Assembly: GCF_003367475.1 (NCBI RefSeq)
Contig: NZ_QRHA01000004.1
Span: forward strand, 248,001 to 312,000
Source of the DNA: Alteromonas aestuariivivens
GTDB taxonomy: Bacteria > Pseudomonadota > Gammaproteobacteria > Enterobacterales > Alteromonadaceae
Reading direction: 5' to 3'
DNA: 64,000 nt
The notes under the pieces are model-generated. The model did not search any database. It saw only the letters and a program-made list of their open reading frames with translations, and was not told the DNA's origin. This document shows positions 1 to 64,000 of the stretch, in pieces. Each line of letters opens with the position of its first letter. Position 1 is the first letter of the stretch. A program made the translations under genes and the position numbers.

Positions 1-1098
1 ACCTGGCCCTGAGTCCTCCACGTCAAGAACTACCTCCCCAGTATGCTTACGTATCGATACCCTCAGCAGCGCCGCTTCAGGAGAATACGCAATGGCATTG
101 GCCAACAGGTTCTGGATCAGGGTGTACAGCACAAATTCATTGCTGATTATCGTAACCGCGTCACCGTGCAGCTCAATCTGTTGCTGCTTGCTCTCTATCT
201 TACTGTACAAGTCAGTAATGACCTGCTGAGCCACCTGGTAAAGATTGGTGTCAACACGCTGGGACTGAAACATCTCCGGGCTGGTGCGGCTGAGCAACAG
301 AATTTGATTGACCACGTGAATCATTCGATTTGTGTCCTGCTGCAATGACGCCAGTTTATCCTGTTTGTCACCGAGCTCCTGAGCCAGATTGTGCAGGTTG
401 ATTTTCATTACGCTTAAGGGCGTGCGTAACTCGTGCGCGGCATTGGATGCAAACTGCTGTTCCCGTTCAAAAGCATCGTGCAACCGGCCGAACATTGAGT
501 TGAGGGTGGTGACCACCGGCTGCAGCTCCTGTGGAACCTTGGCCAGGCTGATTTGAGACAAATCTTTCCCCTTGCGCCCGGACAACTGTGCAGACAGCCG
601 CTTTAACGGGCTAAGCCCCCAGGACACAGCCCAGAACACGACAAATGCCAGCACAGGAACGCTGAGAACGGCGGGCATTACCGACGATACCGTCATCGAT
701 TCGGTCAGTTCGAAGCGATTCTGCAGCGGTTGCGCCACCATGATCCAAATTCCCTGCGGACCGATATGCCTTACGTGGGTACGCCAGCGTGTGTTATCAA
801 AATTGCGGTCCGAATATTCTTCTACCTGCGGAGCCATGGGAGTGAGTGGTGCGTTGGCCGAACGCTCCAGCAAAGTGTCGTTCTGCCATATCTGAAAAGC
901 GATGTCTGTGGTTCGAATACGCTCGCTTTGTATGTGATGGCTGCTGGCAACGGTTTGCAGCACACTTTCCAATTCACGGTCGAGCAACTCAGAAGAGACA
1001 TTCATGGTTGCCCGATAACCGTGAATGGCGGCCGCAAAAATGATCACCACCAGCGAGCAGATCAGTAACAGGGTAAGGTAACGGCGCATTGATGCCAT
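1..1098 (-). CDS. Sensor histidine kinase, QseC/PmrB type (3' end outside window)
   Basis: Inner-membrane sensor kinase of a two-component system; the frame is open from the ATG at 1098 to the window edge (366 codons), so the C-terminal end of the ATPase domain is missing. Seen: a first hydrophobic segment at about residues 8-27, a periplasmic stretch of about 110 residues, a second membrane segment near 140-160 and a HAMP-like linker. The phospho-acceptor H-box reads AAHELRTP with His about residue 222. The visible part ends in the ATP-binding motif DVEDSGPG. It begins 4 bp after the stop of the response-regulator gene, so the pair is one operon. An alternative ATG lies at 1089. The signal sensed cannot be read from the sequence. 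Confidence 0.9.
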   Translation of the reverse strand, partial: MASMRRYLTLLLICSLVVIIFAAAIHGYRATMNVSSELLDRELESVLQTVASSHHIQSERIRTTDIAFQIWQNDTLLERSANAPLTPMAPQVEEYSDRNFDNTRWRTHVRHIGPQGIWIMVAQPLQNRFELTESMTVSSVMPAVLSVPVLAFVVFWAVSWGLSPLKRLSAQLSGRKGKDLSQISLAKVPQELQPVVTTLNSMFGRLHDAFEREQQFASNAAHELRTPLSVMKINLHNLAQELGDKQDKLASLQQDTNRMIHVVNQILLLSRTSPEMFQSQRVDTNLYQVAQQVITDLYSKIESKQQQIELHGDAVTIISNEFVLYTLIQNLLANAIAYSPEAALLRVSIRKHTGEVVLDVEDSGPG

Positions 1099-1102
1099 AA
1101 AA

Positions 1103-1771
1103 TCAATGAGTTACCTTATTTGGAATGCAATATCCCACCCCGCGCACCGTTTTAATAAACCCTTCCGGCAATTTCTTGCGCAGATGATGAATGTGCACTT
1201 CAATGGCGTTACTGGCAATTTCCTCACCCCATTCGTACAGACGTGATTCCAATTGCTGTTTGGACTGAATGCGGCCGGCATTTTCCATCAATACTTTGAG
1301 CAGCATTAGTTCACGGCGGGGCAATTCGACGGGCGTACCTTCCATTGCCAGTTCGTATGTCTGGGTATTCAGCGAAACACGGCTAATTTCAATCAGTGCA
1401 CTGTTGGCAGTTCCCAACCGCCGCTCCATCGCCCTGAGTCTGGCCAGCAGTTCGTCCATCTCAAACGGTTTGGGTAAATAATCATCCGCCCCGGCGTCAA
1501 GACCGAGTATTTTGTCGGTAACTTTGTCCCGCGCTGTAAGAATAAGCACAGGCATGGCTGGAAAACGGCGTCGTAATTGCTTCAGTACTTCCAGACCATC
1601 CATATCCGGTAACCCCAAATCCAGAATCACCATATCTGTCTGTTTGGCCTGGAGCGCATTCAATGCAACCTGGCCGCGATAAACACAGTCCACCACATAG
1701 CGGGCATTGCGCAGTGACCTGGCCAATGCATCCGATAATGGCGCGTCATCTTCTACCAGCAGTACACGCAT
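1103..1771 (-). CDS. OmpR-family response regulator, QseB/PmrA type
   Basis: DNA-binding response regulator of 222 residues, a normal length for the OmpR/PhoB family. The N-terminal receiver domain (about 1-115) shows the acidic pocket VEDD, the phosphorylated Asp at residue 51 in VILDLGLPDMDG, the conserved Thr in LTARD and the Lys in LPKPF. A winged-helix DNA-binding domain (about 125-218) ends with the family signature HIHHLRKKLP and VRGVGY. It is followed 4 bp later by its kinase gene. A CTTAA direct repeat 50-65 bp upstream matches the spacing of PmrA/QseB boxes, which suggests autoregulation. The assignment to QseB rather than another member of the subfamily is not certain. Confidence 0.94.
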   Translation of the reverse strand: MRVLLVEDDAPLSDALARSLRNARYVVDCVYRGQVALNALQAKQTDMVILDLGLPDMDGLEVLKQLRRRFPAMPVLILTARDKVTDKILGLDAGADDYLPKPFEMDELLARLRAMERRLGTANSALIEISRVSLNTQTYELAMEGTPVELPRRELMLLKVLMENAGRIQSKQQLESRLYEWGEEIASNAIEVHIHHLRKKLPEGFIKTVRGVGYCIPNKVTH

Positions 1772-1820
1772 TCAAGGTTCCCGAACGATATTACCTGTAA
1801 GGTCAGCCTAACCCACATTA

Positions 1821-1836
1821 CTTAAATTATCCTTAA
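1821..1836 (+). promoter_or_regulatory. CTTAA direct repeat, PmrA/QseB-type box
   Basis: CTTAA at 1821-1825 and again at 1832-1836, start-to-start distance 11 bp, which is the one-turn spacing of PmrA-type response-regulator sites. It lies 50 bp upstream of the response-regulator start, in the gap shared with the ATPase gene at 2164. Binding by this regulator is an inference. Confidence 0.5.
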
Positions 1837-1973
1837 CTATAATAAAGCTAACCGCACCCGCTTAGTAATTTCCATCCCATACTTTGTTGCACCATACGTT
1901 TGTTATATAGTCATAAAAAGTAAAAGTGCTAGACTATCTTTGAATACAAACAGTACGATAGCTTAGAAATCAA

Positions 1974-2059
1974 GGTGCTGAGGAGCGCAGGATCGGCAGG
2001 CTGGAAAGCCCGAAGACTTCTCGGACACCAACACTCAGTAAATCACGGAACGTGTTTTT
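1974..2059 (+). ncRNA. Candidate structured leader RNA with terminator-like hairpin
   Basis: In the 392-bp gap before the GAF-ATPase gene. Outer stem: 1974-1982 (GGTGCTGAG) pairs with 2020-2029 (CTCGGACACC), leaving one bulged A. Inside it, TCGG (1993-1996) pairs with CCGA (2010-2013) around GCT-GGAA-AGC, which has a GNRA tetraloop. Downstream, CACG-GAA-CGTG (2044-2054) is followed by five T, extended by an AAA/TTT pairing across a T-T mismatch. An aptamer-like fold followed by a terminator-like hairpin is the usual layout of a riboswitch, but I do not recognise a known class. No promoter was fixed. Confidence 0.35.
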
Positions 2060-2163
2060 CTGTACAGGTGCACCCCAGCGCACGGTGCTTCATACTGTCA
2101 GGCAAATAACCGGGCAACCAACCTTCCTGATTTACAAGGATAATCACAATATAGAAGTAACTT

Positions 2164-4386
2164 ATGCTAGGCACCTCCGGACACCAACAGGCTCTCGACC
2201 AAATTTCATCGCTACTGCGTAGCCATTCCTCATTAATGGACGCCTACCAGAGTCTTGAGCCCATGATCCTGAAATTGTTTGGGGCTGGCCGCATGAGTAT
2301 CTTTCAGCGCCGACGTCAGCATCAGGACCTGGTTGCACGTTTCAAAACGGGCAAGGAAACCCTGGAAATCAAGGTGCCTATCAGCCCCATGTCCATCGCT
2401 GGTTATGTTGCCCTCTCGCAATTGCCATTGATGATTGCCGACCCCTACGACGCCGCCGAACTGCAGCAAATTCACCCGCGCCTTCGCTTTGCCGATAAAT
2501 TCGACAAAACCAGCGACTTTAAAACTGACAGTATTCTGTGCTTGCCTATTCTGAATGCCGGCGTGATGATGGGGGTGATGCAAATCATCAACAAACAGAA
2601 TGGCAAGTTTGATGACCAGGACCTGGAACTGGCTAAAGAGCTGACCGCCATTCTGGGCAACAAGTTCCGCTATGAACTTGGCGGCACCAATGGCCCGTTT
2701 GACTTGCTGGTGCATCAACAGGCCGTTACCGAAAAAGCCCTTAAAGATGTAATCGACACCTCCCAGGATCACCGTCATGCGGTGCAGCGCATGATTTCCG
2801 AATTGCGTTTATCGGAAGAACTGATCGGTAACTCATTGTCGATTCATTACCAGGTACCGTTTGTTCCTTTTCTACCTGACAAATACCACTTGTACCAGAG
2901 TGACAGCCGTCTCAACCTGTCCTATCTGAAACGCAACTTTGTGGCGGTGCTGGCTGATGTGCGGGACAAGCCCATCGTGCTTATGGCTGAGCCAAACAAC
3001 GCGGCGCTGCTGATGGAAATTGAGAGCGCACTTGGCATTGACAGCTACGACATTGCCGTGGGTTTACCCAATCAAATCATGCAATACCTCGGCGGCGGTG
3101 GTGGTGGCGCTGCGCCAGGTGAGATGAGCGAGATTCTGGATGAAATTGGTTCATCCGTTGAAGAAAGCGAAGACCAGGTAGACGAACTGTCTGACGATGC
3201 CCCGGCAGTTGTGCGTTTGGTAAGCCGAATTCTGCACGATGCCAAGCGCCTGAATGCATCTGATATTCACATCGACCCGGAAAAAAGCGGCCCAACACGG
3301 GTTCGTATGCGGGTTGACGGCGTATGCCGCGATATGAACCAGATCCCGCAGTCACACCACAGCGCAGTAATTGCCCGTATCAAAATTATGTCCAACCTCA
3401 ACATTGCTGAAAAGCGGGTGCCGCAGGACGGCAAACTGGCATTCAAAATGTCGGGGCAGACGGTAGAAGTGCGGGTTGCGACCATTCCCACCGTAGCCGG
3501 TGAAGGAGTGGTCATGCGTATTTTGGCTGCCGGTGGTGCCATGCCAATTGAGAAGATGAACATGTCACTGGCCAACATGGAGCGACTGGAAGGCATGATC
3601 CAAAAACCCCACGGCATTTTGCTGGTTGTGGGGCCAACCGGTTCTGGTAAAACCACTACTCTGCACGCCATTCTTGGTTACCTGAACACGCCGGAGAAAA
3701 AAATCTGGACCGCCGAGGACCCGGTGGAAATTACCCAGCCTGGTCTTCAGCAGGTGCAGGTGAGCCCGAAAATTGGTTTTACGTTTGCCAATGCGCTGCG
3801 GGCATTTTTGCGGGCTGACCCGGACATCATCCTGATTGGTGAGATGCGGGACAAAGAAACCGCCCACGCCGGTATTGAGGCGTCACTGACCGGTCACTTG
3901 GTATTATCTACACTGCACACCAACTCCGCTCCGGAAACCATTACCCGTCTGCTGGATTTGGGGCTCGACCCGGTCAACTTCTCCGACGCCTGTGTGGGCA
4001 TTCTGGCTCAACGTTTGATTCGAACCCTGTGCGGAAAGTGCAAAGAGAAATATCAGGCCAGCGACGACGAGATTGCCTTTATTGAGCGCCAGTACGGCCA
4101 CGAGTTTGTCGGTGAACTCAAACTCAGCAAACCGTTGCAGCTGTATCGGGCCAAAGGGTGCGATGAATGTGGTGATACCGGTTACCGTGGCCGAACCGGC
4201 GTACATGAACTATTGGGTATGACACCGGCGCTGCGTTCGATGGTTTATAAAGAAGCCAGCGTGGCCGACATGAAGGAACAGGCCATGAACGACGGTATGC
4301 GCACCCTGGTTCAGGACGCCATTTATAAAGTGTTGAAAGGCGACACCGATCTGGCACAGGTGCAGATTGTCGGGGGTGGGGACTGA
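2164..4386 (+). CDS. GAF-domain GspE/PilB-type secretion ATPase
   Basis: Cytoplasmic hexameric ATPase of the type II secretion / type IV pilus family, 740 residues. An N-terminal GAF domain (about 15-170, with the typical ILCLPILNAGVMMGVMQIIN core) replaces the usual MshEN/GspE N-domain. A polar segment holds a six-glycine run (about 310-315) and an acidic stretch. The ATPase core begins near 350. Seen: Walker A GPTGSGKTTT at about 490, Walker B DPDIILIGEMRD at about 553, and a zinc-binding pair CGKC (about 623) and CDEC (about 666) as in GspE/PilB. No pilus or secretion genes lie nearby, so it is an orphan. The GAF domain suggests control by a small molecule. The ribosome site before the ATG is weak; the start is kept because the GAF domain begins soon after it. 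Confidence 0.88.
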   Translation: MLGTSGHQQALDQISSLLRSHSSLMDAYQSLEPMILKLFGAGRMSIFQRRRQHQDLVARFKTGKETLEIKVPISPMSIAGYVALSQLPLMIADPYDAAELQQIHPRLRFADKFDKTSDFKTDSILCLPILNAGVMMGVMQIINKQNGKFDDQDLELAKELTAILGNKFRYELGGTNGPFDLLVHQQAVTEKALKDVIDTSQDHRHAVQRMISELRLSEELIGNSLSIHYQVPFVPFLPDKYHLYQSDSRLNLSYLKRNFVAVLADVRDKPIVLMAEPNNAALLMEIESALGIDSYDIAVGLPNQIMQYLGGGGGGAAPGEMSEILDEIGSSVEESEDQVDELSDDAPAVVRLVSRILHDAKRLNASDIHIDPEKSGPTRVRMRVDGVCRDMNQIPQSHHSAVIARIKIMSNLNIAEKRVPQDGKLAFKMSGQTVEVRVATIPTVAGEGVVMRILAAGGAMPIEKMNMSLANMERLEGMIQKPHGILLVVGPTGSGKTTTLHAILGYLNTPEKKIWTAEDPVEITQPGLQQVQVSPKIGFTFANALRAFLRADPDIILIGEMRDKETAHAGIEASLTGHLVLSTLHTNSAPETITRLLDLGLDPVNFSDACVGILAQRLIRTLCGKCKEKYQASDDEIAFIERQYGHEFVGELKLSKPLQLYRAKGCDECGDTGYRGRTGVHELLGMTPALRSMVYKEASVADMKEQAMNDGMRTLVQDAIYKVLKGDTDLAQVQIVGGGD

Positions 4387-4408
4387 TAAGCCCCCTTTAT
4401 AGCTGTGC

Positions 4409-5158
4409 TTACGGCTTAACCAGTTTTACTTTTTCAAATACCGAAGCATCCAGGTAGCCCAGATTTTTATCACCATTCACCGGGGTGATTTCCCATGAAC
4501 CCATGAAGTGCTCACGCTGCGGGCTGCCATCGTTATCGCAATAGGCCAGCATAAATCCAATAACCTTGTCAGCGCTTAAAGTTACCGGCTGACCGGGCTC
4601 TGTGTGCGTATAGGTATCAGGATAAACCCGTACCGCCACTTCCCAGGTGATGGTGTAAGGCGCAACCTCAGAACGGGTCCAAACGCTGTCTACATGGTCA
4701 TTGTGCAGGACTACTTCATCGCCGGTAAACCCGCGATCGGCATTATTGCCATCCAGCGCTATGTGGTAGGCGAATGCGTTATTGCTGAAACGATGGGGAC
4801 CACCCGAAGCATCCTCATCCACAAAAATTTCCAGCGTATCATCATCCCAGTAATGATCCCGTGGGTCAGGATGCGTATCGATCAGCACGTCATCAATGAT
4901 TTCCACCAGCAGGTACAGTTGCTGTTCATCCCACATCAGCTTGAAGCGGGCTGAAAAATCCTCCGGTGCAGGTACGGTACCAACCATATGTTTGTCCAGT
5001 GGTCGCCACCGGGACTGCTGCCAGGCAGGGTCGCTTCCATCACCGTCAACCGCTATTGGCTGGGTGGCGTACTTTACTGGCTCCAGTGTACTCGCTGTGG
5101 CTGCCTCCACTGAAAACAGCAAAATTGCTGCCATGAATGAAAACTGAAATCTGTTCAC
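4409..5158 (-). CDS. Secreted CBM9-family sugar-binding protein
   Basis: Predicted exported carbohydrate-binding protein of 249 residues. A signal peptide (about 1-23, ending ATAS) is followed by one domain of the CBM9 / sugar-binding fold: VDGDGSDPAW at the start, LYLLVEIIDD, then DDTLEIFVD and the C-terminal IGFMLAYCDND. CBM9 modules in other proteins bind cellulose, xylan or reducing ends of sugars; this one stands alone with no catalytic domain. It lies 115 bp downstream of, and on the same strand as, the hybrid regulator gene, so it may be a target or a read-through partner of it. It converges with the ATPase gene across a 22-bp gap. Confidence 0.8.
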   Translation of the reverse strand: MNRFQFSFMAAILLFSVEAATASTLEPVKYATQPIAVDGDGSDPAWQQSRWRPLDKHMVGTVPAPEDFSARFKLMWDEQQLYLLVEIIDDVLIDTHPDPRDHYWDDDTLEIFVDEDASGGPHRFSNNAFAYHIALDGNNADRGFTGDEVVLHNDHVDSVWTRSEVAPYTITWEVAVRVYPDTYTHTEPGQPVTLSADKVIGFMLAYCDNDGSPQREHFMGSWEITPVNGDKNLGYLDASVFEKVKLVKP

Positions 5159-5273
5159 CTGTTGCGCACCCGTTTAATCGCTTTATTTTCTGGAATCCGA
5201 TACTAGTTCAGTTACTGCGGGTGGTAAACAGGCAAAGCAGCAGAATGCTTAACGCGGCCGTTACGATTTTTCA

Positions 5274-8200
5274 TCACAATGGTTGCAGATTTTCTTCCTG
5301 CTGAGCGGCGTACCGGGCCTGATACTGACTCGGGGTAACGCCATAAACCTCCCGAAAACAGGTGCTGAAGTAGGAATGGTTGGCAAACCCTACTTCAAAC
5401 GCCACCTGGGTAATTTGCCCTCCTTTTCTCAATAGGGGCTTTGACTTATGCAAACGGAACCGTTTTAAATATTCAGCAAAATTGTAGTCAAACAACACCG
5501 AGAGTTTGCGGTTGAGCTGACGCTCGCTGACCGCCAGCGCCGATGCGGCTATTGCCCGGCTAAAGGCCTCATCAGCATAGTGCTCTTCAAGCAACTGAAC
5601 AAATTTGACATAGAAGGCCTGTTCCTTATCGTTACCGAATTCGGCAGTATCACCCAATTCAACAACCGGCACCTTGCCGGTTTTAACTTCCCCATTCTGA
5701 GCCATAAGTTTTTTTCTTATCTGCAACAGGTTCTCAATTCTTAAGGTCAGTTCCAGTGGCCGCACAGGCTTGGTGAGACAACAGTCTATGTTTGCCCGCA
5801 GACTCTCCACTTGCGTAGTCTGATTGGTCAGTGCGGTCAGCATAATAATGGGGACATGGGATAAAACCGGGTCCTTGCGGATTCGTGTTGCCAGTTCAAT
5901 GCCATTCATTTGCGGCATCTTGCAATCCGTGAGGATCAGGTCCGGGCGCAGGACACCGGCCACTTCCAGCGCCTGCACGCCGTTGCGGGCAACCGCACAC
6001 CGATAGGCCTTCTGCAAAATGGCTTTTAGGTAATCCCTCATTTCATCGTTATCTTCCACAATCAGGATGACTGGCTTCGAAATAGGGCCTTCTGCATCAG
6101 GATGCACCCGGGCAATATTTTCCTGCCCTCCTTCAGAAGGAGCGTTCGGTAGCATGCGGGCATACTTATGTGAATTGAAATCAAACATGGGTAAATTGAC
6201 ACAGAAGCAGCTGCCTTTACCCACTTCACTTTCAACTGAAATCCAGCCTCCATTTGCCATAACCAACTCTTTTACCAGCGCCAATCCTACCCCGGAGCCT
6301 TGTTCGTCTGCCGTATTATCCAGCCTGGTGAAGCGTTTAAAAATTACCGCCAGCTGTTCCGGACTCATCCCCTTGCCGGTATCCCGTATGCGCATGGTCA
6401 AATGAAGCTGATGACACTCCGCAGTGATTTGAATGGTGCCGCCATTGGGCGTGTACTTCACCGCATTGGAAAAAAGATTTGTGATGATCTTTTCAAGACT
6501 GTCGACCAGAAGTCGGATTGGCCCACTGCCGTTCAATTTGAATTCAACGGTATGATTCTTGAAATCAGCCAGCGGCTTAATTTCATTTATGATCTGCGGC
6601 AGTGACTGTTCTACCGTATAAATTTGCCGGGGCTGAAGCCGAATGGATTCAAACCGCTCAATTTCCATTAGCTGATCAACCAGCCCCTCCAGGCGTTCGA
6701 CATTTCGCCTTATGATCTGAAAGCGGTTCGGGTTGTCGGGGCTGTTGGGTTCATCCTGAATTTGCTGTAACGGACCGGTAACCAAAGTCAGGGGCGTTCG
6801 CAATTCATGGGAAACATTGGTAAACAGCCGTTGTTTATGCTCCAGCAACCGCTTGATGGATGCGTGACTCTCCTCAAGGGCCTTTTGCTTGTCATTAACC
6901 AGCCCATCAAGCTGGATGTCGCGCAGCGCTGCCTCATACCGATAACGCCGATAGGCAAACCAGGCGGTCAGCAGGGCGAACAACACATAAACGGCCATGG
7001 CGGGCCAGCTCAGCCAAAACGGTGCTCCTATCCGGATTGGAACCGTGACTATGGGCTGTTCAGACTTGCTGATCGGGTCCAGAACCCTGGCCTGAAATCG
7101 ATAGGAACCATGCCCCATGGGGGGGAAGCCTACCGTTAATGAGGCACCTGAAAATCGGGTCCACTCCTGCTCTATTCCCAGCATCCGGTATTCTATCTGT
7201 TGCCCGGAATGATAAAGAAAATCCGTAAGTGTTATTTGAAAAGAAAGGGAATTATCACCGTGTGCCAGTTCAATTTCAGGTACGTCTGACATTACCGATG
7301 AATAAATTAACTCACGGCCACCTTTGTCACTTGAGACATCGGTTCTATGACCTAACCGAACATCTATCCGGCTGATGCGTTTTGCTCGCAGTTCCAGATA
7401 TCGGTGAACGTCACTGGCAGAAAACAGATAACGCATCCGATCCCCCAAGACCAACATCTGATCGCCAACTGGAATTACACCATTCAATTCAAAGTCAGTA
7501 TCGAGCACTCCTGTCAGCTGGTTGAGCGGATAAGCCGCCTGCACTGACGGCTCAAACACAAACAACCCACGATTTGTTGCCAGCCACAAATGGTCTTTGA
7601 AGTCCCGGGCAGCAAACCTGACATAACGTGACCCACCGGTGATTGAAGGGTCGAGAAACTGGAGTTGCAGGTCCTGTTCTTCGAAATACGCAAGCCCTTT
7701 TCCCGAAGTGCATACCCAGATTTTATTCTGTGCTTCGAGCAGACAGTTCACTGCTGTTGTTCTTAAACGCTCATCATCCACCGTATTCCAGGAAAATTTT
7801 GAACGCTGAACATGCAATCGGCCAAAAGCATCGACGACATACAATTCCCTGCCACTGCTATAGAGTGCATGGATAACGTCAGCGGGTGCCGCAAACTGGT
7901 CAGCTTGCTCTCCCTCTCCACTGATTACATGGAAATCTTTGCCATCATAAACAAGTATATTGCCCTGTTCGTAACGCATGGCAAAGCTGTGTGGGGAGGA
8001 GCAATAGGGCAGCAAGCGGCGTTGCGCAGGTTCTGGTAGCGAAAAGGTATACTCGAGATCACGCTGACATTTGGCGTTTATTGCAGCTGGCAATTCCGTG
8101 ACTGGTGTTCTGGACTCTATAGCTCCGGACTCCTGGTTCATACGGTAAAGCAGGTGTTCAGAAACCACCGTTATGGTGTCATCTGCAGCGCGCAAAACCG

Positions 8201-9269
8201 AGAGTACCTTATCGGTAAAATACTCCCTGTTTTCAGTTATATAATTAAAACTTTCTGCCAGCGCCGGAACCGTAACCAAACCCGGCAGAGGGGCATAAAA
8301 AAGCAGTTCCTGATGCGCCGTTTCACCAAGTGCCATCACCATCTGGGTATCGGTTCGCGGAATGATCGGGTAAAGCCAGGCCGGCTCCTTGAGTGAATTT
8401 GTTGTTGTATCCAGCCGGAAAAGACTACCCGCTGCAACCCATAGTGAGCCACTGCGATCCACTATCATCCGGTGTACACCTTGCTGAAAAACTGCAGCAT
8501 CCTCAAACGGAAAAAATCTGGACAGTCCGGATTGGCGTTCATACCGATAAACCCCGGTATCTCCGCCAAGGTAAATTGTGTCTCCCGAGCTCACCAGCGA
8601 GGACAGTCGTGACAGTTTGGAAAAGTGGGTCTCCGAATCCAGCGCACGGACATTTCCCTTCTGGAGGTTAAAAATGATCAGCTGCTGGTTTTGAACAAAT
8701 GCCAGTTCATTTTCAGACACGGCCTCGATCTGCGACAAGTGCGCAATCGGATTGTCAGAGATTTGCGTGTAGACCCGCTCAACCTTTTGCTCAGAGGGGT
8801 TGTAGAGAATCAGCCCGGTTCCAAAAGAGATGACCAGCCGGTTTCCCACCATGGCGAGCGCCACGGCATAATGGATGTAGGGATGCGCTATATCAGCTCT
8901 GAGAATCTCAGAGGTATGGTTGGGAAGAACAAAAACACCACCGCCAAATTCTGCAATCCAAAGATTACCGTCCTGATCGGATCGCAGAGAGGAAATATAC
9001 CCCTGTCCTAATGGGCTGTTTGCATGGTCAAAAACACGGATGGTTGCACCGGTAATTTGAAACAGGCCATTTTCGGCACCCAGAAATACGGTGTCTCCCA
9101 CGGTCTCAATGTCTCTGACAATGCCCGTAGGGTGGCCTCCCACCATTGTTTTACCAGTGGCCGGAAAATTCTGTGATGCGCACCATGGAACCGCACTTAA
9201 CCACACAATCAAGGCACACACCAGATGCGATGTAAGCCCCGTATACCGTGTCATTTGTCTAACACACAT
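5274..9269 (-). CDS. Hybrid two-component system regulator (propeller-kinase-receiver-AraC)
   Basis: One-piece signalling protein of 1331 residues. In order: a signal sequence/anchor near the start; a periplasmic beta-propeller region (about 35-690, with repeats such as SDQDGNLWIAEFGGG and DRSGSLWVAA); a Y_Y_Y domain (about 700-770); a membrane segment before residue 800; a histidine kinase with His about 821 in NVSHELRTP and G-boxes RDTGKGM and GSGVGLALV; a receiver domain with Asp about 1115 in LTDCKMPQMNG; and a C-terminal AraC-type HTH (about 1225-1320, ending NHSYFSTCFREVYGVTP). This is the architecture of the HTCS regulators of polysaccharide loci in Bacteroidetes. Its ligand is probably a glycan. 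The start is either 9269 or the ATG at 9254; neither has a well-spaced ribosome site. Confidence 0.92.
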   Translation of the reverse strand: MCVRQMTRYTGLTSHLVCALIVWLSAVPWCASQNFPATGKTMVGGHPTGIVRDIETVGDTVFLGAENGLFQITGATIRVFDHANSPLGQGYISSLRSDQDGNLWIAEFGGGVFVLPNHTSEILRADIAHPYIHYAVALAMVGNRLVISFGTGLILYNPSEQKVERVYTQISDNPIAHLSQIEAVSENELAFVQNQQLIIFNLQKGNVRALDSETHFSKLSRLSSLVSSGDTIYLGGDTGVYRYERQSGLSRFFPFEDAAVFQQGVHRMIVDRSGSLWVAAGSLFRLDTTTNSLKEPAWLYPIIPRTDTQMVMALGETAHQELLFYAPLPGLVTVPALAESFNYITENREYFTDKVLSVLRAADDTITVVSEHLLYRMNQESGAIESRTPVTELPAAINAKCQRDLEYTFSLPEPAQRRLLPYCSSPHSFAMRYEQGNILVYDGKDFHVISGEGEQADQFAAPADVIHALYSSGRELYVVDAFGRLHVQRSKFSWNTVDDERLRTTAVNCLLEAQNKIWVCTSGKGLAYFEEQDLQLQFLDPSITGGSRYVRFAARDFKDHLWLATNRGLFVFEPSVQAAYPLNQLTGVLDTDFELNGVIPVGDQMLVLGDRMRYLFSASDVHRYLELRAKRISRIDVRLGHRTDVSSDKGGRELIYSSVMSDVPEIELAHGDNSLSFQITLTDFLYHSGQQIEYRMLGIEQEWTRFSGASLTVGFPPMGHGSYRFQARVLDPISKSEQPIVTVPIRIGAPFWLSWPAMAVYVLFALLTAWFAYRRYRYEAALRDIQLDGLVNDKQKALEESHASIKRLLEHKQRLFTNVSHELRTPLTLVTGPLQQIQDEPNSPDNPNRFQIIRRNVERLEGLVDQLMEIERFESIRLQPRQIYTVEQSLPQIINEIKPLADFKNHTVEFKLNGSGPIRLLVDSLEKIITNLFSNAVKYTPNGGTIQITAECHQLHLTMRIRDTGKGMSPEQLAVIFKRFTRLDNTADEQGSGVGLALVKELVMANGGWISVESEVGKGSCFCVNLPMFDFNSHKYARMLPNAPSEGGQENIARVHPDAEGPISKPVILIVEDNDEMRDYLKAILQKAYRCAVARNGVQALEVAGVLRPDLILTDCKMPQMNGIELATRIRKDPVLSHVPIIMLTALTNQTTQVESLRANIDCCLTKPVRPLELTLRIENLLQIRKKLMAQNGEVKTGKVPVVELGDTAEFGNDKEQAFYVKFVQLLEEHYADEAFSRAIAASALAVSERQLNRKLSVLFDYNFAEYLKRFRLHKSKPLLRKGGQITQVAFEVGFANHSYFSTCFREVYGVTPSQYQARYAAQQEENLQPL

Positions 9270-9452
9270 TCCCTTTTTACTTCATAGCTGCAGGCATCTA
9301 TAACGCCTGTAAATCAATCCATTACACGGACAACATGGCATCCCTGGGTTGAATTTGTCAACCTGATTGTGCCGTAAATGACCAAGAACAGTAGTTACGC
9401 ACACCTACTGCGGACTGCACAATGGGTCGTCGCCCGATACGCAAAATTCTGG

Positions 9453-10337
9453 CTAAATAGAAGAAAACCATTTGTGCAGGCAATTCACCGCTGCCAGTGT
9501 TTTAACCGGAATATGCTCCTGTTTGGGCGTCACGGCATACACACTGTAGTCGGGTAATTTCCAATCCGGCAACAGTGGTATCAGAGTTTCATCGCGCAAA
9601 TAATGCCGTACTTCAGGTTCTGGCAAAACTGCGTAACCAATGCCGTCGCAGGTTAGCTGAATTAGCGCCTGCATGGAATTCACCACCAGTCGGGAAGGCG
9701 GCAGGGTATAGGGAGCGTTGTTCAGATTTTCGAGATTATAGTGCTGCAGGTTCTTGTGAGTTAAATGACAATGCCCTTCAAGCTGTGTGGGGGATTGCAC
9801 ATCCATACGTGCCAGTTGGTGCAACCGCGACACACACAGGATCCTGCGCCAGCTGGCCAGATGATGTGCAGTATGATCAGCGTCGGACATGGAACGAAAA
9901 CACAAGGCCAAATCTGCCCCGGATGCCATAATATCGCGGGGTTCATCGGTCAGAATCAGTGAAACCTTTATTTTAGGAAACTCACTTGTGAGGTGAGTGA
10001 GCGGTTTGCTCAATAACCCTCCACCAAATCCTTCTGGCGCAATTATCCTCAAAGTACCGGATGGTGTAAGCTGCAGCTGCTCTATCTCATGCTGCGCTTT
10101 CTCGGCAACGGAAATCAGACGTAAACTGGTGCGGTAATAGATGCGCCCGGCTTCAGTTAAACTCAAGTTACGGGTATTGCGGTTAAATAATGTTAACCCT
10201 ATATCCTGCTCAAGTTTTCGAAGTTGCTGGGAAATGGCCGATACTGTCATGTGCAACGATTTGGCTGCCGCGCTCATGTTTCCAGTGTCCGCAACCCTCA
10301 CAAACACCTGTAGCGACCTGAGCAATTTCATGTTCAT
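9453..10337 (-). CDS. LysR-family transcriptional regulator
   Basis: DNA-binding regulator of 294 residues, normal for the family. The N-terminal winged HTH (about 4-63) reads SLQVFVRVADTGNMSAAAKSL and SAISQQLRKLE, typical of LysR proteins of the CrgA/DmlR subgroup. The rest is a LysR substrate-binding domain (about 90-290). It is transcribed away from the nucleosidase-like lipoprotein gene at 10913 across a 575-bp gap that contains inverted repeats, so that gene is a possible target. The effector cannot be told from the sequence. Confidence 0.93.
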   Translation of the reverse strand: MNMKLLRSLQVFVRVADTGNMSAAAKSLHMTVSAISQQLRKLEQDIGLTLFNRNTRNLSLTEAGRIYYRTSLRLISVAEKAQHEIEQLQLTPSGTLRIIAPEGFGGGLLSKPLTHLTSEFPKIKVSLILTDEPRDIMASGADLALCFRSMSDADHTAHHLASWRRILCVSRLHQLARMDVQSPTQLEGHCHLTHKNLQHYNLENLNNAPYTLPPSRLVVNSMQALIQLTCDGIGYAVLPEPEVRHYLRDETLIPLLPDWKLPDYSVYAVTPKQEHIPVKTLAAVNCLHKWFSSI

Positions 10338-10425
10338 GGTTGATCAACGTCCATGGTTTATTGTTCTGAAAATCCATTTTCACGTGCGTTTACTACCAGA
10401 TACGTGACCTTACTGAACCGCATGT

Positions 10426-10500
10426 TGTGTTGATGGCTAAGTCCATGGCTACCACGATCCTGGTGAATTGTTTCTGATCGGATTCTGAACCATCAACACA
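10426..10500. repeat. Inverted repeat between LysR gene and lipoprotein gene
   Basis: TGTGTTGATGG at 10426-10436 is repeated exactly, inverted, as CCATCAACACA at 10490-10500 (11-bp arms, 53-bp spacer). The spacer also holds ATGGCTA twice. A second pair, GTTTGAACA (10697-10705) and TGTTCAAAC (10763-10771), lies nearer the lipoprotein gene. Either could be an operator pair for the adjacent regulator. The rest of 10338-10912 shows no gene. Confidence 0.35.
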
Positions 10501-10912
10501 TTGGTAACCGGAATACAGAATTTCTTGTAAACCCTATATTGTGAAGCGCAAAAAGATACACTGGAGAACAACCCGCTGAAAATTATGATTATATGCAACG
10601 GCTACAGACATATGCGGGTGACCTGAGTCTTCATCCGGCTTAAATTAGGCCATGCATTCGAGCCCGAATAGTGCAGAAAATTGGCCGAAAAGTCAGGTTT
10701 GAACAAATAATATACTCTTATCGCAAATGATGAACAATCGCATTCAGGAATAAAAACCAGAATGTTCAAACTATTTGTCGCAAAAGTAGCGCCGCCATTC
10801 TCAATAAGCTGGCGTAAACAGTTGTATTAAAGAGAAATAAAAACTGATAGGGTGTAGGCCCCATGCACCAATCCCGTTTTAACTCAAACGAATACCAAGT
10901 AGTGAAGTTTTT

Positions 10913-11923
10913 ATGGCAACACATTTTGCAACAGTACGTGTCCTGTTCTGCACGTTTTTCACCCTCTTAATTGTCTCCGGCTGTACCACCACCACTAACA
11001 ACAGCTACGGCCCCAAGCTATTTGCCGACCAGACAGGCCTGACGGCAGTCGTAGTGGCCTACGGGCCGGAAATGCAGGGTCTGCTTGGCCGCATTGAAGC
11101 TGATCCAGAGGCCAGAATTGACAACATCGTTCGATTCAAAGGCATTGACTATCGCCTGGGGCACTATCATGACGAACCCATCCTGATATTCGCTACCGGC
11201 ATGAGCATTGCCAACGCTGCCATGTCAATTCAGATGGCGCTCGACTACTTCCCTGTCAAACAAGTTATCTATATGGGTATTGCCGGTGCAGTGAACCCAC
11301 AGTGGCAACCGGGTGATGTAATTGTACCCGAGCGTTGGTACTACCATGACGAGAGCGTTTATTCGAATCCGAATCCTGCGGTGCCTGGCGAATACATTCT
11401 GCCTGAATACTACGCCAAGTTTATTGCCGAGCAGGAACAGCGCCGCGCCGCTGACCCACACATCCCGAACTACAAGCCTTTTAAATTTATCCACCCGGAT
11501 GAGGTCCTGATCATTAAGGATGATATGCAGCAACCCCAGGACACGCCTTACTTTTCAGCCACGCCGAGACTGCTGAATGCCGCGCGAAAGGCGTTGTATT
11601 CAATGCCAGACCAGATGATTCTGGGGGAGCGCAAGGCTTCGCTGACAGTCGGTGGTAATGGTGTCACCGGCTCGGTATTCCTGGACAACCGGGACTATCG
11701 CAAATGGACTCGGGAAGTCTTTAATGCCGAGGTCACCGAGATGGAATCTGCGGCAGTGGGCCAGGTCTGTACAATTAACAACGTTGACTGGATGATCATT
11801 CGTGCCATCAGTGATCTGGCCGGTGGTCAGGAAGGCGTCAACGTTGAGCATATCTACGATCAGGAAGTATCCCGCGTCGGCGCAAACGCCCTGTTTGCGG
11901 TATTGGACGAACTGGCCAAATAA
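10913..11923 (+). CDS. Exported nucleoside phosphorylase/MTAN-fold lipoprotein
   Basis: Protein of 336 residues with a lipoprotein signal (hydrophobic run ending LIVSGC, Cys about residue 24) and then a PNP_UDP_1 domain, the fold of 5'-methylthioadenosine/S-adenosylhomocysteine nucleosidases and nucleoside phosphorylases. Seen: MGIAGAVNPQWQPGDVIVP, the sugar-binding MESAA motif and the RAISDLAGG loop with the catalytic Asp. It is longer than cytoplasmic MTAN (about 230), the extra length being the leader and an insert near residues 140-210. An enzyme of this type anchored in the envelope would act on extracellular or periplasmic nucleosides; which one is unknown. It is followed by an intrinsic terminator and so is monocistronic. 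Confidence 0.85.
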   Translation: MATHFATVRVLFCTFFTLLIVSGCTTTTNNSYGPKLFADQTGLTAVVVAYGPEMQGLLGRIEADPEARIDNIVRFKGIDYRLGHYHDEPILIFATGMSIANAAMSIQMALDYFPVKQVIYMGIAGAVNPQWQPGDVIVPERWYYHDESVYSNPNPAVPGEYILPEYYAKFIAEQEQRRAADPHIPNYKPFKFIHPDEVLIIKDDMQQPQDTPYFSATPRLLNAARKALYSMPDQMILGERKASLTVGGNGVTGSVFLDNRDYRKWTREVFNAEVTEMESAAVGQVCTINNVDWMIIRAISDLAGGQEGVNVEHIYDQEVSRVGANALFAVLDELAK

Positions 11924-11935
11924 TTTATGTTCCCG

Positions 11936-11970
11936 GCCGTAGGGTACCTCAGCGCACCCTACGGCTTTTC
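11936..11970 (+). terminator. Intrinsic terminator
   Basis: GCCGTAGGGT (11936-11945) and ACCCTACGGC (11956-11965) form a perfect 10-bp stem with a 10-nt loop, followed by TTTT. It lies 12 bp after the lipoprotein stop codon. Confidence 0.85.
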
Positions 11971-12051
11971 TGGCGCAGACCAGCCATATTTCAGGTTCAT
12001 TTTCCCCTCGGTTCACTATTCACAAACTGCCTGTTTTTTAGCCCAAAACGA

Positions 12052-12080
12052 TTGACATCACCTGCGTATCTGGCTACTTT
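12052..12080 (+). promoter_or_regulatory. Predicted sigma-70 promoter for the QuiC-type gene
   Basis: A consensus TTGACA (12052-12057), a 17-bp spacer and TACTTT (12075-12080). It lies about 330 bp upstream of the GTG start. The leader contains a small hairpin (12091-12096 with 12104-12109). No convincing gene was found in 11971-12409. Confidence 0.45.
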
Positions 12081-12409
12081 CTAATTTCCTCGCCGAGGTT
12101 TTTTCGGTGACAATAATAACAGTGCAGTCAATTCTGTTTCGGTTAGTTACTCAGTCGAAATTTGAAGGATTACGGAATTGCTGCATACAAGGATGATACT
12201 GTTTTTTCTTTCACAAATGACTCGGCCCGTTGTATTTCTGCAGTGCCGTAACCTCCTCCTCGTTTGTGCAACCTCACTACAGTCGATCATCCTGACCAAC
12301 ACACCGATGCGGTCATCTGGAGCGGGCCAGAACGCATATGCAAGAGGCCTTTACCTCTGGTACAGCCAATTGCGTTTGTAGACATCATCAATATTAACAG
12401 GATGTTAAT

Positions 12410-14281
12410 GTGAAACGGTCAATCGCTACGGTGTCTTTATCTGAAGACCTTGAAAGTAAGCTGGCGGCAATTGCAAATGCAGGATTTGAAGGTGTTGAAA
12501 TCTTCGAAAACGATTTACTGCTCGCCAATCATTCTCCCAAACAGGTCGGTGATCTCATTCGCTCGCTCAACCTCACTGTGACCTCATTACAACCTTTTCG
12601 TGATTTCGAGGCCATGCCGCCTGCATTTCGAAGCAAAAACATCGAACGTGCCCAACGCCGCTTTGAGGTGATGTCTGATCTGGGCACCGACACTCTGATG
12701 ATTTGCAGCAATGTGTCAGATCACACCATTAATGATCCCATGCGGGCAGCGGAAGATTTGGCACTGCTTGCAGATTTAGCTGCCCAATATGGCTTTAAAC
12801 TGGGTTATGAAGCCTTATCCTGGGGGCGTTACGTGAATGATTATCTGGCGGCCTGGGAAATCGTAAAGCTGGCTGACCGGCACAATCTTGGTATTGTGCT
12901 GGACACCTTTCATATCATGGCTCGCAAAACGCCAATAGAGCCCATTCGAAGCATCCCCAAGCACAAGATCACGCTGGTACAACTGGCTGATGCACCATGG
13001 ATGCAACTTGACCTGCTCCAGTGGAGCCGGCATTTCCGCTGCTTTCCAGGGCAGGGAGAATTCCCGCTGAATCCGTTCTTCGACGCTTTGCAGGCGACAG
13101 GATATGATGGCTACGTCTCTCTGGAAATATTCAACGATGAATTACGTAACGCGCCCTGTGACTCTGTCGCGCTGGATGCAAGCCGTTCCCTGTTATGGTT
13201 GGACGAACAACGCTACCGCGAAAACCCACAGTCCCCATCGCTCTGGAACGACCCCTTGCGTGGAATCATGCCACCCGCCAATGTAGAGCAGATTGGTTTT
13301 ATGGAACTGGCCCTCAGCCAGCAGCACGGGGAATTTATTAAACTATTGAAATCAATAGGTTTTCAGCATATTTATCAGCATAAAAATAAAGAGGTTCAGA
13401 TATATCAGCTTAATGATGTCTATTTCGTGGTCAACCGTGAACCAGACAGCTTTGCTCAGGCAGGTACACTGAACACTTCTGTAGACAGCTGTGCAATCGG
13501 ATATTTTTGTCGTGACGTAGAAGACATGTCTGACCGTGCCAGACAGCTGGGGTTTGTCCCCTATAAAAGTAATGGTGCAGCCGGTGAATTGCCGTTTCCG
13601 GCCTTTCGTAACAATTCCGGTAAGCTGATGTATTTTTCTACACCAGACAATTTTATACGCATCCTCAATAGTCAGTTTGACACACTGCCGGCAGAAACCA
13701 TGCACTCTCCCAAGGCTATGCCGATAACCCGGCTTGATCATGTCGCAGATTTTGTGCCTTTCAACGAGTTTCTGTCTTCGGCCATGATGTACCGAACCTT
13801 GTTGGGGTTTGAACTGGACCCGGTTCAGGACGTATTCGATGTACAGGGCGCTCTGCTCAGTCGGACTGCTCACAGCCAGGATCGCAAAGTCAGACAAAAC
13901 ATCATAGTTAACAAGGCTTCTGTTGGCGTACCTCCTTTTTACGCATACGGTCAAAAGCAGGCGGGGCTACAGCATATGGCGTTTGCCTGCACTGATATCT
14001 TTCAAATGCTGCAGGCTCTTCCCCACAATGTGATTTTGCCCATTCCTGAAGAGTACTATCAGAGCATTCAGCACAAGAATCTGGTTGAGGATTCGGTTCT
14101 GGATAGAATGATGTTTTTCAGCGTTCTGGTAGACAGCAGCGACGACGGCCTTTTTTTCCATGCCTTCACCAAGCAGGTTGATGGGGTGTACTTTGAATTC
14201 GTGCAACGCGTTAATTATGAGGATTACGGTGAAAACAACAGTGCCATTCGAAGCAAGGCTCAGGTTGTGTCGAGCCTTTAA
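12410..14281 (+). CDS. quiC: 3-dehydroshikimate dehydratase, QuiC type (TIM barrel plus HPPD-like)
   Basis: Two-domain protein of 623 residues. The N-terminal half (about 1-270) is an AP-endonuclease/xylose-isomerase-like TIM barrel with the metal-ligand strands GYEALSWG, VLDTFHIMA, QLADAPW and SLEIFND. The C-terminal half (about 290-610) is a pair of vicinal-oxygen-chelate domains like 4-hydroxyphenylpyruvate dioxygenase (DHVADFV, QHMAFACTDI, YFEFVQRVNYEDYG). Proteins of this layout convert 3-dehydroshikimate to protocatechuate in quinate/shikimate breakdown. No other quinate or protocatechuate gene is next to it. The start is a GTG at 12410 with the ribosome site ACAGGA seven bases before it; the frame has no nearer ATG. 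Confidence 0.88.
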   Translation: MKRSIATVSLSEDLESKLAAIANAGFEGVEIFENDLLLANHSPKQVGDLIRSLNLTVTSLQPFRDFEAMPPAFRSKNIERAQRRFEVMSDLGTDTLMICSNVSDHTINDPMRAAEDLALLADLAAQYGFKLGYEALSWGRYVNDYLAAWEIVKLADRHNLGIVLDTFHIMARKTPIEPIRSIPKHKITLVQLADAPWMQLDLLQWSRHFRCFPGQGEFPLNPFFDALQATGYDGYVSLEIFNDELRNAPCDSVALDASRSLLWLDEQRYRENPQSPSLWNDPLRGIMPPANVEQIGFMELALSQQHGEFIKLLKSIGFQHIYQHKNKEVQIYQLNDVYFVVNREPDSFAQAGTLNTSVDSCAIGYFCRDVEDMSDRARQLGFVPYKSNGAAGELPFPAFRNNSGKLMYFSTPDNFIRILNSQFDTLPAETMHSPKAMPITRLDHVADFVPFNEFLSSAMMYRTLLGFELDPVQDVFDVQGALLSRTAHSQDRKVRQNIIVNKASVGVPPFYAYGQKQAGLQHMAFACTDIFQMLQALPHNVILPIPEEYYQSIQHKNLVEDSVLDRMMFFSVLVDSSDDGLFFHAFTKQVDGVYFEFVQRVNYEDYGENNSAIRSKAQVVSSL

Positions 14282-14321
14282 TTTGTTGTAGAGGTCTTCC
14301 CGGAAAGTATACCTGGCTACA

Positions 14322-14792
14322 TTACCGCACCGTTCTGACAATATTAATGGTGCTGGTAGCCAGGCGAACCTCTATAAGAAATACAATCAGTGCACTGATC
14401 AGGAGCAACATGGCAAGAACAAACAAGGTGACTATCAACACCTTGAGATCAAAGTGCCACAGTTCACCTGCAAACAGACAAACGATTACGGTACATACCA
14501 TCAATGCAGAAGCAACGCACAAGCCGATTGCCCAATTGATTACTTTTACCCTTCGCCAGAGAACAAGAATCTCCAGTCTTATTCGGGCTGTTCGCTCACG
14601 GTCACCCCAACTGTCTATGTTGAGTTCCGCCACCCTGACCCTATCGGATATGCGCCCTAAGCGGCCCGACATCACATTGAGAAAACCTGCAATGCCGGCC
14701 AGCAAAAATACCGGAGCGACGGCTATTTCAATCAGTTTTGACAACGAAGGAATGATGGCGTCCAAAGGGGTTCCTGATAATGTAAGGCACAA
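14322..14792 (-). CDS. DUF2721 family membrane protein
   Basis: Small inner-membrane protein of 156 residues matching the DUF2721 family: a hydrophobic N-terminal helix containing AVAPVFLLAGIAGFLNVMSGRLGRI, a charged middle with many Arg (RERTARIRLEILVLWRRVK), and two further membrane helices near 85-110 and 115-140. Family members have no known function. It converges with the QuiC-type gene with 40 bp between stops. Confidence 0.8.
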   Translation of the reverse strand: MCLTLSGTPLDAIIPSLSKLIEIAVAPVFLLAGIAGFLNVMSGRLGRISDRVRVAELNIDSWGDRERTARIRLEILVLWRRVKVINWAIGLCVASALMVCTVIVCLFAGELWHFDLKVLIVTLFVLAMLLLISALIVFLIEVRLATSTINIVRTVR

Positions 14793-14840
14793 TAGCCCAT
14801 AATATAAATGCTGGTTTTGGTGTCAATGATTACGCCAGAA

Positions 14841-14871
14841 CACACAGCCCGGCAATTGACCGGGCTGTGTG
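14841..14871. terminator. Strong hairpin, probable terminator of the YceI operon
   Basis: A perfect 12-bp stem, CACACAGCCCGG (14841-14852) with CCGGGCTGTGTG (14860-14871), and a 7-nt loop. It lies 30 bp past the yceI-like stop and 49 bp before the DUF2721 start. The T-rich stretches on either side are weak, so termination efficiency is uncertain. Confidence 0.6.
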
Positions 14872-14900
14872 TTGACTGATTAAAGCTTTCACTTATAACG

Positions 14901-15467
14901 CTACTGGCGAACACCTTCAACGTGCAGACTCAGTTCTACCACCTGAGAGGCGGGCCCCAGGTCATAATCAATTCCGTAATCTTTCAGCGCAAAGCTGGTC
15001 GTGCCGCTAAACCCCGCCCGATAACCGCCCCAGGGATCCTCACCCTCACCAATTTTATACGCCATTATGGTAATGGGCTTGGTCACGCCATGAAACGTGA
15101 AGTTTCCTGTGATTTGCATAGATCCATCATCCTGTGGCACCACGCTGCTGCTGACAAATTTTGCCTCCGGATAATCATCCACTGCGAGGAAATCATCCCC
15201 TCTCAGGTGTTTGTCACGCTCCGCGTGATTTGAATCCACACTGTCAGTCTGAATACTGATGCTTACGGAAGAAGTTTCAGGCTTGTCTTCATCGTAACTG
15301 AAGGTTCCGCTAAACTCGTTGAAGCGTCCCGTTAGCCAGGAATACCCCAGATGCTGAATTTTGAAGTTAATGGACGCATGAGCCCCTTTCGTATCAACAA
15401 CATAATCTGCAGAATTTGCCGCACCTGTGAAACACAGGGCCGCCAAAGCCAATGTCAGTTTATTCAC
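14901..15467 (-). CDS. YceI family periplasmic protein
   Basis: Periplasmic lipocalin-like protein of 188 residues. A signal peptide (about 1-19, ending ANSA) precedes a YceI domain: YVVDTKGAHASINFKIQHLGYSWLTGRF, then VSISIQTDSVDSNHAERDKHLRGDDFL and a C-terminal GPASQVVELSLHVEGV. YceI proteins bind isoprenoid/ubiquinone-like lipids. Its start overlaps by eight bases the stop of the cytochrome b561 gene, the usual yceJ-yceI operon order. Confidence 0.94.
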   Translation of the reverse strand: MNKLTLALAALCFTGAANSADYVVDTKGAHASINFKIQHLGYSWLTGRFNEFSGTFSYDEDKPETSSVSISIQTDSVDSNHAERDKHLRGDDFLAVDDYPEAKFVSSSVVPQDDGSMQITGNFTFHGVTKPITIMAYKIGEGEDPWGGYRAGFSGTTSFALKDYGIDYDLGPASQVVELSLHVEGVRQ

Positions 15468-16026
15468 CTTTTTCTCCTACTTGCGATTGTAAACCCAACA
15501 TAAGCTTCAATGTTGGATGCTTGTCTAAAAAATGATGCTTTAATGCGCCAAGAGCGTGTACGCACACCAGTCCGATCAAAGTCCAGGCAACATAGAAATG
15601 AATATCACCTGCTACATCTTCCTGATTTTCAAACAGTTGCCCAAGTGCGGGCACAGAAAACCACCCAAACACATCAATTCCCCTTCCGTCCGCTGTCGAT
15701 ATTAAATATCCGCTGAAAAACAGGGCAAAAAGAAGCACATAAATAACTATATGGACAACAGAGGCAAGGTATTGGGCCTTCCTCGGGCCATACCTCACGG
15801 GTCGGGAACTTTTCAGCCTGAGTACTATTCTCAAGAGCGTTACCAATAACAGCAGTATGCCAACACTCTTGTGCAGGAAGGGGGCTGTTTTGTACCAACT
15901 ACTATAGTAGTTGAGACCCACCATCCACAAACCGGATGCGAACATGCCAAAAACAACCAACGCCGTCAGCCAGTGAACAATAATGATAGCCAGCCCCCAG
16001 CCGCGAGCGGATTCTGTATGTTGCAT
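15460..16026 (-). CDS. Cytochrome b561 family protein (YceJ-like)
   Basis: Inner-membrane b-type cytochrome of 188 residues with four membrane helices. Haem-ligand histidines are visible in the first helix (IIVHWLTALVVFGMF), the second (LHKSVGILLLLV), and the last two (HIVIYVLLFALFF; DIHFYVAWTLIGLVCVHALGALKHHF). These proteins pass electrons to or from quinol. It is the first gene of a two-gene operon with the YceI gene. Confidence 0.93.
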   Translation of the reverse strand: MQHTESARGWGLAIIIVHWLTALVVFGMFASGLWMVGLNYYSSWYKTAPFLHKSVGILLLLVTLLRIVLRLKSSRPVRYGPRKAQYLASVVHIVIYVLLFALFFSGYLISTADGRGIDVFGWFSVPALGQLFENQEDVAGDIHFYVAWTLIGLVCVHALGALKHHFLDKHPTLKLMLGLQSQVGEKGE

Positions 16027-16077
16027 GACGTTCTCCTGAATTGCCCGGTGTTTATTTGTACCGGTAAATACACTAAC

Positions 16078-16353
16078 CCATAAGCCGCAATACGAAAATA
16101 GCGACTTATCGAGTCTATGTTTCGAAAAACCCGAATATTGTGATTGTTGTCACAGCCATGCGCCCCAAAAAGGCGCTGCAATCCTTCGACTATAAGGATC
16201 TCACCAAGGCAACCGTCGGTGATGTTATCGATCGCGATACGCATGAATTTCTGTGTGATCAGCGTAAGTGACATCGCCCGACAACTCAGGTTACCAGTCG
16301 ACATACAGGTTCAGCCCTCGTTCTTGGAACTGTCAAAAGTATTGGCCGCCTAA
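16078..16353 (+). pseudogene. Possible small gene or frameshifted remnant
   Basis: The 594-bp gap 16027-16620 holds no clear gene. One frame is open from about 16078 to a TGA at 16273 and contains the peptide-like text MRPKKALQSFDYKDLTKATV (ATG near 16158). A second frame carries on over the same junction to 16353 and ends RLPVDIQVQPSFLELSKVLAA. Together they could be one short gene with a frameshift near 16265. There is no clear ribosome site; chance is a serious alternative. Confidence 0.15.
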
Positions 16354-16620
16354 CCAGAGTTCAATAACGTATGTGCAGCGACCTGCGACACAATGGCTAC
16401 TGCCGCAGGCTCCTGTCTCAATTGAATTCATGTACCGGTTACTGTGATTCTGCGACCTGTCCGGATCCGGCTTAACCCGGACCGCAGATTTGGCATTTGT
16501 GGCTCTACTGCCACATACTTAACATTCATTGGGAGAGGGCATTCATTTCCAGCCGGATAACGCCAAACGTTTTCAGGACGTCGTCCGCTTTCTAACGAAA
16601 TACCCCTGACACAGAGCACC

Positions 16621-17073
16621 ATGAACCTAATCCATGGAGACTATTGCATAACCCGCTCGGGTAACATAATGCTGATACACGCTCGCGGGCCATGGAACGC
16701 AGAGTGTGTGGAGGCATTCGGGCAGGATTACCGGCAGGCGATGACCACGTTGGGAGCCGGAAAATGGGCCGATCTGATCACGCTGATAGGCGAAAGTCTT
16801 TTCACTCCGGACGCTGAGTCCAGCCTTCGAAACCGGATTGTGCAAATTCACCAGTTGGGATTAACTCACGTTGCACTGAATTTGACCAATAGCACCGTTC
16901 AATTGAGTTCAATAATGCAAAGTCAGCGTTTATACCGGGGCACCTCAATCAGTTTGAACACATTCTCGCACCAGCAGGAAGCTATGGATTGGCTGAAGAC
17001 ACAGGGTTTTTACACCTGCGATGATGAGACTCATCAGCACCAGGAAGCAGTAAAGAAGCTGAATAGCGCTTGA
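16621..17073 (+). CDS. Hypothetical protein, possible STAS/SpoIIAA-like fold
   Basis: Soluble protein of 150 residues with no signal peptide or membrane segment. The pattern of a beta hairpin (YCITRSGNIMLIHARGPWN), a helix (ECVEAFGQDYRQAM), a strand with DLITLIGES, then alternating helices and strands to the C terminus resembles the SpoIIAA-like/STAS fold. That is an impression from secondary structure, not a recognised family. It stands alone, 200 bp before a gene for an Xre/MbcA-like protein. Function unknown. Confidence 0.6.
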   Translation: MNLIHGDYCITRSGNIMLIHARGPWNAECVEAFGQDYRQAMTTLGAGKWADLITLIGESLFTPDAESSLRNRIVQIHQLGLTHVALNLTNSTVQLSSIMQSQRLYRGTSISLNTFSHQQEAMDWLKTQGFYTCDDETHQHQEAVKKLNSA

Positions 17074-17274
17074 ACTACAGGCAAATCCAGTAATAGAAAG
17101 GGCTTTTTTAAAAATAAATTCGCACTAACCGCATTTATCACGGTCGTAATAAAAGATTAATAATACAAATTATAAAGCTGGAACGATTCTGGCAGGTGTA
17201 TTCACCGAAGCATCAATTGGCATTTGGCAGTAACACCAAACCAGTAAGCAGTATTATTTTGGGAGTGCTCTACA

Positions 17275-17697
17275 ATGACAATAGCCAACAACCCACCCGC
17301 AGTGGTGATGAAAGCCTTTACCTGGGCTTATGAGGAGCTGTCGCTCACCTGCAGCGAAGCCGCCCTGATGCTAGGGATTAGCGAACAGGCTCTGCGTCAG
17401 ACAGCACTGGTCGGATTCAGTTGTGATTCCGAAGAAAGCAAACAGCAGCTCGCATTTATCCGGCTTTACCATCAATTGTATGCGCTTTGCGACGGTGATA
17501 CTGACACCATGACCCAGTGGTTTCATCAGTATCAGGAAGACATTAAAGGCGTCCCCAAGCATTTGTGCATAAACATCAAGGGTATCCGAACTTTGAGCGA
17601 CTATCTGAGTAACAGATCTGAATTGGGAAACGTTGAATCGCTGCAGGGCAACTTCGTGCAACCCGGCGGTGCATTTCAGCAGCTGGTCGCACGCTGA
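17275..17697 (+). CDS. MbcA/ParS/Xre antitoxin-like protein without a toxin
   Basis: Protein of 140 residues. The N-terminal part (about 8-50) looks like a degenerate Xre-type HTH: CSEAALMLGISEQALRQTALVG. The C-terminal half (about 60-115) resembles the MbcA/ParS/Xre antitoxin domain (DUF2384): FIRLYHQLYALCDGD, MTQWFHQYQEDIKGVPKHLC, then IRTLSDYLSNR. No RES-domain toxin gene lies next to it. It converges with an acetyltransferase gene 56 bp away. The ribosome site is GGGAG, about 9 bases before the ATG. The family call is moderate. Confidence 0.6.
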   Translation: MTIANNPPAVVMKAFTWAYEELSLTCSEAALMLGISEQALRQTALVGFSCDSEESKQQLAFIRLYHQLYALCDGDTDTMTQWFHQYQEDIKGVPKHLCINIKGIRTLSDYLSNRSELGNVESLQGNFVQPGGAFQQLVAR

Positions 17698-17753
17698 CGC
17701 TTCAAGAGCACATTACGCTGGCTGCTGATTCCAGCTGTACTCGTTCGGATGGA

Positions 17754-18254
17754 TTAAGTCCCGAAAGCCCGGTGATATCTGACCTCGCCCTTGGGAACTA
17801 CACCCCGAAACCGCAATGCCATAAAGTAATGCTCGGGAACTCCGGGAAGAGTAAGTTCGGGGTGCACACGGAAGCCGAATCTTTCATAAAAGGCCGGCTC
17901 GCCAAGCAGGACAGCGCCATCAGCAGGCAATTTTTGCAACGTTTCAATACAACTGAGAACCAGCTTACTGCCGAGCCCTTTGTGCTGTTCTGAAGGCACA
18001 ACTGCAACGGGTCCGATTCCATACCAGTTGACTGTTGCGCCATTTACAGTGACCGGTGAAGCTGAAATGTAACCGACAATGCGGCCATCCAGTTCCGCCA
18101 CTCTTGATACAGAAAGGGCTTTTTCCTGTCGCAGAAGATCAACAATCAGATGTTCTGTATGGTCGGAGTGGTCTGCCGATTTAAACGCGCTCTTTATGAC
18201 TTCACGGATAACCGGCAAATCATCGGGATGCTCGGGGCGAATGGTCAGTATCAT
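17754..18254 (-). CDS. GNAT N-acetyltransferase, YhbS-like
   Basis: Acetyl-CoA-dependent acetyltransferase of 166 residues. Seen: an N-terminal IRPEHPDDLPVIREVIKSAF, the central strand VGYISASPVTV, the acetyl-CoA-binding loop VVPSEQHKGLGSKLV and the late motif FYERFGFRV, which together are typical of the YhbS branch. The substrate is not known. It is probably monocistronic. Confidence 0.88.
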   Translation of the reverse strand: MILTIRPEHPDDLPVIREVIKSAFKSADHSDHTEHLIVDLLRQEKALSVSRVAELDGRIVGYISASPVTVNGATVNWYGIGPVAVVPSEQHKGLGSKLVLSCIETLQKLPADGAVLLGEPAFYERFGFRVHPELTLPGVPEHYFMALRFRGVVPKGEVRYHRAFGT

Positions 18255-18367
18255 GACAGTATTCCGGTTAGTACCCGGGTTGCAGAGCGTGAATCGCCTG
18301 ACAACCTTTTGCTGATTAAATCAATAGCACAGGTGCGGCTGAACAACCAGCTGCAACGCACAGGATC

Positions 18368-18664
18368 CTACCAGCGCAGGTCTTTTTCACACGGAATTCC
18401 GTCATTATCACCGTCCAACTTGGTATTCGGGCAATTCTGCAGGAAGAATTCCGCTTCCTCCCGGGACGTCATCTGGCTGCAGTACTGACGCTCATCACAT
18501 CGAAATACCCTTCCGAAGTTTTTAGAAGACGCTCCTGAACCAGAAAGGTACGCCGACGACGCATCAAAGGTATCAAGAGTAACAATCGGCTCGTTTGAAA
18601 CAGGAGCCTGGGTAAAATAGTTAATAATCAGGGCAGTTAAAATGACAAATAAATGCTTTTTCAT
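18368..18664 (-). CDS. Secreted Excalibur-domain protein
   Basis: Small exported protein of 98 residues (103 from the upstream ATG at 18679, which overlaps the stop of the preceding gene as ATGA). A hydrophobic leader (KKHLFVILTALIINYF) is followed by a spacer and a C-terminal Excalibur calcium-binding motif DGDNDGIPCE, with paired cysteines (CDERQYC, NCPN, PCEK). The start at 18664 gives a better signal peptide; the one at 18679 would be translationally coupled to the PAS gene. The domain occurs in envelope and nuclease-like proteins; the role here is unknown. Confidence 0.75.
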   Translation of the reverse strand: MKKHLFVILTALIINYFTQAPVSNEPIVTLDTFDASSAYLSGSGASSKNFGRVFRCDERQYCSQMTSREEAEFFLQNCPNTKLDGDNDGIPCEKDLRW

Positions 18665-18675
18665 AACGACACAAC

Positions 18676-21600
18676 TCATTCATGCATGTGAGAATAAATC
18701 ACCCGGAGGGTGCGCTGAAGGTTTTGCTTGGCAATAGGCCAGAAGATCGAAATGTTATCGGTATTGTTCTGTTCGCAATCCAACATCAACCGACTCGACA
18801 TGTCATTTAAAGGCTCGGCATGAATAGGCTCGATCACTTTAATCAGTTTGCGGGTCGATAGCAGGATCTGACGATGATCGTCTTCCATTACCGCCTTGTC
18901 GGTATCGTTCATGGCATTTTCCAGGCCCGTCATTAACTTGGTCAATGACGTTCCAAGTGAACCCACCTGGCGGTTTTGTTGTAAATAGGGCAATAAATCA
19001 AACCATAACTGTGGCTCTGGAGGCATCTCCAGTTTGGCGTATTCTGGCTCAGGTCGTTTGACTGCTGTGGATTTCTGTTCGCGGTGCAGCTCTGCCTTCT
19101 GCGCGTCAATAAGCACCTGCTCCTGATTGGCCAGCTTCTTCTTGCTTGTCTCCAGCTGATTTTGGGCACTCTGCAAGGCCTTTTCCTTATTCGTCAGCTG
19201 TGACCGGCTTTCTTTCAGTTCCTGCTCCAGTTGCTTAAGCTGAAGGTTAAGGTCGGACTGACTGCTGCCCTGCTGAGACAAGGAAGCCTTGGTAGACTGA
19301 TATTCTTTCTGCACTGCCTCAAGCTGCGCCGTGAGGGTTGCCTGTTGCTGTTTGAGCGCTGAAATACTCGATTCATTGTCTTTCAGAGCCTTCTGCTGTT
19401 CCACCACTTGCGACTGTAACTGGGCTTCACGCTGCTCCTGCTGCTTCAGTTTGTCTGCCAGGCTCTCAGCCTGGGCTTTAGCGTGATTTAGCTCCTGCTG
19501 CAGTTTTTGTTCCTCTGACTGAGTTTTGGAAACCTTGGCTTCAGCGTCTGCCAAATCAGCCATACTTGACTGCAATTTGGTCTGCATCTGCGAATTCTGC
19601 GACTGAGCCTGTTTCAGTGCCTGTTGCAGCTGTTGCTTCTGGGCTTCAATTTCTTCGTGATGTTTGCGCCATTGCTCGTCCGAGCCAGCCATCAATGCCT
19701 GCTGTTTGGCAGCCCGCTGCTCTACATCAGACAGTTCTGATTTAAGCTGCGAAAGCATGTTTTGCTGTTCCATTCGCGCCAGCTTCTCTGCATCCACCTG
19801 CTTCTGGTGTGCGTCCAGCTGCGCCTGAGCTTTATCCAGCTGAGCCTGCTTCTCAGCCAGCTCCTGTGCCAGCGACTGCTGCTGGTTTTGCCAGTTTTTA
19901 TCGCTGACCTGCATAGCCTGACGCTGTTCATCAGCCTGGGCCTGCATGTCCTCAAGCTCATTTTTAAGCTTGTTGAACAAAGCCTGCTGACGGGCTTTTT
20001 CATCTCTTTCGGCCTGCGTTTGCTGTTTGGCGTCGTTCAGGAACTCTTCGGCTTTTTGCAGTTGCGCCTGCTTCTGAGCCAGGGCGGCCTGCAGTTTTTG
20101 CTGCTGTTCTTTCCATGCCTGATCCGCTTGCGCCACTTGTTGTTGCTGCTGCTCAGCCCGCTTCTGAACCTGCGCCATTTCTTCCTGCAAACGCGCAAGG
20201 GTATTTTGCTGCGCTTCTTTTTCGCGCTTCTCCTGTTCTGCCTGCTTTTGCAACTGTTCCAGAGTCAACGCAGTTTCACTAAGCTGAGCCTGTTTCGATC
20301 TGAGTTCATCCTGCAACTGCTTGGCATGCTTCTCCATGTCGCCTTTTTGCTGTTTCGACATCTCTTCGAGCATCTGCATTTCATGCTGAAGATGGTCGAT
20401 ATGGCGGGCTTTACCCGCCAGCTCCGACTCAGCCTTACGGCATGCCAATTCCAGCTCACGGCGCTCTTTTTGGGCCTGTTCACTGGCCTTGCGCTGATTC
20501 GCCAGTTGTTCTCTGAGAGAATCACTGACCTGGCTGGAATTCTGCAGTTCTGACTGCAAGGTTTGAATCTGATGACTGACAGCAGCCATTTGCTGATCCT
20601 TGTCACTGATCGATGAACGTAAACGCTCTATCTGGCTGGCGTAACTGTCAACCTGTTGTTGCTGCTCTTTGCGTGCCTGTTTTAGCCGCTCCGTTTCCTT
20701 GCGGCTTTCATCCAGCTGCAACTGGGCTTCCTTATGCTGCTTTTCACTGTATTGCAGTGCTTCGGCTATCTGGTTACGCTGCTTCTCCAGACGCCCGACC
20801 TTTTCACCGGATTGCTGAAGCTGTGATTCCAGTTCACTGTTAGCCTGCTGACTTCTGGCAAGCAATTCCCGGTTTTGTTCATAGTCCTGCTGCAGGCTAG
20901 CCAAATGCGAGCTAATGTCTTTATGAGCCTGCTGAAGATCGGAAATGGTAGAAATCTTTTCCGACAGGTTATCTTCAGCAGATTTCAGGCGCTCTGCGGT
21001 ATCAGCAAGGTTTTGCTCAGTTTGCGCCAAAGCCTGGGACTGCTGCGCCAGTTTATCCTGGTTATTTTTCAGCAACTGCTGCTTCTCTGCCACTTCCTGC
21101 TCGGCAGCCTGTCTTAGCTTAACCGCTTCAACCCGTGCGGCATTTGCCTGCTCAACAGCCCGTAAATCAATCCAGATACAGATCACCGACTGCAAAACGC
21201 CGTCCCGGAACACCGGAATGAATGTAGCTTCAGTAGGCAGTATCTGGCCCTGATAATGATGCTGCCAGTCAAAGGTCAGTACCTGTCCCTGCTCACGCAC
21301 CAGTGTCAGTTTTTCAGACAAGGCTTTAGCCTGCTGCTCTGTTGCGTTTAACTCAATGCTGTCCGGACGGCGTCCCAGCAAGTCTTCTTCCTGGACACCA
21401 AAGAAGGCACAGGCTGCAGTGTTTAACTGTGTGAACCCGTCATCCCCAAGTAACGCCACCGGCGCACTGGTATATTTAATGAGACGCTCAAAGCGATTGT
21501 TGAGGTATTCCTGTTCGGCTCGACCGCCGACCCAGCACACATACTCCTCAGGAATTTCACGGATTTTACTTGCGTAGAGCGTGGTTGAGACCGGTTTGTC

Positions 21601-23208
21601 ATTGACATCTTTGAGGCTGGCGGCAAATTCATTCAGGGCATCGTGGCGATGCAGTTTGCGGGCAGCAGTAGCGGAATGTTCGGAATTGGCGAACAACTGA
21701 TAAAAAGAGCGACTTTTGAGTTCGTCCGACTGCAGCCCCAATTGTTTGCACAGCGTCTGGTTCACTTCGGTCAGCTTGTCATTGCCGTCAAACACGGCAA
21801 TCCCCATCGGGGCACGATCCATAAAGGTTGCCAGTCGATTTTCTGCTTCACTGAGCTCCTGCTTGAGTTCATAGTGCTCTGTGAGGTCGCGAACTATCCC
21901 CACCATCCCAATGCGTTTAGTATCGATAACAATCCACTGCAAGGTGACATGCAAGCGCTTTTCACTGCCGTCACTTCTGTTCAGTGTCACTTCGCTGCGC
22001 TTGGGCATCATGCTTTCTACTTTACGGTGTAAAGCTTTGAGTTCATCGTTGAAACATGCCAGTTCCTCAATGTGCTTTCCTTTAACCCGCATGGGTTCTG
22101 CACCAAACAAGGTGGCAAACGGGCGGTTGCAGTCTACCAGGCGGTCATCACCATCGAGGAAATAAATCGCTTCTGCTGAAGCTGCTGACAGTGTCTGCAA
22201 GCGACGGGTAACATCGGACACCTGCGCTTTCAAATCGTATTTCTGTGCCAGGCTGGTCACCACCAGATGCCCTATGGGCGCGTCACTTTCCCGGGTATGC
22301 GGAGCAACAGAACCGCTAAGCATGACCGGTATGCTGCCTTTAGGCGATATCAACTCGGCTTCCACCGCTATGGTCTGCCCTTCTGCCATGTCACTGAATG
22401 CCTGGGTCACATCACCACGGGATGTTTCGCTGAACAAATCAAAAAATGCCTCATCTTTTCGCTCTGAAGCTGCATTTTCTCCCAACCAGATCCCAAACTG
22501 GTGATTAACTGAAACCTGCTGCTGACCGAACTGTATCTGCACCAAACCAAACTCTGCCTGATCCGGCAGGCCCAGAATGTGCTGCTGCATATCAGTTTGA
22601 TAGTCCAGTTTCTGTTGGTAGGGATGCACATCTTCCAGACAGACCATTGCGCTGTAGCCGGTTACATCGGGCAAGCGAGGGTTTATGCGTAACAGATAGT
22701 GGCGATTGCGGCTGGGCAGTAGGCACTGCAGGCGTTGCTCACGGGTCCCGTTAAGAATTTGCTCAATTTCACTGTGGTGTTGTTCTGGCAATAAATCAAT
22801 AAGTTGTCGGCCATATAAAGCTTCGGCTTTGCAGCCCAGCAGGTAGGCGGCACTTCGATTGGCAAATGCAATGCCACCCGTATCGGTAAGGAAAACCACG
22901 CCACTGCTGAGGCTGTCAAGCTGCTCGGTGCGCTGATCAAGAATCTGTTCAGTACCCGCTGCCTTGGTGCGCATTCTGCGTATGCCTAAGTGTTGGATAA
23001 GAACAGTTATCAGTAACGCAGCCGTAACCAGCAGTACCGCAGACGCAGCAATTTGAAACACGTCAGAGGGTAATTGTTGCAGGGGAGCCGTAAATGCCAG
23101 TGCAGGGCTGGCAAAGGCTGCTGCCAGAATACCTGAAAGGGCCCATTTTTTACCTGTCCGGACATTTCGAAGGTTCGCCTTCCCCTCTCTTTGAGCCAAA
23201 CTGCGCAT
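18676..23208 (-). CDS. Multi-PAS membrane protein with giant coiled coil
   Basis: Protein of 1510 residues from the ATG at 23208, chosen because AAGG lies 8 bases before it; the frame itself runs on to 23250. A signal-like helix and a membrane helix (about 45-72) are followed by about four or five PAS domains (about 85-680; for example VFLTDTGGIAFANRSAAYLLG, IYFLDGDDRLVDCNRPFATLFG and IAVFDGNDKLTEVNQTLCKQLG). A Gln/Glu/Lys-rich coiled coil spans about 700-1390. The C-terminal 110 residues are helical and HPt-like, but no HxLKG motif is seen. There is no kinase, GGDEF, EAL or methyl-accepting domain. It may act as a sensory scaffold. The first 100 codons are not shared with a neighbouring operon; the Excalibur gene follows with overlap. 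Confidence 0.8.
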   Translation of the reverse strand: MRSLAQREGKANLRNVRTGKKWALSGILAAAFASPALAFTAPLQQLPSDVFQIAASAVLLVTAALLITVLIQHLGIRRMRTKAAGTEQILDQRTEQLDSLSSGVVFLTDTGGIAFANRSAAYLLGCKAEALYGRQLIDLLPEQHHSEIEQILNGTREQRLQCLLPSRNRHYLLRINPRLPDVTGYSAMVCLEDVHPYQQKLDYQTDMQQHILGLPDQAEFGLVQIQFGQQQVSVNHQFGIWLGENAASERKDEAFFDLFSETSRGDVTQAFSDMAEGQTIAVEAELISPKGSIPVMLSGSVAPHTRESDAPIGHLVVTSLAQKYDLKAQVSDVTRRLQTLSAASAEAIYFLDGDDRLVDCNRPFATLFGAEPMRVKGKHIEELACFNDELKALHRKVESMMPKRSEVTLNRSDGSEKRLHVTLQWIVIDTKRIGMVGIVRDLTEHYELKQELSEAENRLATFMDRAPMGIAVFDGNDKLTEVNQTLCKQLGLQSDELKSRSFYQLFANSEHSATAARKLHRHDALNEFAASLKDVNDKPVSTTLYASKIREIPEEYVCWVGGRAEQEYLNNRFERLIKYTSAPVALLGDDGFTQLNTAACAFFGVQEEDLLGRRPDSIELNATEQQAKALSEKLTLVREQGQVLTFDWQHHYQGQILPTEATFIPVFRDGVLQSVICIWIDLRAVEQANAARVEAVKLRQAAEQEVAEKQQLLKNNQDKLAQQSQALAQTEQNLADTAERLKSAEDNLSEKISTISDLQQAHKDISSHLASLQQDYEQNRELLARSQQANSELESQLQQSGEKVGRLEKQRNQIAEALQYSEKQHKEAQLQLDESRKETERLKQARKEQQQQVDSYASQIERLRSSISDKDQQMAAVSHQIQTLQSELQNSSQVSDSLREQLANQRKASEQAQKERRELELACRKAESELAGKARHIDHLQHEMQMLEEMSKQQKGDMEKHAKQLQDELRSKQAQLSETALTLEQLQKQAEQEKREKEAQQNTLARLQEEMAQVQKRAEQQQQQVAQADQAWKEQQQKLQAALAQKQAQLQKAEEFLNDAKQQTQAERDEKARQQALFNKLKNELEDMQAQADEQRQAMQVSDKNWQNQQQSLAQELAEKQAQLDKAQAQLDAHQKQVDAEKLARMEQQNMLSQLKSELSDVEQRAAKQQALMAGSDEQWRKHHEEIEAQKQQLQQALKQAQSQNSQMQTKLQSSMADLADAEAKVSKTQSEEQKLQQELNHAKAQAESLADKLKQQEQREAQLQSQVVEQQKALKDNESSISALKQQQATLTAQLEAVQKEYQSTKASLSQQGSSQSDLNLQLKQLEQELKESRSQLTNKEKALQSAQNQLETSKKKLANQEQVLIDAQKAELHREQKSTAVKRPEPEYAKLEMPPEPQLWFDLLPYLQQNRQVGSLGTSLTKLMTGLENAMNDTDKAVMEDDHRQILLSTRKLIKVIEPIHAEPLNDMSSRLMLDCEQNNTDNISIFWPIAKQNLQRTLRVIYSHMHE

Positions 23209-23459
23209 GATTAATACCTTTTTACACCACCGGGATCTTTGAATGCACAACTATAAGGATTTTCTGGCGAAATTTTAGATAGTATTCATCGACAAGGTGT
23301 GAAAAATGATACCTTTCAACTGCCGTTGACAGGCAGTCCGAAAGCTTCCGGCAACCGGTTTATGAAAAACCGCACCTGACTACGCCCCTGCGTGGGTCAG
23401 GAATTCCTGCCAACGCACAATTCAGAAGCAGATAAAAACTCAATCAATAAATGGGTTCA

Positions 23460-24296
23460 CTACATCGAAGGCTGGGTATTGAAAGCCCGCTGATCCCGCT
23501 GTTTGTCTTCCTTATGCTGCTCTTCTGAGCGCCCTATTCGCCAGTAGCTGCTGATATACATCTGCTCGTGATCGACCTGGCGGTGAACACGAAATTCCTG
23601 GCGAAGCTGGCGCATTAAGGAAAACTCGCAGGCCACCCACACCGCAGGCTTACCTTTCAGCCATTGCAGATCACGGATTCTTTGCATCATTTCACTGCCT
23701 TCGCCAACTACCCACTGCACTTTGACATTGGGCGGTTTTTTCAGCGGTTGCACATCTCCCAGATCAACAACCTGAATAACTGCGTACCCCCGGGCAGTGC
23801 CGGGCAGTGCTTCCAGATAGCCCGCAATTGCGGGAAGAGCAGTCATGTCTCCGGCAAACAACACCCAATCGAAACCTCCAGGAAGAGGTTTGATGCTGCC
23901 AGGCCCCTGCAGCAAAATGGTTTCGCCAACTTTTACCCGGCCCGCCCAGCGGGAAGCAGGCCCACAATCATCAACACTGTGCAGCACCATATCCAGCGTA
24001 ACCATCTTCATTTTTTTGTCTATATGGCGGATTGTGTATGTACGCATAAGCGGACGAACGCCATCCTGCGGCAAAACCTGTAATGGTTGCCCCTGGTGAT
24101 CAAATAACAATTTCAGATAACTGCCGGGCGCAACATTGGGAAAACTTGCAACAGCTTTTCCACCGAGAGTAACGCGCTGCATATTAGGTGAGAGTTGTTC
24201 AGTTTTTTGTACTGTCAGGCTGAACGGTAATCTGGAAGGGGCCACCTGCCCGATGGATTGTTTCAGCAGTTGGCGCAATTTAGCAAATGTAGTCAT
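23460..24296 (-). CDS. Siderophore-interacting protein (ViuB-like ferric reductase)
   Basis: NAD(P)H- and FAD-dependent reductase of 278 residues that releases iron from ferric siderophores in the cytoplasm. Seen: an N-terminal FAD-binding barrel with the flavin motif MRTYTIR, then GPASRWAG and GETILLQGPGS, and the C-terminal SIP domain with LFAGDMTALPAIAGYL and the strand VWVACEFSLMRQLR. It lies downstream of the MFS gene and a small membrane protein on the same strand, beyond a terminator, so it may have its own promoter. Confidence 0.92.
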   Translation of the reverse strand: MTTFAKLRQLLKQSIGQVAPSRLPFSLTVQKTEQLSPNMQRVTLGGKAVASFPNVAPGSYLKLLFDHQGQPLQVLPQDGVRPLMRTYTIRHIDKKMKMVTLDMVLHSVDDCGPASRWAGRVKVGETILLQGPGSIKPLPGGFDWVLFAGDMTALPAIAGYLEALPGTARGYAVIQVVDLGDVQPLKKPPNVKVQWVVGEGSEMMQRIRDLQWLKGKPAVWVACEFSLMRQLRQEFRVHRQVDHEQMYISSYWRIGRSEEQHKEDKQRDQRAFNTQPSM

Positions 24297-24412
24297 CCCT
24301 GTTTATGCCTATCATTCCTTGTCCTGACTCAATTCTATGCCAAATTCAGTCCAACTATTAAACAATTTGCAAAAAACGAACAGAAAAGATTCTAACGTAC
24401 CGGCAAAAAGGA

Positions 24413-24432
24413 AAGGGGCGGAAACGCCCCTT
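24413..24432 (-). terminator. Intrinsic terminator
   Basis: AAGGGGCG (24413-24420) and CGCCCCTT (24425-24432) form an 8-bp stem closed by GAAA. On the minus strand the stem is followed by TTCCTTTTTG. It ends transcripts coming from the small membrane-protein gene and separates it from the siderophore-reductase gene. Confidence 0.8.
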
Positions 24433-24582
24433 CAAAGAAACATCGTGAAAGCACACATTGGAATTCAGCAATGAGAACACACAACCCACTGCTGAATTCA
24501 GACTATCAGGACAAATACGGACTGTCTTCACGCTGTTTTATATTCAGGTAGCAACTTCAATACCTAAAGTAAAATCAGCATG

Positions 24583-24840
24583 TTAGAAGATATTCTTTCC
24601 AGCCTCCGATGAAGCTGGCTTCAGACCAGGCCTGAACAAATTCTTTTCTGTGTGGCTATTGCGGGCAACCTTTTGTACGGTTCCATCCGAGCTGACAGAA
24701 GCGACACATGGCTTCCAGGACACACAGGCTACTTCAGACACAAATGCAAGGGCAAAAGTCACAAGACAGGCCAGCAACAAAAGAAGATGCTGGCCGTATT
24801 CACGCTGCCGGGGCAACTTTGGATAAAATGAAACATTCAT
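24583..24840 (-). CDS. Small hypothetical membrane protein
   Basis: 85 residues with one strong hydrophobic segment (about 18-38, LLLLLACLVTFALAFV) and a basic, Ser-rich tail with two nearby cysteines (CVSWKPC). The ribosome site AAGGGG lies seven bases before the ATG. It follows the MFS transporter gene by 79 bp on the same strand and is followed by a terminator, so the two are probably cotranscribed. No family is recognised. Confidence 0.5.
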   Translation of the reverse strand: MNVSFYPKLPRQREYGQHLLLLLACLVTFALAFVSEVACVSWKPCVASVSSDGTVQKVARNSHTEKNLFRPGLKPASSEAGKNIF

Positions 24841-24919
24841 TGGGCAGCCCCTTGATTAAGTAGAAATGGAAAGCAGCCGGAAACCTATGTCTTTAAGTCG
24901 CACAAAGGCGCTGAAAAGT

Positions 24920-26131
24920 TTACTTTGAGAGAGAATTTTTTGAGAATTTTTCGGATAGCGCGCGTTTTAGTATTCCCATGCAACTTATCGACATAAGAAC
25001 CATCGCCATGATAAACGGAAAGCGAGGGCTAAAAGCGTAAACAAACGCTGCCAAAGGAGGCCCTATGATGTATCCCATGGCGGGTGTCGCAGTAATCAGG
25101 CCAGTAATTCTGGCCTGCAAATGTGCATCGCTTTGGGCGGTTGCCATCGCAGCCACTGAGGGATACCCCATTCCCATTCCCATCCCAAGCAACGCCATGG
25201 CAACATACAACCCCAGGTACCCCTGATGCAGAAACAACAACAGATAGGCCAGGGCTAACAGGGGCAGAGCTAATAGCAGTAATCGCCTAGCCCCAAATGA
25301 TGTTCGTTGTACAACGGTCATCTGTACCGCCAGCGAACTAAAAGCACTGACCATCATGGCCCAACCCACCTGACGTGCTGCATCTACCGGGGTAAGGGAC
25401 AAAGTGTCCATCATAAAAAATCCCAGGCTTTGCTGCATCATGGCCATTGCACAAAACATGCTGGCACTTACGACAACCAGCGCCCACACCTCCGCTGCAA
25501 TTTTGCCATGTCCAATCGGGGACAATGAAGCCTGGGGGCCGCCCTGCGAAGTGCCGGCTGGCAAATCGGGCAACTTTCGCCACACCAGCAGCAGCGCCAG
25601 AATGGTCAGCGCAGCTACACTGTACAGAGGAACCAGCAAACCCAACCCGACCAGAGCGCCGGCGAAGCTGGGCCCAACAATCTGGCCCAGATTATTGGCC
25701 GATGTAACCCGACTGATGGCGCCTACCCGACTGTTATTACCGCTGACAATAACCGCATAGCCAATTGCAGATGGCGGCGTGGCTGACATTACAGACGATT
25801 GCAGCGACCGGGAAACCAGTAAGGCAACGAACAACCCTGCACCACCCAGCCATAGGTTCAAGCCTGCGAGCCAGACACTGGCAAACACCAGGGTGCCGAT
25901 GGTATACCCCGTCAAGCCGATCATCAGGATCCTTCGGTGCCCGAGACGACGCACAAAACGGCTCCAAACCGTTGTTCCCAAAGCGAAAACACACGCGGAA
26001 CTGGACATGATGATGGCAACCTGCAACTCAGAAATACCAGCCTCTCGCCCAAGTGAAGGCAGAGTGGCCAACATGACACTCTGGCCGATGGCCGTCGCAA
26101 GCAAAGCGCAAAACAGAATTCTGAAAATCAT
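24920..26131 (-). CDS. MFS transporter, DHA1-like
   Basis: Inner-membrane secondary transporter of 403 residues with about twelve hydrophobic helices. The loop 2-3 motif reads RFVRRLGHRRILMIGLTGY, a form of the MFS motif A, and the mid-loop is followed by a second six-helix bundle with LLGMGMGMGYPSVAAM. The shape suggests a drug or siderophore exporter. The ferric-siderophore reductase gene downstream makes siderophore traffic an attractive but unproven role. Confidence 0.85.
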   Translation of the reverse strand: MIFRILFCALLATAIGQSVMLATLPSLGREAGISELQVAIIMSSSACVFALGTTVWSRFVRRLGHRRILMIGLTGYTIGTLVFASVWLAGLNLWLGGAGLFVALLVSRSLQSSVMSATPPSAIGYAVIVSGNNSRVGAISRVTSANNLGQIVGPSFAGALVGLGLLVPLYSVAALTILALLLVWRKLPDLPAGTSQGGPQASLSPIGHGKIAAEVWALVVVSASMFCAMAMMQQSLGFFMMDTLSLTPVDAARQVGWAMMVSAFSSLAVQMTVVQRTSFGARRLLLLALPLLALAYLLLFLHQGYLGLYVAMALLGMGMGMGYPSVAAMATAQSDAHLQARITGLITATPAMGYIIGPPLAAFVYAFSPRFPFIMAMVLMSISCMGILKRALSEKFSKNSLSK

Positions 26132-26280
26132 GTGCTTACGGGAACGCTGCCTGAAACGGCTATCCCGATACCCAAGCGGTTGAAGAAGTCCTGCACTCTA
26201 ACAAACTTTATTCCGGTCCGCAGCGAAATTCAGGTTCATGCGAGGCCCGTTTCTTTGCCAATGACTATGTGAATCCACAT

Positions 26281-26308
26281 AAAAAAACACCCGCCAAACC
26301 GGCGGGTG
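26281..26308 (-). terminator. Strong intrinsic terminator on the minus strand
   Basis: CACCCGCC (26288-26295) and GGCGGGTG (26301-26308) form a perfect 8-bp stem with a 5-nt loop. On the minus strand it is followed by seven T (26287-26281). No annotated gene on the minus strand ends here, so it terminates an unidentified transcript coming from the right. Confidence 0.85.
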
Positions 26309-26600
26309 AAAGTCAGAGGTATGGATAGGCCATGACAGGCCTAGAGGGGAGGTTAACTGCCAAGTCGACAGTCCACTTGCAACGTCCTCTGCGTCGCAGG
26401 TGTCATTTTAAAAGCAGCATTACTTTCAATGCTGCCCTACTGCATGCCTGTCCGGGAGTGACTCACCAGACAAAAATGCTTCGTGGATACGCCCTCCTGT
26501 TTGCGGTGTTTGCCGAAAGCAAAACAACGCACATAGGTTTCAACATGGTATGTATCCTCTAACCTATATTTAGCGAGTATCGTGCCACACTGAATAGCGA
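26309..26600 (-). ncRNA. Candidate small RNA or short-peptide transcript
   Basis: Transcribed region inferred from the strong terminator at 26281-26308. It contains an internal hairpin, GCAGCATT (26415-26422 region) with AATGCTGC, followed on the minus strand by TTTT. It also holds a 27-codon frame starting MLKPMCVVLLSANTANRRAY at about 26546, preceded by AGAGG at suitable distance. Possible -10 sequence TAAATAT lies near 26570. The rest of the gap 26132-26998 shows an imperfect palindrome ACGACA-TG-TGTCGT (26695-26708), a hairpin at 26806-26834 and an AT-rich stretch before the RND gene. Confidence 0.35.
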
Positions 26601-26998
26601 GCAACAAAAAAACTAACCCTCTGATTATTATATATTTAATAAAATAGCGTTAGCTGATTACAATTTATAACCCGGAAAACGGCATGTTACTGTGACGACA
26701 TGTGTCGTTGCTTACAGACAGTCAACTGAACCCTGTCTTTCGCTGGAATAACACAAAAAATCGTGTAGTCACGCAGTTTTGGTCAAATCTTCCTCGATTT
26801 TCATCGAAAAACCATGCCCTCCCGGGCGGTTTTCTGCCCGATGTCTTCAAATAACGACGCATTTTTACTCATGGTTCGAAACCTCGGTCAATAGTAACCA
26901 TTTAAAACAGATCGACTAGAATTTCTGAAGAGTAAAATGAACCGGGTTGTATATAAGAAAATTTATATATATAATAAATCTTATATTAAGGACCGAGA

Positions 26999-29548
26999 TT
27001 GATCATGCACAACATTACCAATCGCATCGTGACACTGTGTACCCGCCACCCTTTGGTGGTTTATGCACTGATACTGACCCTGACCCTGCTGGCAGGTATT
27101 CAGATACCCAAAATTCAAATTGATACCGACCCGGAAAATATGCTGGACAGCGGCCATCCCGCCCGCGTCTTCCACAACCAGACCAAAAACGCCTTCTCAA
27201 TGTACGACGCCATCGTGGTTGGCGCGGTGAATGAGCAGACCCCAGACGGTATTTATACCCCCGCATCGCTGGCCAAACTGCACCAGCTCACTGATGCAAT
27301 TCTCAATATTGACGGAGTTGTTGATGCGGATGTGATGTCGTTGTCCACCGTGGACAACCTGACCCAGGCAGGCCCCGGCACACTGCGCTTTGAGTGGATG
27401 ATGGCAACTCCGCCTGAAAGCCCGGAGCAAGCCCGGGAGGTACGCCAGCACGTTGAGCGTCTGCCGCTGCTGTTCGACACTCTGGTATCCCAGGACAGCC
27501 AGGCTGCGGCCATCTATGTTCCCATTTTGGATAAAAATGAAAGCTATCGCATCGCTGAAGAAATCCGTGCACAAATTTCCCTGTTTAGCGGTGAGGAACA
27601 CTGGTACATCACGGGTTTGCCTGTAGCGGAAGATCAATTCGGTTATGAGATGTTTGTACAAATGGGCATTTCCGCTCCACTGGCAGGGCTGGCGATTTTT
27701 GTTCTGTTGTGGGTATTCTTCCGCTCTTTTGCGCTGATCATGGCACCAATGATGGTCGCCATGAGTACCGTCATAGTGACCATGGGGTTGTTGATTGGCA
27801 GCGGGTTTACCGTGCACATCATGTCTTCCATGATTGCCATTTTCCTGATGCCCATTGCGGTGGTGGACTCGGTTCACATCCTGTCGGAGTTTTCCGATCG
27901 CTACAAACCTGGCGAAAATGCCAAAGAGGTCATCAAGGAAGTGGTTGGGCATCTGTTTACCCCCATGCTGTTCACGTCAATCACATCATCCGTGGGTTTC
28001 TTCTCGCTGATGCTGACGCCGATTCCGCCGGTTCAGGTATTCGGGGGCTTTGTCGGCTTTGGGATCCTGTTCGCGTTTGTGGTGACCATTGTCCTTATCC
28101 CAGCCTATTTGTCCCGGTTGAGCGATTCATCTTTAGACAAGCTACAAGCCAGCCTGCACCACCACGACAGCCACAACGGGCTGCTCGCCCGCGGTGTGCG
28201 TGCCATTGGGCACCTGGCCACCCACTATCGAGGCAGCATTGTGATCACCAGCGCTGTGGTGATGGCAGTTTCTGTTTGGGGGATCATGCAGATCCAAATC
28301 AACGACAACCCCGTGCGATGGTTCAAGCCCTCCCACGAAATCCGCGTGGCCGACAAGGTTCTGAACGAGCACTTTGCCGGCACGTACGATGCCTATCTGG
28401 TACTCAGTGATACCCGCGAATTATTGTCGGTCGGGCAACTTCTGCCTTCACAGTCGCTGCCGGAAAGCTTGGTTGAATGGCGCTCTGCCTCCAGCGATTA
28501 CGTGCTTGAGCAACCTGCAGAAGAACGCCTGCAGGCGCTCGCCGTGGCACTGGAAGACAAACTGTTTGATGACCTGAACCAAGCAGAATCTTCTTACCTT
28601 GAAACCGCACTCCGTAATACCGAAGATGCCCTGAGTACCAGCAAAGCGTTTTTGTCGCCCGGCAATCTTGCCTACATAGAAGCCTTGCAGATTGACTTGC
28701 AACAATCCGGTCTGGTGGGTAAATCCAACTCACTGGCGGACGTAGTCAAGCTGGTTAACCGTGAACTGAAATCCGGCCAGCACGAAGACTACCAGTTACC
28801 CGCCAGTGCCCAGGGCGTGGCGCAGGCGTTGCTTCAGTATCAGTCCTCACATCGCCCCGGTGATCTGTGGCATATGGTGACTCCGGATTATCGCCAGTCG
28901 CTGATTTGGCTGCAGCTGAAGGAAGGTGACAACCAGGACATGACTGCGGTAGTGGACAGGGTGCAAAACTACGTGAGCAGTCATCCGTTACCCGGTGGCA
29001 TGGAGCTCAACTGGGCCGGTAAGGCCTATTTGAATCTGGTTTGGCAGGACAACATGGTCGCCGGCATGCTCAACAGTCTGGTCAGCGCCTTCGTGATTGT
29101 GTTCATTATGATGATGCTGCTGTTCCGTTCACTGGTGTTCGGGCTGCTGGCCATGCTGCCACTGACCCTCACCATCAGCGCTATCTACGGGCTTATCGGT
29201 CTGATTGGCAAAGACTATGACATGCCGATTGCCGTGTTGTCATCGCTGACGCTGGGTTTATCGGTGGATTTCGCCATCCACTTTCTTGAGCGGGCCAGGG
29301 CCAGCTGGCGTGAATCCGGCAGCATTGAACAAACCTTCCGGGAACTGTTCGCCGAGCCTGCCACTGCCATTTCCCGCAATGCATTGGTGATAGCGCTGGG
29401 CTTCACACCGCTGCTGTTTGCACCGCTGGTGCCCTACATTACCGTTGGCGTGTTTCTGGCCAGCATCATGATCATATCCGCACTGGTTACGTTAGTGGTT
29501 TTGCCCGCTGTAATGTGGCTGACCCGACGCTGGGCGTTTACATCTTAA
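26999..29548 (+). CDS. RND/MMPL-family efflux permease
   Basis: Inner-membrane permease of 849 residues in the RND superfamily (MMPL/HpnN-like). A first helix (about 18-36) is followed by a periplasmic loop, five helices (about 225-375), a second helix near 420, a second large periplasmic loop and a final five-helix bundle (about 690-845). Conserved runs include IAIFLMPIAVVDSVHILSEF and LTLGLSVDFAIHFLERA. The TTG at 26999 has AAGGA six bases before it; the ATG at 27005 is the alternative. It is first in an operon with a LolA-like protein, a beta-barrel and a small membrane protein, suggesting export of a lipid-like substrate to the outer membrane. Confidence 0.9.
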   Translation: MIMHNITNRIVTLCTRHPLVVYALILTLTLLAGIQIPKIQIDTDPENMLDSGHPARVFHNQTKNAFSMYDAIVVGAVNEQTPDGIYTPASLAKLHQLTDAILNIDGVVDADVMSLSTVDNLTQAGPGTLRFEWMMATPPESPEQAREVRQHVERLPLLFDTLVSQDSQAAAIYVPILDKNESYRIAEEIRAQISLFSGEEHWYITGLPVAEDQFGYEMFVQMGISAPLAGLAIFVLLWVFFRSFALIMAPMMVAMSTVIVTMGLLIGSGFTVHIMSSMIAIFLMPIAVVDSVHILSEFSDRYKPGENAKEVIKEVVGHLFTPMLFTSITSSVGFFSLMLTPIPPVQVFGGFVGFGILFAFVVTIVLIPAYLSRLSDSSLDKLQASLHHHDSHNGLLARGVRAIGHLATHYRGSIVITSAVVMAVSVWGIMQIQINDNPVRWFKPSHEIRVADKVLNEHFAGTYDAYLVLSDTRELLSVGQLLPSQSLPESLVEWRSASSDYVLEQPAEERLQALAVALEDKLFDDLNQAESSYLETALRNTEDALSTSKAFLSPGNLAYIEALQIDLQQSGLVGKSNSLADVVKLVNRELKSGQHEDYQLPASAQGVAQALLQYQSSHRPGDLWHMVTPDYRQSLIWLQLKEGDNQDMTAVVDRVQNYVSSHPLPGGMELNWAGKAYLNLVWQDNMVAGMLNSLVSAFVIVFIMMMLLFRSLVFGLLAMLPLTLTISAIYGLIGLIGKDYDMPIAVLSSLTLGLSVDFAIHFLERARASWRESGSIEQTFRELFAEPATAISRNALVIALGFTPLLFAPLVPYITVGVFLASIMIISALVTLVVLPAVMWLTRRWAFTS

Positions 29549-29560
29549 GGAGCTTTTGTC

Positions 29561-30376
29561 ATGAACAATTCGAGCGCTTCACCCTCTTCACTCAAATGGT
29601 TACTTGTTGCGGTGATAACTGCCTTCAGCACGCTCGCCGTTGCCCAGCCGGATGTTGCCGAAATAGTGCAAAAATCCGAACTGGCGGCCTATTACGCAGG
29701 GCAGGATGGCCGTGCCGATGCCCGTATGATGATAGTTGACAGCCAGGGGCGCAAGCAGCTGCGCCAGTTCACTCTGCTGAGAAAAGACGTGGCGGACAAC
29801 GGCGATCAAAAAATGCTGGTGTTTTTTACCCGCCCCACGGATGTAAAAGACACCGTATTCCGGGTCGAAAAACATGCCGCACTGGATCAGGATGACGACC
29901 GCTGGCTGTACCTGCCGGCGCTGGATTTGGTCAAACGCATTTCTGCCGGCGATAAACGCACCTCCTTTGTTGGTTCGCACTTCTTTTACGAAGACGTATC
30001 CGGGCGTGCGGTAAGCGAAGATTCCTTCACTCTGGAGCAGGAGAACGATGACAGCTGGATTCTAAGAGCGGTGCCCAAAGTCACCTCCAGCGTGGAATTC
30101 GCCTACTACCTGGTCACCATTGATCGAACAAATTATCTGCCAGTCAAAATCGAATTTTACCGCGATAACGGCAACCAGTACCGCCAGGTAGAAGCGGTTC
30201 AGATTGAGGACGTTCAGGGTATCCCTACCGTCCTGCGCTCAAAAGTCTCTGACCTCGACAGCGGCGGTTACACACTGATGGAGTTCCGCAATGTTCAGTA
30301 CGATTTGGGGTTGCCGGAAGACCTGTTCACCGAACGCAGTCTTCGCACTCCGCCTGTACAATGGTTGAAGCCATGA
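29561..30376 (+). CDS. LolA-like outer-membrane lipoprotein-sorting protein
   Basis: Periplasmic protein of 271 residues. A signal peptide (about 1-28, ending AVAQ) precedes a single LolA/LolB-fold domain: VQKSELAAYYAGQDGRADARM, DRWLYLPALDLVKRIS, FVGSHFFYEDVSGR and YLPVKIEFYRDNG. Proteins of this type travel with RND permeases of the MMPL kind and are thought to shuttle a hydrophobic molecule across the periplasm. It begins 12 bp after the permease gene with AAGGAG before the ATG and overlaps the next gene by four bases. Confidence 0.87.
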   Translation: MNNSSASPSSLKWLLVAVITAFSTLAVAQPDVAEIVQKSELAAYYAGQDGRADARMMIVDSQGRKQLRQFTLLRKDVADNGDQKMLVFFTRPTDVKDTVFRVEKHAALDQDDDRWLYLPALDLVKRISAGDKRTSFVGSHFFYEDVSGRAVSEDSFTLEQENDDSWILRAVPKVTSSVEFAYYLVTIDRTNYLPVKIEFYRDNGNQYRQVEAVQIEDVQGIPTVLRSKVSDLDSGGYTLMEFRNVQYDLGLPEDLFTERSLRTPPVQWLKP

Positions 30377-31689
30377 CGCGAAGTTTCCTCAACGCACTGG
30401 TAATTGGCGCATTGGTTGCGCCACTGCCCTTGCTGGCCCAGCAAAGCGGCCAGTCTGACGAATGGTCAGAATGGGAGGAATGGGAGGAACCTGCGGCGGC
30501 ATCCAACTTCAGCCTTAACGGCTTTGTTGAGCTGGCTGGAGGGCTGCGCCTGGCTACCGACCCGGCCCTGGATGACAACACCACACTGGCGGATGCCCGG
30601 GTTCAGTTGCGTGGTGACTACAAGCTGTCCTCTTCTGTGGTCACGTTTCGTGGCGACCTCTACTACGACGGCGTAGTGGATAACGTCGAAGCAGATTTAC
30701 GCGAATTACACTGGCAATCCAACCTCGGGTTTATGGGCGACTGGGGGAATCACCTCGACCTTAAAATTGGCCAACAGGTGCTGACCTGGGGGACCGGCGA
30801 TTACCTGTTTTTGAATGATTTGTTCGCCAAAGACTACCAGTCATTTTTTGCCGGAAGAGACGACGAGTACCTGAAAGCCCCCAGCCTGTCAGCCAAACTG
30901 TCTGCCTTCACTCAATGGGGTAACCTCGACCTGGTACTGACGCCCAGATTCACGCCGGATAACGCCATTACCGGTGAGTACTTTTCCTTTTTCAGCCCAC
31001 AGGCAGGTCAGAACATCGCCCCTGGTTTCGTGGTTGCTGATGAAAACCGCCCCACCTCACCGGAATGGGCCCTAAGGTGGTACAAAACAGCAGGTAGCAC
31101 TGAATTGGCTGCCTACGGTTACCGGGGCTATCAGAAAACGCCTGTAGCCGCAGACGAGCAGGGTCGCCCCCGCTATAGCCGGCTGAACGTATACGGCGTG
31201 AGTGCAGTACGCCCTCTGGGCAAAGGCCTGGCCAATGCCGAATACGCCTACTACGACAGTAGCGAAGACAGCAACGGCAATAACCCTATGGTCCCCAACA
31301 GCCAGCACCGCTGGTTACTGGGTTATGAGCAGGAAATCGTAGCCAACCTCACTGGTTCGGCCCAATGGTATCTGGAACAAATTCGGCACCACAGTGCCTT
31401 ACTGGCCCATTCGCCCTGGCCCGAATACGAGCAAAGCCAGCGGCGTCAGGTAGTCACGGTTCGTCTTACCTACCTGATGTTGCGCCAGACCCTGACACTC
31501 AGTGGGTTTAATTTCTACTCTCCGGGCGATGAAGACGGCTATCTGAAATTCAGGGTCAGTTATTCGCCGGGAGACGACTGGCAGTTAAATGCCGGGTTCA
31601 ATCTGTTTTACGGGCAGCAAGCTCACACGTTTTATGCCCAGTTTGAAGACGCCAGCAACCTGTACGCGTCATTTCGTTATTATTATTAG
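30373..31689 (+). CDS. Outer-membrane beta-barrel protein, DUF1302-like
   Basis: Predicted outer-membrane barrel of 438 residues. The start is the ATG at 30373, which overlaps the previous stop as ATGA; the frame itself opens at 30361. A signal peptide ends LLAQ, followed by an acidic Trp/Glu-rich linker (DEWSEWEEWEEP). From about residue 45 on, alternating strands run to the C terminus, which ends in RYYY, an aromatic ending typical of barrels inserted by BAM. The stretch LKIGQQVLTWGTGDYLFLND resembles DUF1302 proteins that accompany RND permeases. It is probably the outer-membrane partner of the operon. Confidence 0.72.
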   Translation: MTRSFLNALVIGALVAPLPLLAQQSGQSDEWSEWEEWEEPAAASNFSLNGFVELAGGLRLATDPALDDNTTLADARVQLRGDYKLSSSVVTFRGDLYYDGVVDNVEADLRELHWQSNLGFMGDWGNHLDLKIGQQVLTWGTGDYLFLNDLFAKDYQSFFAGRDDEYLKAPSLSAKLSAFTQWGNLDLVLTPRFTPDNAITGEYFSFFSPQAGQNIAPGFVVADENRPTSPEWALRWYKTAGSTELAAYGYRGYQKTPVAADEQGRPRYSRLNVYGVSAVRPLGKGLANAEYAYYDSSEDSNGNNPMVPNSQHRWLLGYEQEIVANLTGSAQWYLEQIRHHSALLAHSPWPEYEQSQRRQVVTVRLTYLMLRQTLTLSGFNFYSPGDEDGYLKFRVSYSPGDDWQLNAGFNLFYGQQAHTFYAQFEDASNLYASFRYYY

Positions 31690-31699
31690 GAGTATAATT

Positions 31700-31915
31700 A
31701 TGTCTGCAGAACGTGCCCTTACCGCCTTTGCCGGATTCATGGTGCTGTTGTCAGTTGCACTGACCTGGCTCGTGCACCCCTATTTTGTGTGGTTTACCGT
31801 GTTCATTGGTGCCAACCTGTTTCAACAAAGTTTCACCGGGTTTTGCCCTGCCACCATTTTTATGCGCAAAGTGCTGGGCCTGAAAACCGAAAAAGAGCTG
31901 GCACTGAACAAATAA
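31700..31915 (+). CDS. DUF2892 small membrane protein
   Basis: 71 residues, starting at the ATG 31700 with AGGAG eight bases before it. Two hydrophobic helices and the motif FQQSFTGFCPATIFMRKVLG identify the DUF2892 family, which also forms the membrane part of YgaP. Here there is no rhodanese domain. It follows the beta-barrel gene by 10 bp and ends the operon. A MITE-like element begins just after its stop codon. Confidence 0.85.
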   Translation: MSAERALTAFAGFMVLLSVALTWLVHPYFVWFTVFIGANLFQQSFTGFCPATIFMRKVLGLKTEKELALNK

Positions 31916-31924
31916 TGGCCCGGC

Positions 31925-32194
31925 CTAGGGTGTGTTTATCTTTGTTCATTGTTTATGCAGTCGGTCATTATTGCGCCAGACAATCACAAATGAGTGAAGT
32001 TTAGTGGGCCTAAATGAGCGAATTTGTGGGCAGTATGGCGCAATAATGGCCACTGCCCAACGGGTTGGACCTAAAATGGCCGATAACGGCGTTGTCGCTG
32101 ACTTATTTGGATTGCCAAACTGCGTCACCGACGCCTTGTTCTCAGCCATTTTAGTGTCCAACATAAATAATGAACAAAGATAAACACACCCTAG
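31925..32194. mobile_element. MITE-like element with CTAG target duplication
   Basis: A 262-bp element (31929-32190) bounded by inverted repeats. The outer 22 bases match perfectly, beginning GGTGTGTTTATCTTTGTTCA, and six more match after one mismatch. It is flanked by CTAG on both sides (31925-31928 and 32191-32194). A second inverted pair lies inside the right half (GTTGGAC...TAAAATGGC near 32070 and GCCATTTTA...GTCCAAC near 32145). No transposase is encoded. A 4-bp CTAG duplication and GG-starting ends fit IS5-family transposition (YTAR target), so it is probably moved by an IS elsewhere in the genome. Confidence 0.85.
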
Positions 32195-32210
32195 TGCCGG
32201 GGGAGGACCG

Positions 32211-33044
32211 ATGAAAAATTCCGTGCTTGTTCTGGCCGCCTGCTGGCTGATGAATGCCTGCGCCAGCGACCATACAAAAGAGCTGGAAGCAGATACAGGC
32301 TGCACCACTGCGGCCCTGCAAACTATTGAGGAGCGGGTAGGCAGTGGTGACGGTGCAGGCCATGGGCCGGATATCGCCAGCGCTGAGTGGTATTCGGTGA
32401 TTGAATTCCGGTTGGGTGTGCGTGGCCTGCCTTTGCTTCCAGAAGCCGGAACCCATGAATGGTGCGAGCAAATGCTCAACCTGGCAGAATCTTCGCCCAG
32501 TGCGGCCGGGCCCTCATTTGATTGCACCAGTGTGCGCCCTGGCAGTATGGAAGAACGAGTCTGCCAACAACCCTCGCTGGCCAAACTCGATCTGAAGATG
32601 GATACAGTCTATCAACAAGCCGTGAAACTGTCCGACGAACACATGCTCCCCAACCTGAGAGCTCAGCAGCGGGGCTGGATAAAAGGCCGGGATGACTGCT
32701 GGAAAAGCGCGGAACCAGACAACTGCATTGCGCTCAGTTATCAGCAGCGAATCAGCGAACTGCAAGCCTGGTATAGGCTGGTGAACCACTCTGACCCAGT
32801 TGACTATCAATGTGGCGAATCCCCGGCTAACGTGATCACAGTCAGCTTTTTCCAGTCACTGATGCCAGCTCTGGTTGCCGAGCGTGGCGATCAGGCTGAA
32901 CTGATGTACCTGCAAGCCAGTGCCAGCGGCACTAAATATTCCGGGCGAAACCACGAGTTCTGGGAACATTCCGGCGAGGCCAGGGTAGTGTGGGGCACAA
33001 ATTCCACCGTTATGACGTGCACTAAGGTCACCACGACACAATGA
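32211..33044 (+). CDS. Lipoprotein with LprI-like and MliC-like lysozyme-inhibitor domains
   Basis: Protein of 277 residues with a short lipoprotein signal (WLMNAC, Cys about residue 17). A central Cys-rich domain (about 100-190) matches the LprI/DUF1311 family: FDCTSVRPGSMEERVCQQPS, LRAQQRGWIKGRDDCW and DNCIALSYQQRISEL. The C-terminal part (about 197-275) matches MliC, with YQCGESPANVITVSFF and a late disulphide Cys in TVMTCTKV. Both families inhibit lysozyme. The gene begins only 17 bp after the MITE-like element, so that element may carry or have replaced its promoter. Confidence 0.8.
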   Translation: MKNSVLVLAACWLMNACASDHTKELEADTGCTTAALQTIEERVGSGDGAGHGPDIASAEWYSVIEFRLGVRGLPLLPEAGTHEWCEQMLNLAESSPSAAGPSFDCTSVRPGSMEERVCQQPSLAKLDLKMDTVYQQAVKLSDEHMLPNLRAQQRGWIKGRDDCWKSAEPDNCIALSYQQRISELQAWYRLVNHSDPVDYQCGESPANVITVSFFQSLMPALVAERGDQAELMYLQASASGTKYSGRNHEFWEHSGEARVVWGTNSTVMTCTKVTTTQ

Positions 33045-33157
33045 CATGACGATATTAGCCGCTGGCCTGGGCGAGCAAACCAACCTGCACACCTTGACGC
33101 CACAGCCCAGTTGCGGTTAATTGTGTGTATCTGAACTCACCCTGTAACGGAGTCGCG

Positions 33158-34117
33158 GTGTCAGCTCACCATTCCCACGAACATCACCACAGCCACCATA
33201 AAGGCCACTCACACGGCCACCATCATCACATTTCCGACAGCGATCGGATAGGCTGGGCATTCTGGCTGAACTTCACGTTCACGCTCATCGAATTTGTCGG
33301 AGGCTGGTGGACCAACAGTGTTGCGATCATGGCCGATGCCGTGCACGACCTCGGTGACTCTTTGTCTATCGGCCTGGCCTGGGTGCTGAGCAAACTGGGT
33401 AAACAGGAGGCTACAGCAACTTTTACTTATGGCTTCAAACGCCTGAGCCTGCTTGGTGCGTTAATTAACGGCATCATTCTGGTGACGGGTTCGGTCTGGA
33501 TCCTGTCTGAAGCCATCCCCCGCCTGGCTGACCCACAAATGCCGGTTACCGAAGGCATGATGGGACTGGCCGTACTCGGGATCCTGGTTAACGGTTACGC
33601 CGCGTTCAAACTGCATGGCGGCACCACCCTGAACGAGAAAGTGCTCAACTGGCATCTCATCGAAGACACCATAGGCTGGGTGGCCGTTTTACTGGTGGCG
33701 ATTGTGCTGCACTTTGTACACTGGCCGATACTCGACCCGATACTCTCCATCGCCTTCACGCTGTTTATCCTGTTCAATGTGGTGCGCTACGTGATCCACA
33801 CCATAAAACTGTTTTTACAGGCCAATCCCGATGAGCAACAACGGGATGCCATTCAGCAGGCTTTGCTAGGCGTAGAACACGTTACTGAAATTCACGACGT
33901 ACACTTCTGGTCACTGGATGGTGAAAACCACGTACTCACCGCACACCTGGTACTGGATATCCGTGCCGATGCCCAAACCACCATCGGCCTCAAGCAGGAA
34001 ATCCTCGCCAGGCTTGCCCCTTTCGGGCTGGCGCATACCACCATTGAATTTGAATTGCCGGGGGAGCCCTGTCGGGACGAACTCCCCCAGAATCATCTGC
34101 ACGAACACGCGCACTAG
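33158..34117 (+). CDS. Cation diffusion facilitator (CDF) metal exporter
   Basis: Inner-membrane divalent-metal/proton antiporter of 319 residues, starting at the GTG 33158 with CGGAG five bases before it; the frame itself opens at 33125. The N terminus is a His-rich cytoplasmic tail. Six membrane helices follow, with transport-site motifs ADAVHDLGD in helix 2 and HLIEDTIGW in helix 5. The C-terminal domain carries VHFWSLDGENHVLTAHLVL. The layout is that of ZitB/CzcD-type zinc exporters. Confidence 0.92.
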   Translation: MSAHHSHEHHHSHHKGHSHGHHHHISDSDRIGWAFWLNFTFTLIEFVGGWWTNSVAIMADAVHDLGDSLSIGLAWVLSKLGKQEATATFTYGFKRLSLLGALINGIILVTGSVWILSEAIPRLADPQMPVTEGMMGLAVLGILVNGYAAFKLHGGTTLNEKVLNWHLIEDTIGWVAVLLVAIVLHFVHWPILDPILSIAFTLFILFNVVRYVIHTIKLFLQANPDEQQRDAIQQALLGVEHVTEIHDVHFWSLDGENHVLTAHLVLDIRADAQTTIGLKQEILARLAPFGLAHTTIEFELPGEPCRDELPQNHLHEHAH

Positions 34118-34133
34118 GCTACCGTGCCCTAGG

Positions 34134-36665
34134 TTACCGTGGGCAGCTATGCTGCCCCGGTTGTTCGGCCACTAACTGCACATTAGAGATAGTAGCCTTG
34201 CCCGCTTTAGTACTTTCAAGCACGAAAGGCGCAAATATTTCACCAAATCGGGCACCTGCATTAATGAGGCACTGGCTGGGAACCACTACCTGCTGCCACT
34301 CAGACGTAGGTTTGAGATAGTCAGCCAATGGCAGCGTTGCTGCACAGTTTTCACCGCAGGCCATCGAAAGGAACAGCTCACCAGCCGGGTTTTCCAGTTT
34401 GATATCAAACACCAGTGCACCCTGGCTGCCCGCGAAGTTAAGCAAATCTTCAGGGAATGCGGCCATAAAGCCAACCTGGGTTCCGCCGCTTAGCCACTGT
34501 ATTTCCAGGCTGTCTTCCTGAACTTCCCGGTCGGTAGTGCGAACCTGTACTGATTCTGTCTGCAATACGTTGCTGTTCATTACCGACGGCGACTGACCAT
34601 CCATGACGGCAAAACTCCAGGGCTTCTGGGTAGTCAGCACGTAAACTGGATGGCTGTCAGGTGCGGTGTTTGCGTCTGTCACATAGGTTTCGGGAAGTGC
34701 TGAACTTAATGGGTCTGCCTCACCGAAACTCAGCCCATAACCCAAAGGAAACAAAGGCGTTTTACCATCCCCAGCGTTTATTGGATTCTGGTTGGGGTCC
34801 GCGGGCCAGGAAAAAGACAGTTTGCCGGTTAGCGGATGTTTGATTTGGCCGCTTTCATCGGTAAACAGCACATCGGCCACGCCCTCGCCCTCTGAGCCAG
34901 GCAACCAGGCAACCACAAACGCATCACTGGCGTTAAGTTCCGCATTGACCCACAACGGGCGCCCGGTCAAGAACACCGACACCACGGGAATGCCCGCCTG
35001 CTGCAAGCGCTGCAGCAGTGCCAGGTCCGTTTTCTGACCGCGCTGGAATTCCACATTCGCGAGGTCACCATTGCCCTCGGCGTATGGGTCTTCGCCGTAT
35101 ACCACAATCGCTACATCCGGTTTTTCGCTGAACTGACCGTCTTTGGACAATACGGCCTGCCCGCCTGCAGCCTCGACAACCTTGCTGATTCCATCGAAAA
35201 TGGAAGTGCCGCCGGGAAAATCGCTGTTTTCGTTGCCGGTACCCTGCCAGGTCACACTCCATCCGCCGGATTGTTTACCAATATTGTGTGCACCGTCTCC
35301 CGCTACCAGTACTTTTGCAGAGGGCGAAAGCGGCAGTAAGCCTTGTTTATTTTTCAGCATCACCAGTGATTTACGCACGGCTTCACGGGCAATTTCACGA
35401 TGCTCGGGAGCCCCGATGAGGTAGGTTTTGCCCGACAGCCTGCGAGCTTTAGGTGACGGCGCGTCCAGCAACCCTGCCCGAACCTTGACCCGCAATACCC
35501 TGCGCACGGCATCATCGAGACGGTCAAGTGAGATCACACCCTCTTCAACCTGTGCAACCAGATTGTGAAACAAGGGTTTCCAGGCAGAAGTGGGCACCAT
35601 GTACACATCCAGACCAGCGTTAATAGCCTGGGGGCAGTTGTCATTGGTGCACCCCTCTATCTGCCCGTGCCCGTTCCAGTCTCCGACGACGAAACCGTCA
35701 AAGCCCATTTTGTCTTTCAGCACGGAAGTAAGCAGGTACTTACTTCCATGAATTTTATTGCCTTGCCAACTGTTGAACGATGCCATCACTGACTGAGCAC
35801 CGGCATTCAGCCCTTCCACATACCCTTGAGCATGAATACGGAACAGGGTTTCCTCTTCAGCAATGTTATTGCCCTGATCATCGCCGCCTTCCGTTCCGCC
35901 ATCGCCCAGGAAGTGCTTTACCGTTGAGATAACATGGCCGTCATCAATGGCACCTGATCGGATGTCCCCCTGCAGGCCTGACACAATGGCTCTGGCGTAC
36001 TGACCAACCACAGCCGGATCTTCCGAATAGCTTTCGTAGGTTCGGCCCCAGCGGTCATCCCTGGCAACCGCGACAGTGGGGGCAAATATCCAGTCGATGC
36101 CGGTGGCTCTGACTTCTTTTGCTGTGGCTTCGGCAATGCGTTTGATCAACTCCGGGTCACGGGCTGCGCCAAGGCCAATATTGTGCGGAAACAGGGTCGC
36201 ACCAATTACATTATTGTGGCCATGCACTGCGTCGGTACCCCACATGGTTGGGATACGGCTGCCATCAACAGAATCGTCGACGGAAGCCTGATAGAGCGCT
36301 TCGGCCAGGTCAACCCAGTCCTGAACGGTGGCATGCTTGTCGTTATTCGGAAAAGCACCGCCACCATTCAGGTAGGAGCCAAAGCCGTATTCGCGCATAT
36401 CTTCAACGGTAATATCACGTATTTCCGGCTGGATCACCTGAGCCACTTTCTGCTTCAGTGTCATTTCAGACAACAAAGCTTCTACCCGGGCTTCCACCCG
36501 CTCATGATTAGCCGTGGTGAAACTGACTGCTGGCCAATAATCGGCGGCAACGTCTTCTTTCAGAGGGACAGTTTCGGTGGATGTGGAGGAAGTCTGATTA
36601 CAGGCCGTCAGAGCAGTGAGAGCAAGAAATCCCGCTGAGAGTGCGCGCCAGGAACGAAGGGTCAT
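34134..36665 (-). CDS. GH3 beta-glucosidase / exo-glucan glucohydrolase lipoprotein
   Basis: Glycoside hydrolase family 3 enzyme of 843 residues with a lipoprotein signal (LTALTAC, Cys about residue 22). The N-terminal barrel (about 60-390) has KHFLGDGGT and the nucleophile Asp at about 329 in GFVVGDWNGHGQ. The second domain (about 425-640) contains VLVAGDGAHNIGKQSGGW. A C-terminal beta domain (about 690-835) resembles the galactose-binding-like module of ExoP-type enzymes. It releases glucose from beta-glucans or cello/laminari-oligosaccharides in the periplasm or at the cell surface. A LacI-type operator overlaps its predicted promoter, and it is divergent from the TonB-dependent receptor gene. 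Confidence 0.93.
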   Translation of the reverse strand: MTLRSWRALSAGFLALTALTACNQTSSTSTETVPLKEDVAADYWPAVSFTTANHERVEARVEALLSEMTLKQKVAQVIQPEIRDITVEDMREYGFGSYLNGGGAFPNNDKHATVQDWVDLAEALYQASVDDSVDGSRIPTMWGTDAVHGHNNVIGATLFPHNIGLGAARDPELIKRIAEATAKEVRATGIDWIFAPTVAVARDDRWGRTYESYSEDPAVVGQYARAIVSGLQGDIRSGAIDDGHVISTVKHFLGDGGTEGGDDQGNNIAEEETLFRIHAQGYVEGLNAGAQSVMASFNSWQGNKIHGSKYLLTSVLKDKMGFDGFVVGDWNGHGQIEGCTNDNCPQAINAGLDVYMVPTSAWKPLFHNLVAQVEEGVISLDRLDDAVRRVLRVKVRAGLLDAPSPKARRLSGKTYLIGAPEHREIAREAVRKSLVMLKNKQGLLPLSPSAKVLVAGDGAHNIGKQSGGWSVTWQGTGNENSDFPGGTSIFDGISKVVEAAGGQAVLSKDGQFSEKPDVAIVVYGEDPYAEGNGDLANVEFQRGQKTDLALLQRLQQAGIPVVSVFLTGRPLWVNAELNASDAFVVAWLPGSEGEGVADVLFTDESGQIKHPLTGKLSFSWPADPNQNPINAGDGKTPLFPLGYGLSFGEADPLSSALPETYVTDANTAPDSHPVYVLTTQKPWSFAVMDGQSPSVMNSNVLQTESVQVRTTDREVQEDSLEIQWLSGGTQVGFMAAFPEDLLNFAGSQGALVFDIKLENPAGELFLSMACGENCAATLPLADYLKPTSEWQQVVVPSQCLINAGARFGEIFAPFVLESTKAGKATISNVQLVAEQPGQHSCPR

Positions 36666-36884
36666 GTGATTCTCCTTAAAATATGATGCTGAAGTTCACC
36701 CATAACCGCAGAGCCAGCATAACAGGTTGATTCAGACTGAATAGCTACTTCCCCTTTCCCCGTCACGTCGCGACTTTCACTGCGAAGGAAACAGCTGGCA
36801 AACAACCAGCAAACAGGCCATCTAAGGCCCGACTGGTATTCATTGTTCTAACGCATCACTTAGCTGATACGCATATTACAGGGC

Positions 36885-36912
36885 AGTATAGGAGTGCCGC
36901 CGAAAAATGCAA
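36885..36912 (-). promoter_or_regulatory. Predicted sigma-70 promoter of the GH3 gene
   Basis: On the minus strand, TTGCAT (36912-36907), a 16-bp spacer and TATACT (36890-36885). The -35 box lies inside the LacI-type operator at 36908-36921, so a bound repressor would block it. Confidence 0.55.
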
Positions 36913-36921
36913 GCGCTTACA
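36908..36921. promoter_or_regulatory. LacI-family operator, GH3 side
   Basis: TGCAAGCGCTTACA, differing at one position from the three exact copies elsewhere in the window. It lies 243 bp upstream of the GH3 start and overlaps the -35 box. Confidence 0.75.
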
Positions 36922-37154
36922 TTTTAATTCAAAATAACCTAACCCTATAAATCTGAATGACTATTAACTAAAAGCCTGAAAAATAATAATTCTCACCGGT
37001 TGTGAGTATTGCTTGTCAGGATTAACCAATTACCAGAAAAAAACGCTAACTCTCCAGCAGAGTTAACAATTACAGCCTCTCTGAACTATGCCCTAACATT
37101 GATTTTAAAGGTCGAATCAGCAGCCCACCAAACAAATTAACAAAATAAAAACAC

Positions 37155-37183
37155 TTGCATCACACTTAGATTACGACTAGATT
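37155..37183 (+). promoter_or_regulatory. Predicted sigma-70 promoter of the TonB-dependent receptor gene
   Basis: TTGCAT (37155-37160), a 17-bp spacer and TAGATT (37178-37183). The first operator begins four bases after the -10 box, across the expected transcription start. Confidence 0.5.
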
Positions 37184-37186
37184 TAC

Positions 37187-37231
37187 TGAAAGCGCTTACA
37201 ACTCGCTTGCCCGCTATTGTAAGCGCTTTCA
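37187..37231. promoter_or_regulatory. Paired LacI-family operators before the receptor gene
   Basis: TGAAAGCGCTTACA (37187-37200) and its exact reverse complement TGTAAGCGCTTTCA (37218-37231). Their centres are 31 bp apart, about three helical turns, so two dimers would sit on the same face. The first also equals the operator before the GH1 gene at 49303. The remaining 36922-37154 is AT-rich with no gene. Confidence 0.82.
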
Positions 37232-37363
37232 TACAAACATTGGAAAAATAAGTATTTTTCAATGGAAAAAGGACGTTACGCAGAGCAATTACCGACATGA
37301 GGCTATCCCGCGCATCAACTAACCGGAAGCAACGGACCGCCCTCTGAACTGCTGGGGAAATAC

Positions 37364-40339
37364 ATGATAACCAAATCTTTCAACAAATCCCGTATAGCGA
37401 CCAGTGTGTCGCTGATAATGGGTGCTGTAGCGACTATGCCAGGATTGGCACAGGAAGCCAGTGACCAGGCACAACTCGCCAATACCGACTTCGAGGTCAT
37501 TGAAGTCAGCGGCATTCGAGAGAGTCTGACCAAGTCCATGCTCACCAAACGTGCCGCTTCAGGTGTGGTGGACGCCATTTCAGCCGAAGACATTGGCAAG
37601 TTTCCAGACACCAACCTGGCCGAATCCCTGCAACGGATCACCGGGGTGTCGATTGATCGGGTGAATGGTGAAGGCAGCCGGATTACCGTTCGGGGCTTTG
37701 GACCTGACTATAACCTGGTCACCCTGAATGGCCGCCAGATGCCCACCGCATCCATTGATGCCACCACAGCTTCTGGCTCACGGTCTTTTGACTTTGGCAA
37801 CCTGGCCTCAGAAGGGGTGGCAGCAGTCGAAGTGTACAAAACCAGCCTGGCTTCCCAGCCTACCGGCGGCATCGGTTCTACTGTTAACCTGGTTACTGCC
37901 AAACCGTTAAGCAACCCCGGCATCAAGGCCTCTTTTGCCGCCAAGGCCGTCAGTGATCAATCCACCGAAGAAGGCAACAAGATCACCCCGGAGTTGTCTG
38001 GCATCTACAGCCAGACCTTTGCCGACGATACCTTTGGCATTCAGCTAATTGGTTCCTATCAGGAGCGTGACAGTGGCTCTGCCAGCGCTGAAACCGGCAA
38101 TGGCTGGTACACTATCCAAGGCACCCAGGGCGATTGGGGGTCCCTGCCGCAGGACGGCAGTTTTGTGAATCCACCGCAGGAAAACGACGTTTACTCCGTA
38201 CCCCGTAACCTGGCTTACAACTTTAACGAGTTTCGCCGTACCCGCACCAATGGCCAGTTAACCCTGCAGTACCGCCCGGTTGACGAATTTACCGCCACCC
38301 TGGATTACACTTATTCCGAGCTGGAAAATCAGACTCTGCGTCAGCAAATTTCAACCTGGTTTAACGGAAACCCGGCCTACGGTGAGTACACTCAGGGTAC
38401 CAATACGCAAGGCTCAGTGATTGGCCCGGTTATTTATGCGGATTCAACCTGTTGTGATATCGGCCTGGGTACCAGTGATTTTACCCGCGTAAATGAAAAC
38501 AATTCCGTTGGCCTGAACCTGGAGTGGCTGGTTAACGATAATCTGTTGTTAGAGCTGGATTATCATCACTCCACCGCAGAAGCGGGCCCGGGTAACAATC
38601 TGGGCAGCGACAATGTTATTAGTGGCGTGCAATTTGACCGGGTAGTGACAGAGGTGGATTACAGTCGGGATTTCCCGGTTATGGACATTATGTACGCCGA
38701 TGGTGTGACGGGCCTGGATCCGGCCCGCATGCTGACTTCCGGTACCGCATTCCGCAACAGCTTTATGCGCTCTGAAATTGACCAGTTCCAGTTTCGCGGC
38801 AATTACACTTTTGACGATGGCATCATCACCAGCATCGATTTTGGCCTTGCCAGCATCGAGGTGAAAAACCGCTCGGCATACTCCAATGCCCAGCGTGATA
38901 CTTGGGGCGGATACGGCTCACCTGATGATTACCCGGATGATATTTTCATACAGAAAAGCGTTGCTGACCGTTTTGATGATATGCCGGGGGCTGGCTCTGC
39001 CAATCTGGAGCCGTTTTACTACGCCACCAGTATGCAGGATTTCCTGAGCGTGATTTCGCAAATTGCCACCGCCAACGGTGATACTTTGGGACCTTGCGGC
39101 ACCGAACTGTGCATGGACCCGAACTTCACCACCGACCGTCGTACCACAGAAGAACAATGGTCTGCTTACGTTCAGGTGAATATGTCATTTGATATTGGCG
39201 ATATGCCGGCCAACCTGGCAGTCGGAGCGCGTTATGAAGACACCACAGTTGATTCCAGTGCCAAAGTGCCTGAATACGAAACCATTGCCTGGACCGGCGA
39301 CAATGAGTTCAGCGCCGTTCCCACCGGAAACGACCAGTTTACCTCGCTTTCCGGGGGCTACGATCATTTCCTGCCTTCGGTAGACTTCAATATTGAGGTG
39401 ATGGAAGACCTGATTCTGCGCGCGTCTTACAGTGAAACCATTTCCCGCCCTAATTACGCTGACATTCAGGGGGGCTTAACCATTAATCAACTGGCCCGCT
39501 TCAATGGGGGATCAGGCAGTGCCGGTAATCCGAATCTGCTGCCGTTCGAATCGACCAACATCGATTTCTCTGCCGAGTACTATTACGGTGATGGCAGTTA
39601 CGTTTCGGCAGGTTACTTCGATAAGAGCGTGGACAACTTTATTGGTAACGATACCTACACCGATACGGTGTTTGATTTGGCGACTCCCTTTGGAGGGCCA
39701 CGTTATCAGGCTGCCGTTGCCGCGTTGGGTGAAGGCGCCACTACCACGGCTATTCGGGAGTATATTATTGCCCAGGGCGTTGGCGTTGATGGTAACAACA
39801 TACTGGGTATACCAGGTGAAGACCCTATCCTGGAGTACACCATTACCCAACCGGTGAACTCTGACAGCCGAGCGGTGGATGGTCTGGAAATGGCCTGGCA
39901 GCATCTGTTCGGCGATTCCGGTTTTGGTTTTATCGTTAATTACACGGCGGTTGACGGCGATGTGAAATACGATGACTACAACACCAACAAAGGTGAAAAC
40001 CCCAACCAGTTTGTATTGTTGGGCCTGAGTGATACTGCCAACGCCGTGTTGTTCTACGATAAAGACGACTGGGAAGTGCGTATTGCCTACAACTGGCGGG
40101 ACAAATTCCTCGATGCCACCATCGATGGTAACGGCGAACGTAACCCCACCTACATAGAAGATTACAGCCAGATCGATGTAAACATCAGTTACGACATCAA
40201 CGAACATCTGGTGGTCTTTGCCGAGGGCATTAACGTTACCAACGAATACAAACGCTCCCACAGTCGTCATCCAAACATGCTGATTGGCGTGTATGACGCC
40301 GAGCCTCGTTATCAGGTAGGGCTTCGTTACACCTTCTAG
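37364..40339 (+). CDS. TonB-dependent receptor (TIGR01782 type)
   Basis: Outer-membrane ligand-gated importer of 991 residues. A signal peptide (about 1-28, ending GLAQ) is followed by the plug domain (about 45-165) with the TonB-box-like EVIEVSGIRESL, FPDTNLAESLQRITGVSI and RITVRGFGPDYNLVTLNGRQ. A 22-strand-type barrel runs to the C-terminal aromatic ending YQVGLRYTF. The plug text is characteristic of the Xanthomonas/Caulobacter-type receptors for plant or algal glycans. It is divergent from the GH3 lipoprotein and under the paired LacI-type operators, so a beta-glucan oligosaccharide is a likely ligand. A terminator follows, then the halogenase operon. Confidence 0.95.
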   Translation: MITKSFNKSRIATSVSLIMGAVATMPGLAQEASDQAQLANTDFEVIEVSGIRESLTKSMLTKRAASGVVDAISAEDIGKFPDTNLAESLQRITGVSIDRVNGEGSRITVRGFGPDYNLVTLNGRQMPTASIDATTASGSRSFDFGNLASEGVAAVEVYKTSLASQPTGGIGSTVNLVTAKPLSNPGIKASFAAKAVSDQSTEEGNKITPELSGIYSQTFADDTFGIQLIGSYQERDSGSASAETGNGWYTIQGTQGDWGSLPQDGSFVNPPQENDVYSVPRNLAYNFNEFRRTRTNGQLTLQYRPVDEFTATLDYTYSELENQTLRQQISTWFNGNPAYGEYTQGTNTQGSVIGPVIYADSTCCDIGLGTSDFTRVNENNSVGLNLEWLVNDNLLLELDYHHSTAEAGPGNNLGSDNVISGVQFDRVVTEVDYSRDFPVMDIMYADGVTGLDPARMLTSGTAFRNSFMRSEIDQFQFRGNYTFDDGIITSIDFGLASIEVKNRSAYSNAQRDTWGGYGSPDDYPDDIFIQKSVADRFDDMPGAGSANLEPFYYATSMQDFLSVISQIATANGDTLGPCGTELCMDPNFTTDRRTTEEQWSAYVQVNMSFDIGDMPANLAVGARYEDTTVDSSAKVPEYETIAWTGDNEFSAVPTGNDQFTSLSGGYDHFLPSVDFNIEVMEDLILRASYSETISRPNYADIQGGLTINQLARFNGGSGSAGNPNLLPFESTNIDFSAEYYYGDGSYVSAGYFDKSVDNFIGNDTYTDTVFDLATPFGGPRYQAAVAALGEGATTTAIREYIIAQGVGVDGNNILGIPGEDPILEYTITQPVNSDSRAVDGLEMAWQHLFGDSGFGFIVNYTAVDGDVKYDDYNTNKGENPNQFVLLGLSDTANAVLFYDKDDWEVRIAYNWRDKFLDATIDGNGERNPTYIEDYSQIDVNISYDINEHLVVFAEGINVTNEYKRSHSRHPNMLIGVYDAEPRYQVGLRYTF

Positions 40340-40364
40340 GAACAAGCACTCATTGTGTGGTGTT

Positions 40365-40396
40365 CGCCGCTGCCATGACCGGCAGCGGCGCTTTTT
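40365..40396 (+). terminator. Intrinsic terminator after the receptor gene
   Basis: CGCCGCTGCC (40365-40374) pairs with GGCAGCGGCG (40381-40390), a 10-bp stem with a 6-nt loop, followed by C and five T. It should end most receptor transcripts before the halogenase genes. Confidence 0.85.
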
Positions 40397-40399
40397 CCT

Positions 40400-40430
40400 T
40401 TGACACTATGAAATGCAAGCCATTTACACT
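40400..40430 (+). promoter_or_regulatory. Possible promoter of the halogenase operon
   Basis: A consensus TTGACA (40400-40405), then TTTACA after 17 bp or TACACT after 19 bp. The spacer holds TGCAAGC and TTTACA, which look like the arms of the LacI-type operator with a disturbed centre; I do not call it an operator. The operon begins 57 bp on. Confidence 0.4.
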
Positions 40431-40486
40431 AAATTAACAAAATCGAACCACACCGTAATCTCGCGCCTGAGTCTGGAGAAAACATA

Positions 40487-42061
40487 ATGTCTGTAACTGC
40501 CGCTCAATCGGTTCGCTCTATCGTCATCCTCGGCGGAGGTGCCGCCGGGTGGCTCACTGCGGGTATTCTGGCGGCAGAGCACAACCTGCCTGATAACCCG
40601 AACCTTACGATTACCGTTGTGGAGTCTCCTGATATCAGCATACTGGGAGTAGGCGAGGGCACCTGGCCTACCATGCGCGACACGCTCAGAAAACTCGGGC
40701 TGAATGAAAAAACCTTTTTGAAGCGTTGTGATGCCAGCTTCAAGCAGGGCACTTGCTTCAACGGCTGGGTAAATGGTCAGCCCGGTGACCGGTACTATCA
40801 CCCCTTCAGTTTGCCTGCCGGTTTTTTCGATACGGACCTGTTTGCCTGGTGGCAATTACACCGGCCTGCGCAGCCTTTCGCGGCGCTATTCAGCACCCAA
40901 ACCCAATTATGCGAACAGCACAAAGCGCCGAAACAACCCCAAACACCCGATTTTGCCGCCGTGGCCAATTATGGCTACCACCTCGATGCAAATAAATTTG
41001 CCGAAATGTTGCGCGAGCATTGCCTGACCCAGCTGGGTGTCGGGCACATTCTGGACCACTGTGATGAGGTGCTCACGGACAACGAAGGCTACATTACTGC
41101 TTTATCAGGAAGACAACAGGGCCAAATTGCAGCGGATCTATTTGTGGACTGCAGCGGCTTTGCAGCCCGCCTTATCGGCCAGCACTATGGTGAAATACTG
41201 ACACCCGTTGGCCACACTCTGATGAATGACACCGCCGTTGCTGTACAGGCTCCCTACAAGGATGAGCACACGCCCATTGCCTCGGCAACCCATTCCACCG
41301 CCGATGAAGCTGGCTGGATATGGGACATTGGTTTGCAGCACCGAAAAGGGGTAGGGTACGTTTTCAGCAGTGCATTCTGTAGCGAGCAAGAGGCTAAACA
41401 ACGGCTACTTAATTACCTTGCCAACGATTCAAGCACCTCGCGTGTAAGCGAAGAACAAATCCGTACCATTCAGTTCACGCCCGGGTATCGAAAGCATCTC
41501 TGGGTTAAAAACTGCGTGGCAATTGGTACCTCCGCAGGATTCATAGAGCCGCTGGAGGCCTCTGCACTGGTCATGATCGAACTTTCAGCCACCATGCTAG
41601 CCAGACAACTTCCGTTAACCCAGCCTGCGATGCACGGTGCAGCGAGGCATTTCAACACGGTATTTTCCCAGCGCTGGCAGCGTATTGTAGACTTTTTAAA
41701 ACTGCACTATGTCCTCAGCCAGCGGCGCGATACGCCTTACTGGCGGGCCATGACAGACCAGGCAGCGTGTTCGGAGCAGCTTGCCGACTGGCTGCAGCAG
41801 TGGGCTACCCGATCTCCGTCGCTAAGCGATTTCATGTTCAGTGAAGAAATTTTCCCCCATGCCAGCTATCTGTACATATTGTGCGGCATGGGGTTTCCGT
41901 CCGATATCGATCCCATGCGGTATACACCTTACAAAATGGCGGATGTCAGCAAAATTATCGAAAAAAATCAGCAGCTGACACGTCAGCACCTGCAGGGTCT
42001 GCCGGCCAACCGTGAGTTGCTGCAGTCGACCTTCGGGCTCATTGTCAATCACGCCAGTTAA
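40487..42061 (+). CDS. Flavin-dependent tryptophan-halogenase family protein (1)
   Basis: FADH2-dependent halogenase-type protein of 524 residues. Seen: the Rossmann FAD loop VILGGGAAGWLTAGIL (about 13-28), the VGEGTWPT motif (about 60-67) and the Lys in DASFKQG (Lys about 86) that aligns with the catalytic Lys79 of PrnA/RebH. The halogenase signature WxWxIP appears here as WIWDIG, lacking the proline. Later text SAGFIEPLEASALVMIEL is typical of the family. It is the first of four linked genes: halogenase, SapC, cupin, halogenase. Relatives next to TonB-dependent receptors are known, but natural substrates are not. Halogenation activity is an inference, and the altered signature leaves it open. 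Confidence 0.87.
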   Translation: MSVTAAQSVRSIVILGGGAAGWLTAGILAAEHNLPDNPNLTITVVESPDISILGVGEGTWPTMRDTLRKLGLNEKTFLKRCDASFKQGTCFNGWVNGQPGDRYYHPFSLPAGFFDTDLFAWWQLHRPAQPFAALFSTQTQLCEQHKAPKQPQTPDFAAVANYGYHLDANKFAEMLREHCLTQLGVGHILDHCDEVLTDNEGYITALSGRQQGQIAADLFVDCSGFAARLIGQHYGEILTPVGHTLMNDTAVAVQAPYKDEHTPIASATHSTADEAGWIWDIGLQHRKGVGYVFSSAFCSEQEAKQRLLNYLANDSSTSRVSEEQIRTIQFTPGYRKHLWVKNCVAIGTSAGFIEPLEASALVMIELSATMLARQLPLTQPAMHGAARHFNTVFSQRWQRIVDFLKLHYVLSQRRDTPYWRAMTDQAACSEQLADWLQQWATRSPSLSDFMFSEEIFPHASYLYILCGMGFPSDIDPMRYTPYKMADVSKIIEKNQQLTRQHLQGLPANRELLQSTFGLIVNHAS

Positions 42062-42073
42062 TCAGGAGTCAGA

Positions 42074-42787
42074 ATGGCCAAACATGCTTTACTCAATAAT
42101 GTCGAGCACAAGGATCTGAAAATCGCCACGCACCACAGTGAATCGTTTGGCGACAACATGATGTGTGTGCCCCTGTTTCCCGTTGAAGTACGTCATGCCC
42201 AGGCGCATTACCCGATACTGTTTGTGCGCGACGGAGAAGGTCAGTTTCAGATGGTAGCCCTGCTGGGTTTTGAACAGCACGAAAATCTATTTTTGCGCGA
42301 CCAGCAATGGCAGGCTGCGTATAAGCCCCTGCTAATTGAGAAAGGCCCCTTTTTGATTGGCCGCAACCCTCAGGCAGGCAATGCTACACTGTCCATCCAC
42401 ATAGATTTGGATGATCCCCGGGTGAATACGGAACAGGGAGAAGCCCTTTTCCTGCCCCATGGTGGAAACAGTGACTACATTGAAAACATTGCCAATGTAC
42501 TCAGTACCATACATCAGAGCCAAAGCGAACTGCGCCAGTTCATCAGCGTGCTGGAGCGACTGGAGCTGATTGAGTCCTTCGTGGTGGACATTGAGCTTGA
42601 CGGCCAGGGTACCCATCGCCTGTCTGGATTTTTCACCCTCAACGAAGACAAAATCAAGGCACTGGACGCCGAGACGCTCGGGCGCCTGCATCAGGATGGC
42701 TACCTGGAACTGGTGTATATGATTGTAGCTTCGATGTCACAACTGCGGGCGCTGGTTGAACGCAAGAAGGCCCGTATGGCGGTTTGA
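42074..42787 (+). CDS. SapC family protein (1)
   Basis: Soluble protein of 237 residues with the features of the SapC family: VPLFPVEVRHAQAHYPILF, VALLGFEQHENLFL, IEKGPFLIGRN and a C-terminal helical part with RLSGFFTLNEDKI and LVYMIVASMSQLRALVERK. The name comes from a Campylobacter surface-layer gene, but the molecular function is unknown. It starts 12 bp after the halogenase gene with TCAGGAG before the ATG. A second, diverged copy lies at 61161. Confidence 0.9.
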   Translation: MAKHALLNNVEHKDLKIATHHSESFGDNMMCVPLFPVEVRHAQAHYPILFVRDGEGQFQMVALLGFEQHENLFLRDQQWQAAYKPLLIEKGPFLIGRNPQAGNATLSIHIDLDDPRVNTEQGEALFLPHGGNSDYIENIANVLSTIHQSQSELRQFISVLERLELIESFVVDIELDGQGTHRLSGFFTLNEDKIKALDAETLGRLHQDGYLELVYMIVASMSQLRALVERKKARMAV

Positions 42788-42800
42788 GCTGAACGAGAGT

Positions 42801-43802
42801 ATGCCTCAGTTTCCTGAAATCAAACCGGATACACCAGCTGGGTTAACCCAGCTTCTGGAATCCTGGACAACGCCCACCTTCCTTCCGCAACTTGTGGGTG
42901 AGTGGCCGCTGGTCAAAGCCGCTCGCCAGTCCGATCAGGCGTTGGTTGACTATTTGCTGGGGTTTGATAAGGGCATCAGCGTGGACTGCCTGAGATTACC
43001 GCATGCCGAACAGGGCCGGGTGTTTTACAATTCAACCTTCGATGGCTTCAATTTTGAACGCCAAAGGCTGCCGTTTCAAACGGCCTTGCAGCAATTGCTG
43101 ACCTTAAGGCAGACACCCGAACCCGAATCCCTGTATGTAGGCAGCACAAGCGTAGAGCGCTGTTTGCCGGGAATGCTTCAGCAAAACCCCATGCCACTGG
43201 ATGCCCTGAATCCGCTTGCCACTCTATGGATTGGCAATAAAAGCCGGATTGCGGCGCATTATGATATGCCCGACAACCTGATCTGCGTGACCGCAGGCAA
43301 ACGTAAAGTCACCTTGTTTCCACCGGATCAGGTCGAAAACCTGTACGTTGGTCCGTTGCATTTCACCCCAGCCGGGCAGGCCATCAGCCTGGTTGATTTG
43401 GCCAACCCTGACTTCGAGCAGTTTCCCCGATTCAGACTGGCTCTGGAAGCCGCCATGGTTTTCGAGCTGACGCCGGGTGACGCCTTGTATATCCCCTCTA
43501 TGTGGTGGCATCACATTGAAGGGCAGGAGAGCATCAACATGCTGGTCAATTACTGGTGGCAGTCTCAAACCCCGGTAACAGGGAGAGCGGAAAACGCCCT
43601 TTATCATACCCTGCTGGCCTTGGGCGGGCTGCCGGATGAACAAAGGCAGGCCTGGAAAGCCCTTTTTGATCACTATGTTTTCGGGCAGGACCCGGAGCGT
43701 TTTGCACACATACCACCATCGCAGCGCGGCCCGTTGGAGGCCCCCGATGAAGCAACGTTAAGACAATTTAAAGCCATGCTTGCCAACAGTCTGCGACAGT
43801 AA
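42801..43802 (+). CDS. Cupin-like JmjC-type Fe(II)/2-oxoglutarate oxygenase
   Basis: Protein of 333 residues from the ATG 42801; the frame opens with a TTG at 42756, inside the SapC gene, which is less likely. The cupin_8/JmjC-type core has an iron triad: His and Asp in AAHYDMPDNLICV (about 152-156) and the later His in YIPSMWWHHIEG. GKRKVTLFPPDQ follows the first ligands. Such enzymes hydroxylate protein or peptide side chains. It is placed between SapC and the second halogenase; its stop overlaps the frame of the latter. Confidence 0.88.
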   Translation: MPQFPEIKPDTPAGLTQLLESWTTPTFLPQLVGEWPLVKAARQSDQALVDYLLGFDKGISVDCLRLPHAEQGRVFYNSTFDGFNFERQRLPFQTALQQLLTLRQTPEPESLYVGSTSVERCLPGMLQQNPMPLDALNPLATLWIGNKSRIAAHYDMPDNLICVTAGKRKVTLFPPDQVENLYVGPLHFTPAGQAISLVDLANPDFEQFPRFRLALEAAMVFELTPGDALYIPSMWWHHIEGQESINMLVNYWWQSQTPVTGRAENALYHTLLALGGLPDEQRQAWKALFDHYVFGQDPERFAHIPPSQRGPLEAPDEATLRQFKAMLANSLRQ

Positions 43803-43825
43803 TGGCAACAGGTCAGGAGCAACAC

Positions 43826-45301
43826 ATGCAAGAACAGCACAAACAAAAAGTGGTGATTGCGGGAGGTGGTACCGCTGGCTGGATGGCCGCCGCCGCACTG
43901 GCCAGAACCATCGGCAAAACCCTGGACATCACGTTAATTGAGAGCAGTGATATTGGCACCGTTGGGGTTGGCGAGGCAACCATTCCCACGCTGGTGTTTT
44001 TTCACAAACTGCTCAAGGTCAGTGAACAGGAGTTCATGGCCGCCACCCACGCCACTTTCAAGCTCGGTATTCAATTTGAAAACTGGCGCGATGTGGGTGA
44101 GGACTATCTGCATGCATTCGGAGTTACCGGCAAAGACTGCTGGGCCGCAGGGTTTCAGCACTTTTGGCTCAAAGGGCTTGAAAAGGGTTTTAGCCAGGGT
44201 TTTGGCGATTACTGTCTGGAACGGGTGGCCGCCGAAGCCGGGAAATTCGCCCACCTGCCCAACAATGGCCTGAACTACGCCTACCACATTGACGCCAGCA
44301 AATACGCCCAATTTCTCAGGCAACTTTCAGAAAAAGAAGGCGTGAAGCGCATTGACGCCAAAATCCAGCACGTAAACACCCGTGCGAAAGACGGCTTCAT
44401 TGACCACCTGGTGCTGGACAACGGTGAAAAGATAGCCGGCGATATGTTTCTCGATTGCACCGGGTTTCGCGGCCTGCTGATAGAGCAGGCCCTGCACACC
44501 GGCTATGAAGACTGGTCTCACTGGTTACCCTGCGACAGTGCGGTGGCGGTACAAACCGAAGCCACCGGCAGCCCGGCCCCTTTTACCCGCAGCATAGCCC
44601 ACGAATCCGGCTGGCAATGGCGCATACCATTGCAGCACCGGGTCGGAAACGGCCTGGTGTACTGCAGCCGCTACCTCAAAGATGAAGACGCTGTCACCCG
44701 CCTGCTCGACAGAATTGATGGGCAACCACTCAATGACCCCAAGGTGATTCACTTCAGAACCGGGCGCCGGCTTAAACAGTGGAACAAAAACTGTGTGGCA
44801 CTCGGCCTCGCCAGTGGCTTTCTCGAACCTCTTGAATCCACCAGCATACATTTAATTCAGCAGGGAATTGTGCGCCTGCTGAGAATGTTCCCCGGCCGTG
44901 AAATTCAGCAGACCGATATCGACGAGTACAATCGCCAGAGTGATTTTGACATTGAACACATTCGCGACTTCATCATTTTGCATTACCACGTGACACAACG
45001 GGATGATTCCCCCTTCTGGCGCCACTGCCGCCAGATGCAGGTACCGAAATCACTGGCACACCGAATCGAACTGTTCCGCCAAACCGGCCGGGTATTCCGC
45101 GAAGGCAGCGAACTGTTCGACGATTCCTGGCAGCAGGTGATGATTGGCCAGGGGTTGATGCCCAAAACCTACCACCCGATCGTGGATGCCATGTCAGACC
45201 AGGAACTGCAACAGTTCCTCAGCCAGATCCTGAACAACATCCGGCGTACCGTAGAGCGACTCCCCAGCCACGAGCAATACCTGAGGCAATATTGCAGTTG
45301 A
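43826..45301 (+). CDS. Flavin-dependent tryptophan-halogenase family protein (2)
   Basis: 491 residues from the ATG at 43826, which has AGGAG six bases before it; an ATG at 43802 overlaps the cupin stop. With this start the catalytic-type lysine in ATFKLGIQF falls at residue 79, as in PrnA and RebH. The FAD loop VVIAGGGTAGWMAAAAL, the VGEATIPT motif and an intact WxWxIP signature (SGWQWRIPLQHR) are all present. It is therefore the better candidate of the pair for an active halogenase. Whether it acts on free tryptophan, another indole or a peptide is unknown. Confidence 0.93.
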   Translation: MQEQHKQKVVIAGGGTAGWMAAAALARTIGKTLDITLIESSDIGTVGVGEATIPTLVFFHKLLKVSEQEFMAATHATFKLGIQFENWRDVGEDYLHAFGVTGKDCWAAGFQHFWLKGLEKGFSQGFGDYCLERVAAEAGKFAHLPNNGLNYAYHIDASKYAQFLRQLSEKEGVKRIDAKIQHVNTRAKDGFIDHLVLDNGEKIAGDMFLDCTGFRGLLIEQALHTGYEDWSHWLPCDSAVAVQTEATGSPAPFTRSIAHESGWQWRIPLQHRVGNGLVYCSRYLKDEDAVTRLLDRIDGQPLNDPKVIHFRTGRRLKQWNKNCVALGLASGFLEPLESTSIHLIQQGIVRLLRMFPGREIQQTDIDEYNRQSDFDIEHIRDFIILHYHVTQRDDSPFWRHCRQMQVPKSLAHRIELFRQTGRVFREGSELFDDSWQQVMIGQGLMPKTYHPIVDAMSDQELQQFLSQILNNIRRTVERLPSHEQYLRQYCS

Positions 45302-45457
45302 CGTAAACACTTGAGAGTTATTTTACTAAGATCAGGTTTATTCTCACCCCTAAAAAATAACGACAATATTAGGTATGCGATTCTTTAGCTTGACGATCAA
45401 CTCAATGGTGGCAAGATAAACCTCCGCAAGGATGTCTAGTAGTGGTGTGGTGTAAAA

Positions 45458-48400
45458 ATGAGCATTTGGGTAAAGCAGTTATTTTTAGTGATAGTAGCCC
45501 TGTTTGCAGTTTCCTGTGGCGGTGGTAATGTTGGTGAAAGTAGCCTAGGTAATACGGACAAGGACAAGGAAAATTCTGAAGATTTACCAACTTCATATCT
45601 TTTCAAACTCTATAATGGGAAAAAGAATCAAGCTACTGTAAGTCACACCAATTCACACGATATGGCCTTTCATATCACTACAATATCTGATTTGGCAGTG
45701 GCATTGGTGTACAGCAATGAATTACCCTACGCACGCTTTGACTCGGTACTCGAAAGTGATCAGCCCATCCCTAGTGAAGATTGTGAATCTGGTGAGATAG
45801 TCACTGGAGAAGTAACTGAAGACACAATTTCATTTGAGTTCGTTCAGTGCACATCAGGCAACTATGCACTCAATGGAAAGGGCTCATTAAAAGCTCTGAA
45901 TTTCAACGATATAGGAGAAATTTCCGTTGGCGTACTCCAGTTTGATGATTTAACTGTAAGTAATAGCCGGAATAATTATCGGTTTAAAGGAGATATCCTA
46001 ATTGCATTTGGGCCTGAAACCGTAAACGAAGCCAACTTTGAAGCTCTGATTGAAAATATAGACACAGGGGAGCAGTACTACATTGACTTCCTCAAATTGG
46101 AATTAGGATTACCATCGCAAAACGGAGAATTTAGCGCGACAGGGAAAATTTTCCTTTCTCAGTACGGATACGTGCTACTCGACACTGTCCAAAAAGCAAC
46201 CGAAGCTAAAAATTTAACCATTTCTGTATCGGGTTCCAACACGCTTGTCGTAGAAAATTCTCATGAAAATAAACTAGGAATTGCATTATTTTCAAACACA
46301 TCATCAATAACCAGTGCCCGCACATATGTACCCTATACAGCAATAATAAATAAAGAGTATCTGAATCAAAAAAACACCGCCCCAACCGCACATGTATTAA
46401 ATTCAAATAACCTCATAGACAAAAATCAAGAATTAACTCTTGATGCTTCTCAGAGCAAAGACACCGATGGCGACATACTCCATTTCGACTGGAAGGTACT
46501 CTCTCAGCCTGAAGGGGCAAAAGTAACTTTTTCTAATCACGGCTTTGTTAACAGCAGCACATATTTCGACACCGCTGGAGATTACCGCCTAAGTTTGACT
46601 GTCAGTGACGGGGAATTGACTTCAGTTCCAGTTTATGCGGATGTCCACGTCCGCCAAAATCCACCAAAAGCGCATTTTAAGGAAGGATCCCAGCAAATTG
46701 AATTTGGAACCCCAATGGAAAATGTGGTGACAATTGAGAGCCCTGTTGATGATGGCCCCTTTGAGATTAGTATTAACAGTGGCCCCGTGAGCATGATGAT
46801 AAACGAAGTTGGCCTACTTTCCTGGAATGGCAAAGTTCCAAGATTCGGATACGATATGGACATTAACTACAGTGTGAAAGTCAAAAACCGAGATCACGAA
46901 ATAATTGTAAAAAACACATTAACGCTGATTGATTCTAAAACGGATGCGCTGTTTAACATTGATACATTACCCAATGAGGTTATTGGAGTTTTTGATTGGA
47001 ATGATGATCAGGAGTTAGATCTTTTGGTAAGGCGCGGAGACAAATTTCACATTTTGTCTTCACAAACTCAAGAAGTGCTCTGGGAACAAAATCTGCCTAA
47101 CTCAACAATCAGCCATGGAGTTTATAAAAATAATACTGAAACACTCTATTTTATTGACAGATCTAAGTTAGACGTTTATTCCATTAAAAAAAATCAATCA
47201 GAATTTACCCATATCGCAACTCTGGACGAATGGAAGCGGGATAGCTTTGGAACTTTCATGTTTGAAATTGACCATCAACCCAAGCACGGAGTTTTCAATA
47301 TTTTCACTGACAAATTTAAATATGATGCGATAAATAAAATCCGTACTCCATACCCTGATTCTGCCATTAAGTTTGGTGACTTTAACGAAGATGGCACACC
47401 AGATATAGTTAGTTTTTCCGGTATTTACAATGGCGACACAATGGAACCACTAGATACAATGGAGCTAATATCAGAGGCAAATATATTAAACTCTAGAGAT
47501 TTAAACATATTCAATGCTGATCAATATTCTGATGATGAAATTATATTCATTGATTTTAACTACGCTACGGATAATCCAGGTTATAGGATAAGAATATTGG
47601 ACTTAACTCCAAATGGATTAACTCAAGTCCACATTCAGCCAATTAATATATCCAGTGATACATTTTCATATGTAATCAGCGAGGATGGTTCTGATTTATA
47701 TATACTTGAAAACCAGAACCAAATCTCTATTTACAAAAGATATGGAAATCAAAATTTCCAATATATCTCCACACAAGAGATCGAAGACTTCAATTATATT
47801 AAACCTGTTAGCACTTCTTACTCGAAGAGTTCGTGTTGGTTGGTTCGCAGCTTTGATCAAAAGCTAATTTTAGAATGTAGAAGCTACTTAGTTGATCAGC
47901 CGGATCAATATGTTACTAACTATTCACTACTCGACTTAACCCTCGATAAATTGGTTTTGGACACTATTATTGATACAACTGACTATTCTACGAGTGATTT
48001 AGGGAGCCCTTTAAGAATCTCAGAGAACCAATTCGCATTTGGGCAAAAAAATGGGGTGATGGAAATTTACGAGGATAATTCAATCACGAAGAAATCAGCC
48101 CATCCATTAGCAATTGCAGAAGGCATTGAATTTTACAATATAAGCTACGAAGCAGGGGTTTATTATAGTTGGGAAGAGAGAAATAGACGCTTAATAAAAA
48201 CCGCTATCGATAGTGGAGTAACTATAGAAAATAACCAACTCGGTGATTTCGAATACAAGTTTTTTGATATCGGAAACGATAGTTATGTTTTATTGCTTTC
48301 GGGAAAGACAGTAACTATCCTTATTAAAGAGAACTTACAGGAAGTATCGAGTTTTACTTTTTATAATCTGGACTACAGGCCTGATCTCCTTCAAGTAGCC

Positions 48401-48994
48401 ACTTTCGCACAAGGCCAAGAAAACTTTGTTGTTTTCTGGATTGGAGTAAATCTTGTTTTTTTGAAGCAGGATGGTAACCAATTTATTTTGTTTAGAAACA
48501 AGGAACTACCAAACGCAGAAAAGCTTGCTGATAGGCACGATTATGAAGGTTTAATGGGAGTACTTAGTAACGATAAGGAAACCAAAGTTCATTTGCTACA
48601 AGAAAGCACAAGTAGTAATCCCAGCACCTTTGATTGGGTTGGCTATGACTTTAATGCAGACTCTTTTCAAACCTCACATACAGATACTAGGTTCGACGTA
48701 GCCCATACCTATTGTGTATCAACTGATGAAATGCAATCCAGACTGGTGGCATATATGGTCACTAAAGAGATAGCTATTGAGAAAGTTGAAGAGACTGGTT
48801 GGACTCCTGAGCAGGCTAAAGTTGTAGCGATAGATATGAGTAGTGGTGAACTAGTTTGGGCCTCAAAGCAACTGAAGTATGATAGGAGGTTTGGTTCTTC
48901 AAGGGGATCTGTGGGGTGCAATCAATTGCCCGAGGAGTTACAACTGGTGTTCTCAACTAGCAGAAACTTATATAAAACAGGTCAGGGCAATTGA
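45458..48994 (+). CDS. AT-rich lipoprotein with PKD-like and FG-GAP-like repeats
   Basis: Large surface-type lipoprotein of 1178 residues with a lipobox in LFAVSCGGG (Cys about 21). After an acidic linker and a beta-rich part lies a PKD-like domain (about 305-400, with LDASQSKDTDGDILHFDWKV and YRLSLTVSDGEL). The C-terminal two thirds hold propeller-like repeats, among them FGDFNEDGTPDIV, a degenerate FG-GAP/VCBS motif. Its codons are clearly more AT-rich than the genes on both sides, and it separates the halogenase genes from the GH1 operon, which suggests recent acquisition. The function is unknown; binding or adhesion is likely. Confidence 0.75.
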   Translation: MSIWVKQLFLVIVALFAVSCGGGNVGESSLGNTDKDKENSEDLPTSYLFKLYNGKKNQATVSHTNSHDMAFHITTISDLAVALVYSNELPYARFDSVLESDQPIPSEDCESGEIVTGEVTEDTISFEFVQCTSGNYALNGKGSLKALNFNDIGEISVGVLQFDDLTVSNSRNNYRFKGDILIAFGPETVNEANFEALIENIDTGEQYYIDFLKLELGLPSQNGEFSATGKIFLSQYGYVLLDTVQKATEAKNLTISVSGSNTLVVENSHENKLGIALFSNTSSITSARTYVPYTAIINKEYLNQKNTAPTAHVLNSNNLIDKNQELTLDASQSKDTDGDILHFDWKVLSQPEGAKVTFSNHGFVNSSTYFDTAGDYRLSLTVSDGELTSVPVYADVHVRQNPPKAHFKEGSQQIEFGTPMENVVTIESPVDDGPFEISINSGPVSMMINEVGLLSWNGKVPRFGYDMDINYSVKVKNRDHEIIVKNTLTLIDSKTDALFNIDTLPNEVIGVFDWNDDQELDLLVRRGDKFHILSSQTQEVLWEQNLPNSTISHGVYKNNTETLYFIDRSKLDVYSIKKNQSEFTHIATLDEWKRDSFGTFMFEIDHQPKHGVFNIFTDKFKYDAINKIRTPYPDSAIKFGDFNEDGTPDIVSFSGIYNGDTMEPLDTMELISEANILNSRDLNIFNADQYSDDEIIFIDFNYATDNPGYRIRILDLTPNGLTQVHIQPINISSDTFSYVISEDGSDLYILENQNQISIYKRYGNQNFQYISTQEIEDFNYIKPVSTSYSKSSCWLVRSFDQKLILECRSYLVDQPDQYVTNYSLLDLTLDKLVLDTIIDTTDYSTSDLGSPLRISENQFAFGQKNGVMEIYEDNSITKKSAHPLAIAEGIEFYNISYEAGVYYSWEERNRRLIKTAIDSGVTIENNQLGDFEYKFFDIGNDSYVLLLSGKTVTILIKENLQEVSSFTFYNLDYRPDLLQVATFAQGQENFVVFWIGVNLVFLKQDGNQFILFRNKELPNAEKLADRHDYEGLMGVLSNDKETKVHLLQESTSSNPSTFDWVGYDFNADSFQTSHTDTRFDVAHTYCVSTDEMQSRLVAYMVTKEIAIEKVEETGWTPEQAKVVAIDMSSGELVWASKQLKYDRRFGSSRGSVGCNQLPEELQLVFSTSRNLYKTGQGN

Positions 48995-49201
48995 TGGAAA
49001 AATCTGTGGGGAATGGTCAGGATCCAAATAGAGAAATATCGCTTTAAAATTCTGGACAAGAGCTGACATCAAACTTGCCCATCTTCAATTATGGGCCTTT
49101 TTAATCACAATTATTTGTCCAATACTTCCTGTTAACTCACATCCATCCTTAAACCCATCAGCACATAACTAAAAATAACCCCACTGAGGTGCATTTTAAA
49201 A
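48995..49201. other. Intergenic AT-rich stretch
   Basis: Between the AT-rich lipoprotein gene and the GH1 operator. It shares the low GC of the lipoprotein gene up to about 49190 and has no supported gene, so the right boundary of the inserted segment is probably here. Confidence 0.4.
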
Positions 49202-49215
49202 TGAAAGCGCTTACA
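49202..49215. promoter_or_regulatory. LacI-family operator before the first GH1 operon
   Basis: TGAAAGCGCTTACA, identical to the first operator before the receptor gene. It lies 88 bp upstream of the GH1 start codon. Confidence 0.8.
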
Positions 49216-49302
49216 ATCATGAATAATTGGAGGTCTGCACACTGGGGCAGAGCCAATCCGTTACCTTCTGCCTTTGCACCAAACCATTGAGGATACGGCC
49301 TT

Positions 49303-50646
49303 GTGACAAAACTGTTTACTCTGCCACAAACCCTGTTTGCTGACCCGGATTTCACCATTGGTGTAGCCACCTCATCCTTTCAGATTGAGGGCGGTGCTGA
49401 CACACGGGAACCTTGCATCTGGGACAGCTTTTGCCAGCAGCCAGGAAAAATACTCGACGGCAGCAACGGCTTGGTTGCCTGCGACCATGTTCACCGCTGG
49501 GCAGAAGATATTGAAATGATTGCTTCACTGAATGTGGATGCCTATCGTTTTTCCATTTCCTGGCCACGAATCATCAAAGCCGATGGTAGCGTCAATCAGC
49601 AGGGCCTGGATTTCTATCTCAACATACTCGTGGCACTTAAGGCTCGCGGCATCAAGGCCTATGTAACACTTTATCACTGGGATTTGCCTCAATACCTGGA
49701 GGATGAGGGCGGCTGGCTAAACCGCCAGACAGCGTACGCATTTGCATACTTTGCCGAAGTGGTTGTAAGAGCGTTTGGCGATTTGGTGTATTCCTGGGCA
49801 ACCCTCAACGAACCTTTTTGCAGTGCCTATCTCGGGTATGAAGTTGGCATCCATGCGCCAGGCAAAGTGGGCAAACAGTTCGGTAAAAAGGCCATTCACC
49901 ACCTTTTACTCGCCCACGGGCTGGGCATGCAGAAGCTTAGGGAATTTGCACCCCAGGCACAGTCAGGGATCGTACTCAATTTTACGCCTTTCTATCCGGC
50001 TTCCAATTCATCCAAAGATCTGGCCGCGACCCAATTGGCGCACGATCATTTCAACGACTGGTACATCCGCCCCCTGCTCAAAGGCGAATACCCTGCCCTG
50101 ATTGACTTACTGCCTGAGAACCACAGGCCACATATTGAAGACGGTGACATGGATATCATCGCCCAGAGCATTGACTTCCTGGGGGTGAACTACTACACCC
50201 GGGCCATTGTGACAGACGACGGCAGCGACGACCCACTCCAGCTCCCTCCTGCGCCCGATTGCGAAACCACCGCTATGGGTTGGGAAGTGTTCCCCCAGGG
50301 GCTAACGGACCTGTTGCTCCAACTGCATCGCGATTATGCGCTTCCTCCCATTATCATTACTGAAAACGGGCTGGCCAGTGATGATGAAATGCATAATGGT
50401 GAAGCGGTCGACACCCAGCGCATTCGGTATTTGCAAACCCATATGGATGCGGTAGCCAGCGCTGCACAGCAAGGCGTTAAAATAACCGGCTATTTTGTCT
50501 GGAGCCTGATGGACAACTTTGAATGGGCATTAGGCTATGCGAAACGCTTTGGTATCGTGTATGTTGATTACAGCACACAGCAGCGAACATTAAAGTCCAG
50601 TGCCAAGGCACTGGCTGAGATGTTAGCCAATCGAAAACCATTGTAA
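49303..50646 (+). CDS. GH1 beta-glucosidase (1)
   Basis: Cytoplasmic family 1 glycoside hydrolase of 447 residues; no signal peptide. The acid/base Glu is at about residue 170 (TLNEPFC) and the nucleophile Glu at about 354 (IITENG). IEGGADTREPCIWDSFC, YHWDLPQYLEDEGGW and the C-terminal SLMDNFEWALGYAKRFG are family landmarks. It cleaves beta-linked glucose from disaccharides and short oligosaccharides. The start is a GTG with GAGGA nine bases before it. First gene of a GH1, GPH symporter, LacI operon, under a LacI-type operator. Confidence 0.95.
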   Translation: MTKLFTLPQTLFADPDFTIGVATSSFQIEGGADTREPCIWDSFCQQPGKILDGSNGLVACDHVHRWAEDIEMIASLNVDAYRFSISWPRIIKADGSVNQQGLDFYLNILVALKARGIKAYVTLYHWDLPQYLEDEGGWLNRQTAYAFAYFAEVVVRAFGDLVYSWATLNEPFCSAYLGYEVGIHAPGKVGKQFGKKAIHHLLLAHGLGMQKLREFAPQAQSGIVLNFTPFYPASNSSKDLAATQLAHDHFNDWYIRPLLKGEYPALIDLLPENHRPHIEDGDMDIIAQSIDFLGVNYYTRAIVTDDGSDDPLQLPPAPDCETTAMGWEVFPQGLTDLLLQLHRDYALPPIIITENGLASDDEMHNGEAVDTQRIRYLQTHMDAVASAAQQGVKITGYFVWSLMDNFEWALGYAKRFGIVYVDYSTQQRTLKSSAKALAEMLANRKPL

Positions 50647-50663
50647 CGACAGCGGGTAGCAGG

Positions 50664-51992
50664 ATGCTGAGCAAATCTGAAAAAGTTGCATACGGGCTGG
50701 GCGATACCGCCAGTAATTTTATCTTTCAGACCGTAATGCTGTTTCTGACCTTTTACTACACCGACATCGTCGGGCTGGCTCCCGCTGCCGTTGGCAGCAT
50801 GTTCCTGATTGTCAGAGTGTTTGATGCGGTCACCGACCCGCTGATGGGCGCACTGGCCGATCGCACCCGCACCCGTTGGGGTTCTTACCGGCCTTATCTG
50901 CTCTGGCTGGCGCTGCCTTTCGCGATTTGCAGCGTATTGGCGTTCACCTCACCAGAGCTTACTGAGCAGGGCCGCTACCTGTATGCATTTGCGACCTACG
51001 CCCTGCTTATGCTGATGTACACCGCCATAAACATACCCTACTCCGCACTGGGCGGCGTAATGAGTAACGACCCCAACGAAAGGGTGTCAATTCAGTCCTA
51101 TCGCTTTGTATTTGCCATGTTTGGTGGCTTATTGGTCACCTCTTTTACACTGCCGCTGGTTGACTGGTTTGGAAACGGCAACCAGGCATTAGGCTATCAG
51201 CGCACTATGATGGCCATGAGTCTGGTCGGCATGATACTGTTTTTGCTCTGTTTTGCCGGTACCCGCGAACGCCTCAAGCCTGCCAGCGACATCAGCCTGG
51301 GCCTGAAAGGGCAACTCAAATCTCTGTGGGACAATGACCAGTGCAGAGTTTTATGCGCAGTCGCTGTGGTTCTGCTCACCGGAATGGTACTGCGCAATAC
51401 GCTGGCGATTTATTACGTTAAATATGTTCTGCAGCGCCCGGACGATGTCACCCTGTTTGTAACTACCGGCATGGTTGGCAATATTATTGGTTGCGCACTC
51501 GCCGCCCCCATAGCCCGCCGATTGTGCAAAGTCAGGGTATACACATCACTGCAAGTGATCAGCGCAGCGATCTGTTTGACCAATTATCTGCTTCCCGCCG
51601 ATGCCTGGTTTGCATCACTGGCACTGCATTTCCTGTGGGGGTTGTTTCTGCAGATGGCCACTCCACTGCTGTGGGCGAAAATTGCCGATGTTGTGGATTA
51701 CGGAGAAGCAAAAACCGGCGTGCGTATGGCCGGCGTCACCTATTCAACGGTGGTATTTTTCATCAAGGTCGGGCTGGCTCTGGGCGGTGCCACGGCAGGC
51801 TGGCTGTTAGCCTTTTACGGTTACGAGGCTAACACCTACAGCGCCAATGTCGCCAAAGGCATCACGCTGTCTTTCTGTGTATACCCTGCTGTCGCATCAA
51901 TAATCGTTGCCCTTCTGATGCACTGGTATAGACTAGACGGTCGCACTTTACAGACGATTCAGAAACAGTTGGCCTCGCTCAGGCAGAGCTAG
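50664..51992 (+). CDS. GPH-family sugar:cation symporter (1)
   Basis: Inner-membrane symporter of 442 residues with about twelve helices. It belongs to the glycoside-pentoside-hexuronide family: KVAYGLGDTASNFIFQTV at the N terminus, FDAVTDPLMGALADRTRTRWG (the family signature), and PLLWAKIADVVDYGEAKTGVR in the second half. It probably brings in cellobiose- or laminaribiose-like beta-glucosides for the GH1 enzyme encoded 17 bp upstream. Confidence 0.94.
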   Translation: MLSKSEKVAYGLGDTASNFIFQTVMLFLTFYYTDIVGLAPAAVGSMFLIVRVFDAVTDPLMGALADRTRTRWGSYRPYLLWLALPFAICSVLAFTSPELTEQGRYLYAFATYALLMLMYTAINIPYSALGGVMSNDPNERVSIQSYRFVFAMFGGLLVTSFTLPLVDWFGNGNQALGYQRTMMAMSLVGMILFLLCFAGTRERLKPASDISLGLKGQLKSLWDNDQCRVLCAVAVVLLTGMVLRNTLAIYYVKYVLQRPDDVTLFVTTGMVGNIIGCALAAPIARRLCKVRVYTSLQVISAAICLTNYLLPADAWFASLALHFLWGLFLQMATPLLWAKIADVVDYGEAKTGVRMAGVTYSTVVFFIKVGLALGGATAGWLLAFYGYEANTYSANVAKGITLSFCVYPAVASIIVALLMHWYRLDGRTLQTIQKQLASLRQS

Positions 51993-52048
51993 GGCCATTG
52001 CACCGGATGTTTGAAAAAGCCACCGATGTGCAAAAGGAAAACAGCAAT

Positions 52049-53047
52049 ATGGTCACAATCAAGCAAGTCAGTGAGCGGGCAGGGGTCTCTTCCGCAACCG
52101 TATCGCGGGTCATCAATAATGCTGACAGCGTCAAAGAAAACACCCGAAAACTTGTAATGGATGCCATGGCCGACCTCGGCTATCGGCACAATGTACTGGC
52201 CGCATCCCTGGCATCCAACAAAACCAACACCGTGGGGTACGTGGTTCCTGAGTTGCATGGCTCTTTTTTCGGCAGCATGATGGCTGGCTCCGAACAGGTA
52301 TTGCGTAAAGCGAACAAACACATGTTCGTTGCCACCGGTCACTCAGACGAATCGACTGAAAAGAAGGAAATTGAAGCGCTGCTGAGCAGACGCTGCGACG
52401 CGCTTATCCTGCACGTAGAAGCGGTAAGCGACGACTACCTGATTAACCTTGCCAGACAGGATGTCCCCCTGGTAGTAGTAAACCGTTATATTGAGGAAAT
52501 CGGTGAACATTGCATCAGCCTCGATAATATTCGTGGCGGTTATCTGGCTACCCGCCACCTGATTGAACTCGGCCATACCTCCATCGCATACGTGGCAGGA
52601 GCCATGTTCAAAGCGGACAGTGTCAACCGGCTGGAAGGGCATAAACAGGCACTTGCTGAAGCTGGACTACAGTACAACGAATCGCTGACCGTTGAAGGTA
52701 ACTTCCAGGCCAAATCGGGTGAAGATGCCATCCGGGAACTGGCCCGTCGCGACTGCTACTATACTGCGGTTGCCTGCGCCAACGATGAGATGGCCTGCGG
52801 TGCCATCAATGCACTCGCTACCATGGGCAGAAGCGTTCCCAGAGACGTCTCGGTAATTGGTTACGATAATATTGATTTTGCCAGCTATCTGACTCCAGGG
52901 CTAACCACCATTAATTACCCGGTACGCGACATTGGCACCATGGCGGCCCGATGGATCCTAAACCACGCTTACGGCGATCACAAAATGACCATGTCCCATG
53001 TGCTGGAGCCACATCTGGTGGTTAGAGGAACCACCAAACGCAACTGA
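52049..53047 (+). CDS. LacI-family transcriptional regulator (1)
   Basis: Repressor-type regulator of 332 residues. The start at 52049 (VTIKQVSERAGVSSATVSR) puts the HTH at the extreme N terminus as is usual; the frame itself opens at 51998. AAGGA lies ten bases before the ATG. HTH and hinge helix occupy residues about 2-55, the periplasmic-binding-like effector domain the rest. It closes the GH1-GPH operon and is a clear paralogue of the regulator at 56153. It probably binds the AAGCGCTT operators of this region, with a beta-glucoside or glucose-type effector. Confidence 0.94.
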   Translation: MVTIKQVSERAGVSSATVSRVINNADSVKENTRKLVMDAMADLGYRHNVLAASLASNKTNTVGYVVPELHGSFFGSMMAGSEQVLRKANKHMFVATGHSDESTEKKEIEALLSRRCDALILHVEAVSDDYLINLARQDVPLVVVNRYIEEIGEHCISLDNIRGGYLATRHLIELGHTSIAYVAGAMFKADSVNRLEGHKQALAEAGLQYNESLTVEGNFQAKSGEDAIRELARRDCYYTAVACANDEMACGAINALATMGRSVPRDVSVIGYDNIDFASYLTPGLTTINYPVRDIGTMAARWILNHAYGDHKMTMSHVLEPHLVVRGTTKRN

Positions 53048-53096
53048 ATGGGTTGCTGTGGTTACAGGGAGCGACAACCCACCGACAAAATCAGCA

Positions 53097-54428
53097 CTAG
53101 CGTTGTGTAAGCCCGCTGTGCAATGCCTGGCGATACGCGGCTAAAGCCGGGATAAGACTGCATAGCCAGGTCGCCGCCATAACAATGGTGACAACACTCA
53201 GCACCGGTGTCTGGAACAATGATGCGGTAACAAACAGGCCATATTCCTGGCTTAGAAAGTCTTCACCCAATTTCATCATCAGGGTTACAACCAGCATGGC
53301 AAGCATGCAGCCCAATGCACTCACCAGTAACGCCTCCGCCTGAATAAGCCACAAAATCACTCCCGGGCCAGCACCTATGGTTCTGAGAATCGCAATCTCC
53401 TGGCGTCGCTCCCGCATGGAAGCCAGTAGCATGGTCACCAGCCCCAACAACGATGCAACCAATATCAACCCGGATATCACCAACAGAAGTCGCTCGAAAT
53501 TCCCCATCAGTTGCCACAGCTCCGCCAAGGCCACACCGGGCAAAATCGCCAGCAAGGCTTCCGGCTGGTACTGGTTTATCTGGTGCTGCAGTTGGAGTGC
53601 AGCGACACGGTTGTTCAAACCCAACATTACGGCTGTAACCTGCTTGGGCGAAGCTTCCGGCTCCCATTCTATACCTGTGGCTTCTGCTTCAGCATGGGCC
53701 CGGTCGCCGTCATCGTCGTGATGTTCGTGATCATGTTCCGCTGCAGTTTTGGCTTGGCTATCTGAAGGCTTACGCATACTTAAACTGGGTACTGGGGCAT
53801 CGTGGGCCTGTTCCAGCCCCTGCAGAGTGACGTAAATTGCCTGATCGACCGGAGTACCGGTCTTGGCTAGTATGCCGCTTACCACAAACGGATGGCTGCG
53901 GTGCTGATGAAAGCTTACTGAAGCCAACCCATGCGAAAGAAACAAGGTATCTCCCAGGGTATAACCCAGTCGCTGAGCGGCATCTGCCCCAAGAACAGCA
54001 GCAAACGGCTGATCAAATCCCTGCCCCTTGTGCCATTCCAGCGACTGCCGGTTGCCGTACTGGAAATAACGAAAATAGTCGTTGGTGGTGCCAACCACCC
54101 GAATACCCTCGTGGGTATCACCCAGAGACAGAGGTATTGCCCATTTTACGTTCGGGTTTTGCAGCAGTACTTCAACACTTTGCCAGCTTATTCCGCCTGC
54201 AGGGTTTCCTAACCGAAACACTGTGGAAAGCAACAGATTTAACTGCCCGGTCGGCGCACCTGCAATCAAATCAACTCCGGAGACTGTGCGGGTAAAGCTG
54301 TCTTTCACCTGGTTGCGAATCAACTCAACAGACAACAGCATGCTGACACTGATAATAATCGAGAGCAGTGTCAACGCTACTGACCCCCGGCGATTGATGA
54401 GGCTGGAAATTGCTATGTGTCCAATCAC
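53097..54428 (-). CDS. FtsX/MacB-type ABC transporter permease with His-rich loop
   Basis: Inner-membrane permease of 443 residues: one N-terminal helix (about 20-35), a large periplasmic domain, and three C-terminal helices with LLASMRERRQEIAILRTIGA, the FtsX-family signature. The periplasmic domain contains a His/Asp/Glu-rich run around residues 228-245 (HDHEHHDDDGDRAHAEAEA), which looks able to bind zinc or another metal. It overlaps the ATPase gene by four bases. Similar pairs occur in the zinc-regulated zrg cluster of Vibrio, but the companion genes of that cluster are not here. Confidence 0.86.
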   Translation of the reverse strand: MIGHIAISSLINRRGSVALTLLSIIISVSMLLSVELIRNQVKDSFTRTVSGVDLIAGAPTGQLNLLLSTVFRLGNPAGGISWQSVEVLLQNPNVKWAIPLSLGDTHEGIRVVGTTNDYFRYFQYGNRQSLEWHKGQGFDQPFAAVLGADAAQRLGYTLGDTLFLSHGLASVSFHQHRSHPFVVSGILAKTGTPVDQAIYVTLQGLEQAHDAPVPSLSMRKPSDSQAKTAAEHDHEHHDDDGDRAHAEAEATGIEWEPEASPKQVTAVMLGLNNRVAALQLQHQINQYQPEALLAILPGVALAELWQLMGNFERLLLVISGLILVASLLGLVTMLLASMRERRQEIAILRTIGAGPGVILWLIQAEALLVSALGCMLAMLVVTLMMKLGEDFLSQEYGLFVTASLFQTPVLSVVTIVMAATWLCSLIPALAAYRQALHSGLTQR

Positions 54429-55165
54429 ATTAATCCCTCGGAAGCACGGTTGATGGACTGTATGGATGACCTGTGGGAGAAGTACTCCGCCAGTGCAATG
54501 TCATGACTGACAAATACCAGAGTGCAGTCACGTGCAGAACTGAGCAACAGCTGCATAAAGGTATCTTTGGCGGCCGCATCCAGAGCCGACGTAGGTTCAT
54601 CAACAATCAGAATTTCCGGGCGGTTGATCATCGCCCGGGCAATGGCAACCCGCTGTTGTTGCCCTACGCTCAGTGTATCCGCCCGTTGATTCTGTAATTT
54701 GGAAGGCAAGCGCAGCTGCTCAAACAATTCCAAAATGTGGGGTTTTACCGAACTATCGAGCTTACCGGCAAAATGCGCCGCCGCTTCTATATTTTTGCTT
54801 ACCGAAAGATACGGGATTAAATTGAACTGCTGAAACACTACTCCGATGTGCCGTGCGCGTATTCTGTCTCTGCGTGCAGACGACAGAGAGGAAAACTCCT
54901 GACCAAGAATGCGGATAGTACCTGATGAAGGTTGCAGAGTTCCTGCAATCAGGTTTAGCAATGTGCTTTTTCCTGTTCCGGAAGGCCCGTCAATAAAAAG
55001 CTGCTGCCCCTTCGCCACACGCCAGCAGGGCACATCAACCACCGTTGATGAATCTGCCGGATACTGAAATGATACATCACTCAATTCAATTGCAGAGTGA
55101 GGTAATTCATGACCTTCAGCTTTTTGGGTTATCGGGCTGGTGTATTCAGAAACGGAGTCGGGCAT
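54425..55165 (-). CDS. ABC transporter ATP-binding protein (LolD/MacB type)
   Basis: ATPase subunit of 246 residues for the permease encoded downstream. Seen: Walker A GPSGTGKSTLL, Q-loop VVFQQFNLIPYLSV, signature LSVGQQQRVAIARA, Walker B ILIVDEPTSALD and the switch His in FVSHD. The N terminus has an extra polar stretch of about 25 residues before the first strand. No good ribosome site precedes the ATG. A perfect 14-bp palindrome lies 35 bp upstream. Confidence 0.92.
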   Translation of the reverse strand: MPDSVSEYTSPITQKAEGHELPHSAIELSDVSFQYPADSSTVVDVPCWRVAKGQQLFIDGPSGTGKSTLLNLIAGTLQPSSGTIRILGQEFSSLSSARRDRIRARHIGVVFQQFNLIPYLSVSKNIEAAAHFAGKLDSSVKPHILELFEQLRLPSKLQNQRADTLSVGQQQRVAIARAMINRPEILIVDEPTSALDAAAKDTFMQLLLSSARDCTLVFVSHDIALAEYFSHRSSIQSINRASEGLM

Positions 55166-55199
55166 CTATGGTTTGGTCTTGCTCTGCAAACTTATTGTG

Positions 55200-55213
55200 A
55201 CTGTTATAACAGT
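55200..55213. promoter_or_regulatory. 14-bp palindrome before the ABC operon, Zur-like
   Basis: ACTGTTATAACAGT is a perfect palindrome 35 bp upstream of the ATPase start. TGTTATAACA resembles the core of gammaproteobacterial Zur boxes, though shorter in the centre. With the His-rich permease loop, zinc control is a reasonable hypothesis. Confidence 0.4.
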
Positions 55214-55287
55214 TCCCAAACGGTTCTTTCAATGCTGCCCGACCACATTGACAGCCTGTTGAACGGTTTACCCCACCTGCCCGGTGG

Positions 55288-55575
55288 TTATCCGTTTGCC
55301 TGCAGCCGCACAACTTCAGCGGCGTCTTCTTCCAGTACGCTATCCAGTGCAGCTCCTTTCAACAACTTCTGAATCACATCCTTGTTCTTCGCCAGCAATA
55401 TGGAAAGTTCTTCCGCTTGGTCAGCCTCGAGCTTAATACCCTTGGCCTGAATGTAACCAGCAAGGTTGTCCGCCGCCTCCAGCATTTTGTCGTATTGATC
55501 AGCCGCTTTCTTATCTGTGGTCACTAATTTTTCCACCCCATTATGCGTTACAACGTACTGTGTAATAATTGCCAT
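55288..55575 (-). CDS. yebG: YebG family DNA-damage-inducible protein
   Basis: Small acidic protein of 95 residues matching E. coli YebG: QYVVTHNGVEKLVTT, ADQYDKMLEAADNLAGYI, then LSILLAKNKDVIQKLLKG. In E. coli it is an SOS-induced protein of unknown biochemical role. A consensus LexA box lies 48-63 bp upstream of the start, which supports the call and its regulation. Confidence 0.93.
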   Translation of the reverse strand: MAIITQYVVTHNGVEKLVTTDKKAADQYDKMLEAADNLAGYIQAKGIKLEADQAEELSILLAKNKDVIQKLLKGAALDSVLEEDAAEVVRLQANG

Positions 55576-55622
55576 ATTTGTGCTCTTATCTGGTGAATGT
55601 GGTTATAACGTAGCAAAGAATA

Positions 55623-55638
55623 CTGTATAAATAAACAG
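55623..55638. promoter_or_regulatory. LexA (SOS) box
   Basis: CTGTATAAATAAACAG, a full CTGT-N8-ACAG match to the gammaproteobacterial LexA site. It lies between the divergent yebG and DUF3859 genes and could control both. Confidence 0.9.
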
Positions 55639-55704
55639 GTATTTTTAACTTTGGTGAAATAGCCGCATTTCCGGTTGCTACTGCCAGGCAGAAAAGGGGG
55701 GAAG

Positions 55705-56148
55705 ATGGCAAAACATAAACCCATCGTCGAGTTGGTCAGCTATGGTATCTATACAAAATGGGATGCAGACAACAAGTCCCTGCCCAAAATCCGGGAGTTT
55801 ACTACCCAAATACCGGCTCAGCTGGACATTGAATTCGGGTTTGTGGTCAACATCAAGCGGGCCAAAAATGCACGTATGCGCTACTGCATTTATCACCCCG
55901 GCATCCCCGATGAGTCAGGCCAGCCCATGGCGCCGTTCGACGGGCTCGAGTACGTACGCAGCAACGACTGGGATTTCTATCTGGGTGATACCCTGTGGGA
56001 GCCACTGAACAATAAACTTGGCAACTGGCGAATGACCCTGGAACTTGACGGTAACGTCGTTGCCGACAAAACGTTCTGCGTTGAAGCTGAGCTACCTTAC
56101 GAAGGCGCCCAGTTTTGGGCCCGCAGAAAATTCAGGGCCCCGTTTTAG
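55705..56148 (+). CDS. DUF3859 family protein
   Basis: Soluble protein of 147 residues from the ATG at 55705, which follows a GGGGGGAAG purine run; the frame opens at 55675. It matches DUF3859: PIVELVSYGIYTKW, a beta-sandwich with LDIEFGFVVNIKRAKNARMRY, IYHPGIPD and WRMTLELDGNVVADKTFCV. Function unknown. It is divergent from yebG over the LexA box and converges on the second LacI gene with four bases between stops. Confidence 0.87.
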   Translation: MAKHKPIVELVSYGIYTKWDADNKSLPKIREFTTQIPAQLDIEFGFVVNIKRAKNARMRYCIYHPGIPDESGQPMAPFDGLEYVRSNDWDFYLGDTLWEPLNNKLGNWRMTLELDGNVVADKTFCVEAELPYEGAQFWARRKFRAPF

Positions 56149-56152
56149 GCCA

Positions 56153-57157
56153 CTATTTCTGTACCCATGGGATCGCGGAATCCCGTTCGACCAGTTCGGG
56201 AATAAAGGTGTTCTGCACCACAACCTTTTGCCGATAGACCCGCTGCAATACCGCGCTGGCTGCCATCTCCCCCATCTGATAAATGGGGTTTTTGATGGTA
56301 GTCAGCTTGGGAAACAGGTGATGGGCAAACAGCACGTTGTCAAAGCCTATGATGGAAAGATCCTCAGGCAGAGAAAGCCCCGCCTCCCGGGCCGCACTGA
56401 TGGCACCGGACGCCATCCAGTCATTGGCACAAACCAGCGCCGTAAAATTCGCGGTTTTCCTGCTTAACCACTTAAATCCGTTGACTCCCTCTACCTCGGT
56501 GTAATCCCCCTCATACACCAGCGAGGCCTTAAACGGCAACCCCACTTCCTTGAGTGCCCGCTTATGGCCTTCCAACCGCTTAACCGCATCCTGCTTGTTT
56601 CCCGGGCCGGCAATACAGGCAATTTGTGTGTGACCGAGATCAATCAGATGCCGGGTAGCAAGGTAGCCGCCCATCTCGTTGTCCAGTGTAATGCAGTGGC
56701 TTTCCAGCCCTTCCACAACCCGGTTAACCAGTGCGATGGGTATACGATCCTGGTTTATCTGCCTCAGTTGATCATCACTCAGTGCTTCTACGTGCATGAT
56801 CAGTGCATCACAGTTTCGACTGATCAAAAACTCCAGGCCGTCCAGTTCCTGCTCCGGGTTGTTATGGCCAACCGTAATGATCACGTGCTTGTTGGCCGCG
56901 CGAAGTGTGGCCTCGACGGCCTGCATCATCTCACCAAAAAACGGAGTATCCAGCTCCGAAATCAGTAACCCCACACTGTCTGAACGGCTCGAAGCCAGAG
57001 AGCGAGCCACCGAGTTTGGCCGGTAGTTCAACTTGCGCATGGCCTGTTCAACTTTCTCCCGCAGTTCCGGATTCACTGTTTTTCGGCCATTGATGACACG
57101 GGATACCGTGGAAAGTGAAACACCCGCCAGTTCTGCAACCTGATAAATGGTAGCCAT
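56153..57157 (-). CDS. LacI-family transcriptional regulator (2)
   Basis: 334 residues from the ATG at 57157 (AGAGG six bases before it); the frame opens at 57175. The HTH (ATIYQVAELAGVSLSTVSR) starts at residue 1, followed by the hinge SVARSLASSRSDSVG and the effector-binding domain. It shares long runs with the regulator at 52049, such as CDALIMHVEALSDD against CDALILHVEAVSDD and GGYLATRHLIDLGHT against GGYLATRHLIELGHT. It is the last gene of the minus-strand GH1, GPH, LacI operon. Confidence 0.95.
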   Translation of the reverse strand: MATIYQVAELAGVSLSTVSRVINGRKTVNPELREKVEQAMRKLNYRPNSVARSLASSRSDSVGLLISELDTPFFGEMMQAVEATLRAANKHVIITVGHNNPEQELDGLEFLISRNCDALIMHVEALSDDQLRQINQDRIPIALVNRVVEGLESHCITLDNEMGGYLATRHLIDLGHTQIACIAGPGNKQDAVKRLEGHKRALKEVGLPFKASLVYEGDYTEVEGVNGFKWLSRKTANFTALVCANDWMASGAISAAREAGLSLPEDLSIIGFDNVLFAHHLFPKLTTIKNPIYQMGEMAASAVLQRVYRQKVVVQNTFIPELVERDSAIPWVQK

Positions 57158-57218
57158 AAATAACCTCTTCGTCACTGAACCGCCGGGCTGGGACGTCCAG
57201 TCTGCATATATCCTGTGT

Positions 57219-58748
57219 TTACAACGCCACGTTTTGACGTCGACGTGTAATTAATTCTTCGGTCATACGAATTTGTTGCTGCTCCGATATTGGGTACAAC
57301 ATCATCAGTCCGGCCCCCAAAAAGCCAAATATTGCCGGAATAAAACTCATCAGCAGTATCATTCCCGGCTTAGCCTGAGCCACCGAAGCCGGGTCCAGAC
57401 CGTTGTACCCATAGTAAGCCAGCACCATAAGCACCAAAGCCCCTGCAAAACCGCTGCCTGCCTTCTGCACAAATGTTCCCGCAGAATAAACCAGGCCGGT
57501 AGCCCGCCGGCCGTTTTTCCATTCGGAATAGTCCGCCGCGTCCCCCAGCATGGAAAAGAACAAAGTTGGCATCATGGCAGCGAACCACTCTGCTGCGCAG
57601 CCAAGTACAAACACAGCAGCAAGATTATCGGCTGGCACCCAGTAAAATCCGCAGGTTAGCACACTCGACATAACCAGCGACAACACAAACAGACCGCGAC
57701 GGCCAAACCGATCGGCCAAATACCGGGTACAGAGTGCGCCAAACACCGACACTACCAGCAAAGCAATAAAATATTCACCGGCGAGCACGGCATCGCCAAC
57801 CAGGTATTTAAAGTAGTAAGCGACAACACCGTATTTTATGCCGTTGAACATCATGGTCAGAAACCCCATTGCCAGCAGGATCAACCAGGGCTTGTTGGTA
57901 ATGAGATCAACCACATCCTGCTTGGTTTTTGAAAGTTCACTGCTGGGAGTATGGAGCCACTTTCGTACATAGCCGTAACCCATCAGGCATATAAGCCCCA
58001 ATATCAAAGCGGTATAAACATTGCGATAATAAATGAAAGCCGAAATTGCGGTTAACGGCAGCAGTATGTAGGGTAACTGGCGCAGTAAATCCCGCAGCGC
58101 ATGGCCCCGGCTATTTTGGGCTACCGGCACAATGCGCTCTTTGGTACTGAACACCGTAATAAGCATAAAAACCATCAGTAGTGCAGCGAACAGCATCATA
58201 CTGTTCTGATACCCTTTGGCCGAATCACCCTGGCCGAAGTAAGCCACCAGTGAAGGTAAAAAACCCATTACCAGTAATCCGCCCAAAAAAGCACCTGCAA
58301 ACCGGAATCCGGACAGACTGGTGCGCTCCCGGTCATTCTCCGTCATCACTCCCATAAGGGCAGAGTAAGGCACATTGTTTGCCGTGTAGGCCAGAATCAA
58401 ACCTATGTAAGTCACGTAAGCGTACACAAGGTTACCGGTTGGCCCTAGCCTGGGGGTAGAAAAACACAACACCATAAACAGCGCGAGAAATGGGGTGGAA
58501 AACAGGATCCAGGGCCTGAACCTGCCCCAGCGAGTAGTGGTTCGATCGGCGATCATGCCCATGATGATGTCTGTCACACCATCCGAAAGACGAACAATCA
58601 GAAACAGTAACGCCGTCGCCGAAGCCGCAAGGCCCACCGTGTCCGTGTAGAAAACTGCAAGATAGGCCAGGGCACCACGCCAAACCAGGTTGGCCGCAGC
58701 ATCTCCCATGGCGTACCCCAGCTTCTCGCGTATCGGTAATGTATTCAC
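57219..58748 (-). CDS. GPH-family sugar:cation symporter (2)
   Basis: Inner-membrane symporter, 509 residues from the GTG at 58748 (AAGGA ten bases before it). The frame is open to 58910, overlapping the GH1 gene, but that would add 54 residues with no family counterpart. The GPH signature is LSDGVTDIIMGMIADRTTTRWG; the second half has SMLGDAADYSEWKNGRRATGL. The central loop between the helix bundles (about 215-275) is longer than in the first symporter. It is expected to import beta-glucosides for the GH1 enzyme encoded upstream. Confidence 0.92.
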   Translation of the reverse strand: MNTLPIREKLGYAMGDAAANLVWRGALAYLAVFYTDTVGLAASATALLFLIVRLSDGVTDIIMGMIADRTTTRWGRFRPWILFSTPFLALFMVLCFSTPRLGPTGNLVYAYVTYIGLILAYTANNVPYSALMGVMTENDRERTSLSGFRFAGAFLGGLLVMGFLPSLVAYFGQGDSAKGYQNSMMLFAALLMVFMLITVFSTKERIVPVAQNSRGHALRDLLRQLPYILLPLTAISAFIYYRNVYTALILGLICLMGYGYVRKWLHTPSSELSKTKQDVVDLITNKPWLILLAMGFLTMMFNGIKYGVVAYYFKYLVGDAVLAGEYFIALLVVSVFGALCTRYLADRFGRRGLFVLSLVMSSVLTCGFYWVPADNLAAVFVLGCAAEWFAAMMPTLFFSMLGDAADYSEWKNGRRATGLVYSAGTFVQKAGSGFAGALVLMVLAYYGYNGLDPASVAQAKPGMILLMSFIPAIFGFLGAGLMMLYPISEQQQIRMTEELITRRRQNVAL

Positions 58749-58869
58749 TGCAGTGGCTTCCTTTTCAAACTCTACCGGGTACGCGACGTCCATCGTGCGA
58801 TAGCAGAGCTGGCCAGTGTCAGGCAGCCAACTCCGGGCGGTTTGGATGAAACCACCGGATACACGTAAA

Positions 58870-60207
58870 CTACACGCGACTGCTAAGCAGGGCCTGGTAG
58901 GCTTTGCCACTGTGTTTGATGATTCTTTGCTGGGACGCGTAATCTACGTACACCAGCCCAAAACGTTTTGAAAAGCCTTCGGCCCACTCAAAATTGTCCA
59001 ACAAACTCCAGGCAAAATAGCCTTGTACATCCACGCCTTGCGCCATTGCTGCCTCAAGTGCGAGCAGATGTTGTTCAAAGTAAGCGGTTCTTTGGCTGTC
59101 GTCAATTTCTCCTTGCTCAAAACATTCTTCCACCGCTGCACCATTTTCGGTGATGTACACAGGAGGAAGACGATAGCGCAGGTTCAGCGTGAGCAATAAA
59201 TCCGTCAGTGCCTCAGGGTAAATCTCCCAGCCAATGTCGGTTTGCGGAAAGCGGTGTTCATGTTCGGTGTAAAATTCGCCCGGCGACAAGGGCGCAGAGT
59301 AAGTCAGCCGTGTATAAAAGTTGATACCGAGAAAGTCCAGCGGCTGACAAATAATATCCATATCTCCTGCCAGAACATCCGGTCGCTCCGACGGGGGCAG
59401 TTGTCGGTAAATTTCCGGATAGCAGCCTTCCATAACCGGCATCAGATACCATTGATTGATGTATTGATCTGCCTTTTCAGCAGCTTCAATATCATCCTGG
59501 CTTTCAGTAGCAGAATAACAGGGGGTGAAATTCAGCACGATCCCATTGAGGGTATCGGGGCTTAGTCGCTGCAACGTCTGCATACCCAGCCCATGGGCCA
59601 GCAGGATATGATGTGCAGCCTGGCGACCGTTACGACGCCCGGTTTTTCCCGGCGCATGCACACCCAGTTCATACCCCAGATGCGCACTGCAAAAAGGTTC
59701 GTTAAACGTGGCGTAGGAATAGACCTTGCCTCTAAATGCAAGGCAAACGGCTTCCACATAACGCTGATACTGATAGGCTGTCTCACGATTCAGCCAGCCC
59801 CCGGCATCCTCAAGGTGCTGAGGCAAGTCCCAGTGATACAGGGTAACGAAAGGTTTTATGCCCAATTGATTCAGAGCATTAAGCAGTCTCACATAGAATG
59901 CCATGCCCTGTTCGTTAATTTCACCATTCTGATGCATGACCCGAGGCCAGGAAACCGAAAACCGGTAAGCGTCCACCCTAAGGGTGGTAAGCAGAGTTAA
60001 ATCCTGCTGCCACAATCGCACGTGGTCGCAGGCGATATCGCCATTACTGCCATCGGAAATGTTGCCCGGTTGACGACAAAACGTATCCCAGATACAGGGC
60101 AAACGAGTATCGGCACTACCCTCTATCTGAAACGAGGCAGTTGCAACGCCATACAAAAAGCGCTTTTTTCTCAACGGTGATTCGGGGCCTAGTTCAATCT
60201 GTTTCAT
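58870..60207 (-). CDS. GH1 beta-glucosidase (2)
   Basis: Cytoplasmic family 1 glycoside hydrolase of 445 residues without a signal peptide. The acid/base Glu (ATFNEPFC) and the nucleophile Glu (YITENG) fall at residues about 170 and 354, the same positions as in the enzyme at 49303, so the two are close paralogues. YHWDLPQHLEDAGGWLN and SLLDNFEWAEGFSKRFG are further landmarks. It heads the second GH1, GPH, LacI operon, with a LacI-type operator about 110 bp upstream. Confidence 0.95.
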   Translation of the reverse strand: MKQIELGPESPLRKKRFLYGVATASFQIEGSADTRLPCIWDTFCRQPGNISDGSNGDIACDHVRLWQQDLTLLTTLRVDAYRFSVSWPRVMHQNGEINEQGMAFYVRLLNALNQLGIKPFVTLYHWDLPQHLEDAGGWLNRETAYQYQRYVEAVCLAFRGKVYSYATFNEPFCSAHLGYELGVHAPGKTGRRNGRQAAHHILLAHGLGMQTLQRLSPDTLNGIVLNFTPCYSATESQDDIEAAEKADQYINQWYLMPVMEGCYPEIYRQLPPSERPDVLAGDMDIICQPLDFLGINFYTRLTYSAPLSPGEFYTEHEHRFPQTDIGWEIYPEALTDLLLTLNLRYRLPPVYITENGAAVEECFEQGEIDDSQRTAYFEQHLLALEAAMAQGVDVQGYFAWSLLDNFEWAEGFSKRFGLVYVDYASQQRIIKHSGKAYQALLSSRV

Positions 60208-60315
60208 AGCTTAAGTTCTGCTGTTCCCTCAATTCGGCGAATGCCCCGGAGCCAAACGCATCAATCAACGGTACCTCCGTGGAACATTGTTTATAGCATG
60301 CGCACCTTTAATATA

Positions 60316-60327
60316 GAAAGCGCTTTC
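60316..60327. promoter_or_regulatory. LacI-family operator between the second GH1 gene and the 60451 gene
   Basis: GAAAGCGCTTTC, a perfect 12-bp palindrome with the same AAGCGCTT core as the other operators. It lies in a 243-bp divergent gap and could control both directions. Confidence 0.8.
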
Positions 60328-60450
60328 CATTTATGAATTATCACTTCATGGGCAAAAAATTAAATTTGCTGAATATTTCACCATAAAAATCAAGAAAACC
60401 ATGCTTAATACTCCAAAACCGGTTATAAAAAACCCAGATGTAAAAAAAAT

Positions 60451-61164
60451 GTGAGCAAATTTATTGACCAATCCGATTTATTGGAATACATTTTTGAGAA
60501 AGCGGTTTCTCAAAACACTGCCAAAAGGATCGGTATGCGCACCAACCATTTACATACTGAAAGGATGCAAGGTGAACAGGCTCGTTACAGCCCGGAACCG
60601 GTCTATCTGCACACTGAAGTAAACAAAAAAGTCCATTATACACGGCGCCAGCACGAAGGTTTTGATAGCTGGGTCGACCAGAACTGGTTGCCAAGTCTGC
60701 GTGCCATTAATGACGATACGCTTATGAAGGAACAGGAACTGTTCACCAGCCCCGCTCTCGAACAGGCGCTCAACTGGCAATGTGAATCCCTGGTGGCTGA
60801 GCAGGCCCACACCAATCCGGGTAATCTGTTTTCAAGCTGGCGCAAGCCCGGCTGTTCCCCAGACAATCCATCAGACAGTCGACCAGAAGGGTTCGAGGTT
60901 GTTAAAAGCGATTCAGGGGTTCATCTCATTTGCCGCAATACTGATCGGTTGAAAGGTACACCTTCACACACCCAAAAGTGCGCAATGGTGCCTCCGCATC
61001 CCGTTACGCTTGCGTTGTATGGCAACAATCCGCATTGTCTGCCCGAGCTTAATCTGGAACCGGATACAAGCCCGTTCATCGTGCTGCCTGAAATTCCCAC
61101 AAATCCGCAGCCTGAGTACAGGCGCAGTAAACGCCGTGCGCAACTGAGTGAAATGACGGTATGA
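60451..61164 (+). CDS. Unrecognised protein linked to SapC
   Basis: Soluble, polar protein of 237 residues with a GTG start and no clear ribosome site. No signal peptide, membrane helix or familiar motif is seen. It has several Trp residues in the middle (FDSWVDQNWLPSLR, ALNWQCES, LFSSWRKPGCS) and a Pro-rich basic tail (PEIPTNPQPEYRRSKRRAQ). Its stop overlaps the SapC start as ATGA, so the two are translationally coupled. It lies downstream of the divergent LacI-type operator, which links it to the beta-glucoside regulon. Confidence 0.65.
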   Translation: MSKFIDQSDLLEYIFEKAVSQNTAKRIGMRTNHLHTERMQGEQARYSPEPVYLHTEVNKKVHYTRRQHEGFDSWVDQNWLPSLRAINDDTLMKEQELFTSPALEQALNWQCESLVAEQAHTNPGNLFSSWRKPGCSPDNPSDSRPEGFEVVKSDSGVHLICRNTDRLKGTPSHTQKCAMVPPHPVTLALYGNNPHCLPELNLEPDTSPFIVLPEIPTNPQPEYRRSKRRAQLSEMTV

Positions 61165-61898
61165 GCCAGATTGAAACACTGAGCCCCTTAACCCACAGAA
61201 CGATGGGCGTAAGAACCGAATACTACCCTCAGCTTGGGTACAACGCGGGCGCGGTTATGGTATTGCCCAATGAATTGAATCAGATTCAAAAAGATTACCC
61301 AATTGTGTTTCGCAAACATCACGAAACCCATCGCCTGTTTCCTGTGGCGTTGCTGGGGTTTGAAGAACAGGAAAACCTGTTTATTGACGAATACGGTAAA
61401 TGGGATGCTCCATACATTCCTATGGTGATGCGCAAAGGGCCATTTTTAATAGGCTTTCGTGCCAATGACTCCACTTGCAAACCCGTTGTACTTATCGACA
61501 AAGACGACCCGAGAGTGCTCCGCGACGGTGCCACCCGCCTGTTTATCGGCAGTGGCAGACCCAGCGAATATCTTGAAGAAATAAGTGAATTGCTGGTAAA
61601 TGTGCACCTGGGTGCCGAGATGCTTGCGCCCATGATGACAGCTTTCGAACAATCCGGTTTACTGGAGCCACTGCAGTTTGAAATAGAATTCATTGACGGG
61701 AGGCAAATCGTTTTCAGTGGTGCTTTTACGATATCGGAAGCACGGTTGCGCCTGCTGTCACCCGCTGTGCTAGAGGAACTGGCCCGCCACGATTACCTCT
61801 CTAAAGCGGTTTGTGTTGCCAATTCCACCAGCAACCTCAGTAAACTGGTGGATCGCAAGAATAACCGCCTGCTCAGTCAGTCCAATCGAAGCCGCTGA
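61161..61898 (+). CDS. SapC family protein (2)
   Basis: 245 residues; a diverged relative of the protein at 42074. Shared text includes YPIVF, FPVALLGFEEQENLFI, MRKGPFLIGF and DKDDPRVLRDGATRLF, and a similar helical C-terminal region ending SNLSKLVDRKNNRLL. It is the second gene of a two-gene unit with the unrecognised gene at 60451. No halogenase or cupin gene accompanies this copy. Molecular function unknown. Confidence 0.9.
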   Translation: MSQIETLSPLTHRTMGVRTEYYPQLGYNAGAVMVLPNELNQIQKDYPIVFRKHHETHRLFPVALLGFEEQENLFIDEYGKWDAPYIPMVMRKGPFLIGFRANDSTCKPVVLIDKDDPRVLRDGATRLFIGSGRPSEYLEEISELLVNVHLGAEMLAPMMTAFEQSGLLEPLQFEIEFIDGRQIVFSGAFTISEARLRLLSPAVLEELARHDYLSKAVCVANSTSNLSKLVDRKNNRLLSQSNRSR

Positions 61899-61911
61899 AC
61901 CCTGACTGGCC

Positions 61912-62409
61912 TTAATCAATCCATTTTAGCTTTTCAATAGGGTAGCCCAGGTACCATTTGGTGCGTTCAAGAATGGGCCTCACCTCTACCCGGGTAATAC
62001 CCAATTCCTCACGGGCGGCCAGTTCATCACAGGTATTGCGCAACGTGGCAATATCGGGAAAGCAGCTGAAAGAGACGTAATCGCTGCCACCGCTGACTCT
62101 TAAGCAGTCCATAAACTCCGGGATGTCCTGAATGGCGGATTCAAAAGCCTGCTTGAACCTGCCCGTATTGCTTTGCAGATAAAACTCCACATAGGCCAGC
62201 ACATGTTCGCAAATGCGATCCAGATCCATCTCGGTATGAAAATTAAAAAAGTAACCGGCTTCCTGCAGCGCCTTCTTACGCTGAAAGCAGGCACTGGGTG
62301 ACAGTCCAACACGGTCTGCCAGTTCCTGATTTGAGATATCCGCCTGCTTATGGATGATGGCCAGGATCTTCTTGTTAAAGTCATCCAGCCTGAGGGTTTT
62401 CTTGGTCAC
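61912..62409 (-). CDS. Lrp/AsnC-family transcriptional regulator
   Basis: 165 residues from the GTG at 62409 (TKKTLRLDDFNKKIL); a TTG at 62466 would add 19 residues and neither start has a clear ribosome site. The N-terminal HTH (about 8-60) reads ILAIIHKQADISNQELADRVGLSPSACFQRKKAL, the classic Lrp pattern. The C-terminal RAM domain (about 70-155) has RVSGGSDYVSFSCF. It is divergent from the permease gene and probably controls it in response to an amino acid or hydantoin-type ligand. Confidence 0.92.
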   Translation of the reverse strand: MTKKTLRLDDFNKKILAIIHKQADISNQELADRVGLSPSACFQRKKALQEAGYFFNFHTEMDLDRICEHVLAYVEFYLQSNTGRFKQAFESAIQDIPEFMDCLRVSGGSDYVSFSCFPDIATLRNTCDELAAREELGITRVEVRPILERTKWYLGYPIEKLKWID

Positions 62410-62563
62410 AGCGTCACCGTTAACGGATTTGAGCGAAAGGAAATTTTGATCAGGGACTCTAAACAAAAAGCGCCTTTTTGAAAAGCATGGCAGTTCAGTG
62501 AGATATTTCTGACGAGTTTACTTACACTGGAGCCATTCATTATTTTGATACCAGAGCCGTTCA

Positions 62564-63850
62564 TTGGAATCTTCTCATCACAATTCATCCACCCCGGTTG
62601 AACCATCCCAACTGGTGTCCTGGCCCAGAGTGGCGGCGGTTTCCGCCATGGTCAGCTTTTCTATTCCCACCTTTGTAACCGGCATTGAACTGTACAATGA
62701 CATGTCCTTGTATGAAGGCTTAATGGCTGTGATTGTGGGCGCCATTCTGCTCACCGTGGTGGGCGGCCTGGTAGGTACAATAGGCGCAGCTACCCGGCTG
62801 AATTCCTATCAGCTGGCGCAAACCGTGTTCGGCCACCGTGGTGCTTCCGTGCTCAATCTGGCCTTTGCATTGTCACTGATTGGCTGGTTCGGGGTTAATC
62901 TGGACCTGTTCTCAGCCTCTGTTAACAAGGTGGCACTGGCCACACTGGGGCAGGAATTCGCTCCTGTTCTGATAGAAGCCATTGCCGGCACCGGTATGAC
63001 CATTACTACGCTGTACGGTTTCAGCGCCATCAATCGGCTGGCCGCTTATCTGGTCCCCGTCATGATTGCTATCACCGCCTGGATAGCGTTCGCCTCTTCA
63101 CAACAACTCAGCATTTCTGAGTGGCTGTCGGTCAGCAAATCCGCCCATCTGTCGTTCAGTGATGGCGTCAGTGTGATTGTCGGCGTCATCATTATCGGCG
63201 CCATCATTATGCCGGACATTACCCGCTTCAGCCGCCAACTCAGCGGCGGTGTGCACACAGCATTCTGGTCTTATGGGGTGGTACAAACGCTGGTACTCCT
63301 GATTGCCGCTTTCAGTGCTGCGGCCTTTGCTACCGATGACATTCTCGAAGTTCTGCTCGCTCTGGGCATTGGCTCTGCGGTGCTGGCTGTGGTCATCGCC
63401 GGAAGTTGGATCCTCAATGCGCTGAATATTTACAGTGCCCAACTGGCGATTTCGGAGAGTTTTTCACTACGTTCTGAGCGTACCGTCACGCTCGTGCTGG
63501 GTGTACTCGGCATGGTGGCAGCGTTTGTCAATGTGCTCGATTACTTCATTACTTTTCTTTCGGTACTGACCGCCATATTCATTCCGGTTGGCGGCATTAT
63601 CGCCTGTGATTACTACCTTATAAATAAAAGTAAGTATTCACATACCGAAATTAAAAAACAGATTCATTGGCCCGCCCTGGTGGCCTGGCTGGCGGGCGCA
63701 GGTCTTGCGGTGGCGACCCAGTTTTTTGCCCTGCCCAGTGTCACCCAGGTGGCAGCGCTGGACGCCATGTTGCTGACCGCCGCAGTGTATTTTTTGCTGT
63801 GCCGAGCAAGTGCACGCCACCAGGCAGCCGCTCTTCAAGTTAAACCCTAG
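62564..63850 (+). CDS. CodB-like NCS1 purine/cytosine/hydantoin permease
   Basis: Inner-membrane nucleobase:cation symporter of 428 residues with about twelve helices. The pattern matches CodB and related permeases: LVGTIGAATRLNSYQLAQTVFG, IGWFGVNLDLFSASV, IMPDITRFSRQL, and the last half FLSVLTAIFIPVGGIIACDYYL. The start is a TTG at 62564, the only candidate that keeps the first helix whole with a short polar tail. A hydantoinase/oxoprolinase gene begins 10 bp after its stop, so a hydantoin, oxoproline or related ring compound is a likely substrate. Confidence 0.88.
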   Translation: MESSHHNSSTPVEPSQLVSWPRVAAVSAMVSFSIPTFVTGIELYNDMSLYEGLMAVIVGAILLTVVGGLVGTIGAATRLNSYQLAQTVFGHRGASVLNLAFALSLIGWFGVNLDLFSASVNKVALATLGQEFAPVLIEAIAGTGMTITTLYGFSAINRLAAYLVPVMIAITAWIAFASSQQLSISEWLSVSKSAHLSFSDGVSVIVGVIIIGAIIMPDITRFSRQLSGGVHTAFWSYGVVQTLVLLIAAFSAAAFATDDILEVLLALGIGSAVLAVVIAGSWILNALNIYSAQLAISESFSLRSERTVTLVLGVLGMVAAFVNVLDYFITFLSVLTAIFIPVGGIIACDYYLINKSKYSHTEIKKQIHWPALVAWLAGAGLAVATQFFALPSVTQVAALDAMLLTAAVYFLLCRASARHQAAALQVKP

Positions 63851-63860
63851 GAAGTATCAC

Positions 63861-64000
63861 ATGCGAATTGGAATTGATGTTGGGGGAACCCACACTGACG
63901 CCGTTTTGCTGGATGGCGATTGTATTCTTGCCACCCATAAGTCTCTTACCACTGCCGATGTCGAATCCGGCATCATGGCTGCGTTGTCGGCGTTACTGCA
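63861..64000 (+). CDS. Hydantoinase/oxoprolinase family protein (5' end only)
   Basis: The first 46 codons of a gene cut by the window edge. The N terminus MRIGIDVGGTHTDAVLLDGD is the phosphate-binding loop of the hydantoinase A / 5-oxoprolinase N-terminal domain. AGGAAG lies six bases before the ATG. These enzymes use ATP to open cyclic amides. It forms an operon with the CodB-like permease. Confidence 0.88.
   Translation, partial: MRIGIDVGGTHTDAVLLDGDCILATHKSLTTADVESGIMAALSALL

Follow-up and report, generated by a model that had tools for sequence, protein, structure and literature searches.

Conserved halogenase-family, SapC and cupin genes downstream of a TonB-dependent receptor gene in a Bgl-type regulon

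The Bgl regulon of Shewanella, as set out in the accessible text of PMC2996990, comprises bglA-bglT-bglR, the TonB-dependent ompBgl, a periplasmic glucosidase and predicted BglR sites. The halogenases Xcc4156 and BrvH are active in vitro on indole and its derivatives and not on free tryptophan, and the accessible portions of PMC7336383 and PMC5945002 say or imply that their native substrates are not known. According to the same portions, the authors of the BrvH work questioned indole as the natural substrate because the enzyme showed little activity on it (PMC5945002), a peptide substrate has been suggested for both enzymes (PMC7336383), and the WxWxIP motif is said to stop a halogenase from working as a monooxygenase (PMC5945002).

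A full-text literature search, with most subscription journals outside its scope, turned up no paper treating the receptor, halogenase and SapC together as one system. Comparative-genomic work on Xanthomonas and Alteromonadales sugar regulons reportedly lists such genes in passing. A tryptophan halogenase and a TonB-dependent receptor appear as separate table entries in the accessible part of PMC3377617, and by word counts 'TonB' is absent from the Xcc4156 and BrvH papers (PMC7336383, PMC5945002) and from the FDH survey PMC8269204.

The locus and its regulation

We analysed a window of 64,000 nucleotides (the whole stretch of DNA, to which all positions refer) from an Alteromonas-like genome. 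Genes for a TonB-dependent receptor, Hal1, SapC, a Cupin_8 protein and Hal2 follow one another at 37364-45301, all on the (+) strand, in agreement with the original prediction of a receptor, halogenase, SapC, cupin and halogenase separated by short gaps. The receptor gene (37364..40339, +) matched TIGR01782 at 652.9 bits against a cut-off of 310 and contained plug and barrel domains (Pfam), and the AF2 model of its product (pLDDT 84) fitted solved TonB-dependent receptors. It is followed by Hal1 (40487..42061, +), a PF04820 flavoprotein of the WxWxIG class (380 bits); SapC (42074..42787, +; PF07277, 231.9 bits against a gathering cut-off of 28.9); a cupin gene (PF13621, 220 bits) of the FIH-like Fe(II) 2-oxoglutarate oxygenase type; and Hal2 (43802..45301, +), a PF04820 protein of the flavin-dependent halogenase type and WxWxIP class (652.6 bits). 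The cupin open reading frame opens with TTG at 42756, and since 42801 is the only ATG within its first 38 codons, the gene more likely spans 42801..43802 (+); with this start, the four enzyme genes are spaced by 13 nt or less each.

The set is flanked by glycosidase genes. Upstream and divergent from the receptor is a GH3 beta-glucosidase-type gene (34134..36665, -; Pfam GH3 N and C domains, Exop_C), present beside the receptor as predicted and with a LacI operator of its own. Downstream are a bglA-like GH1 beta-glucosidase (49303..50646, +; TIGR03356, 582 bits against a cut-off of 478), a bglT-like GPH-family sugar transporter (50664..51992, +; TIGR00792, 413 bits against 231) and a bglR-like LacI-family repressor (51998..53047, +; Pfam profile match). 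LacI/BglR-type operators were located on the GH3 side (36908..36921, TGCAAGCGCTTACA), twice upstream of the receptor (37187..37200 and 37218..37231) and upstream of GH1 (49202..49215). The pattern TGNAAGCGCTTNCA had four matches in the window against 0.01 expected, a number reached in 0 of 100 shuffles, and an exact search of the genome (3.85 Mb) returned the same four sites only, TGCAAGCGCTTACA among them. The proposed LacI-type operators are thus real. The beta-glucoside regulon proposed with them was also right, and is one already known in Shewanella (PMC2996990, accessible text). Judged by the bglA-bglT-bglR order and by predicted operators at the receptor and glucosidase genes, the sugar part of the locus is the known Bgl (BglR) regulon.

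The 147 nt between the receptor gene and Hal1 contain a G+C-rich 10-bp hairpin followed by T5 (40365..40390, +), which we read as a partial terminator that would reduce expression of the enzymes. Terminator-like hairpins followed the receptor in 57 of 80 gaps before Hal1, 19 of 33 before SapC and 11 of 19 before Hal2; the 310 gaps separating one enzyme gene from the next had none. This distribution is as expected for an abundant substrate and a sparse enzyme. A separate gene for a peptide substrate was considered and rejected: the gap between receptor and Hal1 is short (median 138 nt) and often contains a hairpin, and no other small gene was recurrent among open reading frames called at 80 aa or more, a threshold that leaves shorter peptides possible.

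The enzyme families

Hal1 and Hal2 relatives were classed by the better BLAST score against the Hal1 or the Hal2 of the window. WxWxIP was present in 125 of 133 Hal2-class sequences, whereas 92 of 97 Hal1-class sequences had WxWxIG or WxWxIA and three had IP. The FAD motif GGGxAGW was retained in 126/133 Hal2 and 95/97 Hal1 sequences, and F[VILM]EPLE[SA] in 118/133 and 88/97, respectively. The Hal2 of the window has the features of a flavin-dependent halogenase in its sequence, namely the FAD motif GxGxxG, WxWxIP and the catalytic Lys aligned with that of BrvH; it matched 6Y1W (Xcc4156), its closest solved relative, at 683 bits and 6FRL (BrvH) at 498 bits. Hal1, although a PF04820 member, carries WIWDIG in place of WxWxIP and may be a monooxygenase; its closest solved relatives were 2PYX (492 bits), 9LTB (452) and 9LU2 (395). 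Of the two flavin halogenases originally proposed, the first, Hal1, is doubtful as such.

The Fe(II) triad expected of a JmjC-type oxygenase is kept by the cupin: H154, D156 and H238 (A1 numbering; HxD...H) were invariant in all 16 sequences aligned, and FIH was the best solved match (E 1e-21). The SapC family takes its name from an S-layer component; no operon context indicative of a surface layer was seen here. The SapC model was confident (pLDDT 96) and had no match in the PDB below E 0.1 (best 0.14), and an enzyme of known fold was rejected as an account of SapC on this basis. DUF6445 appeared behind Hal2 as an additional gene in 13 of 52 full-order loci among the best 80 of at least 581 cupin relatives; no name except the Pfam number was found for it, and a sequence search of the PDB at E 0.1 gave no relative. 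Relatives known or suspected to act on proteins are FIH and, on the peptide suggestion in the accessible text of PMC7336383, BrvH and Xcc4156.

Cytoplasmic location of the enzymes was judged from a crude hydropathy check, in which maxima over the first 45 residues were 1.80 for the receptor, 1.51 for Hal1, 1.37 for Hal2, 0.95 for SapC and 0.72 for the cupin; those of Hal1 and Hal2 coincide with the FAD motif.

Linkage to receptors and candidate substrates

At least 90 of 100 PF04820 genes from 11 genomes had one of the 150 TIGR01782 receptor genes listed at a distance of 7 kb or less, against 6.5 expected, and 86 of these 90 were downstream of the receptor on the same strand. Ten of the 100 were away from any of the 150 receptors listed, 87 of which had no halogenase within 7 kb. 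Single genomes held up to 17 PF04820 genes (17 in G219, 16 in G336), mostly adjoining receptors. In a survey of 299 Pseudomonadota genomes, which scored the three to five best candidates of each genome and so reports presence rather than gene numbers, with Fisher tests that ignore relatedness, 46 of 55 genomes with a halogenase had a TIGR01782 receptor and 9 had no match at 1e-90. The order receptor–(Hal1)–SapC–Cupin–Hal2 recurred in 63 of 80 cupin-centred loci (the best 80 of at least 581 relatives, from a query built from cupins already known in such clusters; they include five from closely related Xanthomonas, and 10 extend over less than 15 kb). The survey of conserved linkage suggested with the original prediction therefore found linkage beyond close relatives, in Gamma-, Beta- and Alphaproteobacteria. 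The receptor-linked enzyme set is a real conserved unit, and the view that halogenase and SapC genes recur beside TIGR01782 receptors was borne out.

On the receptor tree, linkage changed 12 times as compared to 55 when shuffled, indicating that linkage follows receptor clades. Within one genome, divergence of the receptor correlated with that of Hal2 (r 0.48, 0 of 500 permutations as high) and of Hal1 (r 0.50, 32 of 500 as high), correlations that co-inheritance of the operon alone would produce. Around 100 SapC genes, hand-chosen from two match lists (80 and 20) with some near contig ends left out, the neighbours recurring within 5 kb were the receptor (45), halogenase (42), cupin (25), DUF6445 (12), LacI (10) and GH3 (8). 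SapC was solitary in 53 of these loci, and a further two neighbour clusters, from 10 and 8 loci, are those of SapC standing alone. Near halogenase-linked SapC, no gene was as recurrent as the receptor, halogenase and cupin; among the recurrent neighbours no flavin reductase was noticed on inspection by eye, and no exporter or resistance gene was prominent.

The pairing of receptor and enzyme genes suggests that the enzymes modify the receptor itself. Our preferred reading, plausible although it falls somewhat short of probable, is a Bgl uptake regulon whose receptor gene carries a downstream oxidative tailoring set, with cytoplasmic enzymes acting on the receptor before export. Beta-glucosides would relieve the LacI repressor, and much receptor and little enzyme would be produced. 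The enzymes would then work as cytoplasmic catalysts whose substrate is a protein, and this protein is most likely the newly made receptor awaiting export; Hal2 would halogenate an aromatic side chain, probably by bromination by analogy with BrvH, Hal1 would oxygenate an aromatic side chain, the FIH-like cupin would hydroxylate a side chain, and SapC would serve as a substrate-binding partner. A receptor modified in this way might bind oligosaccharides better, or be concealed from phages or bacteriocins that use such receptors. The wider proposal is possible and is put forward with more hesitation: a widely distributed cytoplasmic maturation apparatus, made up of Hal2 as halogenase, Hal1 as monooxygenase, an FIH-like hydroxylase, a SapC adaptor of new fold and often DUF6445, would halogenate and hydroxylate the TonB-dependent receptor encoded immediately upstream while it is nascent, and this receptor would be the natural substrate of BrvH/Xcc4156-type halogenases.

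Receptor residues were examined in an alignment of 198 rows, of which 97 had both a cupin and a halogenase, 35 had a halogenase alone and 66 were chosen for having no halogenase within 7 kb. No receptor column consistently tracked the halogenase among 534 residue-column combinations and 12 independent pairs, the best scoring about 4.8 for and 0.3 against. Trp332, Trp643 and Trp911 were present in 99 of 102 receptors from cupin loci, in all four receptors with a cupin alone and in five of 77 rows without enzymes downstream. They are not claimed as target sites and are taken as the mark of a clade rather than of the halogenase, because they occur in cupin-only and some enzyme-less receptors. Of the five enzyme-less rows, the two in L102 and L110 are located inside or next to a cluster. 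The receptor was one of three targets originally put forward, together with a glycan-borne aromatic group and a signal peptide; it is the best of the three, but no residue in it tracks the enzymes.

The glycan genes near enzyme-linked receptors vary (GH1/GH3, GH9, GH13, GH20, GH36 and agarase-type). Ten neighbours, hand-picked as likely glycosidases and some of them several kb from the receptor, were scanned; eight were glycosidases or agarase-type, one was an FGGY sugar kinase and one a peptidase S9. The receptor is therefore the common element, and an aromatic unit of one glycan is unlikely to be the general substrate. As the general answer, an aromatic group on the imported glycan was rejected because these neighbours differ and because, within a genome, the lineages of receptor and Hal2 keep to each other; at single loci such a substrate is possible.

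We consider it rather unlikely that the substrate of the enzymes is a small aromatic molecule arriving with the glycan or signalling it (the aglycone of a phenolic glycoside, indole or a signal), with the link to the receptor being co-regulation only. The activity of Xcc4156 and BrvH on indole and derivatives (PMC7336383 and PMC5945002, accessible text) would fit such a substrate, and we infer that GH1 and the GPH transporter could import aryl-glucosides. Against this stand the doubt that the BrvH authors attached to indole (PMC5945002, same text), the very different glycan genes beside which the enzymes accompany receptors, the want of a prominent exporter or resistance gene near halogenase-linked SapC, and the up to 17 mostly receptor-linked PF04820 genes per genome, more than one shared molecule would need.

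Another exported or cytoplasmic protein as the substrate (a TonB partner, a glycan-binding lipoprotein or a glycosidase, for example) would be in keeping with the failure of any receptor residue to track the enzymes and with the GH3 genes found near many of the clusters. We judge this improbable, since the receptor, halogenase and cupin outnumber DUF6445, LacI and GH3 as neighbours in the 100 SapC loci, and the receptor and halogenase are the sole open reading frames above 250 aa in three Hal-only stretches of about 6 kb each (L261, L264 and L265). That the PF04820 proteins and SapC are receptor chaperones or assembly factors with a retained flavoprotein fold, no longer oxidising, would suit the WxWxIP proline missing from at least 92 of 97 Hal1 sequences and the model of SapC, which points to no known catalytic fold, but is very improbable given the retained FAD and F[VILM]EPLE[SA] motifs, the BrvH-aligned Lys of Hal2, the invariant cupin triad and the in vitro activity of the Hal2 relative Xcc4156 on indole compounds (PMC7336383, accessible text).

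On our preferred reading, modification of the receptor, the operon names a concrete candidate substrate, and the question becomes testable by mass spectrometry of one protein. Halogenated side chains are seldom searched for in proteomics. If the reading is true, receptor maturation of a new kind would be at work, one that routine proteomics would miss. On the wider proposal, enzymatically halogenated outer-membrane receptors would be common yet overlooked in glycan-eating Proteobacteria. Even with a different substrate, the operon shows halogenase mining which genes belong together, and shows SapC to be an accessory of the enzyme set with an unmatched fold.

Comparison with known systems

The locus shares with the Shewanella Bgl regulon the GH1-GPH transporter-LacI order, a TonB-dependent receptor, a further glucosidase and predicted LacI-family sites (PMC2996990, accessible text). 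As a difference, neither halogenase nor SapC occurs as a word in the main text of that paper; in the Shewanella loci compared here (L136, L150, L151 and L155), the enzyme set does come after the receptor.

Like the JmjC oxygenases FIH, JMJD5, JMJD7 and TYW5, the cupin belongs to the Cupin_8 family and has the HxD...H triad. Unlike FIH, it has an invariant Arg (R169 of A1, 16/16) near the position of the FIH Lys, a residue that we take to bind 2-oxoglutarate, and a Lys of the FIH type was not found there.

QhpG and LodB/GoxB are flavoproteins that mature a co-encoded protein. They offer a working analogy, being flavoenzymes of the same superfamily encoded beside an exported protein; Hal1 is nevertheless not a member of the QhpG family (NF049967), at 45.6 bits against a cut-off of 240, and a Hal1-type paralogue at L014 scored 29.5 bits. 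MibH sits in a lantibiotic cluster, not in a receptor operon. PMC7336383 (accessible text) cites it as an earlier case of a halogenase whose substrate is a peptide.

The structures 2PYX, 9LTB and 9LU2 were deposited as tryptophan halogenases, and our literature search found no function paper for them; 2PYX is named in PMC7336383 and in a phasing-method paper, the latter judged by its title, and the search gave no paper naming 9LTB or 9LU2. Hal1 of a Shewanella operon (L150) matched 2PYX along its full length, at 1159 bits. Hal2 shares the Lys and WxWxIP with Xcc4156 and BrvH, which, unlike Hal2, have been described as isolated enzymes acting on indoles. The Hal2 of a Xanthomonas arboricola operon (L149, receptor-SapC-Cupin-Hal2) matched Xcc4156 (6Y1W) at 1025 bits, the X. 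campestris locus itself lying outside the loci compared. Close relatives of the Xcc4156 type (Hal2) and the 2PYX type (Hal1) are now placed together in one conserved receptor operon.

A receptor-linked enzyme set and its conservation

Profile matches identified, in this order on the forward strand (37364-45301), a TonB-dependent receptor of the TIGR01782 type (37364-40339), a PF04820 halogenase (Hal1, 40487-42061), SapC (PF07277, 42074-42787), a Cupin_8 protein (42801-43802) and a second PF04820 protein (Hal2, 43802-45301). This confirms the cluster described in the original prediction, and its linkage proved wider than could have been known from the window. A GH3 gene lies upstream, divergent from the receptor, and genes for GH1, a GPH-family transporter and a LacI-family regulator lie downstream of Hal2. 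Between Hal2 and GH1 the window carries a gene for a 1178-residue PKD/FG-GAP lipoprotein-like protein (45458-48994, forward strand), whereas only about 0.2 kb separates Hal2 from the GH1 start at locus L120. The GC content of this gene is ~34-41%, compared to 53-56% in its upstream neighbours, no match was found by phmmer (1e-5) in any other locus compared, and the gene looks like a recent insertion.

We surveyed 11 genomes, comprising the window's own, five of the same genus, three of the same family, and one each of the same class and phylum. Ninety of 100 PF04820 genes lay within 7 kb of one of 150 listed TIGR01782 receptors, compared to 6.5 on random placement, and 86 were downstream of, and on the same strand as, the nearby receptor. 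A halogenase was found within 7 kb of 63 of these receptors, and 87 had none. Across 299 genomes of the phylum, PF04820 (1e-60) was detected in 55, TIGR01782 (1e-90) in 68 and both in 46 (Fisher p 3e-28, relatedness ignored). The cupin profile retrieved at least 581 relatives from named genomes; among the matches listed, Alteromonas species were on top, the best being A. salexigens (70% identity), which makes a member or near relative of Alteromonas the most likely host. The order receptor, Hal1, SapC, cupin, Hal2 was seen in 52 of the best 80 cupin loci, with DUF6445 behind in 13 of the 52, and the same order without Hal1 in a further 11; the remaining 17 showed other or cut-off arrangements. 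The 63 ordered loci include Alteromonas, Shewanella, Colwellia, Massilia and Duganella, as well as Xanthomonas and Pseudokordiimonas, which lack Hal1; Cellvibrio has the cupin without the full gene order. The system is a conserved, receptor-coupled operon for putative oxidative tailoring.

Operon architecture and the enzymes

The 147-nt gap between the receptor and Hal1 contains a strong hairpin followed by a T run. Terminator-like hairpins were present 3' of the receptor in 57/80 gaps before Hal1, 19/33 before SapC, 11/19 before Hal2, 3/5 before the cupin and 1/5 before another receptor, compared to 11/447 intragenic control pieces of 160 nt. Between enzyme genes none was detected (SapC-cupin 0/103, cupin-Hal2 0/98, Hal1-SapC 0/85, Hal2-DUF6445 0/24), in gaps that are also shorter; these genes almost abut, with median gaps of 3, 17, 32 and 9 nt among the loci compared. 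We read the receptor and enzyme genes as a predicted single operon with a partial terminator, which would allow abundant receptor and little enzyme to be made.

Hal2 matches Xcc4156 (6Y1W; 683 bits), 9LUQ and BrvH (6FRL), and Hal1 matches 2PYX (492 bits), 9LTB and 9LU2. Hal2 of a Xanthomonas arboricola operon (L149) matched 6Y1W at 1025 bits, and Hal1 of a Shewanella operon of the beta-glucoside (Bgl) regulon (L150) matched 2PYX at 1159 bits, so operons of this kind contain close relatives of both solved types. A single motif separates the classes, being WxWxIP in 125/133 Hal2-class sequences and WxWxIG or WxWxIA in 92/97 of the Hal1 class. The cupin resembles FIH, and its metal triad is kept in 16/16 sequences.

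Directly 3' of Hal2, DUF6445 (PF20043) recurs as an extra operon member (L036, 6147-6896; L137, 12467-13243; others) and, judged by eye, is a possible 2-oxoglutarate oxygenase. Elsewhere in the window's own genome (contig C32), a GH9-receptor-halogenase-unknown-halogenase cluster (L017, 8713-13069) has a middle gene of 438 residues whose match to PF04820 is no more than partial (31.8 bits); its product may represent a partner that has diverged. A Hal1-position halogenase (C1:161176-162560) and a SapC (C1:1378410-1379068) of the congeneric genome G025 are each split over two frames, which suggests decay of parts of the enzyme set.

Candidate substrates

We tentatively favour the receptor itself as the substrate, as a best guess falling short of even odds. 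Enzyme-linked receptors lie near GH1/GH3, GH36, GH9, GH13, GH20 and agarase-type genes (ten hand-picked neighbours, eight of glycan type); since these genes differ, the element common to the loci is the receptor and not a glycan. Around halogenase-linked SapC, every other gene recurs less often, which also favours the receptor. Furthermore, halogenase linkage tracks receptor clades, with 12 changes counted on the tree compared to 55 when shuffled, and receptor and enzyme distances correlate, with r of 0.70 to 0.87 over all loci and, within single genomes, 0.48 for Hal2 (55 pairs; 0/500 permutations as high) and 0.50 for Hal1 (19 pairs; 32/500). However, these three lines stop short of proof for a receptor substrate, since clade linkage and correlated distances are also expected from operon co-inheritance alone.

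Receptor residues gained or lost with the enzymes were sought in 12 independent pairs and 534 combinations; the best, with ~4.8 pairs for and 0.3 against, is not convincing given so many tests. Trp332, Trp643 and Trp911 occur in 99/102 receptors from loci that have the cupin, but 4/4 receptors accompanied by no enzyme except the cupin share them, as do 5/77 rows without an enzyme downstream. That no residue tracks the enzymes counts against the receptor, and may indicate that either the target varies between receptor clades, or it sits in poorly alignable loops, or it is not the receptor.

The occurrence of the parts separately also weighs against a receptor substrate. Of 100 loci chosen around SapC, 44 had a halogenase, 3 just a receptor or DUF6445, and 53 SapC alone of these families; 32 of the 53 (lone SapC loci of L065-L099) were among the 35 loci sampled from other classes than that of the window (32/35 there). 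Like the nine halogenase genomes among the 299 that lacked a TIGR01782 match, the lone SapC genes demonstrate that members of the set can occur separately. If the target is not the receptor, a small aromatic molecule is a possible but doubtful candidate, and another protein an unlikely one. A non-catalytic role for the enzyme set appears quite improbable.

The window SapC was modelled with high confidence (pLDDT 96, pTM 0.90), and its best match among PDB structures reached only E 0.14. At some loci SapC lies near two-partner-secretion-like genes, by eye FHA-like at L048 and ShlB-like at L076. A second SapC in the window (61161-61898, forward strand; region 60451-61898) overlaps a 237-residue ORF without Pfam matches and adjoins, by eye, an Lrp-type regulator and a permease, with neither receptor nor halogenase adjoining.

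Operators and the Bgl regulon

Four copies of the operator TGNAAGCGCTTNCA are present in the window, at 36908 (before GH3), 37187 and 37218 (before the receptor) and 49202 (before GH1), compared to a mean of 0.01 copies in the shuffled window; these four are its only exact matches in the 3.85-Mb genome. A second GH1-GPH-LacI set (56153-60207, reverse strand; named by eye from translations) lies close to the first, and palindromes of AAGCGCTT occur at 60158 and 60318; this set is probably a duplicate beta-glucoside unit that lacks both receptor and enzyme genes.

The main text describing the Bgl regulon reconstructed in Shewanella (PMC2996990) gives a GH1-GPH-LacI order, a receptor and an additional glucosidase, all of which the window shares; the words "halogenase" and "SapC" are absent from that main text. 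The sugar part of the locus thus belongs to a known system, which leaves the enzymes as the part to be explained.
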